NCBI RefSeq assembly: GCF_030296835.1
Contig: NZ_AP027922.1
Location: 3,534,001-3,598,000, forward strand
Direction: 5' to 3'
DNA length: 64,000 bases
From: Pseudoalteromonas sp. MM1
GTDB lineage: Bacteria > Pseudomonadota > Gammaproteobacteria > Enterobacterales > Alteromonadaceae
Part shown: positions 1 to 64,000 of the stretch, in pieces
Layout of the letters: each line of letters begins with the position of its first letter
Numbering within the stretch: position 1 is the first letter of the stretch
Made by a program: the position numbers and the translations under genes
The notes under the pieces: model-generated
Databases searched by the model: none
Told to the model about the DNA's origin: nothing
What the model saw: the letters and a program-made list of their open reading frames with translations, nothing else

Positions 1-354
1 ACGCTCTGCGCTGCACACCACAGCTGCTACAAAATCATCGCTTTTAAGGGCCTCTCTTAATGTAGCCATGCAATGCATTAAATTAACAGCCGTTGGGCGT
101 GTGGCTTCAAGCTCATTAATTGCATCACCAAGCGCCGCCTTTGTAGCACCTTGCTCAGCTAAGTGAGCAACCAGCAAACTCGCACCTAAGCCTATCAATG
201 GGGCGCCACGAATTTTTAAACTGATGATCAGCTCCTTCATCGTCTCAACACTATGGCACTCGTGCCATACCTGCTGATGAGGAAGTAAATACTGGTCAAG
301 CACACTTAATGTGCCGTTTTCATATTTTAAACTGCTTGCGATTAGGTTTTGCAT
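1..354 (-). CDS. mtnA: Methylthioribose-1-phosphate isomerase, N-terminal part (cut by window edge)
   Basis: Reading leftward from ATG at 354-352, the frame is open to the window edge, giving the first 118 residues. It contains the MtnA-type stretches IRGAPLIGLGAS and RPTAVNLMHCM. MtnA isomerises 5-methylthioribose-1-phosphate to the ribulose form in cytosolic methionine salvage, acting directly after the kinase encoded by the divergent neighbour. The 128-bp gap between the two genes holds tandem MetJ-like boxes, so the pair is probably controlled together by methionine/SAM status. The C-terminal two thirds, including most catalytic residues, lie outside the window. Identification rests on the N-terminal motifs and the pairing with mtnK. 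Confidence 0.88.
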   Translation of the reverse strand, partial: MQNLIASSLKYENGTLSVLDQYLLPHQQVWHECHSVETMKELIISLKIRGAPLIGLGASLLVAHLAEQGATKAALGDAINELEATRPTAVNLMHCMATLREALKSDDFVAAVVCSAER

Positions 355-417
355 GGTGAGGCTGCTTAAATAAAATGCGTAAGGGTATTTTACATCAGTT
401 TGAATAACTCTCAAGTT

Positions 418-441
418 AGACTTGTAGACATCTAAACATTT
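418..441. promoter_or_regulatory. Tandem MetJ (met box) operator between mtnA and mtnK
   Basis: Three consecutive 8-mers AGACTTGT, AGACATCT and AAACATTT resemble the MetJ met box AGACGTCT in exact 8-bp register. MetJ with SAM binds two or more adjacent met boxes and represses methionine genes. The array ends 41 bp before the mtnK ATG and lies 64 bp from the mtnA ATG, so it could control both. This is a sequence match only; binding is inferred. Confidence 0.6.
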
Positions 442-482
442 AAAGGTATAGAATGCCCAAAAAGGTTATTTGAGATCTCACT

Positions 483-1700
483 ATGGCTAACTATGTCGCA
501 TTTAATGCGCAGCGCGCAATTGAATATGTAAATTCGTTAATTGATTCTGAGCAGTATGATTTTTTTAATGCTGACGCAAACCTAACTGCGTACGAATTTG
601 GTGACGGTAACCTTAATTTAGTATTTAGAGTTAGCGATGAGCACCATAACAGCATTATTTTAAAGCAAGCGCTGCCTTATGCTCGTTGTGTAGGTGAGTC
701 ATGGCCGCTTACACTTGATAGAGCCCGAATTGAGGCACAAGTATTACTTAATCACGGTGCTATTTGCCCGCAAAACACTGCTAAGGTGCTGCACTATAAT
801 CAAGCTTACGCACTGACCATTTTAGAAGATTTAGGTTATTTAAAAATATTGCGTACCGCACAAAATAACGCGGAGCAATTTCCTAAGTTAGCCGAGCACG
901 TAGCGACGTATTTAAGCCATACGGGTTTTTATAATTCAGATTTTTACCTAGCGGCCCAGCATAAAAAAGCGCTAGTACAGCAATTTACTAACCCTGAGCT
1001 TTGCCAAATAACCGAAGATTTATTTTTTAGCGATCCGTACATAAAACACGAGCGTAATAACTTTCCTATGCAGCTAGCCCCGCAGGTGAAAACTCTTCGC
1101 GATAACACGGCGCTTAAATTAGAAGTTGCGAAATTAAAAGCTAATTTTTTATCTAACCCACAAACATTGCTGCACGGCGATATGCACAGCGGCAGTATTT
1201 TTGTAGATACCAATACCACCAAAGTAATAGACCCTGAGTTTGGCTTTTTTGGTCCTATTGGCTTTGATATAGGCTCTTTTATCGGTAATTTACTGTTAAA
1301 TTACTGCGCACAGGCTGGGCATATTGAAGAGTTTGTAGCACGGCGAAACTATCAAACCCATTTACTTAGCTGCATTGTTGAAAGCTATAATTTATTTGAG
1401 CAACAATGGCTAACTTTAATTGCCAATCACAGCACAGATCAAACACTCAATACTGGCGGCTACCCACAGTACTTTATGAAAAACGTATTACAAGACGCCA
1501 TAGGCTATTGTGGCACAGAGCTAATTAGGCGCACGATAGGACTTGCCCATGTGGCAGATATTGACAGTATTGAAGATGAAAATACGCGCCTTGCAGTACA
1601 AAAACAAACGCTCAGCTTAGGTGAGCAACTTATTTTAAATGCCAAGAGCTGCGACAACAAAGATGCCTTTTTTAGTTTATTAATAAGCCAGCTAAATTAA
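483..1700 (+). CDS. mtnK: S-methyl-5-thioribose kinase
   Basis: The 405-residue protein has an aminoglycoside-phosphotransferase-like kinase fold and full MtnK length. The N-terminal nucleotide-binding lobe includes FGDGNLNLVFRV. The catalytic loop LLHGDMHSGSIFVD (HGDxHxxS) lies near residues 230-245 and is followed by the metal-binding VIDPEFGFFGPIGFDIG. MtnK phosphorylates methylthioribose, produced from spent SAM in polyamine synthesis, to the 1-phosphate that MtnA then isomerises. The gene is divergent from mtnA. The ATG at 483 is the first in frame; the Shine-Dalgarno sequence is weak. Tandem met boxes just upstream suggest MetJ repression. Confidence 0.93.
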   Translation: MANYVAFNAQRAIEYVNSLIDSEQYDFFNADANLTAYEFGDGNLNLVFRVSDEHHNSIILKQALPYARCVGESWPLTLDRARIEAQVLLNHGAICPQNTAKVLHYNQAYALTILEDLGYLKILRTAQNNAEQFPKLAEHVATYLSHTGFYNSDFYLAAQHKKALVQQFTNPELCQITEDLFFSDPYIKHERNNFPMQLAPQVKTLRDNTALKLEVAKLKANFLSNPQTLLHGDMHSGSIFVDTNTTKVIDPEFGFFGPIGFDIGSFIGNLLLNYCAQAGHIEEFVARRNYQTHLLSCIVESYNLFEQQWLTLIANHSTDQTLNTGGYPQYFMKNVLQDAIGYCGTELIRRTIGLAHVADIDSIEDENTRLAVQKQTLSLGEQLILNAKSCDNKDAFFSLLISQLN

Positions 1701-1721
1701 AAAAGGCGCTAAAGCGCCTAA
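1699..1721 (-). terminator. Terminator between convergent mtnK and the glutamate-synthase-like gene
   Basis: The hairpin GGCGC-taaa-GCGCC is flanked on its left by a run of A, so on the minus strand the stem is followed by a T run. It fits the end of the leftward gene 1727-3208 and may also serve mtnK, whose stop codon abuts it. Confidence 0.7.
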
Positions 1722-1726
1722 TACTG

Positions 1727-3208
1727 TTAGTGGTAATTTTCGTAAATTTTATCGAGCGGCTCCGACAGCCCACTTTCTTGTACAATACGCACATGTTTAC
1801 GCCTTAACTCCCGCGCACTCGTTACACCACATGAGTGTGCAATTAAGCCAGCGCCGTAATGAATATATTTATTATAATTGGCAACTCGCTGGGCTTTATC
1901 GGCAACATTTAAGCCGCGTTGCAGGCGCTCATTATGAGTAGTAATCCCCGTTGGGCAGGTATCTTTATTACACTGCATGGCTTGTATACAGCCTAACGCA
2001 AACATGTGACCGCGAGCAGAAACAACAAAATCTGCACCTAATGCAAGTGCCCATGCCACTTTAGAAGGCACAATTAACTTACCCGATACAATAACTTTAA
2101 CACGCCCTGTTAAGCCGTGTTTTTCAAGCATATTCACAACCAGCGGTAAGCTTTCGCGCAGCGGTAAGCCTACCGAATCTAATAATGGTTGTGGCGCAGC
2201 ACCGGTACCGCCATCGGCACTATCAATAGTGATAAAATCCGGTGCAGACTCAAGCCCGCGGTGGTTTATTTCTGCAAATAGCGTTTCTAGCCAAGTGTAA
2301 TCACCAATAACTGCTTTAAAGCCGGTAGGTTTGCCTGTGGCGTTTCGCACAGTGGCAATCATATCTAATATATTACTTGGCTTTTTGATCTCTGGGTGTC
2401 CATTTGGGCTAATTGAATCTTTACCCTCAGGAATGCCCCTTATTTTAGCAATTTCAGCATTAACCTTTTTACCTGGCAACATGCCACCTTTACCCGGTTT
2501 GGCACCTTGGCTTAATTTAAGCTCAAACATTTTTACGTTTTTATGCGCCGCAATTTCTTTCAGTTTATCGATACTTAGATTTCCAAGCTCATCGCGCACT
2601 CCATATTTAGCGGTGCCAATTTGAAACACCAAATCTGCACCGCCTTCTAAGTGATAAGGGCTTAACCCGCCTTCACCGGTGTTCATCCAGCAGCCTGCCA
2701 GCTTTGCCCCTTTTGATAACGCTCTAACAGCCGGTTTTGAGAGCGCACCAAAGCTCATACCTGATATATTAAACAATGAGTTAGTTGTGTAGGGCGTTTT
2801 ACAATAAGGACCTAAGGTGACATTACTTGGGTCCAGCGCCTCTTCATCTAAGGTAGGAAAAGCACAATTCATAAACATCACTGTACCTGTTACCTCTAAG
2901 CTTTGTGTTGAGCCAAATGCAGCTGTACGATCAACATCTTTTGCAGCACGATACACCCAACTACGCTCTGCTCGGTTAAACGGCATTTCTTCTCTATCGA
3001 GGGCAAAAAAGTACTGCCTAAAAAATTCCCCTTGGCGCTCAAAAAAGTATCTAAAACGGCCAATAACCGGGTAATTTCGTCTGATTGCATGCTTTGTTTG
3101 GGTAATATCACGAAAATAAAAAACAATAACGGTAAGTACAATAAACCCGAGTGCAACAATAAAAATACTCGCAAATACATCAATACTAAAAATAATAAAA
3201 TCGCTCAT
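1727..3208 (-). CDS. FMN-binding glutamate-synthase-like protein with N-terminal membrane segment
   Basis: The 493-residue protein matches the stand-alone glutamate synthase (GltB FMN/Fe-S) family. A hydrophobic N-terminal segment (about residues 3-27) should anchor it in the inner membrane. The TIM-barrel part carries MSFGALSKPAVRALSKGA, the GEGG segment, DSADGGTGAAP and a cysteine cluster CIQAMQCNKDTCPTG that would hold a 3Fe-4S centre. Glutaminase and NADPH-binding parts are absent, so the real donor and substrate are unknown. The frame can be extended 21 codons upstream, but that stretch overlaps the terminator hairpin of the upstream gene. The ATG at 3208 has AAGGGGC before it and is preferred. 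Confidence 0.85.
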   Translation of the reverse strand: MSDFIIFSIDVFASIFIVALGFIVLTVIVFYFRDITQTKHAIRRNYPVIGRFRYFFERQGEFFRQYFFALDREEMPFNRAERSWVYRAAKDVDRTAAFGSTQSLEVTGTVMFMNCAFPTLDEEALDPSNVTLGPYCKTPYTTNSLFNISGMSFGALSKPAVRALSKGAKLAGCWMNTGEGGLSPYHLEGGADLVFQIGTAKYGVRDELGNLSIDKLKEIAAHKNVKMFELKLSQGAKPGKGGMLPGKKVNAEIAKIRGIPEGKDSISPNGHPEIKKPSNILDMIATVRNATGKPTGFKAVIGDYTWLETLFAEINHRGLESAPDFITIDSADGGTGAAPQPLLDSVGLPLRESLPLVVNMLEKHGLTGRVKVIVSGKLIVPSKVAWALALGADFVVSARGHMFALGCIQAMQCNKDTCPTGITTHNERLQRGLNVADKAQRVANYNKYIHYGAGLIAHSCGVTSARELRRKHVRIVQESGLSEPLDKIYENYH

Positions 3209-3232
3209 CCAAGGCCCCTTGATGGCTGTTTT

Positions 3233-3276
3233 TAAAAATAAAAAAGGTGTTGAGTCAAAATGACACAACACCTTTC
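3233..3276 (-). terminator. Rho-independent terminator after the DUF885 gene
   Basis: On the minus strand GGTGTTG, a further GTCA/GAC pairing and CAACACC form a long hairpin followed by a T-rich tail. It lies between the DUF885 stop codon and the next leftward gene and separates their transcripts. Confidence 0.8.
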
Positions 3277-3304
3277 GTTGTTCAAGGTTTATACCCTTTG
3301 ATAA

Positions 3305-5083
3305 TTAGCTTTTTGTGTTTTCGAGCTCAGCTTTTATATACAAACGAACTTGCTCTTCAAGCACTGATAATGGCACTGAACCATGGCGTAATACTTGATG
3401 ATGAAACTCACGTATATCAAAATGCGCTCCAAGCGCTTGCTCAGCCTCTGTGCGTAAACGCTTAATAGTCAGCTCGCCAATTTTGTAAGACAAAGCTTGC
3501 CCTGGCCACGAAATATAGCGGTCGGTTTCGGTTTTAACATTGTGTAATGAAAGCGCTGTGTTCTCGCTCATAAAGTTCATAGCGCGCTCTCGGCTCCAGC
3601 CGTACATGTGCATACCTGTATCAACGACTAAACGAGCTGCACGCCACATTTCATAGGTTAAACGGCCAAATCGGCTGTATGGGTCTTGGTAAAAGCCTGC
3701 TTCTATCCCTAAGTATTCAGAATAAAGTCCCCATCCTTCACCAAAAGCCGAAAGGTAAGCATCACGTCGATAGCTTGGTAAATTTTCAAGCTCTGCATTA
3801 AGCGATATTTGTAAATGATGCCCAGGTACGGCTTCGTGCAAGGTCAGCGCTTCTAATACATACAACGGACGCTTATCTAGCGCGTAGGTATTTACCCAAT
3901 AATAACCCGCTTGATCGCTTCGGCTCGAGCCAACATAGCGACCTGTTGTATATTTAGGGGCTATATTTTCAGGCACGGGTGCTACGCCATAGGGCATACG
4001 TGGCAGAGTATGAAATAACTTAGGTAGCTGCGCGTCCATTTTTTTAGCTATGTATGCAGCTTCTTTTAATAGCTGCTCTGGAGTGGTGGCGTAAAATTGC
4101 GGATCGGTACGTAAAAAGTGAATAAAATCGGCAAACGTGCCTTCAAATCCTACTTCCTTAATTATTGCCTGCATTTCACTGCGGATACGCGCCACCTCAG
4201 ATAACCCCAGTTGATGTATTTCATCAATGCTCATTTTTGTGGTGGTGTAATACTGCGCGCGGTTTTTATAAAACGCTTTGCCATTAGGGGTTTGCGAAAC
4301 ACCAATCGTAGTGCGTGCGCCTGGCTGATATTGCGTAGTAAAAAATGTTAAATATGCTTTGTAAGAGGCAATAACATCATTTTTTATAATGCGTTTAGCT
4401 TTTTGTTGTAACGCTTTAAAGTCGTTTTCACTTAGCCCTGCCGTGTTTGTTTTAAACGGGGAGTAAAAGTCTGACTGTGTTACATCATCCACTATGTATG
4501 CGCTTATTGAGTCTTCATACCCAGCTAATACTGCTTGTGGTTGAGTAAGCCCAGTTTCTAGCCCCTTTTTCATCCAGTGTATGTTTTGCTCAAAAAAGCG
4601 CGGTACTTGTTCAAGGCGGGCTAAATACGTTTCTAACTGTTGTGGTTGCTTGTACTGCGAGCTATTAATTATATAAGACAAGCTAGAATGGAACCCATAC
4701 TCAGACGTGAGCGGTATGTAGTGCGCATTAAACACGTATTCATCAACGCTATTTTGTACCTGCGCACGAATAATACTGAGGTTTATACTGTTTTCACTTG
4801 AAAGCTGGTCGCTATCAATTGCATCTAAGCGACTCAACAATGCTGTTTTTTCTTCATATTGCTGTTTTAAAAATTCAGCCGACAAATTGGGCAACAAATA
4901 GCCATCAACCCCTTCAGGCTGTGCGTAAGGATTAACACGTTGGCGGTAATCAACAATACTTTGCGCCACTTGTTCAAATTGTGTGTTTGCGTTGGGGCTT
5001 GTTAATGTACAAGCGCTTAGCGTGCCAAAAAGTGATAACGCAAGCAGTGTGCGGCAAATTCGTGGGGGTAAGGAATAATTCAT
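3305..5083 (-). CDS. DUF885 family zinc peptidase-like lipoprotein
   Basis: From the ATG at 5083 the 592-residue product begins with a lipoprotein signal ending in the lipobox LSAC, so it should be lipidated and exported. The DUF885 hallmark HEAVPGHHLQ lies in the C-terminal half, followed by GEGWGLYSEYLG, which supplies the third zinc ligand in this zincin-like family. Members are annotated as putative dipeptidyl or carboxypeptidases, but few have known substrates. The frame extends a further 42 codons upstream without a signal-like start, so the internal ATG is chosen because it places a classical lipoprotein signal at the N-terminus. It is probably monocistronic. Confidence 0.85.
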   Translation of the reverse strand: MNYSLPPRICRTLLALSLFGTLSACTLTSPNANTQFEQVAQSIVDYRQRVNPYAQPEGVDGYLLPNLSAEFLKQQYEEKTALLSRLDAIDSDQLSSENSINLSIIRAQVQNSVDEYVFNAHYIPLTSEYGFHSSLSYIINSSQYKQPQQLETYLARLEQVPRFFEQNIHWMKKGLETGLTQPQAVLAGYEDSISAYIVDDVTQSDFYSPFKTNTAGLSENDFKALQQKAKRIIKNDVIASYKAYLTFFTTQYQPGARTTIGVSQTPNGKAFYKNRAQYYTTTKMSIDEIHQLGLSEVARIRSEMQAIIKEVGFEGTFADFIHFLRTDPQFYATTPEQLLKEAAYIAKKMDAQLPKLFHTLPRMPYGVAPVPENIAPKYTTGRYVGSSRSDQAGYYWVNTYALDKRPLYVLEALTLHEAVPGHHLQISLNAELENLPSYRRDAYLSAFGEGWGLYSEYLGIEAGFYQDPYSRFGRLTYEMWRAARLVVDTGMHMYGWSRERAMNFMSENTALSLHNVKTETDRYISWPGQALSYKIGELTIKRLRTEAEQALGAHFDIREFHHQVLRHGSVPLSVLEEQVRLYIKAELENTKS

Positions 5084-5420
5084 TTTAGTTTTACTTAACC
5101 ATACAATAGATTTCACAAAACTATCGTAGGCTGAGTAAATAGCAAGATAAATGCGACTAAGCTCAATAACACACCGCTTAATTAGAGCCTGAAAAATAAG
5201 CTGAACCAACCTAGATCAAGTTAAATACGTACTCTTTGATGATAAAATCAGCTGTTAAGCAGCAAAAGTAAAAATTTAAGTTCACTAATACTGGTTTTTA
5301 CTTTTAAATAGCCCCTTTAACGATTATTGTAGTAAAAAAATAATAAAGCTTGGATGCATTACCACCTCATTGAAGAGTTATTTTAATGTGTATTTAATGC
5401 GTACTTAGTTGGTAGTTAAA

Positions 5421-6425
5421 ATGATGTTCCATGATTCCATGGCTGTAGCTCAAGAAAAAATGACAAATGTATGCTTGTTTTTAGAACGTCATACGCTGCC
5501 CCCCTCTCCGTTAAATTACCACGTTGCCTATACCTATATTAGTAAAGTAAATCCTCAGCTAAATAACGCCATAGATGAGGCCATTACTAATAAGGCGCAT
5601 ATTGATAGTATTTTGATTGAGCACCTCTACTTTGAGTTTTTAAACGAAGGACACACCACGCAAGTGGCGATGATTAATAACGTAAATGGGGTTATTGACT
5701 CACTGTCGCGCAATGCGCAATCAACCGAAAAACAAATTACTAGCTTTGCTGGCCAAGTAAGTGAGTGCATGCACTCGCTGGATGAGAGTAATATAGCGCA
5801 AAGCCGCCAAGCACTCGATACGCTAAATACGCAATCAGCTACGTTACTTGAGCAACACAAGCACTTTAAACACGAACTTCATAAAGCTAAAAAGTTACAC
5901 GAAAAAACCCAAAAACAGTTAGCGCAATTACGTAAACAGCACATTATTGACTCACAAACGGGGCTGTATAAACGTCATTATTTAACGCAGCAAACTCAAG
6001 TATGGAGCAACCAAGACAAATCGATTTGCGCAATTGCCATTCAAATAGATAATTTAGATCATTTTGTCGATAATTACGGCGATATAATTGGCGAAGTTAT
6101 TCTGAACAAAGTGGCTAAACAAGTAAAAAAATATGTATTTCAAAGTGGTTTACCTGGGCGTACAGCAAAGGACCAATTTACCGTATTACTGCCAGATATA
6201 GACCCCGAGACCGCCAATGTTATTGCTGAAAAAGTACGTAATGGCGTAGAAAAGCTTCGTTTTGTTAGCTCTAAAAGCGGCACTAAACTGCCTGGCATTA
6301 ACTTATCTTTAGGCATAGCGCAGCAACTCAAAAATGATGACTTTAACCAATTAGCTAAAAAAGCCTCGCAAGCGGCATTTAAAGCACGCTCACTGGGGCA
6401 AAGTAGCTTTACAGCTGGCCACTAG
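5421..6425 (+). CDS. Degenerate GGDEF-domain protein
   Basis: The product has 334 residues: an N-terminal helical region, a predicted coiled coil (about residues 120-175, rich in KHFKHELHKAKK-type heptads) and a C-terminal GGDEF fold starting at DSQTGLYKRHYL. The signature is replaced: where GGDEF should stand the sequence reads RTAKDQF, and the metal-binding D in the first strand is Q (QIDNLD). It is therefore very unlikely to make cyclic-di-GMP and may act as a sensor or scaffold. The start is uncertain: a TTG at 5409 is in frame, but ATG codons at 5421 and 5424 are more likely. It has no obvious operon partner. Confidence 0.82.
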   Translation: MMFHDSMAVAQEKMTNVCLFLERHTLPPSPLNYHVAYTYISKVNPQLNNAIDEAITNKAHIDSILIEHLYFEFLNEGHTTQVAMINNVNGVIDSLSRNAQSTEKQITSFAGQVSECMHSLDESNIAQSRQALDTLNTQSATLLEQHKHFKHELHKAKKLHEKTQKQLAQLRKQHIIDSQTGLYKRHYLTQQTQVWSNQDKSICAIAIQIDNLDHFVDNYGDIIGEVILNKVAKQVKKYVFQSGLPGRTAKDQFTVLLPDIDPETANVIAEKVRNGVEKLRFVSSKSGTKLPGINLSLGIAQQLKNDDFNQLAKKASQAAFKARSLGQSSFTAGH

Positions 6426-6520
6426 GTTTTACGCTAAATTACCTGATAAATCATATTCAAATTGCACCTGCAGTATACAATCAAGTACACTAGTCTTTAT
6501 TGCCACGATAGAGACTAACC

Positions 6521-7276
6521 ATGAACGAAACAGAGCAAAAGACCACGCATTTTGGCTATAAAACCGTAGCCGAAAACGATAAAGCCTCAATGGTTGCAGA
6601 CGTATTTCACTCGGTTGCAGCAAAGTACGATGTAATGAACGATTTAATGTCTTTTGGTGTACATCGATTATGGAAACGTCAAACTATAGCCAGTTCAGGT
6701 GTGCGCAAAGGCCACCACGTCCTTGATTTAGCAGGCGGCACTGGCGATTTAACAGCAAAATTTAGCCAGCTAGTAGGTGAAACAGGCCAAGTTGTTTTAG
6801 GCGATATTAACTCATCTATGTTAAAGGTCGGCCGCGAAAAACTGCACAATCTTGGGTTAGTCGGCAATATCGACTACGTGCAGATGAATGCCGAAATGCT
6901 GCCATTTCCAGATAACAGCTTTGATGTGATCACGATTGCCTTTGGCTTACGTAATGTAACCGATAAAGACAAAGCCCTGCGCTCTATGTACCGTATATTA
7001 AAGCCAGGTGGGCGTTTATTAGTATTAGAATTTTCGAAGCCCGAGCATGAAATTTTAAGTAAAGCGTACGACTTTTACTCGTTCAACCTATTGCCAACTA
7101 TGGGTAAAGTAGTGGCGAACGATAGCGAGTCATACCAATACTTAGCTGAGTCGATTCGTATGCATCCAGACCAAGAAACTTTAAAAGCAATGATGGAAGA
7201 AGCAGGCTTTGAACAAACAACGTATCAAAACCTAACCGGTGGTATTGTTGCACTGCACCGTGGTTTTAAATATTAA
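6521..7276 (+). CDS. ubiE: Ubiquinone/menaquinone C-methyltransferase UbiE
   Basis: The 251-residue class I SAM methyltransferase shows motif [16 protein letters not shown] and the UbiE signatures [18 protein letters not shown] and [22 protein letters not shown]. It ends with [14 protein letters not shown], typical of the family. UbiE performs the C-methylation in ubiquinone biosynthesis and in menaquinone biosynthesis if that pathway is present. It starts the ubiE-ubiJ-ubiB cluster, whose products form part of the ubiquinone metabolon. UbiJ begins 12 bp downstream, so they are surely cotranscribed. Length and motifs match E. coli UbiE. Confidence 0.97.
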
Positions 7277-7287
7277 GGCAGGCAGTT

Positions 7288-7971
7288 ATGGCGTTTGAGC
7301 AAAAAAGCGAGCCTGTGGTGGCAGCAAAACCCGATTCGCAGTTTTTTATGTTACCTAATTTTGTACTTTCGCTTATAGAAAGAGTGCTTAATAAAGTACT
7401 GCAGCTCGACGCCACCTTAATAGATAAGCTCAGTGCCGTTAAGCACAAACCATTAAAGGTCGACATTCGTAATTGGCAGCAACAAATAGTATTAACCTTT
7501 GATGGTAAACTATTACACCTTTACAGCGCCAGCGATGAAGATAGCGCAGAGTGCATGATCAGTGCCGATATAGATACGCTTTTGGTACTTAAAGATCCAG
7601 CCATACTTACACAGCTCATTCGTCAAGATAAGCTAGACCTGCAAGGCGACTTAAACGTCGCTCAGGCATACAGCGCCGCATTTTCTGGGCTAGATATAGA
7701 TTGGCCTGAGCAACTATCGCACTATATTGGCGATGCGCCCGCACAACAACTTTACATACAGCTAAATACTTTACGCAGTAAAGAGCATAAAGTACGTCAG
7801 CAAATTAGCACCACATTAACCAGCCTATGCCAAGATGAGCTCGCTGTAACTATTCACCCTTTAGAGCTTGAACAATTTAAACAACAAAACCGAGCATTAA
7901 AAGGGCAAGTGGCCGCTATTGAACAACGCATAAATGCATTACTCAACTCTTCTAACACTAGCAACCGCTAA
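7288..7971 (+). CDS. ubiJ: Ubiquinone biosynthesis accessory factor UbiJ (SCP2 domain)
   Basis: The 227-residue protein lies between ubiE and ubiB, the conserved position of ubiJ. The N-terminal half looks like an SCP2 lipid-binding domain (about residues 20-120: IVLTFDGKLLHLYS, ECMISADIDTLLVL). The C-terminal part (185-225) is a predicted coiled coil through which UbiJ pairs with UbiK in E. coli. It helps carry hydrophobic quinone intermediates in the cytosolic Ubi complex. Sequence conservation in this family is low, so the call leans on synteny and the domain pattern. Confidence 0.9.
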   Translation: MAFEQKSEPVVAAKPDSQFFMLPNFVLSLIERVLNKVLQLDATLIDKLSAVKHKPLKVDIRNWQQQIVLTFDGKLLHLYSASDEDSAECMISADIDTLLVLKDPAILTQLIRQDKLDLQGDLNVAQAYSAAFSGLDIDWPEQLSHYIGDAPAQQLYIQLNTLRSKEHKVRQQISTTLTSLCQDELAVTIHPLELEQFKQQNRALKGQVAAIEQRINALLNSSNTSNR

Positions 7972-7980
7972 GGATTTTTT

Positions 7981-9585
7981 GTGTCGACTGCTCGATTGTA
8001 TTACATCACTAAAACATTACTTAGCTACGGATTAGATGAGTTAATACCAAAACAAAAAATACCGTGGTACGCTAAAATTGCACGTGGTAGCTTGTTTTGG
8101 TTACGTAACCAGCACAAAAATAAGCCAGCGGGCTTGCGCCTGCGCTTAGCCCTGCAAGAGCTTGGCCCTGTGTGGATTAAGTTTGGCCAAATGCTGTCTA
8201 CCCGCCGAGACTTACTTCCTCACGACATTGCGTTAGAGCTTGCTTTTTTGCAAGACCAAGTTGAGCCTTTTGAAGGTGAACTTGCCCAAAAAATAATTGA
8301 AAAAGCGCTCGAAATTAGCGATATAAACCAGTTATTTAGTGAATTTTCGCAAACCCCACTGGCCTCTGCGTCTATTGCACAAGTACATACTGCAAAGCTA
8401 GTTGATGCCCATAACAACAGCCAAGATGTTGTTATAAAAGTGATTCGACCAAACATAAAAACACAAATTAATGCCGACTTAGCACTTATGGAAAAGCTCG
8501 CTAAAGTACTTGCCAATGTACACAGCGAAGCAAAAAGGTTACGCCCTGTAGAAGTGGTCAAAGAGTATAAAAAAACCTTGCTAGATGAGCTCGATTTAAT
8601 GCGCGAAGGCGCAAATGGCATTCAACTTAAGCGTAATTTTGAAGGCTCTGATTCGTTATATATCCCGGCTGTTTATAGCGATTATAGCCGCAGTAACGTA
8701 TTGGTTATGGAGCGTATTTACGGAATTCCGGTCTCAGATACTGAGTCGTTAATTGCGCAAAATACCAATATGAAATTACTCGCTGAGCGCGGTGTAGAAG
8801 TGTTTTTTACCCAAGTATTTAGAGACAGTTTTTTTCATGCCGATATGCACCCTGGCAATATATTTGTCTCTCGCGAGCACCCTGAAAACCCCATGTATAT
8901 TGGTATCGACTGTGGCATTGTTGGCACGTTAAACAAAGAAGATAAGCGCTATCTCGCTGAAAACTTTATCGCCTTTTTTAATCGTGACTACCGCCAAGTG
9001 GCTCAGCTACATGTTGACTCGGGCTGGGTTCCGCCCGATACCAGCATAGAAGAGTTTGAATTTGCTATTCGTACCGTGTGCGAACCTATATTTAATAAGC
9101 CGCTGGCTGAGATATCGTTTGGCCATGTACTGGTTAATTTATTTAACACCGCACGCCGCTTTAACATGCAGGTACAGCCGCAGTTAGTATTATTACAAAA
9201 AACCCTATTATATGTTGAGGGCTTAGGGCGTCAGCTTTATCCTCAGCTTGATTTATGGAAAACCGCCAAGCCATTTTTAGAGGATTGGGTAAAACAACAA
9301 GTTGGACCGTTATCAGTAATGAAACAAATGTATGCTAACTTGCCATTTTGGGCTGAAAAAATGCCAGAACTACCTGATTTAATTTATCAAAATTTAAAGC
9401 GTAGTCCGCAAATGCAGTATTCTCAGCCAAGCAAAGTGTCACACAAAGCGCTCGTACTTAGCCTGTTAGGCAGTGCTACACTGATTGTCTCAGCACTGTG
9501 TTATTTGCAGCACGACCTTATAGCAGCAGGCATAACATTAGCAGCGTCTGCAATTAGCTTTATTGCAGCGTGGCGTAACACATAA
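7981..9585 (+). CDS. ubiB: Ubiquinone biosynthesis regulatory protein kinase-like UbiB
   Basis: The 534-residue protein belongs to the ABC1/ADCK/UbiB family. The KxGQ motif appears as [10 protein letters not shown], followed by the alanine-rich loop [12 protein letters not shown], the lysine in [10 protein letters not shown], the catalytic region [13 protein letters not shown] and the metal site GIDCGIVG. Two hydrophobic stretches at the C-terminus (about 490-530) should anchor it in the inner membrane. UbiB has ATPase activity and supports quinone synthesis, probably by extracting precursors from the membrane. The start is GTG at 7981, preceded by AAGGA and nine bases after the ubiJ stop. 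Confidence 0.96.
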
Positions 9586-9664
9586 ACTAAGTGCTATTTG
9601 TGCCACAGGGCGTATAATTAGTACTTAAAATAAACATTTAAGCATTTATCATTTGGAGATAACC

Positions 9665-9919
9665 ATGGGTTTAGGCGGCATTAGTATTTGGCAATTATTG
9701 ATTGTTTTAGCGATTATCGTACTTCTTTTTGGTACCAAAAAGCTACGTGGCATGGGTGGTGATTTAGGCGGTGCAGTTAAAGGGTTTAAAAAAGCCATGT
9801 CTGATGATCAAACCAAAGAGACTGAAAACGAAAAAGCTGAACAAATCCAAGAGTCTCAAAAAGCAGCACCAACACAAACGCAAAGTACTGAAAAAACCAA
9901 AGACGATACTAAGGTTTAA
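9665..9919 (+). CDS. tatA: Sec-independent translocase subunit TatA
   Basis: The 84-residue TatA starts [15 protein letters not shown], has one transmembrane helix (residues 6-22), the hinge [24 protein letters not shown] as an amphipathic helix, and a charged, disordered tail. TatA oligomerises to form the path for folded proteins bearing twin-arginine signals. An ATG four codons upstream exists, but TTTGGAGATAACC sits correctly for the ATG at 9665, which also gives the standard N-terminus. It heads tatABC; tatB starts 5 bp after its stop. Confidence 0.96.
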
Positions 9920-9924
9920 ACAAT

Positions 9925-10254
9925 ATGGGAATGTGGGAGCTTGTTGTTGTTTTTATTGTTGGCCTAGTCGTACTTGGCCCTGAGCGGTTACCGGTTGCCA
10001 TTCGCACCGTAATGCGCTGGATAAAAACGGTTAAGTCGATGGCTAACTCAGTTAAAACAGAAGTGAGTGAAGAGCTGCGCATACATGAGCTTCACGAAAA
10101 CCTAAAAAAAGCAGAGCAACAAGAGCTTAAAGATTTAAGCCCTGAGCTGCAACAATCGGTTGATGAACTGCAAAAAGCAGCGCAGTCGGTTACTCATAGC
10201 TATAAAAACACTTCAAGCACGTCATCTAACGAACAGCTCGATGAAAAAAAGTGA
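9925..10254 (+). CDS. tatB: Sec-independent translocase subunit TatB
   Basis: The 109-residue protein has the TatB N-terminus MGMWELVVVFIVGLVVLGPERLP, with a single membrane helix and the conserved GPERLP hinge. An amphipathic helix and a long charged coiled-coil region follow (residues 40-105). TatB forms the receptor complex with TatC for twin-arginine signal peptides. Its position between tatA and tatC agrees with the standard operon. Confidence 0.95.
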   Translation: MGMWELVVVFIVGLVVLGPERLPVAIRTVMRWIKTVKSMANSVKTEVSEELRIHELHENLKKAEQQELKDLSPELQQSVDELQKAAQSVTHSYKNTSSTSSNEQLDEKK

Positions 10255-10302
10255 AATTAATTCCCCTATTTGTGGTCAACTCATTACGTGGTATAAAAAA
10301 TA

Positions 10303-11043
10303 ATGTCTGAACAAGCTAAATCAGGGTTTGTCGCTCACTTAATTGAGCTGCGCGATCGGCTTATTAAATCACTTTTGAGTATTTTAGTGATATTTATTGG
10401 CCTAGTGTATTTTGCCAATGATATATATGAGTTTGTAGCAGCCCCTTTAGTCGCACATTTACCAAGCACTGCCACTATGATAGCTACTGATGTTACGGCA
10501 CCGTTTTTTGCACCGTTTAAACTCACGCTATTTGTTGCTTTGTTTGGCGCTATTCCGTGGATATTGCATCAAATTTGGGGGTTTATAGCACCTGGCTTAT
10601 ACCAACACGAAAAACGTATGCTGATGCCAATTTTGGCCTCAAGCATTTTGTTATTTTATGGCGGTATCGCTTTTTGCTACTTTATAGTGCTCCCTATTAT
10701 ATTAGGCTTTTTTACTAGTGTAGGGCCGCAAATGATGACCCTAGCGCCAGATATTAGTAGTTATTTAGGGTTTGTACTTAAATTATTTTTTGCTTTTGGC
10801 GTGGCATTTGAAATCCCCGTAGCCATAATGTTGCTATGTTGGAGTGGCGCTACAACCACACACAGTTTAAAGCAAAAACGCCCTTATATTGTGGTAGGTG
10901 TATTTGTTGTGGCAATGTTTTTAACACCGCCCGATGTGTTATCGCAAACACTATTAGCACTTCCTATGCTGCTTTTATTTGAGCTAGGTTTAATTTTAGC
11001 GAAATTTTATAGCGCTAAAGAACAACAGGAATCTGAGGAATAA
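10303..11043 (+). CDS. tatC: Sec-independent translocase subunit TatC
   Basis: The 246-residue polytopic membrane protein has about six transmembrane helices. TatC landmarks include the N-terminal HLIELRDRLIKS, the periplasmic-loop segment PWILHQIWGFIAPGLYQHEKR and FAFGVAFEIPVAIMLL. TatC recognises the twin-arginine signal. A 48-bp gap separates it from tatB. The next gene begins one base after its stop, suggesting a longer tat-tatD transcript. Confidence 0.97.
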   Translation: MSEQAKSGFVAHLIELRDRLIKSLLSILVIFIGLVYFANDIYEFVAAPLVAHLPSTATMIATDVTAPFFAPFKLTLFVALFGAIPWILHQIWGFIAPGLYQHEKRMLMPILASSILLFYGGIAFCYFIVLPIILGFFTSVGPQMMTLAPDISSYLGFVLKLFFAFGVAFEIPVAIMLLCWSGATTTHSLKQKRPYIVVGVFVVAMFLTPPDVLSQTLLALPMLLLFELGLILAKFYSAKEQQESEE

Positions 11044-11044
11044 A

Positions 11045-11575
11045 ATGAAAAAACAACTACTCTCACTACTGGTTTTACTAAGCGCGCCTACTTATGCAGC
11101 GCAAGAAATTAACGTGCAAGCTTTGCAAGCATGTAGCTTTATTGAAAACGACTTTAACCGCTTACTATGCTACGACAACACAGTAGCAGGTAAACCGCTT
11201 ACTAAGCCTAGTGAGAAAAAAACATTAACCCCGCCTAAAGCGGTAACGAATGTATCGCCAAATGTAAGCGCACCTGTGGCCGCTGTATCAAAAGCTGCGC
11301 CTGCAGCTAAAGCAGATGATTTTGGCCTTGAGCATAAAGAGATCACTAAAGATAAAGAAGAAAACATCACCGCGTCAGTATCATCAGTAAGAAAAGCCCC
11401 TTATGGCGAGCTAATTATTACCCTTGATAACGATCAGCAATGGCGTCAAATTGGCTCTGACAGTCTTAAATTAAAAGAGTCAGATACAGTGGTTATTAGC
11501 CGCGGTGTATTTAATTCTTTTTTACTTCGTAAAGATGGTCAAAACCGTTCTATTCGTGTGAAGCGCACTCAGTAA
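11045..11575 (+). CDS. Secreted protein of unknown function in the tat-tatD cluster
   Basis: The 176-residue protein has a clear signal peptide (MKKQLLSLLVLLSAPTYA, cleavage after about residue 18), so it should be periplasmic. After a short segment with a likely disulphide pair (ACSFIENDFNRLLCYD) comes an Ala/Lys/Pro-rich linker (about 50-100) and a small C-terminal beta domain (VRKAPYGELIITLDNDQQWRQI, ISRGVFNSFLLR). The CxxIxxxxxRLxCYD pattern also occurs in TagO/VasI-like proteins, but the similarity is too short to assign a function. It shares its stop with the tatD start (TAATG), implying translational coupling. Confidence 0.75.
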   Translation: MKKQLLSLLVLLSAPTYAAQEINVQALQACSFIENDFNRLLCYDNTVAGKPLTKPSEKKTLTPPKAVTNVSPNVSAPVAAVSKAAPAAKADDFGLEHKEITKDKEENITASVSSVRKAPYGELIITLDNDQQWRQIGSDSLKLKESDTVVISRGVFNSFLLRKDGQNRSIRVKRTQ

Positions 11576-12360
11576 TGACCTACACGTTAGTTGATGCCGG
11601 CGTTAATTTAACCAATCACCAGTTTGAAGGTGAGCATCAAGCTATTATTGCCCGCGCAAATGCCGCGGGCGTACAAGCTATGTTACTGATTGGCTGCGAT
11701 GTACCTAGTAGTGAGCAATCGCTTATATTAGCAAAACAATATAATCAGTTTTCTACCGCTGGCGTACACCCACATGACGCTAAAGACGCCACCGATGAAC
11801 TTGAAATCACTTTAACGCAACTTGCTAATAACGATTGCGTTGTAGCCATTGGTGAGTGTGGGCTTGATTATAATCGCGATTTTTCACCTCGTGATATTCA
11901 GCGCAGCGTATTAAAACGCCAGTTAGCGTTAGCTGAAAAACTAAACTTACCTGTTTATTTACACGAACGTGACGCAAGCGAAGATATGCTGAATATTTTG
12001 GCTAACTATAACATACGTGGCGTGCTGCATTGCTTTACAGGCAATGCTCAAGCACTGAAACACTATTTAGAATTAGGCCTTTATATTGGCATTACTGGAT
12101 GGGTATGTGACGAGCGCCGCGGTAAAGCATTACAACAACTGGTGCCTAGTATCCCGCTTGAGCGGTTATTAATAGAAACTGACGCGCCTTTTTTAATTCC
12201 ACGCACAATTACCCCCAAACCTAAATCACGTAAAAATGAGCCCGCTTATCTTAGCTATGTATGTGAAACACTCGCTGAGCTTTATAATGTTGAACCAAGT
12301 ACTGTTGCCAACCATACTACGGCTAACTTTTATAGTTTATTTGATAAAGCAGGTCGCTAA
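11575..12360 (+). CDS. tatD: TatD family metal-dependent deoxyribonuclease
   Basis: The 261-residue TIM-barrel hydrolase carries TatD-family metal ligands: DAGVNLTNHQF near the N-terminus, AIGECGLDYNRDFSP with the bridging glutamate, PVYLHERDA, VLHCFTGNA and LIETDAPFL. The family acts as 3'-5' DNA exonuclease in repair and in apoptosis-like DNA degradation; the link to Tat export is only genomic. Its start overlaps the stop of the upstream gene and its stop overlaps the start of the next (both TAATG), so the three are translationally coupled. Confidence 0.93.
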   Translation: MTYTLVDAGVNLTNHQFEGEHQAIIARANAAGVQAMLLIGCDVPSSEQSLILAKQYNQFSTAGVHPHDAKDATDELEITLTQLANNDCVVAIGECGLDYNRDFSPRDIQRSVLKRQLALAEKLNLPVYLHERDASEDMLNILANYNIRGVLHCFTGNAQALKHYLELGLYIGITGWVCDERRGKALQQLVPSIPLERLLIETDAPFLIPRTITPKPKSRKNEPAYLSYVCETLAELYNVEPSTVANHTTANFYSLFDKAGR

Positions 12361-14207
12361 TGACAAGCCCAAAGGCGCTATTTAGCCTATTTATGCTCCT
12401 TTGTTCATTTTACAGTTTTGCAAACCCCGTTATTGCTGACAATTTTAAATCCATAAAAATAGACTCCTTAAGCTATTCGTTTGCGCCCACCACAGCAAAC
12501 AATGCCTATTTTGAGGTTAACGACTGGCAAACAATAAACGATAAGCCATTAAATTTAGGGTTTGAACAACGCTCTGTATGGGTCAAGTTTACAGTTAAAA
12601 ATACCTTGAATAACAATATAAGCCCTATTTTATCGCTCGATAACCCGCTGTTAAATAAAGCGCATATTTTTCATTTTTATAATTCAGCACTGCTCTCACA
12701 CACACAAACTGGCGATAGCTTTAAACTCTCATCACGGATAATAAAAAGCGAGTCTTTATTAGCAAAATTGAGGTTGCCGGCAAATAGTACTAGCACCGTA
12801 ATAATCAAGGTTACTAATGGCGCAGGGCTGCGCATACCGCTGACGTTGTGGCAGCCAGATGCCTACCTAGCGCATAAGGGTAAACTTAATTTAATTTACG
12901 GCTTGCTCATAGGCTTTTTATTTTCATTGGCTATGAGTTGTTTAGTTTTATACGGATTTTCGCGCAAGGTGTATTTTGCTTATGCAGGCATTATTACACT
13001 AACCCTAGGTGTGTTACTGGCTTATTTGTGTGGTTTTGGCGCGCGTTATTTCCATCCTAATTCGCCATCATTACAGCAAGTAATGATACCTGTTTTACTC
13101 ATGCTCACTACGCTTATTTTTGTGCCGCTACAAAAACAACTGTGTCAACCTAAGGCCTCTAAACTACTAAAATGGCAAACCATTGTTACTAATATTTACG
13201 CAATTAGCCTGCTGTTTATGTGGGCTTTACCTAGCACAGTGTTTACCCCTTTTAGCTTACTGGCGACCCCGATTGTTATTATTTATTGCTTGGTAAGCGC
13301 CTATATCTGCCAGCAAAACGCGCCTTCAAAACCAGTTAAAGCACTGCTAATTGCACTTATGCTATTTTTACTTGTTATGGTGTATCTTATTGTTGCTGTA
13401 TTTGGCTTATACCCTTTAGGTAGAAGTAGCTTAGCTTTTGTTTTTATATGCTTTTTTGGTAGTACATTTTGCCTATGTTATGGCGTTATGAAGCGCTTTA
13501 TTTTAGAGCGTGATGAACAAGTTATTGCTCAACAAACCTTGATTGCTGAAAATGCAGCCCAAGATACACTATTGAACGAGCGACTCGCGCTGCAAGCCCA
13601 AACACAAAAAGAATTAGAGTCGTTAGTTGATGAGCGTACCTTTGAACTACAAGTCACTTTGCGCGAACTAGAAGATAAAAACCGCGAGCTTGAGCTACTT
13701 AATATGGAAGACGCGCTGAGTGGCGTTAAAAATCGTCGCTTTTTTGATAAAAAATTAGTGATGGAACTGCGTCGCTCTCGCCGTGAACAAACGCCTTTGA
13801 GTATAATTATGCTCGATATAGACCGGTTTAAACGCGTAAATGATAACTACGGGCACTTAACTGGCGACCAAGTTATACGCGCTGTAGCCGACATTATAAA
13901 ACAGCATTTAAAACGCCCTTTGGATGAAGTGGCTCGCTACGGAGGCGAAGAGTTTGTTGTTTTACTGCCTAACACCCCAAAAGAAGGGGCGGTTGTTATT
14001 GCCCAAAAAATTCGCCAAGCCGTAGAGAGTAATACCGTAAACGTAGCCGGAACATCCGTAAAAGTAACCATTAGTGCTGGCGTAAACAGCGCTGTTATAG
14101 ACGATATTAGTAACCCTGAGCTATTTACAGACGGCGCAGATAAAGCGCTCTATTTCGCTAAACAACATGGCCGAAATCAAGTAATTAGTTTTCCAATCCC
14201 ACAGTAG
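12360..14207 (+). CDS. Membrane diguanylate cyclase with 7TMR-DISM sensor
   Basis: The 615-residue protein has a signal peptide and a periplasmic 7TMR-DISMED2-type beta domain (about residues 25-165; NLGFEQRSVWVKFTVKN). Seven membrane helices follow (about 175-385), then a coiled coil (400-445) and a GGDEF domain (about 450-610). The active site reads RYGGEEF and is intact. An RxxD product-inhibition site (RPLD) lies exactly five residues before GGEEF. It should make cyclic-di-GMP in response to a periplasmic ligand, possibly a carbohydrate. Translational overlap with tatD suggests coexpression. Confidence 0.92.
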   Translation: MTSPKALFSLFMLLCSFYSFANPVIADNFKSIKIDSLSYSFAPTTANNAYFEVNDWQTINDKPLNLGFEQRSVWVKFTVKNTLNNNISPILSLDNPLLNKAHIFHFYNSALLSHTQTGDSFKLSSRIIKSESLLAKLRLPANSTSTVIIKVTNGAGLRIPLTLWQPDAYLAHKGKLNLIYGLLIGFLFSLAMSCLVLYGFSRKVYFAYAGIITLTLGVLLAYLCGFGARYFHPNSPSLQQVMIPVLLMLTTLIFVPLQKQLCQPKASKLLKWQTIVTNIYAISLLFMWALPSTVFTPFSLLATPIVIIYCLVSAYICQQNAPSKPVKALLIALMLFLLVMVYLIVAVFGLYPLGRSSLAFVFICFFGSTFCLCYGVMKRFILERDEQVIAQQTLIAENAAQDTLLNERLALQAQTQKELESLVDERTFELQVTLRELEDKNRELELLNMEDALSGVKNRRFFDKKLVMELRRSRREQTPLSIIMLDIDRFKRVNDNYGHLTGDQVIRAVADIIKQHLKRPLDEVARYGGEEFVVLLPNTPKEGAVVIAQKIRQAVESNTVNVAGTSVKVTISAGVNSAVIDDISNPELFTDGADKALYFAKQHGRNQVISFPIPQ

Positions 14208-15230
<1,023 letters not shown>

Positions 15231-15241
15231 ACATGTTATCA

Positions 15242-15269
15242 AAGGCGGTACGCCGCCTTAATTTTTTTA
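15242..15269 (+). terminator. Terminator after hemB
   Basis: The GC-rich stem AAGGCGG...CCGCCTT is followed by AATTTTTTT. It sits 12 bp after the hemB stop and ends the long rightward cluster. Confidence 0.85.
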
Positions 15270-15360
15270 CAATCATTAACATATTTGTATTCTTTTTGTC
15301 ATTTAGATTGCCTAAACTGGTGTCCCATTTTGGGATTTAAATACACGGGAATAATAAAAA

Positions 15361-18090
15361 ATGTTAAAAACGAAAATAACGCCACTGGCGCTTGTATTAG
15401 CAAGCCTCAGTGCACCAGCCTCCGCCGATCTAATCATTTCTGAATACATTGAAGGCAGCAGCAACAATAAAGCGATTGAGCTTTATAACAATGCTGATAC
15501 CGAGCTTTCTCTTGAAGGGTATACGTTAGGCCTTTATTCAAATGGTAGTAGTTCGGTTGGCAACTCAATTGATTTAACAGGCACATTGGCTGCCAATACC
15601 ACCTATATCATTTCAAACCCCGGTGCAGCCGCTGAGATACTTGATATTGCTGACACAACTAGCACAGTAACTTACTACAACGGTGACGATGCCCTTGTTT
15701 TAACTAAAGATGGTGTGGTTGTTGATAGCTTTGGCCAAGTGGGTGTTGATCCTGGCTCTTTTTGGTCTGATGATACCGTTCAAACTCAAAATAAAACCTT
15801 ACGAAGAAAAAATAGCATTACAACGGGTCGAACTGACTCAACTGCAACTTTTAATCCGAGCGATGAGTGGGAACAGTTTGATATTGATACCTTTGACGGC
15901 TTAGGCTCACACGCTGGCGACGGTGGTACAGCTCCTGCGCCAGACCCTGAGCCAGAACCACTAGAGCCGCTTGTATGTGGCGCAGATAAAACGCTCATTA
16001 GCGCTGTGCAAGGTGCAGGTGATGCAAGCCCATTAGTTAATACCCTTGTTGAAATTGAAGGTATTGTTACCGCTGATTTTCAAGGTGAAGATGGCTTAGA
16101 TGGTTTCTTTGTGACCTCGCTTGCAGCAGATGTAGATAACGACCCAATGACCTCTGAAGGTCTATTTGTATACTTTACCGATACCGATGTAAATGTAGGT
16201 GACCACGTACGCGTACAAGGTACGGTTGATGAATACTACAACTCAACACAATTAGCAGATGTAACACAAATTGCAGTATGTGGTACTGACGAAGTAGCTA
16301 CTGCAACTTCTATAAGCTTACCTCTAAATAACCAAGCCGACCTAGAAGCCTACGAAGGTATGCTTGTAAGCCTAGATCAAACATTAGTTGTTACAAACAA
16401 CTATGGCTTAGGTCGCTATGGTGAAGTAGAACTTGCAACAGAGCGTCTGTACCAAGGTACGCAAGTTGCTTTACCTGGCGATGCAGCCAATGCTGTTGAA
16501 GCGGCTAACTTAACTAAAAAAATCTTATTAGATGATGGCTCTACAGCTCAAAACTCTGATCCTTCTGCATACCCAGCTGCAGGTTTATCGGCAGAAAACA
16601 CGCTACGTACTGGCGATACGGTTAACGCGGTAACAGGTGTAGTTGCATATAGCTTTAGCACCTATCGCATTCACCCAACGGTTACACCGCAGTTTATAGC
16701 GACTAATGCACGTGAAGATGCGCCAGAGCAAAATGAAGAAGCCGACCTACGAGTTGCTAGCTTTAACGTACTTAACTACTTTAATGGTGATGGCCAAGGC
16801 GGTGGATTCCCTACCAGCCGAGGTGCAGACTCAGAAGAAGAATTTGTACGCCAAGAGGCTAAACTTGTTAGCGCTATTAGTGCAATGCAGGCAGATGTTG
16901 TTGGCTTAATGGAAATTGAAAACGATGGTTTTGGTGAATTTAGCGCTATTGCAAGTTTAGTCAATGCATTAAACGATGCCGACAGTGCTAACAACTACGC
17001 GTTTGTAGATTTTAACGTAGCCCAAATTGGTACCGATGCAATTACTACTGCGCTTATTTACCGTGCTGATAAAGTAGAAGAAGTAGGCACAGCCGCTATT
17101 ACTACTGATTACCCATTTGATTACAGCAACCGCGCACCTATTGCGCAAAGCTTTAAGTCACTTTCAACAGATGAAGTATTTACTGTTTCAGTTGCTCACC
17201 TTAAATCTAAAGGAAGCTGTGGAGAGGGTAACAACGACGACCTAGGTGATGGCCAAGGTTGTTGGAATGAAATTCGTACCGAAGCTGCTGATGCGTTTAC
17301 CGACTGGCTAGATGGCAAACCTACAGGCGTAGATGATGAAGATATCATTCTTGTTGGTGATATGAACGCTTATGCAATGGAAGATCCAATTCGTAAGTTT
17401 GATGAAAAAGGCTATAAAAACGTAGTCGCAGAGCTTAATGGCGATACGCTAAGCTACTCTTATAGCTTCTCTGGCCGTGCAGGTAGTCTTGACCATGCTT
17501 TAGCAACCGAGTCTTTACTAGGCAAAGTTGTTGCAGCAAATGATTGGCATATAAACGCCGATGAGCCTATCGTGCTTGATTACAACCTAGAGTTTAAGAG
17601 CGAAGGTCATCAATCTACGCTATATGCAGAAGGTCCGTACCGTGCATCTGATCACGACCCAGTCATTATTGATATTAAATCTGAGGTAGTACTTACCCCT
17701 GAAGAGCAAACACCGGTAATTGCACCTGATCAAATATTCACAGTGGATGAAAACAGCGCAATAGGCACTGTGATTGGCACACTTGATTTTAGCGATCCTA
17801 ATGCTGATGTATCACCTGTGGTTAAATTTATTGTATCGGGTAACGACTCTGTATCAATTAACGAGCAAGGGCAGTTAATTGTTGCAAGCGAAGTAGATTA
17901 CGAGTTTGAAAACCGTATTACTCTTACAGTACAAGCAGAAGATAGTGTGGGTAACGTATCTGAAGCACAAACGGTTGTTGTAAGAGTAAACAACCTACGT
18001 GGTGATGACGATAACGACTCGGGCTCACTGCTTTGGTTATCTCTTTTATTAGCACCACTTTCATTAGTGCGCAGATTTAAGAAAAAATAA
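15361..18090 (+). CDS. ExeM/NucH family extracellular endonuclease with GlyGly-CTERM-like tail
   Basis: The 909-residue secreted protein begins with a signal peptide (cleavage after ASA, about residue 22). A lamin-tail-like domain follows (23-135; LIISEYIEGSSNNKAIELYN), then an acidic Pro-rich linker, an OB-like domain (about 205-310) and an endonuclease/exonuclease/phosphatase domain (about 465-775). The last has LRVASFNVLNYF, the catalytic glutamate in GLMEIEND, VGDMNAYAMEDP and the terminal YRASDHDPVII. A cadherin-like repeat (800-880) precedes a C-terminal Gly/Ser-hydrophobic-RRFKKK tail, a GlyGly-CTERM-like sorting signal processed by rhombosortase. It likely degrades extracellular DNA and is exported by type II secretion. 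Confidence 0.9.
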   Translation: MLKTKITPLALVLASLSAPASADLIISEYIEGSSNNKAIELYNNADTELSLEGYTLGLYSNGSSSVGNSIDLTGTLAANTTYIISNPGAAAEILDIADTTSTVTYYNGDDALVLTKDGVVVDSFGQVGVDPGSFWSDDTVQTQNKTLRRKNSITTGRTDSTATFNPSDEWEQFDIDTFDGLGSHAGDGGTAPAPDPEPEPLEPLVCGADKTLISAVQGAGDASPLVNTLVEIEGIVTADFQGEDGLDGFFVTSLAADVDNDPMTSEGLFVYFTDTDVNVGDHVRVQGTVDEYYNSTQLADVTQIAVCGTDEVATATSISLPLNNQADLEAYEGMLVSLDQTLVVTNNYGLGRYGEVELATERLYQGTQVALPGDAANAVEAANLTKKILLDDGSTAQNSDPSAYPAAGLSAENTLRTGDTVNAVTGVVAYSFSTYRIHPTVTPQFIATNAREDAPEQNEEADLRVASFNVLNYFNGDGQGGGFPTSRGADSEEEFVRQEAKLVSAISAMQADVVGLMEIENDGFGEFSAIASLVNALNDADSANNYAFVDFNVAQIGTDAITTALIYRADKVEEVGTAAITTDYPFDYSNRAPIAQSFKSLSTDEVFTVSVAHLKSKGSCGEGNNDDLGDGQGCWNEIRTEAADAFTDWLDGKPTGVDDEDIILVGDMNAYAMEDPIRKFDEKGYKNVVAELNGDTLSYSYSFSGRAGSLDHALATESLLGKVVAANDWHINADEPIVLDYNLEFKSEGHQSTLYAEGPYRASDHDPVIIDIKSEVVLTPEEQTPVIAPDQIFTVDENSAIGTVIGTLDFSDPNADVSPVVKFIVSGNDSVSINEQGQLIVASEVDYEFENRITLTVQAEDSVGNVSEAQTVVVRVNNLRGDDDNDSGSLLWLSLLLAPLSLVRRFKKK

Positions 18091-18104
18091 CGAGTGATTT
18101 ATTT

Positions 18105-18131
18105 TAAAGCCGCATTTTTGCGGCTTTTTTT
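18105..18131 (+). terminator. Terminator after the extracellular nuclease gene
   Basis: AAAGCCGCA-tttt-TGCGGCTTTTTTT forms a compact GC stem with a T run, 15 bp after the stop codon. Confidence 0.88.
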
Positions 18132-18415
18132 ATGCTTATAAAAATGTAATTCAGACAAGCTTCAGTAAACAACCTTTAATATCTTCCATACCGTTTATTA
18201 ACTATTAATAGAATTAGCCGCGCAACAAATACATTAAGTGAGTGTTTTTTACACATAAGTTGTAGTTAAAGCTCTTTTAAATAAATTTAACTGTTGAAAT
18301 GTAAACACTTTATTTACGGATTAAAAGTTGCACCATAAGTTCACCACCCTTGTGTAGTAGTTAAGTAACAAACCCTAAGCGTAAAAATAAGTCGTGTTTT
18401 TATAAAGGAATGAAA
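18132..18415. other. Intergenic leader region of opgGH
   Basis: About 280 bp without a credible gene. It is AT-rich and presumably contains the opgGH promoter. AAAGGA at the very end serves the opgG ATG at 18416. No convincing operator was recognised. Confidence 0.5.
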
Positions 18416-20035
18416 ATGAAACAATTAACCCAAACACCTCCTACTTGGCAGAAAAAAGCGACGCCATTATTGGGTCTACTTTTTATTTTTTCTAGCTGGG
18501 GCTACAGCACGCAAGCAATAGCAGCAAGTGTTGATGCAGCTATACCGCAAGAAAGCCTATTTGAAGTAATTAGCGCTCGTGCTAAAAAACTAGCCGAACA
18601 AGAATATGCCTCTCCAAAAAATATAGAGTTAGATGCGTTAAATAACATTGATTATCAAGATTACCGCTCAATTCGTTTTAAGCAGGACAAATCAGTGTGG
18701 AAAGATGAAGGGCTGTATGAAATACAACTCTTTCACCCTGGTTTTTTATATAAAACGCCGGTAACGATTAACACTGTAGAAGGCGATTCAAAACGTAACC
18801 GCCTACCTTTTAGTACTGATTTTTATCAATACGACGGTACAGCCGCACCGTTAAAAGATGAAATAGCCAAAAGCGTTGCTGGTACACAGCTTGGTCATGC
18901 AGGCTTTCGACTACACTACCCTCTCAATACAAACGAATACAAAGATGAGGTGATGGTATTTCAAGGTGCTTCTTATTTTAGAGTTGTTGGCCCTAATCAA
19001 GTATATGGTTTATCAGCACGCGGATTAGCAATCGATACAGCCGAAACATCAGGCGAAGAATTTCCTACATTTAAAGAGTTTTGGCTTGTAAAACCTAAAG
19101 CTGAGCAAGCTAACATCACTATTTTTGCATTGCTAGATAGCCCTTCGGTTTCAGGCGCCTACAAGTTTGATATTGACCCAACAACCAGCATGCTAGTTGA
19201 TGTAGATATGCAAATTTTTGCCCGTAAAGATATTAAAAAGCTGGGTGTAGCGCCTTTAACGAGTATGTTTTATCACGGTGAAAACAGTACTAAGTTTTTT
19301 GATGACTACCGCCCAGAAGTGCACGACTCCGACGGCTTATTAACACAATCAGCTGATAACAAATGGGTATGGCGACCGCTTAACAACCCGTCACAGTTAA
19401 GCGTCACCTCGTTTTCGTACACCAACCCTAAGGGGTTTGGTTTAGCACAGCGCGACCGTGACTTTAATAACTACTTAGATACTGAAGCTCACTACCACGA
19501 CCGCCCAAGCCTGTGGATAGAGCCACAAGGTGAGTGGGGGAATGGCCGAGTTGAGCTAGTAGAAATACCAACAGACACAGAAACAAACGACAATATAGTA
19601 AGTTACTGGGTGCCAGAAAAACCAATGAAAGCAGGCGATTCATTAAAGCTAAGCTACAAAATGAGCACTTTTAACGCCCATTTAACTCAGCATGAAAAAG
19701 CCCGTGTAACACGCACACGTATTGGTAGTGCAGCGCTGCCGGGTGAAGATAACCCACCACCGCAAAGCCATCGTCAGTTTACCGTTGACTTTGCAGGACC
19801 CGATTTAAACAACCTGTCTGAAAAGCTGACACTGAAAGCCGACATTCAGCTAACAACAGGTGAGGTAAGGGACGTATCAGTGCAAAAACTTCCTAAATCG
19901 CTGGGTTGGCGTGTGGCGTTTAAAATTGCACCTCAGGACGAACAACCCGTAGATATGCGTTTATCGTTAAAACTTCGTGATAAAGAAATTAGTGAGGTAT
20001 GGAGCTATGTTTGGTACCCAAATGACATCAAGTAA
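18416..20035 (+). CDS. opgG: Osmoregulated periplasmic glucan biosynthesis protein OpgG
   Basis: The 539-residue protein has a signal peptide ending about AIAAS (residue 35), so it is periplasmic. MdoG/OpgG landmarks include FEVISARAKKLAEQEY, DYQDYRSIRFKQDKSVW, FQGASYFRVVG, FKEFWLVKPK and FSYTNPKGFGLAQRDRDFNNY. OpgG modifies or branches the beta-glucan backbone extruded by OpgH. ATG codons at 18410 and 18416 are both possible; AAAGGA is best spaced for 18416. It is coupled to opgH, whose start overlaps or lies just beyond its stop. Confidence 0.95.
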   Translation: MKQLTQTPPTWQKKATPLLGLLFIFSSWGYSTQAIAASVDAAIPQESLFEVISARAKKLAEQEYASPKNIELDALNNIDYQDYRSIRFKQDKSVWKDEGLYEIQLFHPGFLYKTPVTINTVEGDSKRNRLPFSTDFYQYDGTAAPLKDEIAKSVAGTQLGHAGFRLHYPLNTNEYKDEVMVFQGASYFRVVGPNQVYGLSARGLAIDTAETSGEEFPTFKEFWLVKPKAEQANITIFALLDSPSVSGAYKFDIDPTTSMLVDVDMQIFARKDIKKLGVAPLTSMFYHGENSTKFFDDYRPEVHDSDGLLTQSADNKWVWRPLNNPSQLSVTSFSYTNPKGFGLAQRDRDFNNYLDTEAHYHDRPSLWIEPQGEWGNGRVELVEIPTDTETNDNIVSYWVPEKPMKAGDSLKLSYKMSTFNAHLTQHEKARVTRTRIGSAALPGEDNPPPQSHRQFTVDFAGPDLNNLSEKLTLKADIQLTTGEVRDVSVQKLPKSLGWRVAFKIAPQDEQPVDMRLSLKLRDKEISEVWSYVWYPNDIK

Positions 20036-20054
20036 TAAAGGAAAAGGCACGCCA

Positions 20055-21968
20055 ATGCCATTTAAAACACTGCGCGTATGGTTATTTGCTATTGCAGCAC
20101 TTACGGTCTCAGGGTACGGCATCTCCATTATGTTTGAGATTTTAAGCTCAAACGGGATGACCTTGCTTGAATACGCACTATTGGTTTTATTTTCAATCAC
20201 CTTTGCATGGATTGTTACAGCGTTTTGTAGTGGTACTATAGGGTTTGTATTGCAATTATTTCGTATTGACCCACTCACCTTAAAACGCATCAAACCTATT
20301 GAGTTTGATAATGCCGCACTTGCACAGCAAAAAACAGCCGTGGTTATGCCTATTTATAACGAAGACACGCACCGTGTTATTGCTGGCTTTGAAGTGAGCT
20401 TACAATCGCTAAAAGAGACAGGCCAACTTGCTAATTTTGACTTTTATTTATTGAGCGACACGCAAGACCCTGAAATAGCACAAAACGAATTAAGCGCGTG
20501 GCATGCTTTATGTGAGCGATTAGGCGATACTGCAAAACAGGTTTTTTATCGTCGCCGTGAAGATAATAAACACCGTAAAGTAGGTAATTTAACCGACTTT
20601 TGTGAGCGCTGGGGCAGCCAATACGATCACATGATCGTACTTGATGCCGACAGCGTAATGACGGGTAAGTGTATGCTAGAGCTAACCACTAGCATGATCA
20701 ACAACCCGCAAGCTGGTTTAATTCAAACTATCCCTATCCCGGTTCGTCAAGACACCTACTTTGGTCGTTTTTTACAATTTGCCTCTGTGCTTTACAGCCC
20801 AATGTTGGCAACGGGGTCTGCTTTTTGGCAAACCGACAAAGCCAACTATTGGGGCCACAATGCGATTATTCGCGTAGAAGCATTTATTAACTATTGTGGT
20901 TTACCTACGCTTGAAGGCAATGCTCCATTTGGAGGAGAAATTTTAAGCCATGACTTTGTAGAAGCTTCACTACTTCACAGTGCAGGTTGGGATGTGTTAC
21001 TACTAAGCGATATTGAAGGTAGCTACGAAGAAGTACCAAGCAACATTTTAGATTATGCCATACGCGACAGACGTTGGGTTCAAGGTAACATTCAGCACCT
21101 TGGCTTACTAGGTTCGTCTAAATTAAAGTTAATGAGTAAGTTTCACTTTTTATTAGGTGCAACCGCTTATATTTCATCGCTTATTTGGCTATCTATGCTA
21201 GCACTGAGCACCATAGATGCAGTAACCCGCGCATTAAACAGCGATGTGTACTTTAACCGGGTTTATCAGTTATTCCCAACGTGGCAAATAGCTAAAACAG
21301 AGCTAATAGACTCACTACTTTACTTAACCATTATTATATTACTGGTGCCTAAATTAATGGGTGTAATAGTTACGCTCATACACAGAAATAAGCGCTTTGG
21401 TGGCTCATTTAAATTAATACTAGGCTCAATAATAGAGACTGTATTTGCCATTATTGTGGCACCACTTATGATGGTGTTTCATGCCTACTTTGTAGTGTGT
21501 GTATTTTTAGGTAAAAAAGTTAAGTGGGATGCACAGCCACGCGAAGGGCGTATGGTACCGTGGAAAGAAGCGTTTAATTACACACTATTTTCTACCTTAG
21601 TTGCCATAGTATGGGGCGCTACAGCCTATTACTTTACGCCTGTATTCTTTTGGTGGTTATCGCCTATATTACTTGGTCTATTGTTAGGTGCTCCGATTAT
21701 ACGCTACACCAGTAGCATTAAATTAGGTGTGCAGCTTCGTAAAATGGGGATATTTATTTGCCCAAGCGAAGTTGATAACGACCCTATGCTAAACAACCTT
21801 AAAGTGCATTTAAAAGAGATTTCGGTACCAGAGCCTGGGCAATACCCTAAAACGGTGCCAGCCCTACCACAAGAGCATTTAGTGGTTATGCCAATACAAA
21901 GCTTTAATAAGCCTCGCTTGCCAAAGATGAAAGCGCTAAGAGCTAAAGCAATTAAGAAGTTTAATTAG
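20055..21968 (+). CDS. opgH: Glucan glucosyltransferase OpgH
   Basis: The inner-membrane family-2 glycosyltransferase makes the linear backbone of osmoregulated periplasmic glucans from UDP-glucose. Two N-terminal membrane helices precede the catalytic domain (VVMPIYNEDTHRV, the DxD-type VLDADSVMTG, LSHDFVEA, and RDRRWVQGN as the Q/RxxRW motif). About five further helices lie in the C-terminal third. With the ATG at 20055, preceded by AAAGGAAAAGG, it has 637 residues. Earlier in-frame ATGs at 20007 and 20022 overlap opgG and are possible alternatives. It lacks the long N-terminal extension of the E. coli protein. Confidence 0.94.
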   Translation: MPFKTLRVWLFAIAALTVSGYGISIMFEILSSNGMTLLEYALLVLFSITFAWIVTAFCSGTIGFVLQLFRIDPLTLKRIKPIEFDNAALAQQKTAVVMPIYNEDTHRVIAGFEVSLQSLKETGQLANFDFYLLSDTQDPEIAQNELSAWHALCERLGDTAKQVFYRRREDNKHRKVGNLTDFCERWGSQYDHMIVLDADSVMTGKCMLELTTSMINNPQAGLIQTIPIPVRQDTYFGRFLQFASVLYSPMLATGSAFWQTDKANYWGHNAIIRVEAFINYCGLPTLEGNAPFGGEILSHDFVEASLLHSAGWDVLLLSDIEGSYEEVPSNILDYAIRDRRWVQGNIQHLGLLGSSKLKLMSKFHFLLGATAYISSLIWLSMLALSTIDAVTRALNSDVYFNRVYQLFPTWQIAKTELIDSLLYLTIIILLVPKLMGVIVTLIHRNKRFGGSFKLILGSIIETVFAIIVAPLMMVFHAYFVVCVFLGKKVKWDAQPREGRMVPWKEAFNYTLFSTLVAIVWGATAYYFTPVFFWWLSPILLGLLLGAPIIRYTSSIKLGVQLRKMGIFICPSEVDNDPMLNNLKVHLKEISVPEPGQYPKTVPALPQEHLVVMPIQSFNKPRLPKMKALRAKAIKKFN

Positions 21969-21988
21969 CGCAATCGGCACGCACTAAA

Positions 21989-22021
21989 TAAAAAAAGGAG
22001 CATTCATGCTCCTTTTTTTAT
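21989..22021 (+). terminator. Terminator after opgH
   Basis: AAAAAAAGGAGCAT-tc-ATGCTCCTTTTTTTA is a symmetrical stem with A and T flanks, so it could stop transcription from both directions. Confidence 0.88.
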
Positions 22022-22416
22022 ACCTTAAACAAACTGCTATATAACTGCCCTTTTATAACTAACCCAAGTAATGCCAATCCACTTAATTAAACAATCTATT
22101 TTAGGGATGGTGAAAAGTATTGATATCAAAGCAAAAAAATCGCTATTTAGTTGTTCTTTGCAATCGCTCCTGCACTGCTCTACCTTCTGCATCCATGCAG
22201 TCGTAAATAAGAGTTTTTAAATGCGGGTTGGTATAAAACTTACTGCATCAAGTAAACGCTCTTACGTACTCTTTGCAAAACTAAGCAACCATTGCTCCTA
22301 CGGTCACTTCGCTTAAATAACATCACCTACTCTACCATTTTTATTTAGGCTGCCATTGTTGGTATTACAGCTTTTTAGAGTCGCTAGCTCAGTGATTAAT
22401 TAAATCGTAGGCAATA
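22022..22416. other. Intergenic region, possibly a decayed repeat
   Basis: About 395 bp between two terminators, with no credible coding frame. The text (CTCCTGCACTGCTCTACC, CTCCTACGGTCACTTCGC, both ends near TTAATTAA) has the look of a dispersed intergenic repeat, but no second copy or clear terminal inverted repeat occurs in the window. Nothing firmer can be said. Confidence 0.3.
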
Positions 22417-22446
22417 AAAAACCCGCAACATGTGCGGGTTTTTTCA
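22416..22446 (-). terminator. Terminator after the EF-G gene
   Basis: The stem AACCCGCA-cat-TGCGGGTT is flanked by an A run on the left and a T run on the right. It lies 16 bp beyond the stop codon of the leftward EF-G gene. Confidence 0.85.
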
Positions 22447-22461
22447 GAGTAAAAAAGCTAA

Positions 22462-24546
22462 TTACTTAGCTGCTTTTTTCTCTTTTTCTGCAGCGATTAC
22501 AGTGTCAGCAACGTTTTGTGGACAAGCTGCGTAGTGTGAGAACTCCATAGAGAACTGACCACGACCAGATGTCATTGTACGTAGTGAACCGATGTAACCG
22601 AACATTTCTGATAACGGAACGTCTGCTTTAATACGAACGCCTGTTAAACCAGCTTCTTGGTTGCTTAGCATACCACGACGACGGTTAAGGTCACCGATTA
22701 CGTCACCAACATGATCTTCCGGAGTGAATACGTCAACTTTCATGATTGGCTCAAGAAGTTGTGCACCCGCTTTAGGGATCGATTGACGGAAAGCGCCTTT
22801 AGCAGCGATTTCGAATGCGATTGCAGATGAATCCACGGCGTGGAAGCCACCGTCGAAAAGCTCTACTTCAACGTCAAGTACTGGGAAGCCAGCTAGAACA
22901 CCTTCGTTCATCATTGACTTAAAGCCTTTCTCAACTGCAGGCCAGAATTCTTTAGGCACGTTACCACCAACAACTGATGAAGTGAACGTGAAGCCTGAAT
23001 TCGCCTCGCCTGGCTTAATACGGTAATCAATTTTACCGAACTGACCAGAACCACCAGATTGTTTCTTATGCGTGTAGCTATCTTCGATTTCACGAGTGAT
23101 AGTTTCACGGTAAGCAACCTGTGGTTGACCAACAATAAGGTCTACGCCGTAAGTACGCTTAAGAATATCTACTTTGATATCTAAGTGAAGCTCACCCATA
23201 CCTTTAAGGATAGTTTCGCCTGAATCTTCATCAGTCTCAACTTGGAAAGATGGATCTTCTGCAACCATTTTACCGATAGCAATACCCATTTTCTCATTAC
23301 CGCCTTTATCTTTAGGCTGTACAGCAATCGAGATTACTGGCGTTGGGAATACCATTGGCTCAAGTGTAACTGGGTGCTTAGGATCACATAGTGTGTGACC
23401 TGTTTGTACGTTTTTCATACCTACGATTGCAATGATGTCACCAGCTTGTGCTGAAGTTAACTCTTTACGCTCGTCAGCTTGCATCTCAACCATACGGCCA
23501 ACACGCTCAGTTTTACCAGTAAACGCATTAAGGATAGTATCACCCTTGTTAAGTTTACCAGAGTATATACGTACGAATGTTAATGCACCAAAACGGTCAT
23601 CCATGATCTTAAATGCTAACGCTTTGAACGGCTCATCAGCAGATACGATTGCGAATTCACCATTTTCGTTACCTTCTTCGTCCATAAGAGGTTGAGGATC
23701 AACTTCTGTAGGCGCAGGTAAGTAATCAACAACAGCGTCAAGTACTAGTTGAACACCTTTGTTTTTGAATGCAGAACCACAGAATGTAGGGAAGAAAGCA
23801 AGATCACGAGTACCTTTACGGATACAACGTTTAATATCTGCAATAGAAGGTACTTCACCTTCCATGTAAGCTTCCATTAGGTCATCGTCTTGCTCAACAG
23901 CAGTTTCGATAAGCATTTCGTGGTATTCTTCAACTTTGTCTACCATATCGGCAGGAACGTCTTGAATTTCGTAGTTTTCAGGAAGACCAGTGTCATCCCA
24001 AACGTATGCTTTTTTCTCTAGTACGTCTACAACACCAACGAAATCGTCTTCGATACCGATTGGTAGAGTCATAACTAGTGGTACAGCACCAAGTACGTTA
24101 CGTACTTGCTCAGTTACACGGTAAAAATCAGCACCCATACGGTCTAATTTGTTTACGAAGATAATACGTGCAACTTCTGATTCGTTAGCGTAACGCCAGT
24201 TAGTTTCTGATTGTGGCTCAACACCACCAGAACCACAGAATACACCAACACCGCCGTCTAATACTTTAAGTGAACGGTAAACTTCAACTGTGAAGTCAAC
24301 GTGTCCAGGAGTATCGATAACGTTGAAACGGTGATCTTTCCAGAAACAGCTTACTGCCGCAGACTGGATAGTAATACCGCGCTCAGCTTCTTGATCCATG
24401 AAGTCAGTAGTAGATTCACCATCATGAACCTCACCTGTTTTATGGATAGTACCTGTAAGCTTCAGGATACGCTCAGTAGTAGTGGTTTTACCCGCATCAA
24501 CGTGCGCGAAAATACCAATGTTTCTGTACTTCGATAAATCTGCCAT
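22462..24546 (-). CDS. fusA: Elongation factor G, stand-alone second type (EF-G2)
   Basis: The 694-residue translational GTPase has G1 [14 protein letters not shown] (residues 14-27), G3 [12 protein letters not shown] and G4 [11 protein letters not shown], followed by domains II-V including [12 protein letters not shown] near the C-terminus. EF-G drives ribosomal translocation and, in some paralogues, subunit recycling. The gene is not in an rpsL-rpsG-tuf cluster here. Its sequence style ([27 protein letters not shown]) and length resemble the separate EF-G2 of Vibrio and Shewanella, so a canonical fusA probably exists elsewhere. Strong codon bias indicates high expression. Confidence 0.92.
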
Positions 24547-25060
24547 TATTTTACTCTTAATAAAGTCGATAAATTATTCGGCGGGAGTATAGCATTACTT
24601 AAAGCGAACATCACCATACAAGTCGCTTAAAATGCAATCAATTCAATAAAATTTTTTTAGATTTACATCACGTACAGGTTAAATAGCACTGATTATTATG
24701 TAACCCATTAAAAATAATGCGTTTTATTCTTTTAATCTGAAGAGCGCTCAGTTACTTAATTATTTTGTAACCACCTTCGTAGTGCACAATACTGACGCCG
24801 TAATAATCTGCCGCCAGCCCGTTAATTTTGATTAAAAACACTTAAAACTATAAATATCTTGCCTCTCTATAGCTATTTAATTGCCTTTTTATTACACAGA
24901 AAATACTTTTTTATAAAAAAACTCGAGTCGATTTGCCTATTTTCGATGCTTTCGAATTATATATGAAATTCTTAAATGACTAAAAACCAGCACAAGTAAT
25001 CGCCCTGAAACCTGAATAAAAAACAAACTAAATAAAATAAGAATTATTTGCATTTAGGTG
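24547..25060. other. AT-rich intergenic region upstream of EF-G2 and of the small-RNA gene
   Basis: About 510 bp without a supported gene. It should include the leftward promoter of the EF-G gene near 24560-24650. No ribosomal-protein-type leader or tRNA was found. Confidence 0.45.
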
Positions 25061-25097
25061 TTGACAGTTAATTAGATCTAACTGATAATCAATATCA
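25061..25097 (+). promoter_or_regulatory. Sigma-70 promoter overlapped by a Fur-box-like palindrome
   Basis: TTGACA at 25061-25066 and GATAAT at 25084-25089 are separated by 17 bp, close to consensus. The sequence TGATAAT-C-AATATCA at 25083-25097 matches the 7-1-7 Fur core (TGATAAT-n-ATTATCA) with one mismatch and covers the -10 element. Fur bound here with iron would block the promoter. Function is inferred from the match. Confidence 0.65.
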
Positions 25098-25317
25098 ACA
25101 AGGCGGGAATGCATACCCACTTGTGACGGAATGAACTAATTTGTTTCTCGACCCTGAAACAACGTGTGGCGCACGTAAACAGCTATGGTTACTTGTTATG
25201 AACCGCAACGCCCCTTGATGTTGATGATAAGTAACCGCCCTACTATTTTACTTGCTACATTGCTCATATCGGTGACGGTAGATATGAAACTAAAAAAGCC
25301 CTTACGGGCTTTTTTTA
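25096..25317 (+). ncRNA. Candidate iron-regulated small RNA, RyhB-like
   Basis: A strong promoter with overlapping Fur box is followed about 220 bp later by an intrinsic terminator, with no convincing reading frame or ribosome-binding site between. The interval contains ACATTGCTCA at 25257-25266, identical to ten bases of the RyhB pairing core, which in E. coli reads GACATTGCTCACATTGC. It is upstream of the terminator, where RyhB carries it. Two predicted stems precede it (ACGTG/CACGT near 25162-25176; GGTTACTT/AAGTAACC at 25187-25236). RyhB base-pairs with mRNAs of iron-using proteins under iron starvation with Hfq. Vibrio RyhB is similarly long. Homology is inferred from a short core and regulation. 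Confidence 0.55.
25291..25317 (+). terminator. Terminator of the candidate small RNA
   Basis: AAAAAAGCCC-ttac-GGGCTTTTTTT is a compact stem with a seven-T tail. It faces the end of ylqF and could serve both strands. Confidence 0.85.
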
Positions 25318-25360
25318 TGTCTGTAATTTAGTAAGCAACATGCTCACATAAATTAATCCA

Positions 25361-26314
25361 TTAACGGCGGTTTTTGCGTGCACGTGCACGGCGCTGTTTT
25401 TTCTCTTCTTCTTTAGCGGCTTTTTTAGCTTCTGCAGCGGCGCGCAATCCTACGACCATAATTTCTTCCTCTTCACGCATGGCAGGGGTTTCCATGGTGA
25501 TGCGGCCAATAATGCCATCACGAAGCTCGTTTATGAGTATTTCAGACATTTTATAAGTATCTATTTGGTTTCCACCACGAATACAGCCGCGCTTTTTACC
25601 GGCCATTTCTACAAACTCCCAATCACTTTCTGGCAGTTCATCGATTTTATAACGTGCTTTTAAAAGCTCAGGATAAGCTTTCAATAAATACTCTGCCGTA
25701 TAGCTTGCCACATCTTCATATTCAAGCGCGGTGTCGCGTATTGCACCTGTAGCGCCTAAGCGGTAACCCGAGTTCTCGTTTTCTACTTTAGGCCACAGCA
25801 TACCTGGCGTGTCGTAAAGCATAATGCCGTCTTCAAGTTTAATGCGCTGCTGTGCTTTTGTTACCGCAGGCTCGTTACCTGTTTTTGCCACTATGCGCCC
25901 AGCTAATACATTAATTAACGTAGATTTACCCACGTTTGGAATACCCATAATCATGGCTTTAATTTGCTTATCAGCACCCACTTTATGTGGCACCAATTTT
26001 TTACACAGCTCATTAATACGGTGCACCTCAGCAGCTTTATCATGACCAAACGCAATGGCTTTAACGCCACTTTCTTGCTCAAAATAGTCTTTCCATGCCT
26101 GGGTCATTTTGGGGTCAGCTAAATCCGCCTTATTTAAAATTTTAATGACCGGCTTGCCTTCACGAAGCGTGGTTACCATAGGGTTTTCACTACTGTAAGG
26201 AATGCGTGCATCAAGCACTTCAATGATCACATCCATTTGCGGCATTATTTCTTTAATCTCATTACGGGCTTTATTCATGTGCCCAGGGAACCACTGTATT
26301 CCTGCTCTACTCAT
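25361..26314 (-). CDS. ylqF: Ribosome biogenesis GTPase YlqF/RbgA, with island-supplied start
   Basis: The 317-residue circularly permuted GTPase carries G4 NKAD (61-64) before G1 GIPNVGKST (124-132) and G3 DTPG (168-171), the YlqF order. The family helps 50S subunit assembly. The C-terminus is a very basic KKQRRARARKNRR tail. The genomic island has recombined into codons 7-12 (QWFPGH). The present start, MSRAGI, and the promoter therefore come from island DNA, while the original start, MAI, survives 20 kb away at 46376. The protein remains full length, so integration is probably tolerated. Confidence 0.92.
   Translation of the reverse strand: MSRAGIQWFPGHMNKARNEIKEIMPQMDVIIEVLDARIPYSSENPMVTTLREGKPVIKILNKADLADPKMTQAWKDYFEQESGVKAIAFGHDKAAEVHRINELCKKLVPHKVGADKQIKAMIMGIPNVGKSTLINVLAGRIVAKTGNEPAVTKAQQRIKLEDGIMLYDTPGMLWPKVENENSGYRLGATGAIRDTALEYEDVASYTAEYLLKAYPELLKARYKIDELPESDWEFVEMAGKKRGCIRGGNQIDTYKMSEILINELRDGIIGRITMETPAMREEEEIMVVGLRAAAEAKKAAKEEEKKQRRARARKNRR
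26281..26296. repeat. Left attachment site of the genomic island (attL) inside ylqF
   Basis: The 16-bp sequence GCCCAGGGAACCACTG recurs identically at 46352-46367. It encodes QWFPG plus the first base of the next codon of ylqF on the minus strand, a highly conserved segment of the protein. Flanking bases differ. A direct repeat at both ends of an integrase-bearing segment is the product of site-specific integration. Confidence 0.85.
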
Positions 26315-26350
26315 TTGATTTATATGACCTTTAATTAAAGGCCGCAGCCT

Positions 26351-26375
26351 ATGGGTACTAATGTGGGTACTAAAA
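26351..26375. repeat. Left copy of a 25-bp subterminal direct repeat
   Basis: Two GGGTACTAA-like units in tandem. The 25-bp stretch matches 46214-46238 at 24 of 25 positions, in the same orientation. It is 54 bp inside attL. Such repeats near the ends of P4-type islands are typical integrase arm-binding sites; binding is inferred. Confidence 0.7.
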
Positions 26376-26460
26376 GTAAAACTATGCTTTTGTACTTTTT
26401 GTTTATAGAAAGAGTTTACTACAAAATAGCATTCTAATTCTTTATTAAATTTATACCTCT

Positions 26461-26912
26461 AGATAATCATAAAATAACTCCTGCAATTTTTGTGATGGTC
26501 GAGCCAGCGAATGAAATAGCGTTTAATGCTGTCATTAGTGGTCCACTGGAATAAAGTTTTCCAAAAAATGGTTCCACTGATAGCGCTCATCTTCATCGAT
26601 GATTGACAATCCGCCAAGGGACGCCGCAATAAACAACCCGCACCACTGTGGTGTGATACTCTGAAACTAGCAGCAAGTGAACATAGCCCGCCAGATGATC
26701 AATGCAGGCTGAATTAGCCTTTGAAAGTCATGCTGGTTGAAGCCAAGTACCTGGCGCAGTTTTGCAATTAGCTCGTTTTGTGTGGACTGCAAATCTTCAG
26801 GTGACGCAGCTGGCAACCCCTTCAGGAATGGCGGATAGCGTGGGATTTCTGCATCGAGTTGAGATGACAGCTTTGGTAGTGCTTTTGTTTGAAAAAATAG
26901 GTTTTTGAACAT
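26461..26912 (-). pseudogene. Decayed traI relaxase remnant (TraI_2 / SXT-type)
   Basis: A leftward frame opens at ATG 26912 after a good GGAGG and reads MFKNLFFQTKALPKL, then QLDAEIPRYPPFLKGLPAAS. This resembles the N-terminus of the large TraI of SXT/R391-type elements. The intact frame stops at 26667 after 81 codons. Continuing with frame changes, further TraI-like pieces appear in order: DHLAGYVHLL, HHSGAGCLL, DEDERYQWN and DSIKRYFIRWLDHH, ending near 26461. At least three frameshifts or stops are needed, and most of the 700-residue parent is missing. It cannot encode a working relaxase, but suggests an integrative-conjugative ancestor or a mosaic capture. The family call is from memory of the motif pattern. 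Confidence 0.65.
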
Positions 26913-27029
26913 AGTGAACCTCCGACACGATAGTGTGAAGGTTCAATCTGCTGTTGCCGGTTGATTAGACTCAAAAAATCCGATATGTATTAACACATAT
27001 GCCATAAAATGCTTAGGGAGCTTATTAAG

Positions 27030-27743
27030 CTAAGGCGTATTTCTACTTGGCCTTTTAGTTTTTTTTCCAACTCTCCTTTTGGGTTTTTCAATCGGTGTAA
27101 AAGCATCTTGTAGGTGATCGCGAAACCATCGGCGTCGCTCAACTTGGCGAAACTCGTTCAAGACAAACCGATAGTCACACGAGCCAAGACGATCACCACA
27201 ACCACATGGACACGGTAATTTATTTGCCTCACGCTTGCGCAAACCTAACGCTTTCAGTGCCTGTAGAACTGATGCTTTACCATTAACATTGAACAACTGA
27301 GAATAATCATCAATCAGGCCTTTCTCACCATGGTCCAGTTCGCCATAGGGAAAGTTGCCAAATTCAACCCTATGGGACACCGAATAAAGGAACCTGACAA
27401 CAATCTTTTCGAAAAAGGTTGTCAATGACGAGTCGGTTTTCAAAATTGACTTAATTTTCAGGTCTGAGCCAAGACAAAATGATCCATCAGAGTAAGTATG
27501 GAAGTCCTGATTACGAGGAAAGTAACCAGCGGTATCAAACACCACTGGTAAAGCCCTAGGATAATTACTTGGGCATACAATCCTTAGAGAAAATGTTCGC
27601 TCAATAAACCGACTTCCAGCTAGCTGTGCTTTTAACTGATACTCTCCCTGCAACTCAATCTTATCTGCATGGACATCTACTAATCTAATGTTCGGATAGG
27701 CCGAGAGAAAAGCCTCTAAGCCTACAGCCTTCCAGTGCTTCAT
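27030..27743 (-). CDS. E2-like ubiquitin-transferase-fold protein of type II-short CBASS (Cap2-like without E1)
   Basis: The 237-residue protein has an E2-like core (about residues 10-140): LRIVCPSNYPRALPVVFD, then TAGYFPRNQDFHTYSDGS, followed by the presumed catalytic Cys90 in SFCLG. The order of P/Y motif, His and Cys fits bacterial E2-like proteins. A C-terminal cysteine-rich motif PCPCGCGDRLGSC (about 178-190) may bind zinc, and the end is very basic. No E1 or JAB domain is present, which defines the short form. In type II-short CBASS the E2-like protein acts on the C-terminus of the CD-NTase and primes signalling. Its ATG directly follows the CD-NTase stop (TAGATG), so it is the last gene of the operon. 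Confidence 0.8.
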   Translation of the reverse strand: MKHWKAVGLEAFLSAYPNIRLVDVHADKIELQGEYQLKAQLAGSRFIERTFSLRIVCPSNYPRALPVVFDTAGYFPRNQDFHTYSDGSFCLGSDLKIKSILKTDSSLTTFFEKIVVRFLYSVSHRVEFGNFPYGELDHGEKGLIDDYSQLFNVNGKASVLQALKALGLRKREANKLPCPCGCGDRLGSCDYRFVLNEFRQVERRRWFRDHLQDAFTPIEKPKRRVGKKTKRPSRNTP

Positions 27744-28934
27744 CTACTGCTTAAACCATGGCTTTGGATCAGATGATTGAATTGCAAACGTTGGTTTTGC
27801 TGTCACCGGAGGAATACCCAATAGACGTGCTACCGAACTTGAATCAAGCTTCAGATCCAAACCATTTTGCGCCGCATTTACTATTCGTTGCGTATCATCA
27901 CTTGAGCAAAGAGCACTAAAATCAGCTCTAGCTTGATACAGCCACTTATAAAAGTTTTCTTGTAATCGGTATTGAGCAGATTTTTCGTCATACCACTTGT
28001 CTGCAAAATCTTCGGCTGGGTTAACTGGGTTCGGAATCATTGGCGCTTGTGCAGAAATATGGTCATCCATCTCGGAGAGCACCGTATTCAACGCTGAAGC
28101 CAAATCACTTTCACCTTTATATGATTTAGCTGCCAATGTAGTGATGATTACCGATATTGGCTTACTATCCTCATTGTTTTTGAACATAGTGTCACGATGA
28201 CGCTTCAATAATTGGATCACCTGTTGTAAAGGTGTCTTCCATTGATAATATGGTAGACTATCTATACTGGCTTTAAATCGCATTTCACGTTCGTTTATTG
28301 CTAACCGTGCCGTCTTCATGCGCGTTTCAAACCATCGAGCATATCCTTCAGGATTGCTGATACGCCAATTTTCATCCACAACTGCATAAGTAGAATCTGT
28401 GTTGTCGGTAATCGAAGCTGCAAGCTGAGACACGTTTTGAGCCAAGTTTTCATCAAACTTAGAGTTTTCGACCATCCGCTTTTTCAACAGCCCTCTTCCT
28501 GTATCACTCTCTGGCACACACGGAACTATGTCCATGTGAAAGCTAAGTCCATCGGCATACTCTAAGCGCCAACAGCGTTTCTTCTCGGCTAGCTCTTCCT
28601 TAATGCCTCTGGCGTTTCGATAAAGCTCTAATTCATGACCGACTAGGTGCTTTAGTTGCTTTTGAGTGATAGACGTTTTATCCAGGCCACGCCGAAGATT
28701 GCACCCCATGTCTAGGTCATACTGTTCTTCTGAATCGGGCCTAATCGCCGTACCTAGACGAAAGGAACCTTGAGAAAACACGTGGGGATCAAAATTTACA
28801 CATGTTGACTCTGGGCGATGTAACCAATCACCTAGATCCTTATAGCGTTTTTCAGCCTTTTCATAAGCACTGTCAGGTAGCTCAATTTTTTCGAGAACTG
28901 TGTTTAGAACATCGTTACTTTTGCTATTACTCAT
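27744..28934 (-). CDS. CBASS CD-NTase (cyclic oligonucleotide synthase)
   Basis: The 396-residue nucleotidyltransferase has the GS motif QGSFRLGT (residues 55-62), the first two catalytic aspartates in YDLDMGC (D73, D75) and the third in FHMDIVPC (D135). This is the CD-NTase active site, which makes cyclic di- or trinucleotides on sensing phage. A helical C-terminal region follows and the protein ends KPWFKQ. The partner effector is an HNH-SAVED protein. Cap5 effectors are often paired with CdnG enzymes that make 3',2'-cGAMP, but the clade and product cannot be decided from the sequence alone. It overlaps the upstream Cap5 gene by 8 bp. Confidence 0.9.
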   Translation of the reverse strand: MSNSKSNDVLNTVLEKIELPDSAYEKAEKRYKDLGDWLHRPESTCVNFDPHVFSQGSFRLGTAIRPDSEEQYDLDMGCNLRRGLDKTSITQKQLKHLVGHELELYRNARGIKEELAEKKRCWRLEYADGLSFHMDIVPCVPESDTGRGLLKKRMVENSKFDENLAQNVSQLAASITDNTDSTYAVVDENWRISNPEGYARWFETRMKTARLAINEREMRFKASIDSLPYYQWKTPLQQVIQLLKRHRDTMFKNNEDSKPISVIITTLAAKSYKGESDLASALNTVLSEMDDHISAQAPMIPNPVNPAEDFADKWYDEKSAQYRLQENFYKWLYQARADFSALCSSDDTQRIVNAAQNGLDLKLDSSSVARLLGIPPVTAKPTFAIQSSDPKPWFKQ

Positions 28935-30081
28935 ATAGATCTCCTCGAAGCTCGATTGCCATTACAAATTGTTGTGTTTTTATGTCATGGTCATAAATAA
29001 GCCATGGCATATCAGCCTTAGGCATTCTGGCCCGTCCTAATTCGACGGCACACGATACTGGCATCACAGGAAAAATTTGCAGTGGCGTCGCATCCCCGTG
29101 TGTATTTTTGATTTCAACAATCAGCTTTCTTATGCACTTTCTGAACAAGGAGAGCTGCTGCTTTGACTGCATGAAATCATTATGAGGCTGCTTGATAGTC
29201 ACTTCCCAAATCGATGTATCTGGCCCTATAACCCGAGTAATTCGCTCATGCGACACATGGTCACTCAAAGAAAGTACCAGGGCTGGCTTTCCCTCCATAT
29301 TTTGAGGTCTGTTGATGGTGTACTCAAAATCATCTGAACAGTCTTGCCAAAACCAGCCTTTAGGCTCTCGATGCAGCTGATAAGTCTCGACGTCAATTTT
29401 GTCGGTGAGCAAAGCGCCAAGTTTTATTAACAATGGTTGAGGAGCTAACGCGAACAATGAAAAATGCTTACAAGAATCCTCTTCGATGATTGATGAAATT
29501 TTACTTTGAAAACGCTTCGTTAGGTGTTGCGACTCTGCTTGCCAAAATTGTTCAGAGTGATCATTCAGCTCTGATACCATGGATAGTGTCACTGGCTTTT
29601 CAGTTGCCGGATACCAATTCGGAAACATTGCCTCAACACAACCGTGATAATTAATCGGTGATCTTTCAGTTCCAATATTGGCACCATATAAAACAACATT
29701 TGATTTGCGATTAGGATCAATGCCTGTGAGGATTTCTATACGTTGCTCATGCTGCATTTTCCAACTAATCAAGAGATCGGCTGGATACCTATCTTCGCTG
29801 CCTTTCTGATCAATTTTTTTGTGACAGTCATAGCACATCAACATGAGGTTGCTGACGTCATTCAAGCTGGTTGACTTAGTTTTAAAGAGTCCCCAACCAC
29901 GAGGCCCATTCTCAGAAAATGCGTAAATATGAGCATTTTGAGAGACATTGACCGATTCCTGGGTCACCGCTGATTTGTATAACAATTTATTACACCCGCT
30001 AAACTGACAACGAGCAGCTGCGCGAGCCCAAAGCTCCCGCTCAACAGGACGCTTAATGTGCCTCGTGACTTCAACGACCAT
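28927..30081 (-). CDS. HNH-SAVED CBASS effector nuclease (Cap5-like)
   Basis: The 384-residue protein has an N-terminal HNH nuclease (about 10-115): CQFSGC (C25, C30), the catalytic-type NAHIYAF (H51), then NLMLMCYDCHKKID with C83, C86 and H87. The rest fits a SAVED domain, the sensor that binds the cyclic nucleotide and drives oligomerisation. LVLSLSDHVSHERI and a terminal MAIELRGDLYE are consistent with that fold. Activated Cap5 degrades DNA indiscriminately and aborts infection. The start at 30081 has AGGAG seven bases upstream. It overlaps the CD-NTase by 8 bp and follows the membrane-protein gene by 9 bp, so the operon is tight. Confidence 0.88.
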   Translation of the reverse strand: MVVEVTRHIKRPVERELWARAAARCQFSGCNKLLYKSAVTQESVNVSQNAHIYAFSENGPRGWGLFKTKSTSLNDVSNLMLMCYDCHKKIDQKGSEDRYPADLLISWKMQHEQRIEILTGIDPNRKSNVVLYGANIGTERSPINYHGCVEAMFPNWYPATEKPVTLSMVSELNDHSEQFWQAESQHLTKRFQSKISSIIEEDSCKHFSLFALAPQPLLIKLGALLTDKIDVETYQLHREPKGWFWQDCSDDFEYTINRPQNMEGKPALVLSLSDHVSHERITRVIGPDTSIWEVTIKQPHNDFMQSKQQLSLFRKCIRKLIVEIKNTHGDATPLQIFPVMPVSCAVELGRARMPKADMPWLIYDHDIKTQQFVMAIELRGDLYE

Positions 30082-30090
30082 TCAAAACTC

Positions 30091-30459
30091 CTATAGTTTG
30101 CCAATTAAAGGAAGTGAGCGCGGTGTTGTCGCATCACAGAGCAAATGACTGACATAAGCACATCCGGCGATTAGCCCCAGCCCGCGAAGACACTTATCAA
30201 TTGCCTCTTCCGGTTGCCACTCATACAAATGTTTGAGACCAACACCTAGTGCAGTTAACACCAACAGACTGTGGCAAAACTGGCGATGGTTAGGGTTACC
30301 CAAAGAGGGTTCCAGAATATCTGGAAGCTTGCCAAATAGAGAGCCAACCGTAATGGCAGTTACAGGATGGTGACTGACAGCTTGTTTTTTGTTGTCCGCT
30401 AGGGCCACGGTTAAACCAACCGCAGCCCCGACGACCAAATGGGTTTTATCATTAGCCAA
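30091..30459 (-). CDS. YdjM-like (LexA-binding/metal-dependent hydrolase family) small membrane protein
   Basis: The 122-residue protein resembles the YdjM/DUF457 membrane hydrolase family. It has a hydrophobic start HLVVGAAVGLTVALAD, then KLPDILEPS and the family-type HRQFCHSLLVL, and a late CAYVSHLLCDATTPR segment, giving three or four short membrane segments with conserved His/Asp. The start is TTG at 30459, supported by AAGGAG seven bases upstream; no ATG gives the full domain. One base separates it from the upstream small gene and nine bases from Cap5, so it is inside the CBASS transcript. It may be a second membrane-acting component or a passenger; no role in CBASS is established. Confidence 0.72.
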   Translation of the reverse strand: MANDKTHLVVGAAVGLTVALADNKKQAVSHHPVTAITVGSLFGKLPDILEPSLGNPNHRQFCHSLLVLTALGVGLKHLYEWQPEEAIDKCLRGLGLIAGCAYVSHLLCDATTPRSLPLIGKL

Positions 30460-30460
30460 A

Positions 30461-30634
30461 CTATTTCTCCTTCCTGACGCCTTTAAAAGGCGTTTTGTCA
30501 GATGTCTTTACATCCATGAATCGACCAGTATCAGCATCTCGCTTTACCCAATGTCCGCTTGGCGTCTGAGTCTGAGATCGACCTTTAACGGCACCGTTTC
30601 TGTGTCCGTCACCTGATGGGGGATTTGTAGCCAT
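30461..30634 (-). CDS. Small basic protein heading the CBASS operon
   Basis: The 57-residue protein starts MATNPPSGDGHRNG and continues as a basic, low-complexity chain (AVKGRSQTQTPSGHWVKRD, TPFKGVRKEK). It has no signal peptide or membrane helix and looks largely unstructured. An ATG ten codons further upstream is in frame, but AGGAGG directly before 30634 decides the start. The GDGHRNGAVKGRSQ style is that of a widespread uncharacterised family that I associate with YdjM-like genes. Function is unknown; nucleic-acid binding would suit its charge. It is the first gene of the operon. Confidence 0.65.
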   Translation of the reverse strand: MATNPPSGDGHRNGAVKGRSQTQTPSGHWVKRDADTGRFMDVKTSDKTPFKGVRKEK

Positions 30635-30639
30635 AAAGC

Positions 30640-30680
30640 CTCCTGTTCTGCTTAACTTAATCACATTTATCAGATATTAA
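30640..30680 (-). promoter_or_regulatory. Candidate promoter of the CBASS operon
   Basis: On the minus strand TTGGAT (inside the terminator stem to the right) and GATAAA are 17 bp apart, with GATAAA about 30 bp before the first ATG. The 10-mer TCTGATAAAT here recurs upstream of the STAS gene. This is weak, sequence-only evidence. Confidence 0.35.
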
Positions 30681-30701
30681 TAAAAAAGATCCAAAGGATC
30701 T
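30681..30701 (-). terminator. Terminator between the STAS gene and the CBASS operon
   Basis: On the minus strand AGATCC-ttt-GGATCT is followed by a run of T. It lies about 60 bp after the STAS-HTH stop codon and separates the restriction/ATPase transcript from the CBASS transcript. Confidence 0.7.
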
Positions 30702-30763
30702 GACCAAATAATAAACTTCAATTCTGATTAACGCAAGCAGATTAACCAGAAAATCAAAAAAAA

Positions 30764-31315
30764 CTACACAATTGATCGGTAGACAAATTCCAGTCCACCT
30801 GACTCTGCCACTTCTTTTTGACCTAACACAAGACCTGTAGCATGAAGCTTCTTCAATCGACCACTGGCATTTTGTGCTGAAATGTCAAAATGCTTAGATA
30901 CATGTGACGAAGTCACTGTCTTTTTTGCAATAACAAAATCTAGAAGCTCTTTGACAGTCGCACTGAGTTTTACACCAAGCACTTCGTAACCGCTATCGCT
31001 TTTCACTAGAAGAGGCTGATCTTTGGCTGTAGCGCCATAAGACCAATTGTCCAGAAGGTCACGACTCGGTACATTAGAAAGGTAAAAACCTTTTTCTCCT
31101 TTCAATGCTTTAGCCAACGAGATTACACTTTCACGAGGAAATGAAGCATCAGTGAATCGAATCCCTTCCAAGCTAATAGCAAAAATATCGCATGATGGGT
31201 GACCATCAACGATCTTTTTAATCTTCACATAGGCTTCACTACCTTCATCGTTACCAAAGGCATGGTCAGAACCTACGACTTCTGAAAGAAGAATTTTATG
31301 AGTTAACTGTTTCAT
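30764..31315 (-). CDS. STAS-like (DUF4325) protein with C-terminal winged helix
   Basis: The 183-residue protein has an N-terminal half (about 1-85) that fits the STAS-like DUF4325 fold: [19 protein letters not shown], then the strand [10 protein letters not shown]-terminal winged-helix DNA-binding segment (about 118-183) reads [20 protein letters not shown] followed by [21 protein letters not shown] proteins usually work as phosphorylation-controlled partners of GHKL kinases, as SpoIIAA does with SpoIIAB. The adjacent upstream gene encodes just such an ATPase, so a two-protein switch is likely. A 7-bp inverted repeat lies across the gene junction upstream. Target genes are unknown. Confidence 0.75.
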
Positions 31316-31323
31316 CTGATTAA

Positions 31324-31352
31324 GTTGACACTATTTATCAGAAATTGTCAAC
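31324..31352. promoter_or_regulatory. Inverted repeat at the ATPase/STAS junction, possible operator
   Basis: GTTGACA at 31324-31330 and its exact complement TGTCAAC at 31346-31352 flank a 15-bp spacer containing ATTTATCAGA. It covers the last codons of the ATPase gene and the leader of the STAS gene. The STAS protein carries a winged helix, so autoregulation is possible. Function is inferred. Confidence 0.4.
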
Positions 31353-32423
31353 ATAGAAGTCAAAACAGATATGAGTTCCTGTGATAGGGACCAACCCTCG
31401 ATCTTCAGAAACATTGATGAGTTGACCCTTCGCATATTCCAAAGCCAATGAGAAAGTTAGCTGCCTAATAACAATGATAACTTTCTCTTTGCTAGCGTGC
31501 TCTCGACTACTCTTAAAGCCTAGCCCCCGGCCTTTACCAAAGCGACTAACCTCACCAGATGTAAAAGCTTTTTGAACTAGCGCAATATCATTCTCAACAG
31601 TTTCCGCTGAAAACTGTGCGTATAACTTCGGATGTTCACTTTGTAACGTTGTTCTCAAGGTAGCGGCAATACCTAAACCAGAGTCGGATATGACTGTTTG
31701 AATATGCTTTGGTTTATTATACGGTCGATATACTTGCAGACCTGCTAGTCCAGGTATTTTGGATTCACTGTGATCAGTAACGTTGCCTACAAGCTCTGAA
31801 AAAACAGTCTTAGCCGCTAAGAAATAGCTAGCTGAAGAATGCTCAACAAACCTGTCGCCCAAACGAATTACAAGCTCTTTGTTTTGGGTTGGTTGCTCGA
31901 TTTCTCCTAGTTCGACCAAGGTATCGCTATTATCCCGATAAGTTTTAGCAGCTGACAAAAAGGGTCTTTCAGGAAGGCAAGTTACACTTTGATTAAGATA
32001 GTCAAAGAAGCCATTTCTGCTGAAAAAGCTGTGGGTATTAGGACATGCTGTAGTATCTATCACCACATCCTTCCCATTCACAGTAAGCTGATTCGCGAGA
32101 GCAAGGAAACGGGCTAATGCTATCAGCAAAAACTTACAATCGATGCCGAATCTAAATGTTACCTTGTTTTCATCTTTTTGATAGGCAAGCTTACCGATAG
32201 CATTCTCAAAGGCTTTATCATCAATCCAACCTGTAGCAAAATCAATTTCCACATGCTGAACCCGTATCAGGCACCATTCATGATTTGAGTTTTTCACAAA
32301 CGTATCTTGGTTTTTGTGAAGAAACGAGTTCACTTGAGACTTATCCAGCCCCAGCTCCTTGGCAATTTGACGCCCTTTCATTCTCGGTGAATGGTACAAC
32401 AAATTTGATATAGCTCTTAGCAA
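31338..32423 (-). CDS. HTH-STAS-GHKL ATPase, partner of the DUF4325 protein
   Basis: The 361-residue protein has three parts: an N-terminal winged helix (about 1-52; MKGRQIAKELGLDKSQVNSF), a STAS-like middle (about 88-150; NGKDVVIDTTACPNTHSFF) and a GHKL ATPase domain (about 185-355). The N box is FSELVGNVTDHSE, the G1 box is ISDSGLGI and the G2 box is FGKGRGLGF. No dimerisation histidine or transmembrane sensor is visible, so it is not a classical sensor kinase. The start is TTG at 32423, with GGAGG seven bases upstream and no better ATG. It lies 36 bp after hsdR. I know of no named system with this architecture. Confidence 0.75.
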   Translation of the reverse strand: MLRAISNLLYHSPRMKGRQIAKELGLDKSQVNSFLHKNQDTFVKNSNHEWCLIRVQHVEIDFATGWIDDKAFENAIGKLAYQKDENKVTFRFGIDCKFLLIALARFLALANQLTVNGKDVVIDTTACPNTHSFFSRNGFFDYLNQSVTCLPERPFLSAAKTYRDNSDTLVELGEIEQPTQNKELVIRLGDRFVEHSSASYFLAAKTVFSELVGNVTDHSESKIPGLAGLQVYRPYNKPKHIQTVISDSGLGIAATLRTTLQSEHPKLYAQFSAETVENDIALVQKAFTSGEVSRFGKGRGLGFKSSREHASKEKVIIVIRQLTFSLALEYAKGQLINVSEDRGLVPITGTHICFDFYVDNF

Positions 32424-32459
32424 ACCGCTTCCTCCATTAATATCTTCCCTAAATGCCTT

Positions 32460-35400
32460 CTATATCTGCCCACCAACACCTTTAAATTTCTCAACAAATA
32501 CGGCGATTTTTTGAAACACCGTTTGCTTCTGAGTTCGGTACTGTGGGTTCAATGGGCTAAGTTTGGGCAGCGCCTCATTCAGTGCAGTGCCATTTTCAGA
32601 GGCGTACTCACGTTTGAGTGATGACGCAATATAGCGTTTGGCAGCATCGATATTGAGCTTTTCAGAGGCAATAATTACATCGGCTTCGCGCTTCTGCTCC
32701 GCTTGGGCGAACTTGAAGAAGGCGTCGATAATGCTGGCTTTGTCATTGATCTCATCTAGGTTTGTCTGGTTAATAAAATCAACCACCAAGCTCTCTTTCG
32801 CTCTATTGCCAAGGCTACCGCGGATCATACGGCGAACTTCTTCTATCAAGCCTTCTTTGCTCTTATTCTTCTTATTGTGGTCAAAAATCAGTTCAAGAAT
32901 GTAGTCGAGGTTGATTTCTTGAGATTTTAGCAAATCAACTTCAAATACCACATCGTCCCAGTCTACCGTTGACTTATCTTTGTCCTGACCTTCTTTATCA
33001 CGTCGTAACCAGTCGCGTGTATCGCTGTAAGTAGAACGATAATCTTGAATAGCACGTTCGCTAGGCATATCGATGGTTTGCATTGCCTCGATGTCAGCAT
33101 CGTCCAGATAGTACTTTGACTTAAACTCTTCAACAGCTTGTTCATCACTGGTATCTAAGCTTTGCAGTGCTTTTAATCCAGCAAACTCATCGTAGTTTTG
33201 TAAAATATTTTCTGCTTTTAGGTATTCACCAAATAACTTGGCAAATTCTTTTTTATCTTGTTCTTTTTCAATATTTTCTGGGTTTGGAAAACGTTCTTGC
33301 AGCTCTTTTACAATATCAACAAAACCTCGATGCTCTTGTTTGTTAACAATATCGTAGAAGCCTTCCATGTATTCTTTGTAGCTCTTCTCCAGCACCACGT
33401 TTTTGGTGTTTTTGTCACCAAACAAAGTGATGGCATCAATGGTCGCCTGTTCCAAGTCACGAAAGGTAACAATATTGCCAAAGGTCTTAGTCGCATCATA
33501 AATGCGGTTAGTGCGAGAAAACGCCTGCATCAAGCCGTGATAGCGCAAATTCTTATCAACAAACAAGGTGTTAAGCGTAGGCGCATCAAAGCCCGTTAAA
33601 AACATACCGACCACGATAAGCAGATCTATTTCTTTATTCTTAACTCGTTGGGCAAGGTCACGGTAGTAGTTCTGAAAGCCATTACTGTCTACGCCATAGT
33701 TAGATTTAAACATGGCGTTATAATCAGTGATCGCGGCGCTCAAAAACTCTTTTGCGCTACTATTCATGGCATTGACTTCAAAGCTCTCATCTAAAATATC
33801 ACCAATGGCGTCCTGCTCTTCATTAGCAGCAAATGAGAAGATAGTCGCAATGCGCAGAGGTTTACTTGTGGGGCTATTTTCTGCCTCGGCCTGCAATGTT
33901 TTGAAGGTTTCATAGTACGCTTTCGCTGCATCAACACTACTGACCGCAAACATGGCGTTAAACCCTTTTGCACCAGAATAGGCTCGATGAGTTTTCTGGT
34001 TAAAATGGCTCAGAATATACCGCGAGATTTCACTAATTCGCATGGGATGTAAAAACGCTTTCTTATTCTCGGCGGCACTGAGTTTTTTATCGTCTTGTTC
34101 AGTCTCAATGCTCTTAAATTGCGGACGAACATCGTTATAGTCCACTTTGAATTTAAGTACTTTTTCATCACGAATGGCATCCGTGATAACATATGTATGC
34201 AACTGCTGGCCAAACACGTCGCCCGTGGTTTCTGCACCCAAGGCGTTTTCAGGGAAAATTGGCGTACCGGTAAAGCCAAACTGGTAGTACTTTTTGAATT
34301 TCTTCTTGAGGTTTTTTTGCGCCTCACCGAATTGGCTGCGATGACACTCATCAAAAATAAACACCACTTGCTTGTTGTATATCGCTAAATCGCTCTCATT
34401 CTTTATTAAATTGTTGAGCTTTTGAATAGTGGTAACAACAATCTTGTTATCGTCTTTATCCAGGTTGCTTTTTAGCCCTGCGGTACTGTCTGAACCATTC
34501 ACACTATCAGGCGAAAATCGCTGATATTCTTTCATAGTTTGAAAATCGAGATCTTTTCTGTCTACCACAAAAAAGACTTTATCAATACAGTCTAAATCGG
34601 TTGCCAAACGTGCCGCTTTAAAACTGGTGAGTGTTTTGCCTGAACCCGTGGTGTGCCAAATATACCCGCCGCTTTCAGGCTTAGCCCAATCTTTAGCGTT
34701 AAACGCGCTCTTTATCTTCCATAAAATACGCTCTGTGGCAGCAATCTGGTAGGGGCGCATGACCAACAAAGTATTGCTAACGTCAAACACCGAGTAACGC
34801 AAGATCACTTCAAGCAACGTCTCTTTCTGGAAAAAAGTGGCGGTAAAGTCTTTTAAATCCTTAATAAGCGTATTGTCAGATTTTGCCCAGTTCATCGTAA
34901 AGTCGAAGCTGTTTTTGTCACGTTTCGTGGTATTGGCAAAATAGCGCGTGTCGGTGCCATTAGAGATCACAAACAGCTGCAAGAACTTGTACAAGGAGTG
35001 ATCGCTATTAAAACTCTCTTTACTGTACCTATGTATTTGATTAAACGCCTCGCGGATCGCCACACCCCGTTTTTTCAGTTCAATTTGCACCAAAGGCAAA
35101 CCATTGACCAAAATCGTCACATCATAACGGTTTGCATGGCTTCCCGTTTGTTCAAACTGCTTAATCACCTGCACTCTGTTACGAGCAATGGTCTTCTTGT
35201 CGAATAGGTAGATATTTTCTATATGGCCATCATCGAAGACAAAATCGAAGATATAGTCACTGTGCACCTTACGGGTTTTATCAAGAATATTGTCGCTTGG
35301 TGTGTTCAGGTATTGATCGCAAAAGCGAACCCATTCGGCATCGGTAAACTCGACCTTATTAAGGGCTTGTAGCTGCTTGCGCACATTCGCCAGCATGGCA

Positions 35401-35573
35401 TCGGGCGTGGTTAGCGCGGGTAAATACTCATAGCCTTGATTGCTTAGATCCTGAATCAGCTCACGCTCTAAATCACCTTCGCTCTGAAAGTTTTCTGCTA
35501 CTTTCCAGTCTTTAGTGTATTTATCTAAAACAATAAAATTATTGGATTCTGCCACCGTTTTATAAGTCGTCAT
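32460..35573 (-). CDS. hsdR: Type I restriction endonuclease subunit R (type IC, EcoR124-like)
   Basis: The 1037-residue subunit is almost the length of EcoR124I HsdR (1038). The PD-(D/E)xK nuclease residues are D151, E165 and K167 (in YDVTILVNG and IELKKRG), the same numbers as in EcoR124I. The SF2 translocase follows with Walker A TTGSGKT (308-314), DECH (408-411) and motif FTGTPIF, then a helical C-terminal region that binds the methylase core. It cleaves unmethylated DNA after ATP-driven translocation. It overlaps rhuM by 4 bp (ATGA), so it is translationally coupled. Confidence 0.95.
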
Positions 35574-36619
35574 TCATTTACATCCTTTTTCTTACTTCCA
35601 TGCCCAAGTAGCTTTTTAACCTCGCGGTCAAAGTCTGACTCTATTTTTTGTTGTTTATTAAATTGCTCATAAGCGGCATGGGCTTTTTGCTCAGCCGCCT
35701 TGCGGGTCACATTGCCATAGCCTTCTAACACTTGGTACTCATTAAAGGCTAAAAACTTATTCACACTTTCAGCGAAGGCTTCCATGGTAAAAGTATTACG
35801 GCGTTCAATAATACCTTCTATGTAATCAAAAAATGCTGACACAGCGCGTTCGAGCTTTTTAATTTCATCTTCTGCCAGATAGTTTTTCGCAACCGTAGTG
35901 TCTGATTTGAGTATTCTACCTTCAGGTGCATTTTTATAAGTGCTCATACCCATCAATGGCTTATTAGCGTCAGCTTTAAGGGCAATGATTTCAGAAGATG
36001 TATGGCCGGTAATAGCAAAATGAAATTTGTCTTGTACATGAGCATAAAACAGACGGGTAGTTTCTGATTTAGGGTTATAATCAATACTACATTCTGCAAA
36101 AATGTCAGTGATTTGCTGATAAATACGTCGCTCACTGCTACGAATGGAGCGAATGCGTTCTAGCAGCTCTTTAAAATAATCTTTACCGAAAAAACGGCCA
36201 TTTTTAAGGCGCTCATCATCCATGGCAAAGCCTTTAATGATGTAATCTTTAATCAGTTGTGTTGCCCAAATCCTAAACTGGGTGGCTTGCGCTGAATTAA
36301 CCCGATAACCAACAGAAATCACCGCATCAAGGTTGTAATATTTGACTGTTTTGGTTTGAGTTTTGTCAGCAATAGCGCCATGTGCAGTGGTATTTTCCAA
36401 AATGGAAATAACCAGTTCCTCTTGTAGCTCGCCACTTTCAAAAATATTTTTAAAATGCTTAGAAATAGCAGGAACACCCACACCAAATAATTCAGCAATA
36501 CGCTTTTGGGTCAGCCAAATGGTTTCGCCACTGAGTAATACTTCTACTTTCACATCACCGTTGGGCGCAGTGTAAAGTAAAAATTCAGAGGTTTGATCTT
36601 GTAGGCTAAGGTTTGGCAT
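35570..36619 (-). CDS. rhuM: RhuM family protein within the restriction operon
   Basis: The 349-residue protein belongs to the RhuM family first named in a Salmonella pathogenicity island. The N-terminal region (about 10-110) is DNA-binding-like: [34 protein letters not shown], split here by residues typical of the family. It is followed by [26 protein letters not shown]. Its biochemical role is unknown, though it is a frequent passenger between hsd genes. ATG at 36619 with AAGGA seven bases upstream is preferred over an ATG nine codons earlier. It overlaps the anticodon-nuclease gene by 14 bp and hsdR by 4 bp. Confidence 0.85.
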
Positions 36620-37742
36620 TGGCTTTTCCTTGCAGTTTAAAACCATAGTTATTTAATAGATGTTCGAGCAGAAACTTAACAATTTGCTTTTCAGGTCCAG
36701 TTGGCTCAGCTACTTCTTCGTTTGATAATGAACGATGACTATAAAAGTGCATCACTCGTTTGGCGTATAGCTCGCGGCTTTCGGGTAGTAGCGCAGTCCA
36801 ATCTGCGTACCCCAAAAATGCTGCGACTTTCTCATAAAGGTTGCGCAGTAAATTGAAGTGAAAACGCTGTATTTCATTGTTCGTAATAGCTTGTTCAATC
36901 AATTGCTTGATATACAAGTGATAAGAAAAATTGGTATTCGCGCCACCTTTTTTTTCTTTTAAATCAAAGGTTCCATCTTCAAATCGTTGCAATAAGTAAC
37001 AGATTTTCGCATTAAGCTCATTGTGCAACACATTGTAAAATAGCGGATTATGTGTCGATATGATAAATCTAAGCTTCTCAGATTTGCTTAACTTGATTAG
37101 TTCCGCCAAATTAACTGCAAGTTCAATTAAATGGTTTTCATCTAATGAGCTGACGGGGTCATCAATGAACACATATTCTAGCTGATTGAAGCTCTCATCA
37201 TCCTCTTCATCAGGGTTATTCATGACTCTAACAACTTGCTCTAGAAGCCCATGAAAAATACTCCAGACAAAATTACTTTCTTCGCCCTTAGATATTTTTA
37301 CATGCTGTGCTCTTTCCGCATTTCCTCGCTCAAATGAAAACGTTACTTGAGTAAAGTCTTCATTAAAATGAGGCGTCAACTTCTCGTTGCTATAACGCTG
37401 AAACAACCTAGTGATATTAGGCTCTTGGCCTTGCACTTTTAATATCCAATCGGTAAACGTATTGGGTTGGATTTTTAGCTTCGGCTCTGCATCAGCATCT
37501 AAGTCGTTATCCCAGTAAAACAAGTCTTCCGTAAACGCGTTGTAATATAAAATCTTATGGCGCGACAGAGGCGCTTGCTCTGCATCAATAAGCGCATCTT
37601 GCCCATCGTCTTTCGGCGCAATGATCTCTTTAAATTCACGCGACAAACGCGTTTTACCTGTGCCGTTAAAGGCATAGATCAACTGCACCTTTTTGTCGGA
37701 CGCTTGCAACAACTCTGCTATTTCCGTTAGCGTTTTACTCAT
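36606..37742 (-). CDS. prrC: PrrC-like anticodon nuclease
   Basis: The 378-residue protein has an ABC-type ATPase part: Walker A FNGTGKT (25-31), a signature-like ISKGEES (150-156), Walker B EYVFIDDPVSSLDE (189-202) and the H-loop STHN. The C-terminal nuclease triad of E. coli PrrC is R320, E324 and H356. Here R300 and E304 (RNLYE) and H336 (YSH) keep exactly the same spacing. PrrC is held silent by the type IC restriction complex and cuts tRNA-Lys at the anticodon when phage disable restriction. Gene order, directly after hsdS, matches the prr locus. The start overlaps the hsdS stop (TAATG). The tRNA target here is inferred. Confidence 0.85.
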   Translation of the reverse strand: MSKTLTEIAELLQASDKKVQLIYAFNGTGKTRLSREFKEIIAPKDDGQDALIDAEQAPLSRHKILYYNAFTEDLFYWDNDLDADAEPKLKIQPNTFTDWILKVQGQEPNITRLFQRYSNEKLTPHFNEDFTQVTFSFERGNAERAQHVKISKGEESNFVWSIFHGLLEQVVRVMNNPDEEDDESFNQLEYVFIDDPVSSLDENHLIELAVNLAELIKLSKSEKLRFIISTHNPLFYNVLHNELNAKICYLLQRFEDGTFDLKEKKGGANTNFSYHLYIKQLIEQAITNNEIQRFHFNLLRNLYEKVAAFLGYADWTALLPESRELYAKRVMHFYSHRSLSNEEVAEPTGPEKQIVKFLLEHLLNNYGFKLQGKANAKP

Positions 37743-38938
37743 TAAGCGGCCTCATCTGAATGAGATTTCGGGAAGCTTAATAACAGGTCACGATAATACT
37801 CGTATTGCTTTTGACGTAGCTCGATTTCGCGGGGGAGACCTTCGGTGATTGAGTTAGTTAGAGCGTCGAATTTATCGAGGATAGCGACAATGCGCGCTTG
37901 CTCTGCCTGCGATCTTTCAGGGTCGTTTGGATAGGGAATCGGAAATTGAACATTCTTTATCATGGGTTTTGTTAACTGAGGTATCCCTGCTGGCGGCACG
38001 GGATAATTATTTTCAATAGTTTTCATATAGTAATAAGCGTACTTTGTATCCACACCAATTTTCGGTGTTAAAACAAGTAATCGGATAATCGGGAAAAATG
38101 GTCGATCACGATAACTTGTCCATCCAATAGTCCCTCGAGCTGAAACCGTTAAGCTTGGTTCTGTTATTTTTGGTAAGTTTGTCCAACCATACAAAGATTT
38201 TAAGCCTATTCCATTAGATAGAATTGGCACGTTAAATTCATCGGATTCTTCCTTTGAAAAAGCGTCTTTTGGTTTATCTCCACCTGCGAAAATATTGAAT
38301 ACTTCCCCCAGCGCCTTCCACTCAACGTCACCCTCTTCAAAACTAAACAACTGGTCGCGGTAGTAATTGTATTGTTTTTTCCGCATGTTAAGCTCGGCGG
38401 TCAGCTCGGCGGTCAGCTCGGCGGTCATGGCGGTAAATGCGTCCAGAATACGCACTATTTCAGCTTGTATTGCCAGCGATTTTTCTGGGTTATCTGGGCA
38501 TGGAATGGGGATTTTTTTAGCACAGTAATTACTAATCCATTGGCGTTTATGATCACCTTCAACCAAGTCACTCGGTAGCGTATTCATCCAATAATATACG
38601 TACTTCAGCATGAGCCTCGACTCATCACTAGATTTAATCATTTTCATTGCTGAGGATTTAGCTTTAAAGTCGAAGTCAACCCATTTATTAGCTGTAGTGA
38701 AGTCATCAAAAATGATTACAGGATTTTCTGAAGCTCGATTGATCCCGTCTATTTCGTCCGTATAACCTAAAATAAAAGTCTTGCCCGCAGTTAATACAGG
38801 GATCTCAAACGAATCATCATAGTTTTTCGTTTTTACGAGATATTTTGTCGGCTGTTCGTATTTTGTTACATCCCCTAAAGCTAATTCTTTAAGCTCAACC
38901 CCATCCAGCAGTTTCTCTAAATAGCTCAAATGACTCAT
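37742..38938 (-). CDS. hsdS: Type I restriction specificity subunit S with TAEL repeats
   Basis: The 398-residue subunit has two target-recognition domains (about 1-150 and 205-350), each followed by a conserved spacer helix ending in [15 protein letters not shown] sequence ([17 protein letters not shown] and [17 protein letters not shown]). The central spacer contains three tandem TAEL units, as in the EcoR124 family, where two or three units set the length of the non-specific spacer in the DNA target. The two halves define the bipartite recognition sequence, which cannot be read from sequence. It overlaps hsdM by 4 bp and the prrC-like gene by 1 bp. Confidence 0.94.
38390..38425. repeat. 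Three tandem 12-bp units encoding TAEL in hsdS
   Basis: The 12-mer CAGCTCGGCGGT (minus strand ACCGCCGAGCTG, coding TAEL) is repeated three times, the last with one third-base change. Slippage would add or remove four residues without breaking the frame. Confidence 0.9.
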
Positions 38939-40500
38939 GCCTCACCCTCCTCACCTTCAATTTCCGCCACAATGGCATCAATATCACTGCGAAGCGCATC
39001 AATTTTAGCAACGGTAGTTTCAAGTTCGGCATTAAGCTCAGTAATGTCCACTAGCTCGCGGTTGTCTTTCGCTTCCACATAACTGCTTACCGAAAGGTTG
39101 TAGCTGTTGCCTGCGATAACATCCAAATCAACCGATTTAGCAAAATGCTCCACATTCTCTTTGCTGGCAAACACATTCATGATGTCTTCAATGTGCTGAT
39201 TAGTGATAACGTTGGTATTGGTTTCTTTTTTAAAGTAAGCCTCGCCACTGGCATCTATAAACTGGGTGGTAGTGTCGGTTTTGTGCTTAGACAGCACCAA
39301 AATATTCACGGCAATGGTGGTGCCAAAAAACAGGTTAGGTGCCAATGAAATTACGGTTTCAACATAGTTGTTATCAACCAAGTATTGGCGAATTTTTTGC
39401 TCCGCCCCGCCACGGTAAAAAATACCGGGAAAGCAGACAATGGCTGCGCGGCCTTTACTTGATAGGTAACTCAGCGCATGCAATACAAAAGCAAAGTCGG
39501 CTTTTGATTTAGGCGCTAATACGCCAGCGGGCGCAAAGCGGTCGTCGTTGATTAAGGTTGGGTCGTCGCTACCAATCCATTTCACTGAATAAGGTGGGTT
39601 AGAGACAATCGCGTCAAACGGCTTGTCGTCTAAAAAGTGCGGTTCGGTTAAGGTATCACCCAACTGAATATTAAACTTGTCGTAGTTAATGTTGTGCAAA
39701 AACATGTTCATACGCGCCAAGTTGTAGGTGGTGTGGTTTAGCTCTTGACCAAAAAAACCATCCTCAATGATATGCGCATCAAAGTGTTTCTTGGCTTGTA
39801 ACAGCAATGAACCGGAGCCCGCCGCAGGGTCATAGATTTTATTGACACTAGTTTGGCCGTACATGGCCAGCTGCGAGATCAATTTTGAAACGTGCTGAGG
39901 CGTAAAAAATTCGCCACCGGATTTACCCGCATTGGCGGCGTAATTTGAAATAAGGAACTCGTAAGCATCACCAAACAGATCGTTTTCGTTATCTTCAAAT
40001 TGAGTGATGTTAAGTCCAGCTACGCCTTTTAATACCGCAGCAAGGCGTTTGTTTTTTGCCTCTACCGTATTACCCAGACGATTACTGGTGGTATCAAAAT
40101 CCGCAAACAAGCCTTTGATGTCTTTTTCTGAGTCATAGCCGTTGGCTGAGTTTTCGATTGCAGCAAAAATAGCCGCCAAATCAGTATTTAAGTTTTCGTT
40201 CTTATGCGCATTAGCCGCCACATTGCTAAACAACTGGCTTGGAAGGATAAAATACCCTTTAGTGCGAACTGCATCATCTTTGGCAGCCAGAATGTTTTCA
40301 TCATCATCGTCCATGGCAGCATAATTAACACTTTCATCACCGCCTGTGATGTAACCAACAAAGTTCTCACTGATAAAACGATAGAACAAAGTACCCAACA
40401 CGTACTGCTTGAAGTCCCAACCATCTACTGAACCTCGCACATCGTTAGCAATAGCCCATATTTGTCGTTGAAGCTCAGCACGTTGTTGATTACTTGTCAT
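38935..40500 (-). CDS. hsdM: Type I restriction methyltransferase subunit M
   Basis: The 521-residue N6-adenine methyltransferase has the SAM-binding motif [10 protein letters not shown] (224-233) and the catalytic NPPY (301-304). The N-terminal helical HsdM domain (about 10-160) and [10 protein letters not shown] ahead of the catalytic core are typical. With HsdS it methylates and protects host sites. Its length is within one residue of EcoR124I HsdM (520). It is the first gene of the operon; GGGAAT precedes its ATG. A perfect 15-bp inverted repeat lies 50 bp upstream. Confidence 0.95.
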
Positions 40501-40550
40501 TTCTTTATTCCCGTAAAGTACGTTATTTAATATTAAGCCGCATATTTTAG

Positions 40551-40588
40551 TAAGTCAGATAAAGCCAATACGAGCTTTATCTGACTTA
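40551..40588. promoter_or_regulatory. Perfect 15-bp inverted repeat upstream of hsdM
   Basis: TAAGTCAGATAAAGC and its exact complement GCTTTATCTGACTTA are separated by 8 bp. It lies between alpA and hsdM, both leftward. No T run follows on the minus strand, and only four T on the plus strand. It may therefore be an operator or leader stem controlling hsdM, or a poor terminator for alpA. Confidence 0.5.
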
Positions 40589-40665
40589 CTTTTCATTCAA
40601 ATAATACTACCACAAATTCTATATAATCAATCTGCTGCTTCAGTTTATAAATAGTTTTATTGTCT

Positions 40666-40848
40666 TTACACTTCCCTTTCACCAATTCTTTCCATTATCC
40701 AATCATCCACTTCTGACTCAAGCCAGGCTACAGATTTGGCACCTAACGATACTTGCTTTGGAAATGTGCCTTTAGTCATAAACTCATAAATTGTTGAACG
40801 GCCTAGTGATGTTTTTTCGATTACTTCTTTTAATTTGATTAAACGCAT
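40666..40848 (-). CDS. alpA: AlpA family excisionase/regulator
   Basis: The 60-residue MerR-like winged-helix protein is complete: LIKLKEVIEKTSLGRSTIYE, then FPKQVSLGAKSVAWLESEVD and the WI terminus. AlpA proteins activate integrase genes or act as excision directionality factors in P4-like and CP4 elements. It is divergent from the radC-like gene, and the 124 bp between them hold the promoters of both. It probably controls excision of this island. Confidence 0.88.
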   Translation of the reverse strand: MRLIKLKEVIEKTSLGRSTIYEFMTKGTFPKQVSLGAKSVAWLESEVDDWIMERIGEREV

Positions 40849-40972
40849 GGAATTTCTCCGGTTGGTTATTAGTACATAACCTTTCCGGGGTTAGTATTTT
40901 TTTATGCCCTCAAACAAAAAACTTACACATATACATCACTAACTTGCATGAACCACTTAAGAGGAATTTACA

Positions 40973-41446
40973 ATGCAAGGTCAACAGTCGTTATATGAAT
41001 TTAAACACCCAGTAAATGATGAGCAGATACTAGAAGCCGCTGCATACATAATCGCTAAGAAGCAGTTTCGTGATGGCGTTTTAAATAGCCCTAATGATTG
41101 CGAAGAATACTTAAAGCATAAACTCGCGATACATGAGCATGAGGTATTTGCCGTACTGTTTTTAGATAGCCAAAACCGCATACTGGAGTTTAAAGAGCTA
41201 TTTAGAGGCACTATTAATGCAGCTAGTGTTTACCCTAGAGAAGTCGTTAAAGAAGTGTTAGAGCTTAATGCAGCATCCGTTATCCTGGCGCATAACCACC
41301 CTTCGGGCGTTACCACCCCATCTCAAGCAGACAAACTTATTACTACCAAACTTCAACAGGCACTTAACCTAATTGATGTATCTGTGCTTGATCACATCAT
41401 CATTGGTGAAAGCACGTATTCATTTGCTGAGCATGGATTAATTTAA
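40973..41446 (+). CDS. RadC-like JAB/MPN domain protein
   Basis: The 157-residue protein holds only the MPN part of the RadC family. The JAMM zinc motif reads HNHPSG (107-112) with D120 following. Full-length RadC has an N-terminal helix-hairpin-helix region that is missing here, as in the island proteins YfjY and YkfG of E. coli. Despite the name, a repair role is not established. GAGGAA precedes the ATG. It heads a rightward set with DUF2787 (12 bp away) and a tyrosine recombinase (11 bp away). Confidence 0.9.
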   Translation: MQGQQSLYEFKHPVNDEQILEAAAYIIAKKQFRDGVLNSPNDCEEYLKHKLAIHEHEVFAVLFLDSQNRILEFKELFRGTINAASVYPREVVKEVLELNAASVILAHNHPSGVTTPSQADKLITTKLQQALNLIDVSVLDHIIIGESTYSFAEHGLI

Positions 41447-41458
41447 AAGGAGTTAAAT

Positions 41459-41878
41459 ATGGCGTTAAAAATAGAGCAAGTAGCAGGCTTAAAAGTGCCT
41501 GACTCTTTTATTGATGTGATTGTGAGTGCAGTTACCAATAGAGGTGATTCTTTAGGCGGTTCTAAGGCGGTTACACTTAACTTTAGAGATCCAGACTACA
41601 GCCCTGAAGCTGGCGGCTTTCACCCAGTAGAAGTTAGGTTAGAAAAGCAGGCCACCAGCTGGCAGCTTATTTATATTACTGACTTTTCGTATCAGGGCCG
41701 TCATGCCCCTGAACTGATAAAAGAAATTGATGTGTGCTTTAGCATTAAGCAAGTTTATCACTTTTTAGCTGGTTGGTTGAACGCTAAGGAAGGTAAAGAG
41801 CTATTAGCCTTGTTCATTTCAAACTTTGTTGAGTACTACAACACAGGTTGTTATCAGGTTACGGTTACAACTGAATAA
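41459..41878 (+). CDS. DUF2787 family protein
   Basis: The 139-residue protein matches the DUF2787 pattern common on Vibrio and Shewanella islands: AVTLNFRDPDYSPEAGGFHPVEVRLEK, with its conserved Gly/Pro spacing, then WQLIYITDFSYQG and a late FVEYYNTGCYQVTV. No catalytic residues or membrane segments are evident. It has a strong Shine-Dalgarno sequence (AAGGAG) and sits between radC-like and recombinase genes. Function is unknown. Confidence 0.8.
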   Translation: MALKIEQVAGLKVPDSFIDVIVSAVTNRGDSLGGSKAVTLNFRDPDYSPEAGGFHPVEVRLEKQATSWQLIYITDFSYQGRHAPELIKEIDVCFSIKQVYHFLAGWLNAKEGKELLALFISNFVEYYNTGCYQVTVTTE

Positions 41879-41889
41879 AGGGGGTTTTT

Positions 41890-42450
41890 ATGGCTGAAGT
41901 ACAAGCAGTTAAAAATCTTGATACAGTAAGGCTTGTTAGTTATTTACTAGAAAAGCGTTGTTCAAGACAAATGAGCCAAATATGGAATATTGGCTTAAAT
42001 CTCGCGCTTAGAATATCTGACTTACTTGCAGTGAAGTTCACTGACATAAACAACGATAGGTTGATTATTTACGAGTCAAAGACCTCGAAATTAGCTGAAA
42101 TAAAGTTAAATGATAAAGCGCTTACCTTAATCAACGAAATTAAACTGACTCATCCACTCCACATCTACTTATTTCAATCATACCGAAATCAACAAGCGAT
42201 TAACTCAAAGCCTAAACCGCTATCACGTAGAGCGGTTACAAAAGCATTTGCGCTAGTTGGTGAAGAACTAAATATTCATTTAGGTACTCACTCAATGCGT
42301 AAAACACGCGGTTATCACTTGTATCAGAAAACCCACGACATCGCCCGAGTAATGAAAATGCTTCGCCATAGCTCCGAAGCAACCACACTTCGTTATATAG
42401 GCATAACACAGGAGGAAATAGACAAAGACTTTGAAGAACTAGAGCTATAA
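41890..42450 (+). CDS. Minimal tyrosine recombinase (catalytic domain only)
   Basis: The 186-residue protein consists almost only of the tyrosine-recombinase catalytic domain. Residues present are R41 (LALRISDLL), H134 and R137 (HSMR), H160 (LRHSS) and the nucleophile Y169 (TLRYIG). The N-terminal core-binding domain of usual integrases is lacking, so it resembles the short recombinases found on fimbrial loci and islands. It might invert or excise a local segment, or resolve dimers, while the island's main integrase is at 44958-46163. GGGGG precedes the ATG. Confidence 0.85.
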   Translation: MAEVQAVKNLDTVRLVSYLLEKRCSRQMSQIWNIGLNLALRISDLLAVKFTDINNDRLIIYESKTSKLAEIKLNDKALTLINEIKLTHPLHIYLFQSYRNQQAINSKPKPLSRRAVTKAFALVGEELNIHLGTHSMRKTRGYHLYQKTHDIARVMKMLRHSSEATTLRYIGITQEEIDKDFEELEL

Positions 42451-42503
42451 ACCCTAACAGCGCCATTCTGGTGCTCGTGATACTTAACTAAAAGGAAAAC
42501 ATT

Positions 42504-42743
42504 ATGTCTTTAAATAAAGCCGTTTCGTGCGGCTTAGTTGGTAATGAGTTATCAAAACAGATAACTGGCAGTAGTGACTCTAGCGTAAGCAGAACAGCTG
42601 TGGCTATAGGCTCCGGTGCAGCCGCTGGAGCACTTACATCTGGCGCAATAGTAATTGGTGCTGGCGTTGCTTCTGCGCCTGTTACAGTCCCTCTAGCTGT
42701 TGCTGGGGGGATAGTTGCTGGTATTGCTAGTTTGTTTGATTAG
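42504..42743 (+). CDS. Small glycine/alanine-rich membrane protein
   Basis: The 79-residue protein has two hydrophobic Gly/Ala-rich stretches (about 35-55 and 57-76), suggesting a helical hairpin in the membrane. The N-terminus is polar. AAGGAAAAC precedes the ATG, and a hairpin terminator follows at 42751. Small Gly-rich membrane proteins on islands are sometimes toxins or holin-like, but nothing here proves that. I do not recognise the family. Confidence 0.6.
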   Translation: MSLNKAVSCGLVGNELSKQITGSSDSSVSRTAVAIGSGAAAGALTSGAIVIGAGVASAPVTVPLAVAGGIVAGIASLFD

Positions 42744-42749
42744 TTAAAT

Positions 42750-42777
42750 TCGAGTGCTCAATATGAGCACTCTTTTA
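42750..42777 (+). terminator. Terminator after the small membrane protein gene
   Basis: GAGTGCTCA-at-TGAGCACTCTTTT is a nine-base-pair stem followed by a short T run, 7 bp after the stop codon. Confidence 0.75.
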
Positions 42778-42820
42778 AAGTGTGATAACACCATTTATTT
42801 TTTAGGTTCTCATAATGGTA

Positions 42821-42888
42821 TTTTGGGAACTTGCCATCCCTTATATACTAAGGGGTTAAGCTTATTTAGCTACTTGAAGTTCCCAAAA
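42821..42888. repeat. Long inverted repeat with nested hairpin beside the YfjJ/Gp2-like gene
   Basis: TTTTGGGAACTT (42821-42832) and its exact complement AAGTTCCCAAAA (42877-42888) enclose 44 bp. Inside is a smaller stem (CCCTT/AAGGG, 42838-42855). The structure lies 47 bp past the end of the Gp2-like gene, whose relatives include replication initiators, so an origin-like role is possible. Confidence 0.5.
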
Positions 42889-42934
42889 GCTAGTTAAAAC
42901 GAATAATGGGAAGCACAGGTCTTTATTAAAAGTA

Positions 42935-43591
42935 TTACCTCTGACTATAGCCAAAACAACGCTGCCCTGAACCATATTGCTTAGTATTGAGCTTTGCGAG
43001 GTAACTCAGTCGATAAAACAGAGCATGAAAGTCTTGAGTGAAATCAGAGCTATTAGCGCCGAGGTAGTAATGTGCATTATTAGGTAAATGAACTAATTGC
43101 ATCGTTTCATCCAACGGTAAGCTCAACGCACTCGCCCAGGCCTTAACTGTTCGAGTAAACAGGTTATCACTCTCTGCATTTATTTTACCCGTACAGTGAT
43201 AGCGGTCTTTATTAAAAAATAGTACACAATGGTAATGTTGATGATGAGCTGTGCTCTGTTCTCTTGCCCAAATATACCTAACATTGCAAGGGTGTGGTGT
43301 TCTACCTTCACGAGCTTTACGTTTTGTATCAGCTTTAATCTGCGCCTCAAGAGAAGCAATGAATCGTTTAATAACTTTATTGCTATCTAAATCAATTGTA
43401 TTTGAATGAGCAGGTAACCTTAAATCAACTCTCACAGCAAACGTTCTTTTATGCTCAGCACATGCAGCAAGCATGACTTTCTCAATAGCATCTAAGTAGG
43501 GAATAACTAAGGGCTGATTGTCTCTAGCGAGTGTTTGATATTGCTTGTAAGTAGGGATAGTAGTTACTGAGTATTGTTTTTGATTATTCAT
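42935..43591 (-). CDS. YfjJ/YagK-like inovirus Gp2-type protein
   Basis: The 218-residue protein matches the family of E. coli YagK/YfjJ and inovirus-type Gp2, related to rolling-circle replication initiators. Landmarks are AVRVDLRLPAHS, then NVRYIWAREQSTAHHQHYHCVLFFNKDRY with the HUH-like HQHYH core, and YYLGANSSDFTQDFHALFYRLSYLAK. These proteins are standard in CP4-like cryptic elements, where replication or copy control is suspected. The HxHxH cluster and late tyrosines are consistent with DNA nicking, which is inferred. It is transcribed leftward, opposite to the recombinase set. Confidence 0.8.
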   Translation of the reverse strand: MNNQKQYSVTTIPTYKQYQTLARDNQPLVIPYLDAIEKVMLAACAEHKRTFAVRVDLRLPAHSNTIDLDSNKVIKRFIASLEAQIKADTKRKAREGRTPHPCNVRYIWAREQSTAHHQHYHCVLFFNKDRYHCTGKINAESDNLFTRTVKAWASALSLPLDETMQLVHLPNNAHYYLGANSSDFTQDFHALFYRLSYLAKLNTKQYGSGQRCFGYSQR

Positions 43592-44015
43592 CTTCTTTAT
43601 CCTGAAAGTATGAGTTCATATCAGGTGGATGAATAGTATTTTTTAAATTGTATTTGTTGTGATAATTACTTCGTTACTAGTAAATCTAATTAATATTACC
43701 AAACCGAAATTCCCACTAAAAAAACCAGCTTTATTTTAGATGGTTAATTTCATTAACACATTACTGAGCAACTGCTTTGCAGATTTAAAGTTACTCTGAA
43801 GTTATAACAAGTAAAGCCTTGATTTTCTATTACAAATAAAAAAATAATTATATGCATTTATGACATATTAAATATATATAGTTGACACTAAAAACAAATG
43901 AAAATGACGCTTTTAAAATGAGTGAATGACAAAAAACAGGAGCTATATGACAGGTAAAATATGTATGATAGACTGATAGTCAAATTAATAAATGAATAAT
44001 ACATATTGAAATTCA
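43592..44015. other. AT-rich intergenic region in the island
   Basis: About 420 bp between the divergent Gp2-like gene and the orphan gene at 44016. It is markedly AT-rich (runs such as TATTAAATATATATAG), with TTGACA near 43882 but no properly spaced -10 for it. An 18-bp frame at 43992 is too short to count. It probably holds both promoters. Confidence 0.45.
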
Positions 44016-44951
44016 ATGGATGATTTAAGGGAACACTGGACACCGATTCTAAACTTATTGAGTTCTGATCAGAGAGCTTTAATGTGGTCAGTAAAGAAGA
44101 TTATGGAAGATACTCCAAGTCGGCACAAACAGCCAAAAAATAAGTTTGAAGCCTTTACAATTATAAAAGAACACTGCGCTTATTTGGATTCAATGGAGTT
44201 GATGTCTGTTTTTCCAAGCGCAGTAGATGAGATGACCCGCATACTCTCTTGTTATGAAGATATAACAATTGAAGAATCTGATTTATCTTGGATTTCAGAG
44301 AAGAATAAGCAACAGCTTTTTTGGGCTTGGGTTTACATTCACCAAAATCCAATAAAAGAAGTTTATTACAAGCCAGAAAACCCGCTAGCTAAAGAGGCTG
44401 TTTATACTTTTGAAGAGATATATCCTTTGTTAGTTGAAAAATTCGACTCATTTAAAACAACAAAGCAATGCAAGCGCAATTATATAAAAAACATGAAACA
44501 CTCCTATCACCAATTCCTTACAAGCAAGCCAAGTTTAGAGTGGCTCACAGATAAAGCTGATGATGATTGCATATGGGTTTGGGGTTATTTGACAGATAAA
44601 CTCACGAGCTTAAATTTTTTAAAACCTTTGTCTAATGAAGATTTATTTCATAGTATAATCGCTATCATAGCTAATTGGGATTTGCTCCACCACAATGCAA
44701 ATACACTAAATAAAGATTTTATAGGTGACCTTGACCCAATTGTAACTAAATCTCAAGAGAAAACTCCAACAAAAAAAGAGCTTGTTTCCAAATTAACGAA
44801 TGCTTTTAAACAAAGAGAAATTAGAACAAAATCGCAATCGCTAAGCATACTAACAAAGAATAACCACAAGCTTTTGTTAAAATACATGAAGGAACATAGC
44901 GTCTCTGAAAAGAAAGCCCTCAATGAAATAGTCGAAGCAATGCTTGATTAG
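44016..44951 (+). CDS. Uncharacterised 311-residue protein next to the integrase
   Basis: I do not recognise this family. The protein is acidic to neutral, mostly helical in appearance, rich in Lys, Asn and Trp (DDCIWVWGYLTDKL, QLFWAWVYIHQNP), with no signal peptide or membrane helix. The last 60 residues (KELVSKLTNAFKQREIRTKS, then SEKKALNEIVEAMLD) look like a basic helical tail and could bind nucleic acid. AT-rich codon use differs from the chromosomal genes. It sits convergent to the integrase with 6 bp between stops, the classical cargo position at an island end, so a defence or regulatory role is a guess. Confidence 0.65.
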   Translation: MDDLREHWTPILNLLSSDQRALMWSVKKIMEDTPSRHKQPKNKFEAFTIIKEHCAYLDSMELMSVFPSAVDEMTRILSCYEDITIEESDLSWISEKNKQQLFWAWVYIHQNPIKEVYYKPENPLAKEAVYTFEEIYPLLVEKFDSFKTTKQCKRNYIKNMKHSYHQFLTSKPSLEWLTDKADDDCIWVWGYLTDKLTSLNFLKPLSNEDLFHSIIAIIANWDLLHHNANTLNKDFIGDLDPIVTKSQEKTPTKKELVSKLTNAFKQREIRTKSQSLSILTKNNHKLLLKYMKEHSVSEKKALNEIVEAMLD

Positions 44952-44957
44952 GTTTTA

Positions 44958-46163
44958 TTACTTTAAATTGGCTTGCTCAATAAAGTCACTCCACCAGCGC
45001 ATAATAGACCTACGTTGTTCTAAATAGTCTGAGCGGTTATATGCCGCTCTTGTTTCATTTTCATCTGCATGAGCTAAGCAGGCTTCAACTAAAAGGCTAT
45101 CGTAACCTTTTTCATGAAGCGCTGTAGAAGCAACTGAGCGCAAGCCATGTGCTACCAGTTTATCTTTGTAACCCAAGCTACGTTTAATCGCTGCATTCAC
45201 CGTATAGGTACTTGCATGGCTCTTTTCATTACGCTCACTCGGGAATACATATTCATGGTGACCGCTGAGTGGTTTCATTTGCTCAAGTATTGCCAAAGTA
45301 GCAGACGTTAAAGGTACTCGGTGCGCTCTTCTGCGTTTCATTTCTTCAGCTGGAATCATCCATACAGCATCTTCAACATTAATATCGGCCCACTTAGCAC
45401 CTGCGGCTTCTTTTGAGCGAGTAATAGTATGCAGTTGCCACAAAATTAAAAGCTTTGTTTTGTTCTGGATGGTTTGCGAGCCATTCAGAGCGGTTAAAAA
45501 ATCAGGTAGCTCTTCAGGTCTAATCGTTGCCATATGCTCTACTGTATTTTTAGTAAATACTTTTATGATTTTTGCTAGTGGATTGGCATTGATAAAGCCA
45601 TGATTTACTGAGTAATCCATGATCTGGTTTAAGCTTTGGCAAATACGTTTGATTGTGGAGTGTTTACCGTCAGTCTCAAGTGGCCTGAGAATTTCAATAG
45701 TATCAATCGCTGTAATGCTTTCTAAAGGTGTGTCTTGCAACTTTGGGAAAATATACATCTCAAGTGTTCGCCACTCCCTAGCTGCGTGATGAGGCGTAAC
45801 AGTTGGCTTTTTTCGTTCAAACCAAAGTTCTGCGGCAGCTAAAAAAGTATTCGCAGCTTTACGGCTCTCTGCCTGTTTTTTAGCTAGTTCATATGCCTTT
45901 GGATTAATACCTTGCGCTAATAGTTCTTGATACTCAATAGCTTTAGTCCTTGCGTTAGCAAGCGATAGTGCTGGATAAAGCCCAAGGGGTAATTTATTAA
46001 ATTTATCACTTATTGGATCTTTAAACTTAAATTGCCAAGATTTAGTACCGCTAGGTAAAACACGCAGTTGAAGACCGCCACCGTCAGAAAGCGTTTGCTC
46101 TTTGCCTGTACTAGTAATTGATTTTATCTTTTTATCCGTTAGACGTACTACAGGCCTAGCCAT
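44958..46163 (-). CDS. int: P4-type tyrosine integrase of the island
   Basis: The 401-residue integrase has an N-terminal arm-binding domain typical of the P4/CP4 group (LSDGGGLQLRVLPSGTKSWQ, with LGLYPALSLANAR), a core-binding domain and the catalytic residues R249 (TRSKEAAG), H339 and R342 (HGLR), H365 and Y375. It lies 188 bp from attR. GGAG six bases before ATG 46163 fixes the start; an ATG four codons upstream is less well placed. It should insert the element at the QWFPGH codons of ylqF, a protein-coding rather than tRNA target. Confidence 0.93.
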   Translation of the reverse strand: MARPVVRLTDKKIKSITSTGKEQTLSDGGGLQLRVLPSGTKSWQFKFKDPISDKFNKLPLGLYPALSLANARTKAIEYQELLAQGINPKAYELAKKQAESRKAANTFLAAAELWFERKKPTVTPHHAAREWRTLEMYIFPKLQDTPLESITAIDTIEILRPLETDGKHSTIKRICQSLNQIMDYSVNHGFINANPLAKIIKVFTKNTVEHMATIRPEELPDFLTALNGSQTIQNKTKLLILWQLHTITRSKEAAGAKWADINVEDAVWMIPAEEMKRRRAHRVPLTSATLAILEQMKPLSGHHEYVFPSERNEKSHASTYTVNAAIKRSLGYKDKLVAHGLRSVASTALHEKGYDSLLVEACLAHADENETRAAYNRSDYLEQRRSIMRWWSDFIEQANLK

Positions 46164-46213
46164 AATAAGCTCCACAATGATGATTAAGACTAGTATATAT
46201 AAAATACAATCTC

Positions 46214-46238
46214 ATGGGTACTAACGTGGGTACTAAAA
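46214..46238. repeat. Right copy of the 25-bp subterminal direct repeat
   Basis: Matches 26351-26375 at 24 of 25 positions. Two GGGTACTAA-like units lie between the integrase gene and attR, 113 bp inside the latter. Probable integrase arm sites, also placed to influence the integrase promoter. Confidence 0.7.
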
Positions 46239-46340
46239 ATAGTAGAAGCAACAAGATTAGACTGGACAAATACGGAATAAAAACAGGTCAAAACTATGTT
46301 TTAAATGGGATTTTATTATCTATACGGAGCGGCGCGGAAG

Positions 46341-46376
46341 TTAATACAAGCGCCCAGGGAACCACTGGATAGCCAT
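46341..46376 (-). pseudogene. Stranded original 5' end of ylqF
   Basis: On the minus strand, AGGAG (46387-46383) and, six bases on, ATG at 46376 open a frame reading MAIQWFPG, then RLY and a stop at 46341. The first eight codons are a normal YlqF N-terminus, and the frame breaks at the attachment site. This is the native ylqF start and ribosome-binding site, now separated by 20 kb from the body of the gene. Confidence 0.85.
46352..46367. repeat. Right attachment site of the genomic island (attR)
   Basis: GCCCAGGGAACCACTG, identical to 26281-26296. Left of it is island DNA, right of it chromosomal DNA. Confidence 0.85.
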
Positions 46377-46467
46377 TTTTAACTCCTAACATATAATTTG
46401 TCGCTATTTTAACTGGCAATTCATTTAATTGCGCTATACTGGCGAAAATTTTTTCAGATTAGATATT

Positions 46468-47004
46468 ATGGCTCTTAAATCTACCATTATTAAAGCGCAA
46501 TTATCGCTAAGCGATATGGACCGCCACGTGTACCAAGATTTTAATTTAACGTTGGCGCAGCACCCTTCTGAAACCGAGCAACGCTTGATGATTCGCTTAT
46601 TAGCCTATGCACTAAATAGTTGTGATGGTTTAGAATTTACCAAAGGCTTAAGCGCTGATGATGAGCCTGAGCTTTGGTATGTAAACTACAGTGAAGAAAT
46701 CGAGCTGTGGATTGAGCTAGGTCTGCCGGATGAAAAGCGCCTTAAAAAAGCCTGCAATAAATCTAAAAAAGTGGTGCTTTATACGTATGGCGAAAACAAC
46801 CAAGCTATTTGGTGGCAAAAACATCAACCTAAGTTGTACGATTTTAAAAACTTAAGCATTTTTAGCCTTGATTACGCCGCCACGCAGGCACTTGCCAATT
46901 TAGCTGATCGTAATATTAAGCTAACTATTACCATTCAAGATGGTGATGTGTGGATAAGTTCAGACACTGCAAATATCGAAGTAAAACCTCAGCAGCTTAT
47001 GTAA
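46468..47004 (+). CDS. yaeQ: YaeQ family protein
   Basis: The 178-residue protein has the YaeQ start MALKSTIIKAQLSLSDMDRHVY, followed by HPSETEQRLMIRLLAYAL and EIELWIELGLPDEKRLKKACNKS. YaeQ has a PD-(D/E)xK nuclease-like fold. Its cellular role is not settled, though it has been linked to RfaH-like transcription effects. An ATG 13 codons upstream is in frame, but the ATG at 46468 gives the family N-terminus. Before island insertion it was divergent from ylqF. Confidence 0.92.
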   Translation: MALKSTIIKAQLSLSDMDRHVYQDFNLTLAQHPSETEQRLMIRLLAYALNSCDGLEFTKGLSADDEPELWYVNYSEEIELWIELGLPDEKRLKKACNKSKKVVLYTYGENNQAIWWQKHQPKLYDFKNLSIFSLDYAATQALANLADRNIKLTITIQDGDVWISSDTANIEVKPQQLM

Positions 47005-47023
47005 ACATTTTAGGTAAGAGCGT

Positions 47024-47623
47024 ATGAAAATAAACCACGTTGTTGTATTACATGGCCTTTATATGTCGGGCTTTGTTATGCGCCCGCTTTGTTCTCGTTT
47101 AGAGCAATCGGGCGTAAAGGTATTAAACTTAACTTACAATACGCTTGACCCTAACCTAGAAACTATTTTTAAACAAATTGATGAGTTTATTGGTGATGAA
47201 CCCTCTGCGCTTGTATGTCACTCTATGGGTGGGCTAATTGCGCGTGCCTATTTAGAGGCAAGCTCTAAAGCAAGTAAACACGTTACCAAAGTGATTACTT
47301 TAGGCACTCCGCATCAGGGCAGTCATATTGCACAAAAAATGAAACAAAAGGGATTTGAAACATTTTTAAAAAATAGCGTCGAATTTTTACTCACTAAAAA
47401 TGGTAATTGGCCTTTTAAAGCAAAGCTTTATAGCATAGCGGGCGACCTACCTATTGGCTTAATGCCGTTAATTGTAAAAGGCAGCCAATCAGACGGTACT
47501 GTACTACTTGATGAGACCAAACTTAAAGGTATGGCTGAGCACAAAGTTTTTCATTTAAGTCATACCAGTATGATTTACTCCCGTCAGGTACTTGATTATA
47601 TTATTAAGTGCTTGGATGAATAA
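47024..47623 (+). CDS. Alpha/beta hydrolase, lipase-like
   Basis: The 199-residue protein has an alpha/beta hydrolase fold: the oxyanion-type start VVVLHGLYMSGFVMRPL, the nucleophile elbow CHSMGG with S67, then GTPHQGSHIA and a late HLSHTSMIYS that may hold the catalytic histidine. This arrangement is seen in lipase/PGAP1-like esterases. No signal peptide is present, so it is probably cytosolic. It follows yaeQ by 19 bp and is likely cotranscribed. Confidence 0.85.
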   Translation: MKINHVVVLHGLYMSGFVMRPLCSRLEQSGVKVLNLTYNTLDPNLETIFKQIDEFIGDEPSALVCHSMGGLIARAYLEASSKASKHVTKVITLGTPHQGSHIAQKMKQKGFETFLKNSVEFLLTKNGNWPFKAKLYSIAGDLPIGLMPLIVKGSQSDGTVLLDETKLKGMAEHKVFHLSHTSMIYSRQVLDYIIKCLDE

Positions 47624-47625
47624 GC

Positions 47626-47841
47626 TTAGTCTTCTGCTGCTGCCGCTATTTTATAACTAATTAAAAATACAATGCCCAGAATAAGCGGGATTGGTGCAGC
47701 AATATAACCAAACGTATCTGAGTTGGCTATGCTTGCCCCCGCTAAATGCGCCACCAGCCCCAATACAAAGGCGATAACAGCTATACCTACCACTATTAAC
47801 TCTGCTTTATTTTGTTTTACTGTTTTTGCATCCATAACCAC
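47626..47841 (-). CDS. Small two-helix membrane protein
   Basis: The 71-residue protein has two hydrophobic helices (about 14-32 and 45-65) with a short loop. The N-terminus MVMDAKTVKQNKAEL is cytoplasmic-like. The frame could start at the first or third codon. I do not recognise the family. It is convergent with the hydrolase gene. Upstream at 47907 a CRP/FNR-type palindrome suggests regulation by oxygen or carbon status. Confidence 0.65.
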   Translation of the reverse strand: MVMDAKTVKQNKAELIVVGIAVIAFVLGLVAHLAGASIANSDTFGYIAAPIPLILGIVFLISYKIAAAAED

Positions 47842-48181
47842 TCTCCAATAAATTTAAGATATTTATTTTGCTTGAGTGAATTATGCGCTACAGCCACAAG
47901 CATTTACTGATTTAGATCAATACATCGAATAGCCAATGTTCAACCTTGTGCAAAACTTGTTTTAGATCATAATTTATCCATGTTTTGCCTTTATTTTATT
48001 GTTAAGGGGTAGAATTTTAATAAATTCAACCCATCTATATTATATGCGTGATTTATTGTGCTTTACGTTGTTAATAGTTAAAACCTATTGCACTGACTGG
48101 TTTAAACGATTTTACTAATTAAAAGCATCGAGCAATAATGATCATCAGTTCATAAATAAACGGTTCATCAAGGAGCAAGGT
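47842..48181. other. Divergent regulatory region between the small membrane gene and dps
   Basis: About 340 bp. It contains CTGATTTAGATCAA (47907-47920), matching the FNR/EtrA consensus TTGATnnnnATCAA at all but the first base, and a weaker TTGTTTTAGATCAT near 47958. AAGGAGCAAGGT precedes the dps ATG. No OxyR site could be recognised by eye. Confidence 0.45.
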
Positions 48182-48655
48182 ATGTCACAGGTAAATGCAA
48201 TTGGTTTAAACAGCGCTAAAAGCGAAGACATTGTTAAGTCACTCAATACATTATTGAGCAGCTACCAAATTCAATACATGAATGCGCGCGGTTTTCATTG
48301 GAATATTAAAGGCCGTAACTTTTTTGAATTACACATTAAATTTGAAGAGATTTACAATCTTCTGCTTGAAAAAGTAGATGAAATTGCCGAACGTATTTTA
48401 ACATTAGATGGCGCGCCACTGCATGCGTTCTCTGATTACTTAGAAGTAAGTGAAATTAAAGAAGCTAAAAACATTAGCGATGGCACGGCAGCCGTAGAAA
48501 ACCTGTTAGCTGGCTACAGCACACTAATCAAAATGCAACGTGAAGTACTTACTCAAGCAGGTGATGCAGATGATGAAGGTACAGCGTCTTTAATGGGTGA
48601 TTATATTTCAGAGCAAGAAAAGCTAGTATGGATGTTAAAAGCGTACTTAGACTAG
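48182..48655 (+). CDS. dps: Dps/ferritin-like DNA-protection protein
   Basis: The 157-residue four-helix protein has Dps ferroxidase residues in RGFHWNIKG, then HIKFEEIYNLLLEKVDEIAERIL, with conserved His, Asp and Glu. Dps forms dodecamers that oxidise and store iron with peroxide and shield DNA in stationary phase. AAGGAG lies before the ATG. It is monocistronic, ending in a strong terminator at 48752. Confidence 0.93.
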   Translation: MSQVNAIGLNSAKSEDIVKSLNTLLSSYQIQYMNARGFHWNIKGRNFFELHIKFEEIYNLLLEKVDEIAERILTLDGAPLHAFSDYLEVSEIKEAKNISDGTAAVENLLAGYSTLIKMQREVLTQAGDADDEGTASLMGDYISEQEKLVWMLKAYLD

Positions 48656-48751
48656 GCCAAAAAAAAGCCCTCAAAAGGCGAGGGCTACAAATAGGGAGAA
48701 TCGTAAATTTCTTTGCGATTCGGGTTATATATTAGCCACACCTGTTAACTA

Positions 48752-48785
48752 AACAACGCCACTGTTACCAGTGGCGTTGTTTTTG
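48752..48785 (+). terminator. Terminator after dps
   Basis: AACAACGCCACTG-ttac-CAGTGGCGTTGTTTTT is a 13-base-pair stem with a T tail, about 100 bp after dps. A weaker stem at 48664-48688 (AGCCCTC/GAGGGCT) precedes it. Confidence 0.85.
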
Positions 48786-48841
48786 GTTTAAGCGGAGCAT
48801 AAACATTTAAATATGTTAACTCTTGCTATTGAGCCCAAATA

Positions 48842-48871
48842 AAAAGCCCCAGTAGTTGCTGGGGCTTATTG
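48842..48871 (-). terminator. Terminator after the TonB-dependent receptor gene
   Basis: On the minus strand AAGCCCCAG and CTGGGGCTT form a stem followed by TTTATTT. It lies about 35 bp beyond the receptor's stop codon. Confidence 0.82.
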
Positions 48872-48903
48872 CTATTTTACATGCCGTGTTACGACACTAT
48901 TGG

Positions 48904-51846
48904 TTAGAACTTGCTTCTAAAGCCTACATAAAACGTTTGACCAATAGGGTCGTACGTACCTGCATCGGTTTCAGTACCTGTGCTTGACCCACTCACACCT
49001 GAGAGTATGCGCGGAGGCTCTTTATCAAATAAGTTGTTAGCACCTGCATACAGCTCCATTGAGTCGCTAATATGATAGCTCGCTTGTACATCATGATAGG
49101 TTACTGAGCCAATACCCACGCCGCCAGCTGGAATACCAAAACCACTTAAGAATTGATCATCAAAGTCAGCAGCACCTATGTAGGTCATGCTCCAGTTAAA
49201 ATCAAAGTCATCAAGCTTATAGCCTAAGTTCCAGTTAGCTTTGTGCTCAGATGCGCCAATTTCACCTGCAAACTCATCTTTATCCGCACCCGGTAACGGA
49301 ATGGTGTAACCGTCAATCAAGTAAGTGTATGCAAGGCGAGTTCTAAATGCGCCAGGGCCAATATCGGCAGAGTAAGTTAGTGTTAAATCAACACCTTCAG
49401 TTCCTAAACCACCACTGTTTGATACACCACTGTCGATAAACTCAAGTGAACCTGCACTATTATTACCTGAAGGGCCGCTACGACGAGTTATAAAGCTACA
49501 GAAGCTATCGTCACCACCGCCGTAACATTGATCTAAAATAAATTGGCGCGGTGTAGATACGATTGCATCTGTGATTTCTATGTCAAAGTAATCCAAGGTA
49601 ACGTCAAGGCCCGAGATTAATTCCTCTGGAGTAAATACTACACCCACGGTCACAGAGTCGCCCACTTCTTCTTTTAGATCTGGGTTACCGCGGTTAAAGC
49701 CACTAATACCCTGTAAATCTGACTGGTTAAGTGTAAACTCACCGTTTGATGCAATATTATTTGCAACACCCACATCGGCACGACACGCATCACCTACAGC
49801 GCCACCGCCACTATTTGTCACACCTAAACATGGATCGTTTAAACCGCTTGGGAATGTTTGCGAAGGTGGTGAAAATAACTCATCAATATTAGGCGCACGT
49901 GTAGAGCGGGCACGGGTAGCACGAAGACGTAAACTATCCATTACTTCCCAATCCACACCTACGTTCCAGCTTTCTGTGTTACCCACTGTTGAGTAGTCAG
50001 ATAAACGTACCGCTGCATTCATTGTTACTGCATCTAGCACTGGAATATTAGCCTCAATATAATATTCAGTTACATCAAAAGAGCCTTCAGTTGCAGGAAT
50101 TGCATTACCTGCATTTAAACCCGCTTGCTGTAGGGCATCAAATTCACTACGAGAGAACTCTTCGCGGTATTCAAAACCAGCTGCAATACCCACCATACCC
50201 GCAGGCAACTCAAATAAATCACCTGAGACGTTACCACCAATAATTTCTTGCTCTACCGATGTTGAAAGCGTGCTTGGTGCACTTACAAAATCAATAGCAC
50301 CTTGCGATAGTGAGTTAAATCCGTAAATGTTCACTGGCGCACAATTAAAACCACGCGCTGTTGCATCAATACAAATCGCTTCGTCGGTAATACCATCACC
50401 ATCTAAATCTTGGCTATCAATTACCGCTTCTAAACCCTGGCGAAAGCTTTGTACATTAACTAAGCCACCAGAAACTTGCGACTCTTTTGTTTTACCATAT
50501 ACATAGTAGGTATCGTAAAACCAGCTGTCGTTAATCTCACCCTGAAAGCCCACAGCTAAACGGAATGTATCACGCTCTGCACGGGCACCACGGTTACCTA
50601 CATCACTTAAACGTTTAGCAAAAAAGATGTCTCTAGCACCATCACCATCAGTATCTGTTGCTGCATTGTAGATATCATCTGGTACAAAGGCATTTCTGAG
50701 CATTTCGCCATTTACGTCAAACTCAATTGGCACGCGGCCATTGGCATAAATGTCATCTGAGGCAAACGGAAAAGGCTCTAACTCTGAAATAGTGGTACTA
50801 GATGCATACGTCCCTTCAAAAAAGAAGCTGTGTTTATCTGTTAGCTCGTAACTACCATTTGAGGCAAATAAGTAGCGCTCTGTTGGTATAGCAATGGTAC
50901 GTACGCCGCTTCGGTTAAAGCCGTTGGCATCTATACCGTCACCGCCATTGGTACTAAACGAGTCTTGTAAGTTGTTGTTTGGATCGTAAGTAAAGCGTGT
51001 ATCGCCTGCATCAAAACGCCCTTGTGGAGGAAATGATGAGAAAAACGGGTTCACTGCTTCAAAAATAGACCCTGGATTTGCCGCCGGATCGTCTTCAAAA
51101 TAAATACCTGAAAATTGGTCTACTGCAGAGCGCTCACGGTCGCGTGAAAACACAGCGCCCTGATCTGAGTAGCCTAAGTGGAACATGGCTTGACCTTTGC
51201 CATCACCCGTAGTTAAACCTGAGGTAAAAGAAAACTGACGCGATTCATCATCGCCTTCACTTGATTCGCCGTATTGGCCTTCAAACTCTACGCCTTCAAA
51301 GTCATCTTTTAATACAAAGTTAACTACACCTGCAACCGCATCAGAGCCATATACTGATGATGCACCACCGGTCATAATTTCCACACGCTCAATAAATTGG
51401 CTAGGAATGGTATTTAAATCAACAGCCGAACTACCTGGTACACCCGATACGTAGCGGCGACCATTAACAAGTACTAAAGTACGATTTGAGCCTAAGTTAC
51501 GCAAATCAACTGTAGCTACACCCGCGCTTGCCGTTGAAAAGTTAGAGTTAGTTCGGCTAATTGCCGGAGAACCAAATGCTGGGTTTTCTAGCAGTAGGTT
51601 TTGGATATTTAAAGAGCCTGATGCATCAATTGCCTCGCCACTTACAACCTGTATAGGTGCAGATGACATCGCCTCGGCTGAACGAATACGAGAGCCAGTT
51701 ACTTGCACGCGCTCTATTTTTTCGAGCTCGTCTTCTTCTGCTGCTATACCTTGAAAAGAAAAGCCAGCTAGCACTGTCGCACTTAGCGCTAAAGATAAAG
51801 AAGATCGTTTAAATGTACGACTACCTGAGTTATTTATTTTTTTCAT
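48904..51846 (-). CDS. TonB-dependent outer-membrane receptor
   Basis: The 980-residue receptor has a signal peptide (to about GIAAEE, residue 37), a TonB-box-like ERVQVTGSRIR, a plug domain (about 55-180; PIQVVSGEAIDASG, VLVNGRRYVSG, TGGASSVYGSDAVAGVVNFVLKD) and a beta barrel ending in the aromatic FYVGFRSKF. The lengthy plug style is that of the Alteromonadales/Xanthomonas carbohydrate-or-peptide receptor group rather than siderophore receptors. The substrate is unknown; no catabolic genes adjoin. It is divergent from the LytTR regulator, which may control it. Confidence 0.93.
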   Translation of the reverse strand: MKKINNSGSRTFKRSSLSLALSATVLAGFSFQGIAAEEDELEKIERVQVTGSRIRSAEAMSSAPIQVVSGEAIDASGSLNIQNLLLENPAFGSPAISRTNSNFSTASAGVATVDLRNLGSNRTLVLVNGRRYVSGVPGSSAVDLNTIPSQFIERVEIMTGGASSVYGSDAVAGVVNFVLKDDFEGVEFEGQYGESSEGDDESRQFSFTSGLTTGDGKGQAMFHLGYSDQGAVFSRDRERSAVDQFSGIYFEDDPAANPGSIFEAVNPFFSSFPPQGRFDAGDTRFTYDPNNNLQDSFSTNGGDGIDANGFNRSGVRTIAIPTERYLFASNGSYELTDKHSFFFEGTYASSTTISELEPFPFASDDIYANGRVPIEFDVNGEMLRNAFVPDDIYNAATDTDGDGARDIFFAKRLSDVGNRGARAERDTFRLAVGFQGEINDSWFYDTYYVYGKTKESQVSGGLVNVQSFRQGLEAVIDSQDLDGDGITDEAICIDATARGFNCAPVNIYGFNSLSQGAIDFVSAPSTLSTSVEQEIIGGNVSGDLFELPAGMVGIAAGFEYREEFSRSEFDALQQAGLNAGNAIPATEGSFDVTEYYIEANIPVLDAVTMNAAVRLSDYSTVGNTESWNVGVDWEVMDSLRLRATRARSTRAPNIDELFSPPSQTFPSGLNDPCLGVTNSGGGAVGDACRADVGVANNIASNGEFTLNQSDLQGISGFNRGNPDLKEEVGDSVTVGVVFTPEELISGLDVTLDYFDIEITDAIVSTPRQFILDQCYGGGDDSFCSFITRRSGPSGNNSAGSLEFIDSGVSNSGGLGTEGVDLTLTYSADIGPGAFRTRLAYTYLIDGYTIPLPGADKDEFAGEIGASEHKANWNLGYKLDDFDFNWSMTYIGAADFDDQFLSGFGIPAGGVGIGSVTYHDVQASYHISDSMELYAGANNLFDKEPPRILSGVSGSSTGTETDAGTYDPIGQTFYVGFRSKF

Positions 51847-52088
51847 ACTATAATGTCCCTGAATTGTTATTTTTGTAACTAGCTAGTTACAAACAATTAA
51901 ACATTAAGTGGAATAATTTTAAGACACTATGTGCATTATTTAACAGGCATTTAGTTTGGTACAAACAGCAGGATTTATGGGATGAAAGCATTTATCCCAA
52001 TTTGTTATAGATTTGATTGAATTTTTTTTAACATTTTTTATTAAATACACGGTCTTTATAACTACACACTTTAGAGATGGAATTTTTT

Positions 52089-52844
52089 ATGATTACTTAC
52101 TTTCATGCACTAATTAGAGTTGGCACGAGCAAATTTGCAACATTCTTAACTCAACAGGTACAAGCTCACCGTCATTTTGACTCACAAACGCAACTACCCG
52201 AGCAGCGTTTAGATCAAATAGATACTTCTCGTTTTAATGTGCTTTTTTACGAATTATCCAATTTAAATGATCCTACTCAAATAGTGCACTTAACTGAGCT
52301 GGCTAAAACAATGAAAGTAGTAGTGATTGCTAGATCGGCTGAGTTTGCTAATTTTGCGTTTGAAGTCGGCGCAGTCGATTTTTTAACGACCGATGTAACC
52401 ACTTCTAGGCTTGAAAAATGTTTCGAGAAGCTTATTCATTTATGCCCATTAGCCACACAAGCTGAACGCCTGTTTAAAACAGCACATGAAAACGAGCAAC
52501 CTATTGCTGCACACATTGTTGTTAAAGATGTAGGAAAAGTACGTTTAATAGACATTAACGATATTGTATGGATAAACGGTGCGGGTAATTATGTAGAGCT
52601 ACATTTTAATGGCAGCAGCGCCCCTGTTTTACATCGTGAAACCATGAAAAACATTGAACAACAGCTAGAGCCAGAAGGTTTTATACGTATTCACCGCTCC
52701 ACACTTGTCAGAAAACAAGCCATAACAGAGCTAATGCCAACAGACAGCGGCGACTATAAGGTTAAGCTTAAAAATAATATCTCGTTAAATTTATCAAGAA
52801 GGTACAAAAACTGCCTAGAGAGCATTATAAGCCCCGTAGCATAG
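52089..52844 (+). CDS. LytTR-family DNA-binding regulator with receiver-like N-terminus
   Basis: The protein has about 251 residues from ATG 52089 (GGA six bases upstream). An in-frame ATG at 52077 is an alternative. The C-terminal LytTR domain (about 145-250) shows the family pattern: VRLIDINDIVWINGAGNYVELH, EGFIRIHRSTLVRKQAI and the final NISLNLSRRYKNCLES. The N-terminal 120 residues look receiver-like in length but lack a recognisable phospho-acceptor Asp (FNVLFYELSNLND). It may therefore be phosphorylation-independent. No sensor kinase adjoins. It is transcribed away from the TonB receptor. Confidence 0.82.
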   Translation: MITYFHALIRVGTSKFATFLTQQVQAHRHFDSQTQLPEQRLDQIDTSRFNVLFYELSNLNDPTQIVHLTELAKTMKVVVIARSAEFANFAFEVGAVDFLTTDVTTSRLEKCFEKLIHLCPLATQAERLFKTAHENEQPIAAHIVVKDVGKVRLIDINDIVWINGAGNYVELHFNGSSAPVLHRETMKNIEQQLEPEGFIRIHRSTLVRKQAITELMPTDSGDYKVKLKNNISLNLSRRYKNCLESIISPVA

Positions 52845-52861
52845 GGGCTTGTGATGACTAT

Positions 52862-53260
52862 TTACCAATAGGTTTTGATGTATTCATCGTCTGGGTGTTG
52901 ATGCAGGTAATTTTCTGAGTCTTTATAAAAGTTAACTTCAATATCACTGTTTTTCCAGACTCTCTCAAACATGTTTTTAGCGATAATATTTGCATACAAG
53001 TAATCTACGCGTTCGTAGCCACGCTCTTTTACGCTGGCAAAGTACGCCTCTAACGAGTCCATGCTATCTACTGTTATTAACTCAAACTCTTCTAAGTTAA
53101 CTACAACAAACTTTACTGCGCCTTTGGGGTGCATGCTTAATTCGTTAACCACACCATTAGTTAGTAAAGTAATTCCTTCATTATTAAAACTGCCAAATAG
53201 CTTTAAATACATGGTGGGTGGCTGAGAGCAAATCTGAAACTCTCCGTGTGCTCCAAACAT
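52862..53260 (-). CDS. Uncharacterised 132-residue protein
   Basis: I do not recognise this family. It is a soluble-looking mixed alpha/beta protein (LKLFGSFNNEGITLLTNGVV, FVVVNLEEFELITVDSMDSL), acidic, with no signal or membrane segment. The first half has a STAS-like flavour (strand, then acidic residues before a helix), which is weak. It is convergent with the LytTR gene (17 bp) and starts 60 bp from the end of the oligopeptidase gene, in the same direction. Confidence 0.65.
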   Translation of the reverse strand: MFGAHGEFQICSQPPTMYLKLFGSFNNEGITLLTNGVVNELSMHPKGAVKFVVVNLEEFELITVDSMDSLEAYFASVKERGYERVDYLYANIIAKNMFERVWKNSDIEVNFYKDSENYLHQHPDDEYIKTYW

Positions 53261-53320
53261 AAATAACCTTTTATTTATCAGTGCTTCATTAAAGCTTAAT
53301 ACATTTTGCGTATTTTGCAG

Positions 53321-55396
53321 CTAATTTATTAGTGCAATAAAAAAGGCCATTTCGAGCGCTTTTTCCTCTAAACTTTTAAAGCGTCCTGATGCGCCACCAT
53401 GGCCAGCATCCATATCGGTTTTAAATACCAGTATATTGTTATCAGTTTTCAGTTCGCGCATTTTTGCTACCCACTTCATGGGCTCCCAATATTGTACTTG
53501 AGAATCGTGCAGGCCTGTGGTCACTAAAATATGCGGGTAGTCTTTGGCGCTGATATTATCGTACGGAGAGTACTTGGCTATAACGTCATAAAAGTGTTCA
53601 TCGTTTGGGTTGCCCCACTCATCGTACTCGTTAGTAGTCAGTGGAATACTTTCATCTAGCATGGTGGTTAACACATCTAAAAATGGCACATGACAGCCTA
53701 CACCCAAATAAAGCTCAGGCGCTTGGTTTAAAACAGCGCCCATTAATAAACCACCGGCACTGCCGCCAGAGGCAAATACTTTATTTTTATCACCGTAGCC
53801 TTGCTCAACAAGGGCTTTAGTAATATCAATAAAGTCGTTAAAGCTGTTTTGCTTATACTCTTTTTTACCTTGCTCGTACCAATGGCGTCCTAGCATTTCT
53901 GAGCCTCTAACGTGTGCAATAGCATACACAAAGCCGCGGTCTAGCAAGCTCAATGAGGTACTCGAAAAGCTCGGATCTATCGTGTAACCATATGCACCAT
54001 AGCCGTATTGAAACAGCGGGTTTGTGCCATTTTTAGTAAAGGTGTCTTTTCTATACACTAATGAAACAGGTACTTGCACGCCATCGCGTGCAGTCACGAA
54101 TAAGCGCTCAGAGGCATAAAGTGCACTATCAAACCCGCCCAGTACTTGCTGCTGTTTTAATAATGTTTTTTTGCCCGTGGCTAAATCAACATCGTACAAC
54201 GTTCCAGGCGTGGTTAGGCTTGAATAATAAATACGTACCGAACCCGCCTGTGGCTCGGGGTTCATCGCCACAGCGGCATAGTAACATGGGTCGCTAAATT
54301 CAAGCGCCATGCGCTCTTTAGCTTGGTTAATAACAACAAAGCGAGCTTGACCTTGCTCGCGCTCAGTTAATACTAAAAAGTCGTCAAATATTTCTACACC
54401 TTCAAGCAACACATGCTCACGGTGCGCGGTGTGCTCTTGCCACTGCGTTTTATCTGCAATCGTTTCACTTGTTGCCGTCATTAGTCTGAAATTTTTAGCT
54501 TGCCAGTTGGTTACTATGTAAAAAGTATCGCCGTGTTTATCTATATCAAACTCATGGCCTTCTTCGCGGGGTAGTAATGCGTTAAATTTTCCTTGCGGGT
54601 TATTAGCATCAAGCACCCACGTATCATTTGTTTCGGTGGTAGCTAAATCAATAATAATTAAGCTCTCATCACGGCTTTTCCCCAAGCCCATAAAAAAGCT
54701 TTTATCATGCTCTTCATACACCATTACATCTTGGCTTTGCGCTGTGCCTAACTCGTGCCTAAACACCTGAAAACCCAGTAACGTTTGTAGGTCTTTTTTA
54801 ACGTAAAATACGGTTTTATTGTCGTTTGCCCAAACAATTTGTCCTTCGGTATTTTCTAAAACATCGCTGAGCATTTCACCTGTTTGTAGGTTTTTAAAAT
54901 GTACACTGTAAATTCTACGCCCTTCGGTATCTTCGCTGTATGCCATTAATTGCTCACATGGGCTTAGCGCAACTTCACCTAATTCGTAAAACTCATGATT
55001 TTGGGCTAAAACATTTACATCAAGTAGTAACTGCTTGTTATCAGTGTTAATGCTCGTGCTTCTGTAATGGCGTGAATACTCATCATCACCACGTACCTCT
55101 GAGTGATACCAGTACTTGCCATCTTTTACCGGTACCGTGTTGTCATCTTTTACAATACGCCCTTTTAGTTCTTCAAAAATACTGTTTTGTAACGGTTTTA
55201 TCGCGGCTAGTTGATCATCGCAATATGCATTTTCGGCTGCTAAATGGGCGAGTATTTCTTTGTTTTCGCGCTCATCATCACGCATCCAGTAGTAGTTATC
55301 GGTGCGCGTTTTATAGTGCATAGTTAATTGATGGGGCTGCTTTTTAGCAACAGGGAAACGAGCTAATGATTGAGAAGAAAATTCACTTAATGACAC
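53321..55396 (-). CDS. ptrB: Oligopeptidase B-like serine peptidase (S9A)
   Basis: The protein belongs to the prolyl oligopeptidase family. The N-terminal beta-propeller begins at MHYKTRTDNYYWMRDDER. The hydrolase domain holds the nucleophile in GGSAGGLLMGA and the catalytic histidine in DAGHGGASGRF near the C-terminus. Oligopeptidase B cleaves short peptides after basic residues; HVRGSEMLGRHWYEQGK and YSPYDN are typical of the group. The start is uncertain: GTG at 55396 gives an N-terminus like other members, ATG at 55438 is also in frame, and the furthest ATG overlaps a hairpin. About 691 residues. Confidence 0.88.
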   Translation of the reverse strand: MSLSEFSSQSLARFPVAKKQPHQLTMHYKTRTDNYYWMRDDERENKEILAHLAAENAYCDDQLAAIKPLQNSIFEELKGRIVKDDNTVPVKDGKYWYHSEVRGDDEYSRHYRSTSINTDNKQLLLDVNVLAQNHEFYELGEVALSPCEQLMAYSEDTEGRRIYSVHFKNLQTGEMLSDVLENTEGQIVWANDNKTVFYVKKDLQTLLGFQVFRHELGTAQSQDVMVYEEHDKSFFMGLGKSRDESLIIIDLATTETNDTWVLDANNPQGKFNALLPREEGHEFDIDKHGDTFYIVTNWQAKNFRLMTATSETIADKTQWQEHTAHREHVLLEGVEIFDDFLVLTEREQGQARFVVINQAKERMALEFSDPCYYAAVAMNPEPQAGSVRIYYSSLTTPGTLYDVDLATGKKTLLKQQQVLGGFDSALYASERLFVTARDGVQVPVSLVYRKDTFTKNGTNPLFQYGYGAYGYTIDPSFSSTSLSLLDRGFVYAIAHVRGSEMLGRHWYEQGKKEYKQNSFNDFIDITKALVEQGYGDKNKVFASGGSAGGLLMGAVLNQAPELYLGVGCHVPFLDVLTTMLDESIPLTTNEYDEWGNPNDEHFYDVIAKYSPYDNISAKDYPHILVTTGLHDSQVQYWEPMKWVAKMRELKTDNNILVFKTDMDAGHGGASGRFKSLEEKALEMAFFIALIN

Positions 55397-55445
55397 AACA
55401 AAACCGTATAAAGAATAACAATGTAGGCAGTTTATCATAAAAATA

Positions 55446-55474
55446 AAAAAGCCCACTCATAGTGAGTGGGCTTG
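55446..55474. terminator. Hairpin between the oligopeptidase and the CBM-like gene
   Basis: AAAAAGCCCACTCA-tag-TGAGTGGGCTT. The minus-strand stem is followed by a T run, so it ends transcripts coming from 55558-56130. Confidence 0.78.
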
Positions 55475-55557
55475 AGGTATAAGTCCAAATTTTAAAATTA
55501 CTGCAATTTTATTCTTGTCATTACACCCATGGGAAGTTGGTTTTTATTTTAAAGGCG

Positions 55558-56130
55558 CTAAGAGACCTTAGTCCACGCCATCGCCCAGCTTTTTCCCACA
55601 CCGGGTTCAAAGCTTGGGTCTTTATCATTATTGGTTCTGCAAAACCGGCTAAACGGCCATGCCTTACACTGGTATATATAGCCTGTTTTAAGCTGTAGTA
55701 CCTTAGTGCCCGCATTGTAATTTTCGCTACACTGAGGGTATACGTAATCATATTCTTGGTCATTGTATTGTATTAAGTTGTCACACTTTGCTACGCAATG
55801 AAACTCAACCTTTGCTTTATTAATACCGCTACTTTCTAGGGCAAATATTTCGTTATTTCGATAGCCAACAACCAGGCCTTGCTTAGTCATTCTACCTGCA
55901 CTTACAAGGGGGACATGCACATTTATATATTCGGCAACTAACCGTGGCCAAGCATGTGGCTCACCTTGCTCTAAAGAGGTAATTTTATAGTTAAACGATA
56001 AATCAACGAGCTCTCCTTGCATGTCTGAAAAGGTTACACTAACCACATCCCCAATGAATAATTGGGTATGATGGTTTAAGCAACCTATAGTTGACCATTT
56101 TCCACAAGCCAACGACGTATGCATAAACAC
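55558..56130 (-). CDS. Cysteine-rich protein with chitin-binding-like C-terminus
   Basis: The 190-residue protein is unassigned overall. The last 50 residues (YNAGTKVLQLKTGYIYQCKA, then WPFSRFCRT and FEPGVGKSWAMAWTKV) follow the pattern of small chitin-binding modules: YxxGxxV, Y-x-C-x-x-WP, C, then Y/F-xPG-x-G-x-x-W-xx-AW. The first 130 residues show no known domain. No clear signal peptide precedes it, which is odd for a carbohydrate-binding protein, so the N-terminus may be misplaced or lost. Isolated between a peptidase and a repeat, it could be a remnant of a larger gene. Confidence 0.6.
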   Translation of the reverse strand: MFMHTSLACGKWSTIGCLNHHTQLFIGDVVSVTFSDMQGELVDLSFNYKITSLEQGEPHAWPRLVAEYINVHVPLVSAGRMTKQGLVVGYRNNEIFALESSGINKAKVEFHCVAKCDNLIQYNDQEYDYVYPQCSENYNAGTKVLQLKTGYIYQCKAWPFSRFCRTNNDKDPSFEPGVGKSWAMAWTKVS

Positions 56131-56378
56131 AGCAACACCTTAAGAGTCACAAAATTTTATCCATAACATATGGATACACAAAAACGACACTGAGGGCAAG
56201 CGATACCGTATAAAAATTATGCAGCAGCCCCGCTATCATAGTATGCACCTTAGACCGGAAACTTTGCGTCTTAGCCTTTCGACTAATTTGCCAACAGAAA
56301 AAAGTGATTATAAAACGTGCGCAAAGCTTATTCAAACAAAAGAATGTAACCAAAATTTTTATATAAGCTTAAATGATC

Positions 56379-56644
56379 AGGGCGTGCTGTTCTTTGATGG
56401 TTGAATTTGCAGCAGTATGTTTGGCTTTTAAGCAAGGCAGAGCCTATGAAGTGTGGTTACTCCCCATAAATAGGCGATAACGCAGCATAAATGCCAAACA
56501 TGCGCTGCCCTTCGGGTTCTGCCTAGGGATGATAAACTCTTTGTTACTCGATTTTTACTTAGCCCACTAGGTTACAAACCTCGCGCCGCGATTTAATCGC
56601 CCCTAGATTGAACAAATTTCAATCCGCAAAGATCAGCACGCCCT
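56379..56644. repeat. MITE-like element with about 31-bp imperfect inverted ends
   Basis: The left end starts AGGGCGTGCTG, then TCTTTG and TTGAATTTG (56379-56410). The right end (56613-56644) read on the other strand is AGGGCGTGCTG, TCTTTG, ATTGAAATTTG. About 25 of 31 positions agree with one indel. The 266-bp interior has no reading frame of note. This is the form of a non-autonomous element or dispersed intergenic repeat. Confidence 0.6.
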
Positions 56645-56679
56645 AAAAAGCCAACTCGCTAGAGTTGGCTTTAAGTAGT

Positions 56680-59600
56680 TTAAGATGTTTGATTTATAGG
56701 TGTTTTTCGCCTAAAAATTTTTCGAAAAACCGTTTTAAACACGTTACCAATATCGCCTAAAATTATGTATAAACACGGCACCAATATAAGGGTAATTAGT
56801 GTTGCAAACATAACGGCAAAGCCTAGCGCTACTGCCATAGGGATTACAAACTTAGCTTGTAAGCTGGTTTCAAACATAATAGGCAGTACCCCTGCAAAGG
56901 TGGTAATTGAGGTTAGTAATATTGCCCTAAAGCGCGCACAACCAGCCTCTATCACCGCGTTTTTAACGCTTACACCTTCTCGGCGTACTTGGTTTACGTA
57001 ATCGGTCATTACCAGCGAGTCGTTTATAACTACGCCGGCCGCGGCGATTAAACCAAAACCCGACATTAAGCTAATGTCTAAATCAAACCAAAAGTGACCC
57101 CAAATAGCCCCCGTTAAACTAAACGGAATAACCGACATAACAATAAGTGGCTGGGCGTAACTTTTAAGTGGTACAGCAAGCAATATATAAACTAAAATCA
57201 TGCCACCTACAAAAAACAGCAGCTGCTCATTAGCTTGTGCTTGTTGCTCTTCTATTGCGCCACCAAGTTCTGATTTAACACTTGGGTATTCCTCTTTAAG
57301 TTGTGGTAATAAGTTTTCTTTTACTTGCGAAACAACTTCGCCAGGCTCTATAACTTCTTCATCAATACTGCCGTATACATAAACCGTACGATAACCACCC
57401 TCACGGCGAATATAACTAATACCCGGCGTTTCGGTTAGCTCAACTACATCACCTAAAAGCACTTCACGCCCTTGCGGTGTGGTTACCACTGTGTGTTTTA
57501 GCGATGAAAACGCTTCGCGAGTCAGTTTAGGGTAACGTACCATTACTCTTACTTCTTCGCCGTTACGTATTACACGCTGCGCTTCGCCACCATAAAAACT
57601 GGCTCCCACTTGGTTTGCAATGTTAGCAAGGTCGAGTCCTAAATCGTAAGCCACAGGTTTTAAGCTCATTTGCACCTCTTTACTAGCAGGGTCAATGGTA
57701 GAGCTTATATCAAACAAGCCTTTTTGTTGCTGCAATAGCTGAATAAAACGACGCCCGGCAGCGTTAAGTGTTTCTATGTCTGATCCAAATAATAAGTAGC
57801 CAAACTCACCTTCTCCGGTGCCGCCACCGCCGCCAACATCATCTTCAATAGTGAGTGATTTAATACCAGCAATGGTTGGCATGGCTTCTCGCCAGCGGCG
57901 CGAAAGCTCAAACGCGTTATAAGGGCGTAAGTCTTCATCAACCAACGGCGCAAGTAACTGAGACTCGGTTCTGCCTTGGTTAAATACCAGTACATCACGA
58001 ATTATTTTTTGGCCAAATTCACGCTCTGTTTCTTCATCAACTCTTAACACCATGGCTTCTACTTCACGAATAGCTGCAATAGTTTGTAAATCAGACACAT
58101 TGTCGTTCATTTCTATATGAATTTGCGGAAAATCATGTGGCACTTTTGGAGTAGGTACAGTGCGTACTTTATTTGATGTGATCAGCGCAATACTTATAAA
58201 AAACATAGCAATAAAGCCAAACAATACTGTCCAGCGCCAGTCTACACAACGCGATATAAAACGCTTATAAGGGCCATTTACAAAACCAAAAAAGCGCGTA
58301 TTAAACCTATCGCGCCAGCCACCTTTTTTAATAGGTGAAAAGTGCGTGTGGGCAATATGCGCCGGTAAAATAAGTTTTGACTCAACTAAGCTAAATACTA
58401 AACACAGTATTACTACTACAGCAATCGCGTAAAAAAAGGCACTTTCTGGCCCACTCGATAGTGTAAATGGGGCAAACACTGCAATAGTTGTTAATACACC
58501 AAATGTAGCAGGGGTTGCTACACGGTTTGCACCACGGACAACATTCTCAACTCCGCCTCCGCTTTTTTCTACCTCAGTATAAGCGGCTTCTCCTATTACT
58601 ATGGCGTCATCAACCACAATCCCGAGCACCATAATAAATGCAAACAACGAAATTATATTAATGCTTATACCAAATAACGGCATTAGCATCATTGCCCCTA
58701 AAAAGCACACCGGTAAGCCAATCATTACCCAAAGCGCTAATTTAAAGCGCAAGAATAACGAAAGCATAATAGCGACTAATATTGCCCCTTGAAACAAGTT
58801 AGCTTTCATCATATCAAGGCGCGCATTTAGGTAGTACGTCATGTCCATTAATGGCTCTAACCTAACACCCGGTGGTAGCTGGGTATTCTTTTGCTCAATA
58901 AAGGCTTTAACCGACTCAGCAACCGGAATCATGTTTTGATCTTGCGTAGCCTTTACCGACATATACACTGCGTTTTCGCCATTAAACTTAAAATAGCGCT
59001 CGCCTTCAGTAAATTGGTCCTTAATAACGGCAATGTCTTGAAGCAACACTTTAGCGCCGTATTCACCTATTTTTACCGGAATTTGTCTAAACTCATCACC
59101 AGAGTAATACTGGTTTTCAACCCGAACAGAAATAACCCCCGCATCGGTTGTTAATTGCCCCGCCGAAAAATTAGCAGAGTAATTACGCACAGCGTTCATT
59201 ACATCGCTCAGGGTTAAATTATATTGGCGCAACGTATCTGGGTCGATTTCGATGGCAATTTCATCAAGCGGCACATCGTTTTCTACCAACGACACGTTTG
59301 ATAGCTGTAATAGCTCATCTTCAATTTGATTGGCAATGGGTTTGAGTTCTGTCAGCGGCAAATCGGCAACTAAGGTCATCCCTATAACGTCTTGCCTAAA
59401 CTCAATCTGACTTATGGTGACCGGTTCCATACCCGCAGGAAAGGTTGCAATACCATCAACACGCAGCTTTACCTTATCAAGTACATCGGTAAGCTCTGCA
59501 TCGGTGTTAATTTCAAGGCTTGCTCTACCGCCATTTCTAAAGGCGCGGTACACGCCCTTTTTAATTTCGGTCACATCCTTTAGTGATTCTTCAATTTTTA

Positions 59601-59820
59601 TAAGAATGCTTTCTTCAATTTCTTGTGGTGAGGCACCGGGGTAATTTGCCTCAACATTAATGTAGTTAATTTCTACATTAGGAAACATTTGGCGCTGAAT
59701 GGTAAGGTAGCTAATAATCCCCATAATGATGATAAAAACCATCATTAAGTTTGCTGCAACAGAGTTGTTAGCAAAGTAAGCTATTAACCCTGTTTGTTTT
59801 TTTTCAATTGATTCACTCAT
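56680..59820 (-). CDS. RND-family efflux transporter, inner-membrane permease
   Basis: The 1046-residue permease has 12 membrane helices in the AcrB pattern, two large periplasmic loops and typical segments: GIISYLTIQRQMFPNVEINYINVEANYPGASPQEIE near the N-terminus (read in two parts), MVLGIVVDDAIVIGEAAYTEVE with the proton-relay aspartates in TM4, and ASVVINDSLVMTDYVN-like AAAGVVINDSLVM in TM10. It exports toxic compounds using the proton gradient. Its sequence is nearer the heavy-duty HAE1-like group of marine bacteria than to AcrB itself. The adaptor gene lies 11 bp upstream; no outer-membrane TolC-like gene is nearby. Confidence 0.93.
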   Translation of the reverse strand: MSESIEKKQTGLIAYFANNSVAANLMMVFIIIMGIISYLTIQRQMFPNVEINYINVEANYPGASPQEIEESILIKIEESLKDVTEIKKGVYRAFRNGGRASLEINTDAELTDVLDKVKLRVDGIATFPAGMEPVTISQIEFRQDVIGMTLVADLPLTELKPIANQIEDELLQLSNVSLVENDVPLDEIAIEIDPDTLRQYNLTLSDVMNAVRNYSANFSAGQLTTDAGVISVRVENQYYSGDEFRQIPVKIGEYGAKVLLQDIAVIKDQFTEGERYFKFNGENAVYMSVKATQDQNMIPVAESVKAFIEQKNTQLPPGVRLEPLMDMTYYLNARLDMMKANLFQGAILVAIMLSLFLRFKLALWVMIGLPVCFLGAMMLMPLFGISINIISLFAFIMVLGIVVDDAIVIGEAAYTEVEKSGGGVENVVRGANRVATPATFGVLTTIAVFAPFTLSSGPESAFFYAIAVVVILCLVFSLVESKLILPAHIAHTHFSPIKKGGWRDRFNTRFFGFVNGPYKRFISRCVDWRWTVLFGFIAMFFISIALITSNKVRTVPTPKVPHDFPQIHIEMNDNVSDLQTIAAIREVEAMVLRVDEETEREFGQKIIRDVLVFNQGRTESQLLAPLVDEDLRPYNAFELSRRWREAMPTIAGIKSLTIEDDVGGGGGTGEGEFGYLLFGSDIETLNAAGRRFIQLLQQQKGLFDISSTIDPASKEVQMSLKPVAYDLGLDLANIANQVGASFYGGEAQRVIRNGEEVRVMVRYPKLTREAFSSLKHTVVTTPQGREVLLGDVVELTETPGISYIRREGGYRTVYVYGSIDEEVIEPGEVVSQVKENLLPQLKEEYPSVKSELGGAIEEQQAQANEQLLFFVGGMILVYILLAVPLKSYAQPLIVMSVIPFSLTGAIWGHFWFDLDISLMSGFGLIAAAGVVINDSLVMTDYVNQVRREGVSVKNAVIEAGCARFRAILLTSITTFAGVLPIMFETSLQAKFVIPMAVALGFAVMFATLITLILVPCLYIILGDIGNVFKTVFRKIFRRKTPINQTS

Positions 59821-59831
59821 TAATTTACACC

Positions 59832-61016
59832 TTACAACTGTTGCGCATCAGCGCTACTTTCGGTGTTTGTATTAGCGTTACTCGGCTCGCCCATGCCAGC
59901 CACTTTAACTTGCATGCCCTTTTGTGGGTACTCTGGTAACGTGGTAACCAACTTATCATCGGCGTTCAGCCCGCTGCTAATATAAAAGTACTCGCCTTCT
60001 TCTCTCACTACGGTTACTTTGCGCGGCTCAAGCTCTTGGTTTTCGTTAACTATCCACACTGTTTGGTTATTAACTAATGATTGCGGTAAACGGTAAATAT
60101 TATTAAGCATAGCGCCTGCAAAATTAACCTGTACGTAGCTGCCAAATTTAATTGCCGGTTGCTGTGTTTTTAAGCCGTATGGGTCTTCAATACGTACCAC
60201 TAAGCTGCTCATGCGCGTCGCGTTATCTACAATACCTAGGTCACGGTCAATCACGCCTTCACGTGTAAAACTGTTTAACCCTTTTTGAATAATAGTGGCC
60301 TTAATGCCCTTAATTCGCTCCGGTAAAAATACGCTATCAAAACCAGCAATAGGAATAATAACCTCTGCTGTTTCTATATTATTTAAATCAGCCACTTGTG
60401 CACCCATAGCCACAAACTGGCCAACGCCTACATTACGGCTCACTACTAACGCATCGTATGGGGCTTTTATATCGCAGTTTTCTAAATCGCGTTGTGCTCT
60501 TTTTAATGCGGCTTGCGCCGACTTAACCGCTGCTTGGGCGCTTAACACCTGCGGTTTACGTAAAAATAAGTCTGTACGTGCTTTATTCGGAAAACGCTTT
60601 GCTTCGTCTTCGGCTACTTTTGCCTGCGCTTGCTCTTCAATTAAAGCAGCTTTGGCACGCGCTAAATCGGCTTCGGCAACTAAAACGGCTGCTTCGTAGT
60701 TATCTTTTTCAATACTAATCAGTGTATCGCCACGAGAAACCACGCCACCGGCTACAAAGCTAGGATGCCAGCTAACCACTTCGCCCGACACCTGCGCCGC
60801 CAACTGTGTGTTTTCTAATGGTTTTATTTCGCCGTAGCTGTTTATTATTACTTGGTGATTATTAGCTTCTACAGGCTCAACTTGCACGGTGGGTCGTGTA
60901 TCTACTGCTGTTTTATTTTGATCTTCTTGTGCAATAGCGTTTATTCCCATAAAGCCCACTACACCAATGGCTAATGCTACAAATGGGAACACCCATCTCA
61001 GTGAATTTGATTGCAT
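59832..61016 (-). CDS. RND efflux periplasmic adaptor subunit
   Basis: The 394-residue membrane-fusion protein has one N-terminal hydrophobic anchor (about 8-28), then the lipoyl/coiled-coil arrangement: NTQLAAQVSGEVVSWHPSFV, an alpha-hairpin rich in Ala (AEADLARAKAALIEEQAQAK) and DIKAPYDALVVSRNVGVGQFV. A beta-barrel region completes it (LVVRIEDPYGL). It links the permease to an outer-membrane channel. It precedes the permease on the same transcript (11 bp). The C-terminus is a disordered Asn/Thr-rich tail. Confidence 0.93.
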   Translation of the reverse strand: MQSNSLRWVFPFVALAIGVVGFMGINAIAQEDQNKTAVDTRPTVQVEPVEANNHQVIINSYGEIKPLENTQLAAQVSGEVVSWHPSFVAGGVVSRGDTLISIEKDNYEAAVLVAEADLARAKAALIEEQAQAKVAEDEAKRFPNKARTDLFLRKPQVLSAQAAVKSAQAALKRAQRDLENCDIKAPYDALVVSRNVGVGQFVAMGAQVADLNNIETAEVIIPIAGFDSVFLPERIKGIKATIIQKGLNSFTREGVIDRDLGIVDNATRMSSLVVRIEDPYGLKTQQPAIKFGSYVQVNFAGAMLNNIYRLPQSLVNNQTVWIVNENQELEPRKVTVVREEGEYFYISSGLNADDKLVTTLPEYPQKGMQVKVAGMGEPSNANTNTESSADAQQL

Positions 61017-61306
61017 ATCCTAATTACCTCATATTTCTACTAACACTATAATAACAGAGCGCAATAAAACATTAACCTGACATTTGTAAGCAACTGTTAC
61101 AAATCAAATTGGGCACTGAATTTAGCTGTGTACCCGTTAACAAACACCTGCTACTCATCGCATTTATTATATTTTGTTACAAACTTTTACTATTTAAAAT
61201 CAACAAATTACAAGTTTAGGCTATTATTTCATCGAGAACATGTGCGAACAGTTTTTAATTTACGTACAGTCACCCTTAATAAATAACAGCGAAAAAGATT
61301 ATTACA
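61017..61306. other. Divergent promoter region of the efflux operon and the metalloprotease
   Basis: About 290 bp, AT-rich, with no gene. No regulator gene of the TetR or MarR type adjoins, and no operator could be recognised. Confidence 0.45.
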
Positions 61307-63817
61307 ATGAAATTAACAACCCTTGCGCTAACACTGAGTATAGCGCTAAGCGGCCACGCAGTGGCTGATGATAAAAAAGAAGACAAAAAAGTAAAAACCC
61401 TGAGCGAAATGGTCGAAGGGCAAACCGAATTTTCAGGTATTTTTAATTTATACCAAGACCAAAAAACCGGTGAGCACTTAATGGTGATCACCGAATCGCA
61501 GCTTAATACCCCTTTTGTATACTTTGCCCATACAGTCGACGGTGTCACTGATGCTGGGCATTATCGCGGTGCCTATAGAGAAACTAAGCTTATTGAGTTT
61601 AGAAAATACTTTGACCGCATTGATATAGTAAGCAAAACACCTCGCTATAAATTTGATCAAAACAGTGCCATTGCCAAAGCAAGCAATGCCAATATTAGTG
61701 AAGCCGTTTTAGCCAGTATTAAAATAGAAAAAGAAGAAGAAGGTAAAATAGCCTTTAAGGTTAACAAGCTATTTTTAAGTGAGGCGCTACACAAGGTATC
61801 GCCAACACCAAACCCAGCCGATAAAAACGCTAAAAAACGCTTTAAAGTAGGTAAATTAAATACTAAAAAGTCGCGCATTGTTAAGCAGCGCCCCTACCCA
61901 AACAACTTAGATATAGTCGTTGATTACGTATTTAGTAATGCCAGTCCCACCGTGCGTGGTACAAGTGCCGTAAGCGACCCGCGCAATGTCTCTGTAAAGG
62001 TGCAGCACTCTTTTGTTGCATTACCAAAAAACGACTATAAACCACGTAAAGATGACGCGCGCATAGGCTATTTCACTAATCAATTTGATCTAATGACCTC
62101 GACCGACTGGGCGCCCTATGAGGATGTTATTAAGCGCTGGGATCTACAAAAGAAAAACCCCAATGCTGAACTTTCTGAGCCAGTAAAACCAATTACCTGG
62201 TGGATAGAAAACACCACTCCGGTAGAGTGGCGCGACACGATTCGCGATGCCGTACTTACCTGGAATAGCGCTTTTGAAAAAGCCGGTTTTAAAAACGCAC
62301 TAGAAGTTAAAATACAGCCCGACGATGCAACGTGGGATGCTGGCGATATTAACTACAACGTACTACGTTGGACATCATCGCCAAAACCGCCCTTTGGTGG
62401 CTACGGGCCGGCTCTTGCTAACCCGTTAACAGGCGAAATACTTGGCTCAGACATTATGCTTGAGTTTGTGTTTATGAAAAACCGCTGGATTTACGATACG
62501 CTTTACACACAAGGCACTATGAGCCACGGCGAACACTTACATACAAGTAGCGATTTAAATTGCTCACTAGGTCATGAAATTCAACAAAATCTATTACTTG
62601 CTAAAGGCTTAGCAACAGGTGCCTCGATTGATGACAATGAAATGATTCGCCAAGGTTTAACTCAGCTAATTCTTCATGAAGTAGGCCACACACTAGGCTT
62701 AAACCACAATATGAAATCGTCTATTTTGTGGGATGAAAAAGAGGTTCATGATAAAGCTAAAACCCAAGGCATAGTCACAGGCTCAGTGATGGATTATGCA
62801 CCCGCTAACATCGCGCCAATAGGTGTGCAGCAAGGTGATATTTTTCAAACTAAGCCAGGCCCTTACGATGATTGGGCTATTAACTACGGTTACAGCACAG
62901 CCCTTAAAGATGAAGCCGCAGAGCGCGCACGTCTTGATAAAATACTTGCCCGCTCGAGCGAACACGCGCTTGCCTTTGGTAACGATGCCGACGACATGCG
63001 CGCGCCAGGTCGCCATATAGACCCACGCGTAATGATAGGCGATTTATCATCAAACCCAGCAGCCTATGGTGCCGATCGCATGGCGCTCATTAATAAGTTA
63101 TTTACTGAGTTAAAAGATAAAGCCACAGTAAGAGGTGAGTCTTACCAACAGCTAGTTACCTCGGCAAATAGTTTATTTGGCCAGTACCGCTCACAAGCAG
63201 GCATTGTTTCTCGCCAAATTGGGGGCGTGTATGTTGAACGCGCCGTAGTCGGCGATACAAACGCCGAAAAACCCTTTACACCTGTGCCACTTGAGCGCCA
63301 AACACAAGCCATGGAAATACTTGCTAAATATGTATTTGCGCCAGACGTACTCACTAGTATGCAACCACTGTATAACTATTTACAGCAACAGCGCCGTGGC
63401 TTTAACCATTATGGTAAAAATGAAGACCCGAAAGCGCACAAAATGATTTTAGGCATGCAAAAAACAGTACTTGCGCAATTGCTGCACCCGGCTGTTATGC
63501 TGCGTATTTCAGATACCGCACTGTACGGTAATGAATATAGCTTAACGCAATTTATGGACGACCTAACTGCCAGTATTTTTGTTGATAGCAAAGAGAGCAC
63601 GTCTATTAGCCATAATCTACAAATAGAGTATGTAAATCAGCTTATTGCTATTGCAGGCCTGGGCAAAGCTAGTAAGCACGACAATTTGGCAAAAACTGCC
63701 GCGCTCTATCAGCTAACACAAATAGCTGATACAAGCGTAGGATGGGGAGCCGATACAGCAACTAAAGCGCATAAAAAGTATATTGATCACTTAATTGCTA
63801 AAGCGTTAGAAGCTTAA
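61307..63817 (+). CDS. Large secreted zinc metalloprotease (DUF5117/DUF4953 family)
   Basis: The 836-residue protein has a signal peptide (to about SGHAVA, residue 21). An N-terminal DUF5117-like region follows (about 70-250; RKYFDRIDIVSKTPRYKF), then the zincin domain with the extended zinc motif HEVGHTLGLNHN at about residues 457-468. A GSVMDYAPANI segment after it corresponds to the Met-turn. Length and order match large bacterial metalloproteases related to M84/M10-like zincins with C-terminal DUF4953. Its substrate is unknown. It is divergent from the efflux operon and ends in a hairpin. Confidence 0.9.
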   Translation: MKLTTLALTLSIALSGHAVADDKKEDKKVKTLSEMVEGQTEFSGIFNLYQDQKTGEHLMVITESQLNTPFVYFAHTVDGVTDAGHYRGAYRETKLIEFRKYFDRIDIVSKTPRYKFDQNSAIAKASNANISEAVLASIKIEKEEEGKIAFKVNKLFLSEALHKVSPTPNPADKNAKKRFKVGKLNTKKSRIVKQRPYPNNLDIVVDYVFSNASPTVRGTSAVSDPRNVSVKVQHSFVALPKNDYKPRKDDARIGYFTNQFDLMTSTDWAPYEDVIKRWDLQKKNPNAELSEPVKPITWWIENTTPVEWRDTIRDAVLTWNSAFEKAGFKNALEVKIQPDDATWDAGDINYNVLRWTSSPKPPFGGYGPALANPLTGEILGSDIMLEFVFMKNRWIYDTLYTQGTMSHGEHLHTSSDLNCSLGHEIQQNLLLAKGLATGASIDDNEMIRQGLTQLILHEVGHTLGLNHNMKSSILWDEKEVHDKAKTQGIVTGSVMDYAPANIAPIGVQQGDIFQTKPGPYDDWAINYGYSTALKDEAAERARLDKILARSSEHALAFGNDADDMRAPGRHIDPRVMIGDLSSNPAAYGADRMALINKLFTELKDKATVRGESYQQLVTSANSLFGQYRSQAGIVSRQIGGVYVERAVVGDTNAEKPFTPVPLERQTQAMEILAKYVFAPDVLTSMQPLYNYLQQQRRGFNHYGKNEDPKAHKMILGMQKTVLAQLLHPAVMLRISDTALYGNEYSLTQFMDDLTASIFVDSKESTSISHNLQIEYVNQLIAIAGLGKASKHDNLAKTAALYQLTQIADTSVGWGADTATKAHKKYIDHLIAKALEA

Positions 63818-63829
63818 TTAACTAAATCA

Positions 63830-63855
63830 AACAGGCCACGTAATACGTGGCCTTC
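63830..63855. terminator. Bidirectional terminator at the right end
   Basis: GGCCACGT-aat-ACGTGGCC is a perfect eight-base-pair stem between the convergent metalloprotease and PhzF-like genes. Confidence 0.78.
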
Positions 63856-63866
63856 TTAATGCTTAT

Positions 63867-64000
63867 TTATAAATAAATTGTGCCTTTTAAATACCGCACA
63901 GCGTTACCGGTTAACGTGACTGTATCCTCGCCTACTTCACATTGTATAAAACCACCACGGCTTGAAGCCTGATACGCGTTTAATTTATTTTTACCTAATT
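63867..64000 (-). CDS. PhzF-family isomerase, C-terminal end (cut by window edge)
   Basis: The last 44 codons of a leftward gene read AYQASSRGGFIQCEV, then VTLTGNAVRYLKGTIYL and a stop at 63869-63867. The Q-S-RGG motif and the terminal GxAVxxxxGxIxL pattern are those of the PhzF/YddE phenazine-biosynthesis-like isomerases, which are widespread and mostly of unknown substrate. The catalytic glutamate lies outside the window. Confidence 0.75.
   Translation of the reverse strand, partial: LGKNKLNAYQASSRGGFIQCEVGEDTVTLTGNAVRYLKGTIYL

Follow-up and report, generated by a model that had tools for sequence, protein, structure and literature searches.

A copy of the CapK+CapS switch, probably controlling CBASS, behind a type I restriction-modification system in Pseudoalteromonas sp. 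MM1

Two adjacent genes lying between a type I restriction-modification (R-M) system and a CBASS operon in Pseudoalteromonas sp. MM1 are, judged by sequence, a copy of the published CapK+CapS system, and we consider it very probable (roughly 0.93) that they switch on the downstream CBASS operon in response to DNA damage. The window, by which we mean the whole stretch of 64,000 nucleotides that was analyzed, had been read before from its letters alone, and that sequence-only reading knew of no named system with this layout; the statement is outdated, the pair having been named CapK+CapS in June 2026 (PMC13373217). The 183-aa protein of the pair equals PDB entries 9Z72 and 9Z73 over residues 2-182 except for an engineered S58A (PDB sequence search, E 1.1e-115), and these entries are Vibrio cholerae CapS S58A from Chambers et al., EMBO J 2026 (PMC13373217). 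The system is already known, and what we add to it is modest: operators, the R-M families and the context of a 57-aa protein. The pair illustrates how a cell-killing defence stays off until DNA damage arises.

Both open reading frames of the earlier reading are present on the minus strand. Together with the elements downstream of them, they are arranged as follows:

31338..32423, minus strand: capK, predicted HTH-STAS-GHKL kinase, 361 aa, TTG start (open reading frame, weak HATPase_c match, 52-row alignment)
31315..31342, no strand: operator A, in the capK-capS gap; wide palindrome with 0 mismatches to the extended pattern and an imperfect narrow one nested in it
30764..31315, minus strand: capS, predicted STAS-wHTH repressor, 183 aa, phospho-acceptor Ser58 (identity to PDB 9Z72/9Z73, residue conservation)
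30723..30750, no strand: operator B, just 3' of capS; wide palindrome, 0 mismatches
30687..30701, minus strand: intrinsic-terminator-like hairpin with a T run, between operators B and C (weak)
30647..30674, no strand: operator C, just 5' of the 57-aa gene; wide palindrome, 1 mismatch, with a perfect narrow TTAAcTTAA nested in it
30461..30634, minus strand: conserved 57-aa protein (PADLOC candidate PDC-S38), encoded by the gene that opens the downstream operon
30091..30459, minus strand: YdjM-like membrane protein, 122 aa (Pfam YdjM, E 9.7e-15)
28927..30081, minus strand: CBASS effector, HNH-SAVED nuclease (Cap5 type)
27744..28934, minus strand: CBASS CD-NTase (cyclase)
27030..27743, minus strand: CBASS E2-like protein (PADLOC E2 model, E 4.6e-100)

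In the published description CapK is an HTH-STAS-GHKL protein and CapS a STAS-wHTH protein (PMC13373217). The same three domains had been read into the 361-aa protein, of which GHKL and HTH find weak Pfam matches below the cut-off (HATPase_c at E 3.3e-4 and 21.5 bits, under a cut-off of 26.4; HTH_24 at E 0.045), and the STAS domain was not detected by Pfam. The ATPase N and G boxes stand, and are not a matter of chance, because E210, N214, D247, G249, G251, G300 and G302 are invariant, together with W66, across 52 aligned sequences, made up of the window protein and 51 relatives taken from the 120 listed among 366 found. Loss of active-site residues among homologues, which had been raised as a point to check, is not seen in this alignment, W66 and N214 being kept in 52 of 52 aligned CapK proteins; they correspond to W68, a tryptophan that stacks on ssDNA, and to N218, the kinase asparagine, of E. 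roggenkampii CapK. Among the lysines of the ssDNA groove K239 is kept, and the position of K237 holds an arginine in the window and varies among relatives. Over 98% of its length, the window CapK shares 39% identity with the product of the gene that neighbours the paper's CapS accession.

The 183-aa protein was rightly described as a STAS protein with a winged helix of its own: a MarR-like winged helix is matched by Pfam below the cut-off, and the N-terminal STAS domain is known from the crystal structure (PMC13373217). The label DUF4325 has to be dropped, since neither protein matches it in Pfam at E <= 0.1. Ser58 corresponds to S54 of E. roggenkampii CapS, and the phospho-serine is present in seven of seven capK-linked CapS proteins aligned; N149, K155, G173 and G174 are conserved, as are the DNA-contact residues in the window copy. 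Two CapS relatives (L027:6052-6567 and L029:6007-6579; L numbers denote compared loci) carry Cys or Thr at the phospho-serine position; neither has an annotated CapK immediately before it, and their plasmids gave no match to CapK.

The two genes do occur together. capS directly follows capK in the window, at a gap of 22 bp, as it does in all 18 loci with a capK not interrupted by an insertion, namely 13 close ones (window, L001-L011 and L016, with L009 still counted although its contig ends inside capS) and five distant plasmid loci (L022-L026). L012 and L013, where capK is cut, and L014, a short weak match, were left out of this count. The published survey likewise reports capS after every one of 443 capK genes (PMC13373217). 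CapK was found at E <= 1e-20 in one of 369 genomes of the class, the window's own, and the pair is therefore rare in that sample; 41 plasmid records match CapK, and 50,697 phage records gave no match at E <= 1e-5.

The earlier comparison with a SpoIIAB/SpoIIAA-like partner switch, in which the STAS partner binds DNA and regulates defence genes, agrees with what is reported for CapKS (PMC13373217). Direct DNA binding had been suggested for both partners; the paper bears this out for CapS but not for CapK, whose HTH could be deleted without effect. Repression, phosphorylation, activation by ssDNA and dissociation of the dimer were all demonstrated with the E. roggenkampii homologue (PMC13373217), and by analogy we infer that the window copy acts in the same way. 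CapS dimers would sit on the palindromes before capS and the CBASS operon and keep both repressed. ssDNA from repair, phage replication or restriction would activate CapK, which would then phosphorylate CapS at Ser58 and so cause the dimer to dissociate, switching on CBASS together with the leading genes for the 57-aa and YdjM-like proteins. What the window contributes to this picture is the CapS sequence identity, the conserved active residues and operators in the right places.

In SpoIIAB-SpoIIAA and RsbW-type anti-sigma switches, too, a GHKL kinase phosphorylates a serine of its STAS partner (PMC13373217), but CapKS has no sigma factor and its STAS partner itself binds DNA. CapW/BrxR and CapH+CapP share with CapKS that they are ssDNA-triggered controllers of defence operons (PMC13373217); the former uses a WYL repressor mechanism and the latter a peptidase-repressor one, both unlike CapKS. 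The related VapKSC is a kinase-STAS pair that responds to DNA damage and protects against a phage (PMC13373217), which speaks for the suggestion that the two window genes act as a defence or toxin-antitoxin system in their own right. We regard this as very improbable indeed. VapS inhibits a PIN-domain toxin and ends in a short tail instead of a wHTH (PMC13373217), whereas CapS has a DNA-binding wing with conserved DNA-contact residues, the adjoining genes are hsdR and the 57-aa gene with no PIN toxin gene, and operators are present.

CapS sites are published as TTAA half-sites 1 or 10 bp apart (PMC13373217). Between capS and the CBASS genes, the window holds a perfect wide site of the published spacing (TTAA-N10-TTAA, 30728-30745) and a perfect narrow site (30652-30660), both 3' of capS; in the site before capS the TTAA core is imperfect. 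Bare TTAA patterns are not enriched across the window (5 found against 6.3 expected, and 9 against 6.3). An extended pattern of 28 bp, with the half-site TCTGRTWAA and a 10-bp spacer, has its three best matches in the genome of 4,489,222 bases (0, 0 and 1 mismatch) all at the capKS locus, a ranking that is partly circular because the pattern was drawn from that locus. Three places with 2 mismatches come next, and a reversed control pattern also has three; 20 simulated sequences of 64 kb contained no site at <= 2 mismatches.

Distant loci provide a fair test, because the pattern was not fitted to them. A tandem pair of operators 3' of capS, with centres 72-76 bp apart, is found in all 12 close loci with a readable stretch (window, L001-L008, L010, L011, L016; 76 bp in the window and L010) and in three of the five distant ones: C. 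koseri (0 and 0 mismatches, 72 bp), V. atlanticus (0 and 3, 74 bp) and the E. roggenkampii plasmid with the paper's CapS accession (2 and 2, 74 bp). A. johnsonii has no pair 3' of capS and a single site before capS with 1 mismatch; Sphingobium has no pair 3' of capS, and its sites have 4 mismatches. The window shares with the published CapK+CapS the order of the genes, the active residues, the type of operator and the setting between R-M and CBASS, but differs in two respects. In the window clade the narrow palindrome reported before capS is imperfect and nested in a wide one, and the text of the paper names one wide site 3' of capS, where the window and the E. roggenkampii plasmid have two in tandem (PMC13373217). 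No sigma-70-type consensus promoter lies at the operators; a scan of the region found one, inside capK, against 4.3 expected. Terminator-like sites numbered four in the scanned region against 1.5 expected in shuffles, a weak excess.

The neighbours named by the sequence-only reading were identified correctly, although CBASS does not adjoin the pair: hsdR lies directly upstream of capK, and two operators, the terminator-like hairpin, the 57-aa gene and the YdjM-like gene intervene between capS and the CBASS genes. CBASS consisting of a CD-NTase and an effector is confirmed by matches to cyclase, HNH-SAVED and E2 models. The upstream R-M operon comprises:

32460..35573, minus strand: hsdR, EcoR124-like type I restriction subunit
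35570..36646, minus strand: RhuM-family protein (PADLOC PDC-S05), inside the R-M operon
36606..37742, minus strand: PrrC-like ATPase (AAA_13), inside the R-M operon (PADLOC PrrC model, E 5.2e-143)
37742..38938, minus strand: hsdS (Pfam Methylase_S, E 1e-30)
38935..40500, minus strand: hsdM (Pfam N6_Mtase, E 5.4e-116; HsdM_N)

An open reading frame upstream of hsdM, read by eye, may be AlpA-like. The genes for the PrrC-like ATPase and the RhuM-family protein are embedded in this operon, and RhuM was not found in L012. HsdS identity between copies is just 36-48%.

Such an arrangement is not peculiar to the window. Of 443 capKS loci in the published survey, 348 precede a known or predicted immune operon, which is CBASS in 75 of those, and 88 lie directly behind an R-M system, so that an R-M/CapKS/immune-operon sandwich has been described (PMC13373217). 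Among the close loci that include the 5' end of capK (window, L001-L013 and L016; L014 was excluded as a short weak match), a type I hsdR stands directly upstream in 15 of 15, at 36 bp in the window and 18-195 bp in the 14 where the gap was measured. Because hsdR precedes capK at so short a gap, capK could be co-transcribed with hsd, and this lends some weight to the earlier proposal that the pair regulates both the R-M system and CBASS. We nevertheless think control of both quite unlikely. No CapS operator at <= 3 mismatches precedes hsdM in the window or, where covered, in L001-L017; the closest candidate near hsdM in the window, at 40834-40861, departs from the pattern at 4 positions, and the window has six sites of this quality where simulated sequence leads one to expect 4.45. 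Moreover, a BrxR-type WYL gene of its own precedes the R-M operon in 10 of the 13 loci with DNA before hsdM at least partly available, all relatives of the window locus (L001-L008, L003 in part, L010 and L016; not L012, the window or L009, the last with 1,069 bases only). The WYL protein of L016 resembles PDB 7QFZ (E 1.9e-120) as well as entries under the names CapW and BrxR, and BrxR was reported near type I restriction enzymes in 34 of 210 systems (PMC9122601). No WYL gene precedes the window's R-M operon, and the window's genome has no WYL match. A repressor acting on type I R-M systems, RptR, has been published (PMC12255303). We favor a switch in which CapS controls CBASS and itself but probably not the R-M genes, with capK presumably transcribed along with the hsd operon or from a promoter close by.

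Coupling may instead run in the reverse direction, an idea that the authors of PMC13373217 raise in their discussion: ssDNA made when the R-M system cuts DNA could activate CapK, so that the first line of defence arms CBASS in a two-tier arrangement. This is compatible with a CapKS switch for CBASS as the best explanation, and we regard it as possible at clearly less than even odds. In its favor, the order R-M, capKS, CBASS is kept across three distinct type I R-M families. HsdR family 1, EcoR124-like as in the window, occurs in L001, L009, L010 and L012; family 2 in L002, L003, L006-L008, L011, L013 and L016, with a DUF4268 gene in seven of eight copies; and family 3 in L004 and L005, the HsdM proteins of families 2 and 3 being related to each other. 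A scar of such an exchange is visible in L005, where the last eight codons of a family-2 hsdR are kept before capK (50 bp, 94% to L016); in L004 seven of the eight residues match the family-2 hsdR end, and no DNA match was reported. Also in favor is P0009, a protein of 616 aa in which the C-terminal part of HsdR is fused in frame to a CapK without HTH, but this fusion may be a deletion derivative. Against the reverse coupling, no R-M gene is annotated directly upstream in five of five distant plasmid loci, which indicates that CapKS does not need R-M; in V. atlanticus a methyltransferase gene lies 0.9 kb upstream, and an hsdR lies downstream on the other strand.

The R-M system of the window also occurs without CapK. 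Plasmids H2-H5 match the R-M genes and none of them is among the 41 CapK-matching plasmid records; in L017, the one of the four that was opened, an HTH-IrrE gene and a PIN-like gene precede the R-M system. In E. coli, 1,217 of 5,426 genomes have DNA similar to the 14-kb stretch 26600-40600, and among the 20 matches listed the similarity is to the R-M genes only. A Salmonella plasmid (L028) carries a capK remnant of 42 codons behind another hsdR.

In the window, and in the close loci covering that stretch, the 57-aa gene comes next after capS. Its product has a far wider distribution: a search at E <= 0.001 gave 4,133 clusters of similar proteins. It matches the PADLOC candidate model PDC-S38, a name for which our literature search found no paper. 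A sample of 369 genomes of the class contained it in 10, and one of 398 genomes of the phylum in 11. Of 18 places taken, 17 were classified (L074 was not), the window's genome being excluded and one shared genome counted once. In 12 of these 17 genomes the neighbour of PDC-S38 is a WYL or an HTH-IrrE gene: WYL in L048, L049, L051, L052, L053, L056, L067, L069 and L072, and HTH-IrrE in L054, L055 and L068, with neither in L050, L066, L070, L071 and L073. By sample, a regulator adjoins in eight of nine from the class and in four of the eight new ones from the phylum. The L056 copy has an internal stop. In eight plasmid regions opened out of 66 records, three copies sit beside a WYL gene (L032-L034), a fourth overlaps a gene annotated as ImmA/IrrE (L035) and the other four do neither (L030, L031, L036, L037). 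BrxR relatives, the one group of such regulators counted, occupy 55 sites spread over 51 of the 369 class genomes, which would make chance adjacency unlikely.

PDC-S38 is followed by a YdjM-like gene in L048, L049, L051, L052 and L068 and by a DUF1508 (YegP-type) gene in L067; YegP-like genes are reported behind capKS in 57 loci (PMC13373217). For Salmonella ydjM, two SOS boxes and a 2.11-fold induction are listed, and a reporter gave no signal (PMC8072944). We tentatively hypothesize, at a little under even odds, that PDC-S38 is a common part of DNA-damage-triggered operons under any switch, be it CapKS, BrxR/CapW or another WYL protein, or HTH-IrrE, often followed by YdjM- or YegP-like genes, and that, instead of belonging to CBASS, it serves a general ssDNA-response module as its effector or as a feedback or adaptor factor. 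One tiny conserved protein would then recur beside several unrelated damage switches. In the Vibrio atlanticus plasmid, a stretch of four genes (L024:9521-12289) follows capKS and a small gene; it has no PADLOC match, and DUF6765 alone is clearly named in it.

The WYL gene is preceded by a TnsE C-terminal domain in two loci, L001 and L016, and the block can therefore ride on Tn7-like elements. The links of Tn7 with BrxR/WYL and CBASS, and of YdjM/YegP with CapW/BrxR, may be known already, and we do not claim that they are unpublished. The window copy itself lies in a 20-kb island (26281-46367) bounded by 16-bp direct repeats. A tRNA as the target of the island was rejected, there being no tRNA in the window, and a RadC-like gene (40973-41446) lies within the island, whose ends are:

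26281..26296, no strand: 16-bp direct repeat at the left end, inside the 5' end of a GTPase gene at 25361-26314 (Pfam MMR_HSR1)
46352..46367, no strand: 16-bp direct repeat at the right end, beside an integrase gene at 44958-46175 (Phage_integrase, E 7.3e-27)
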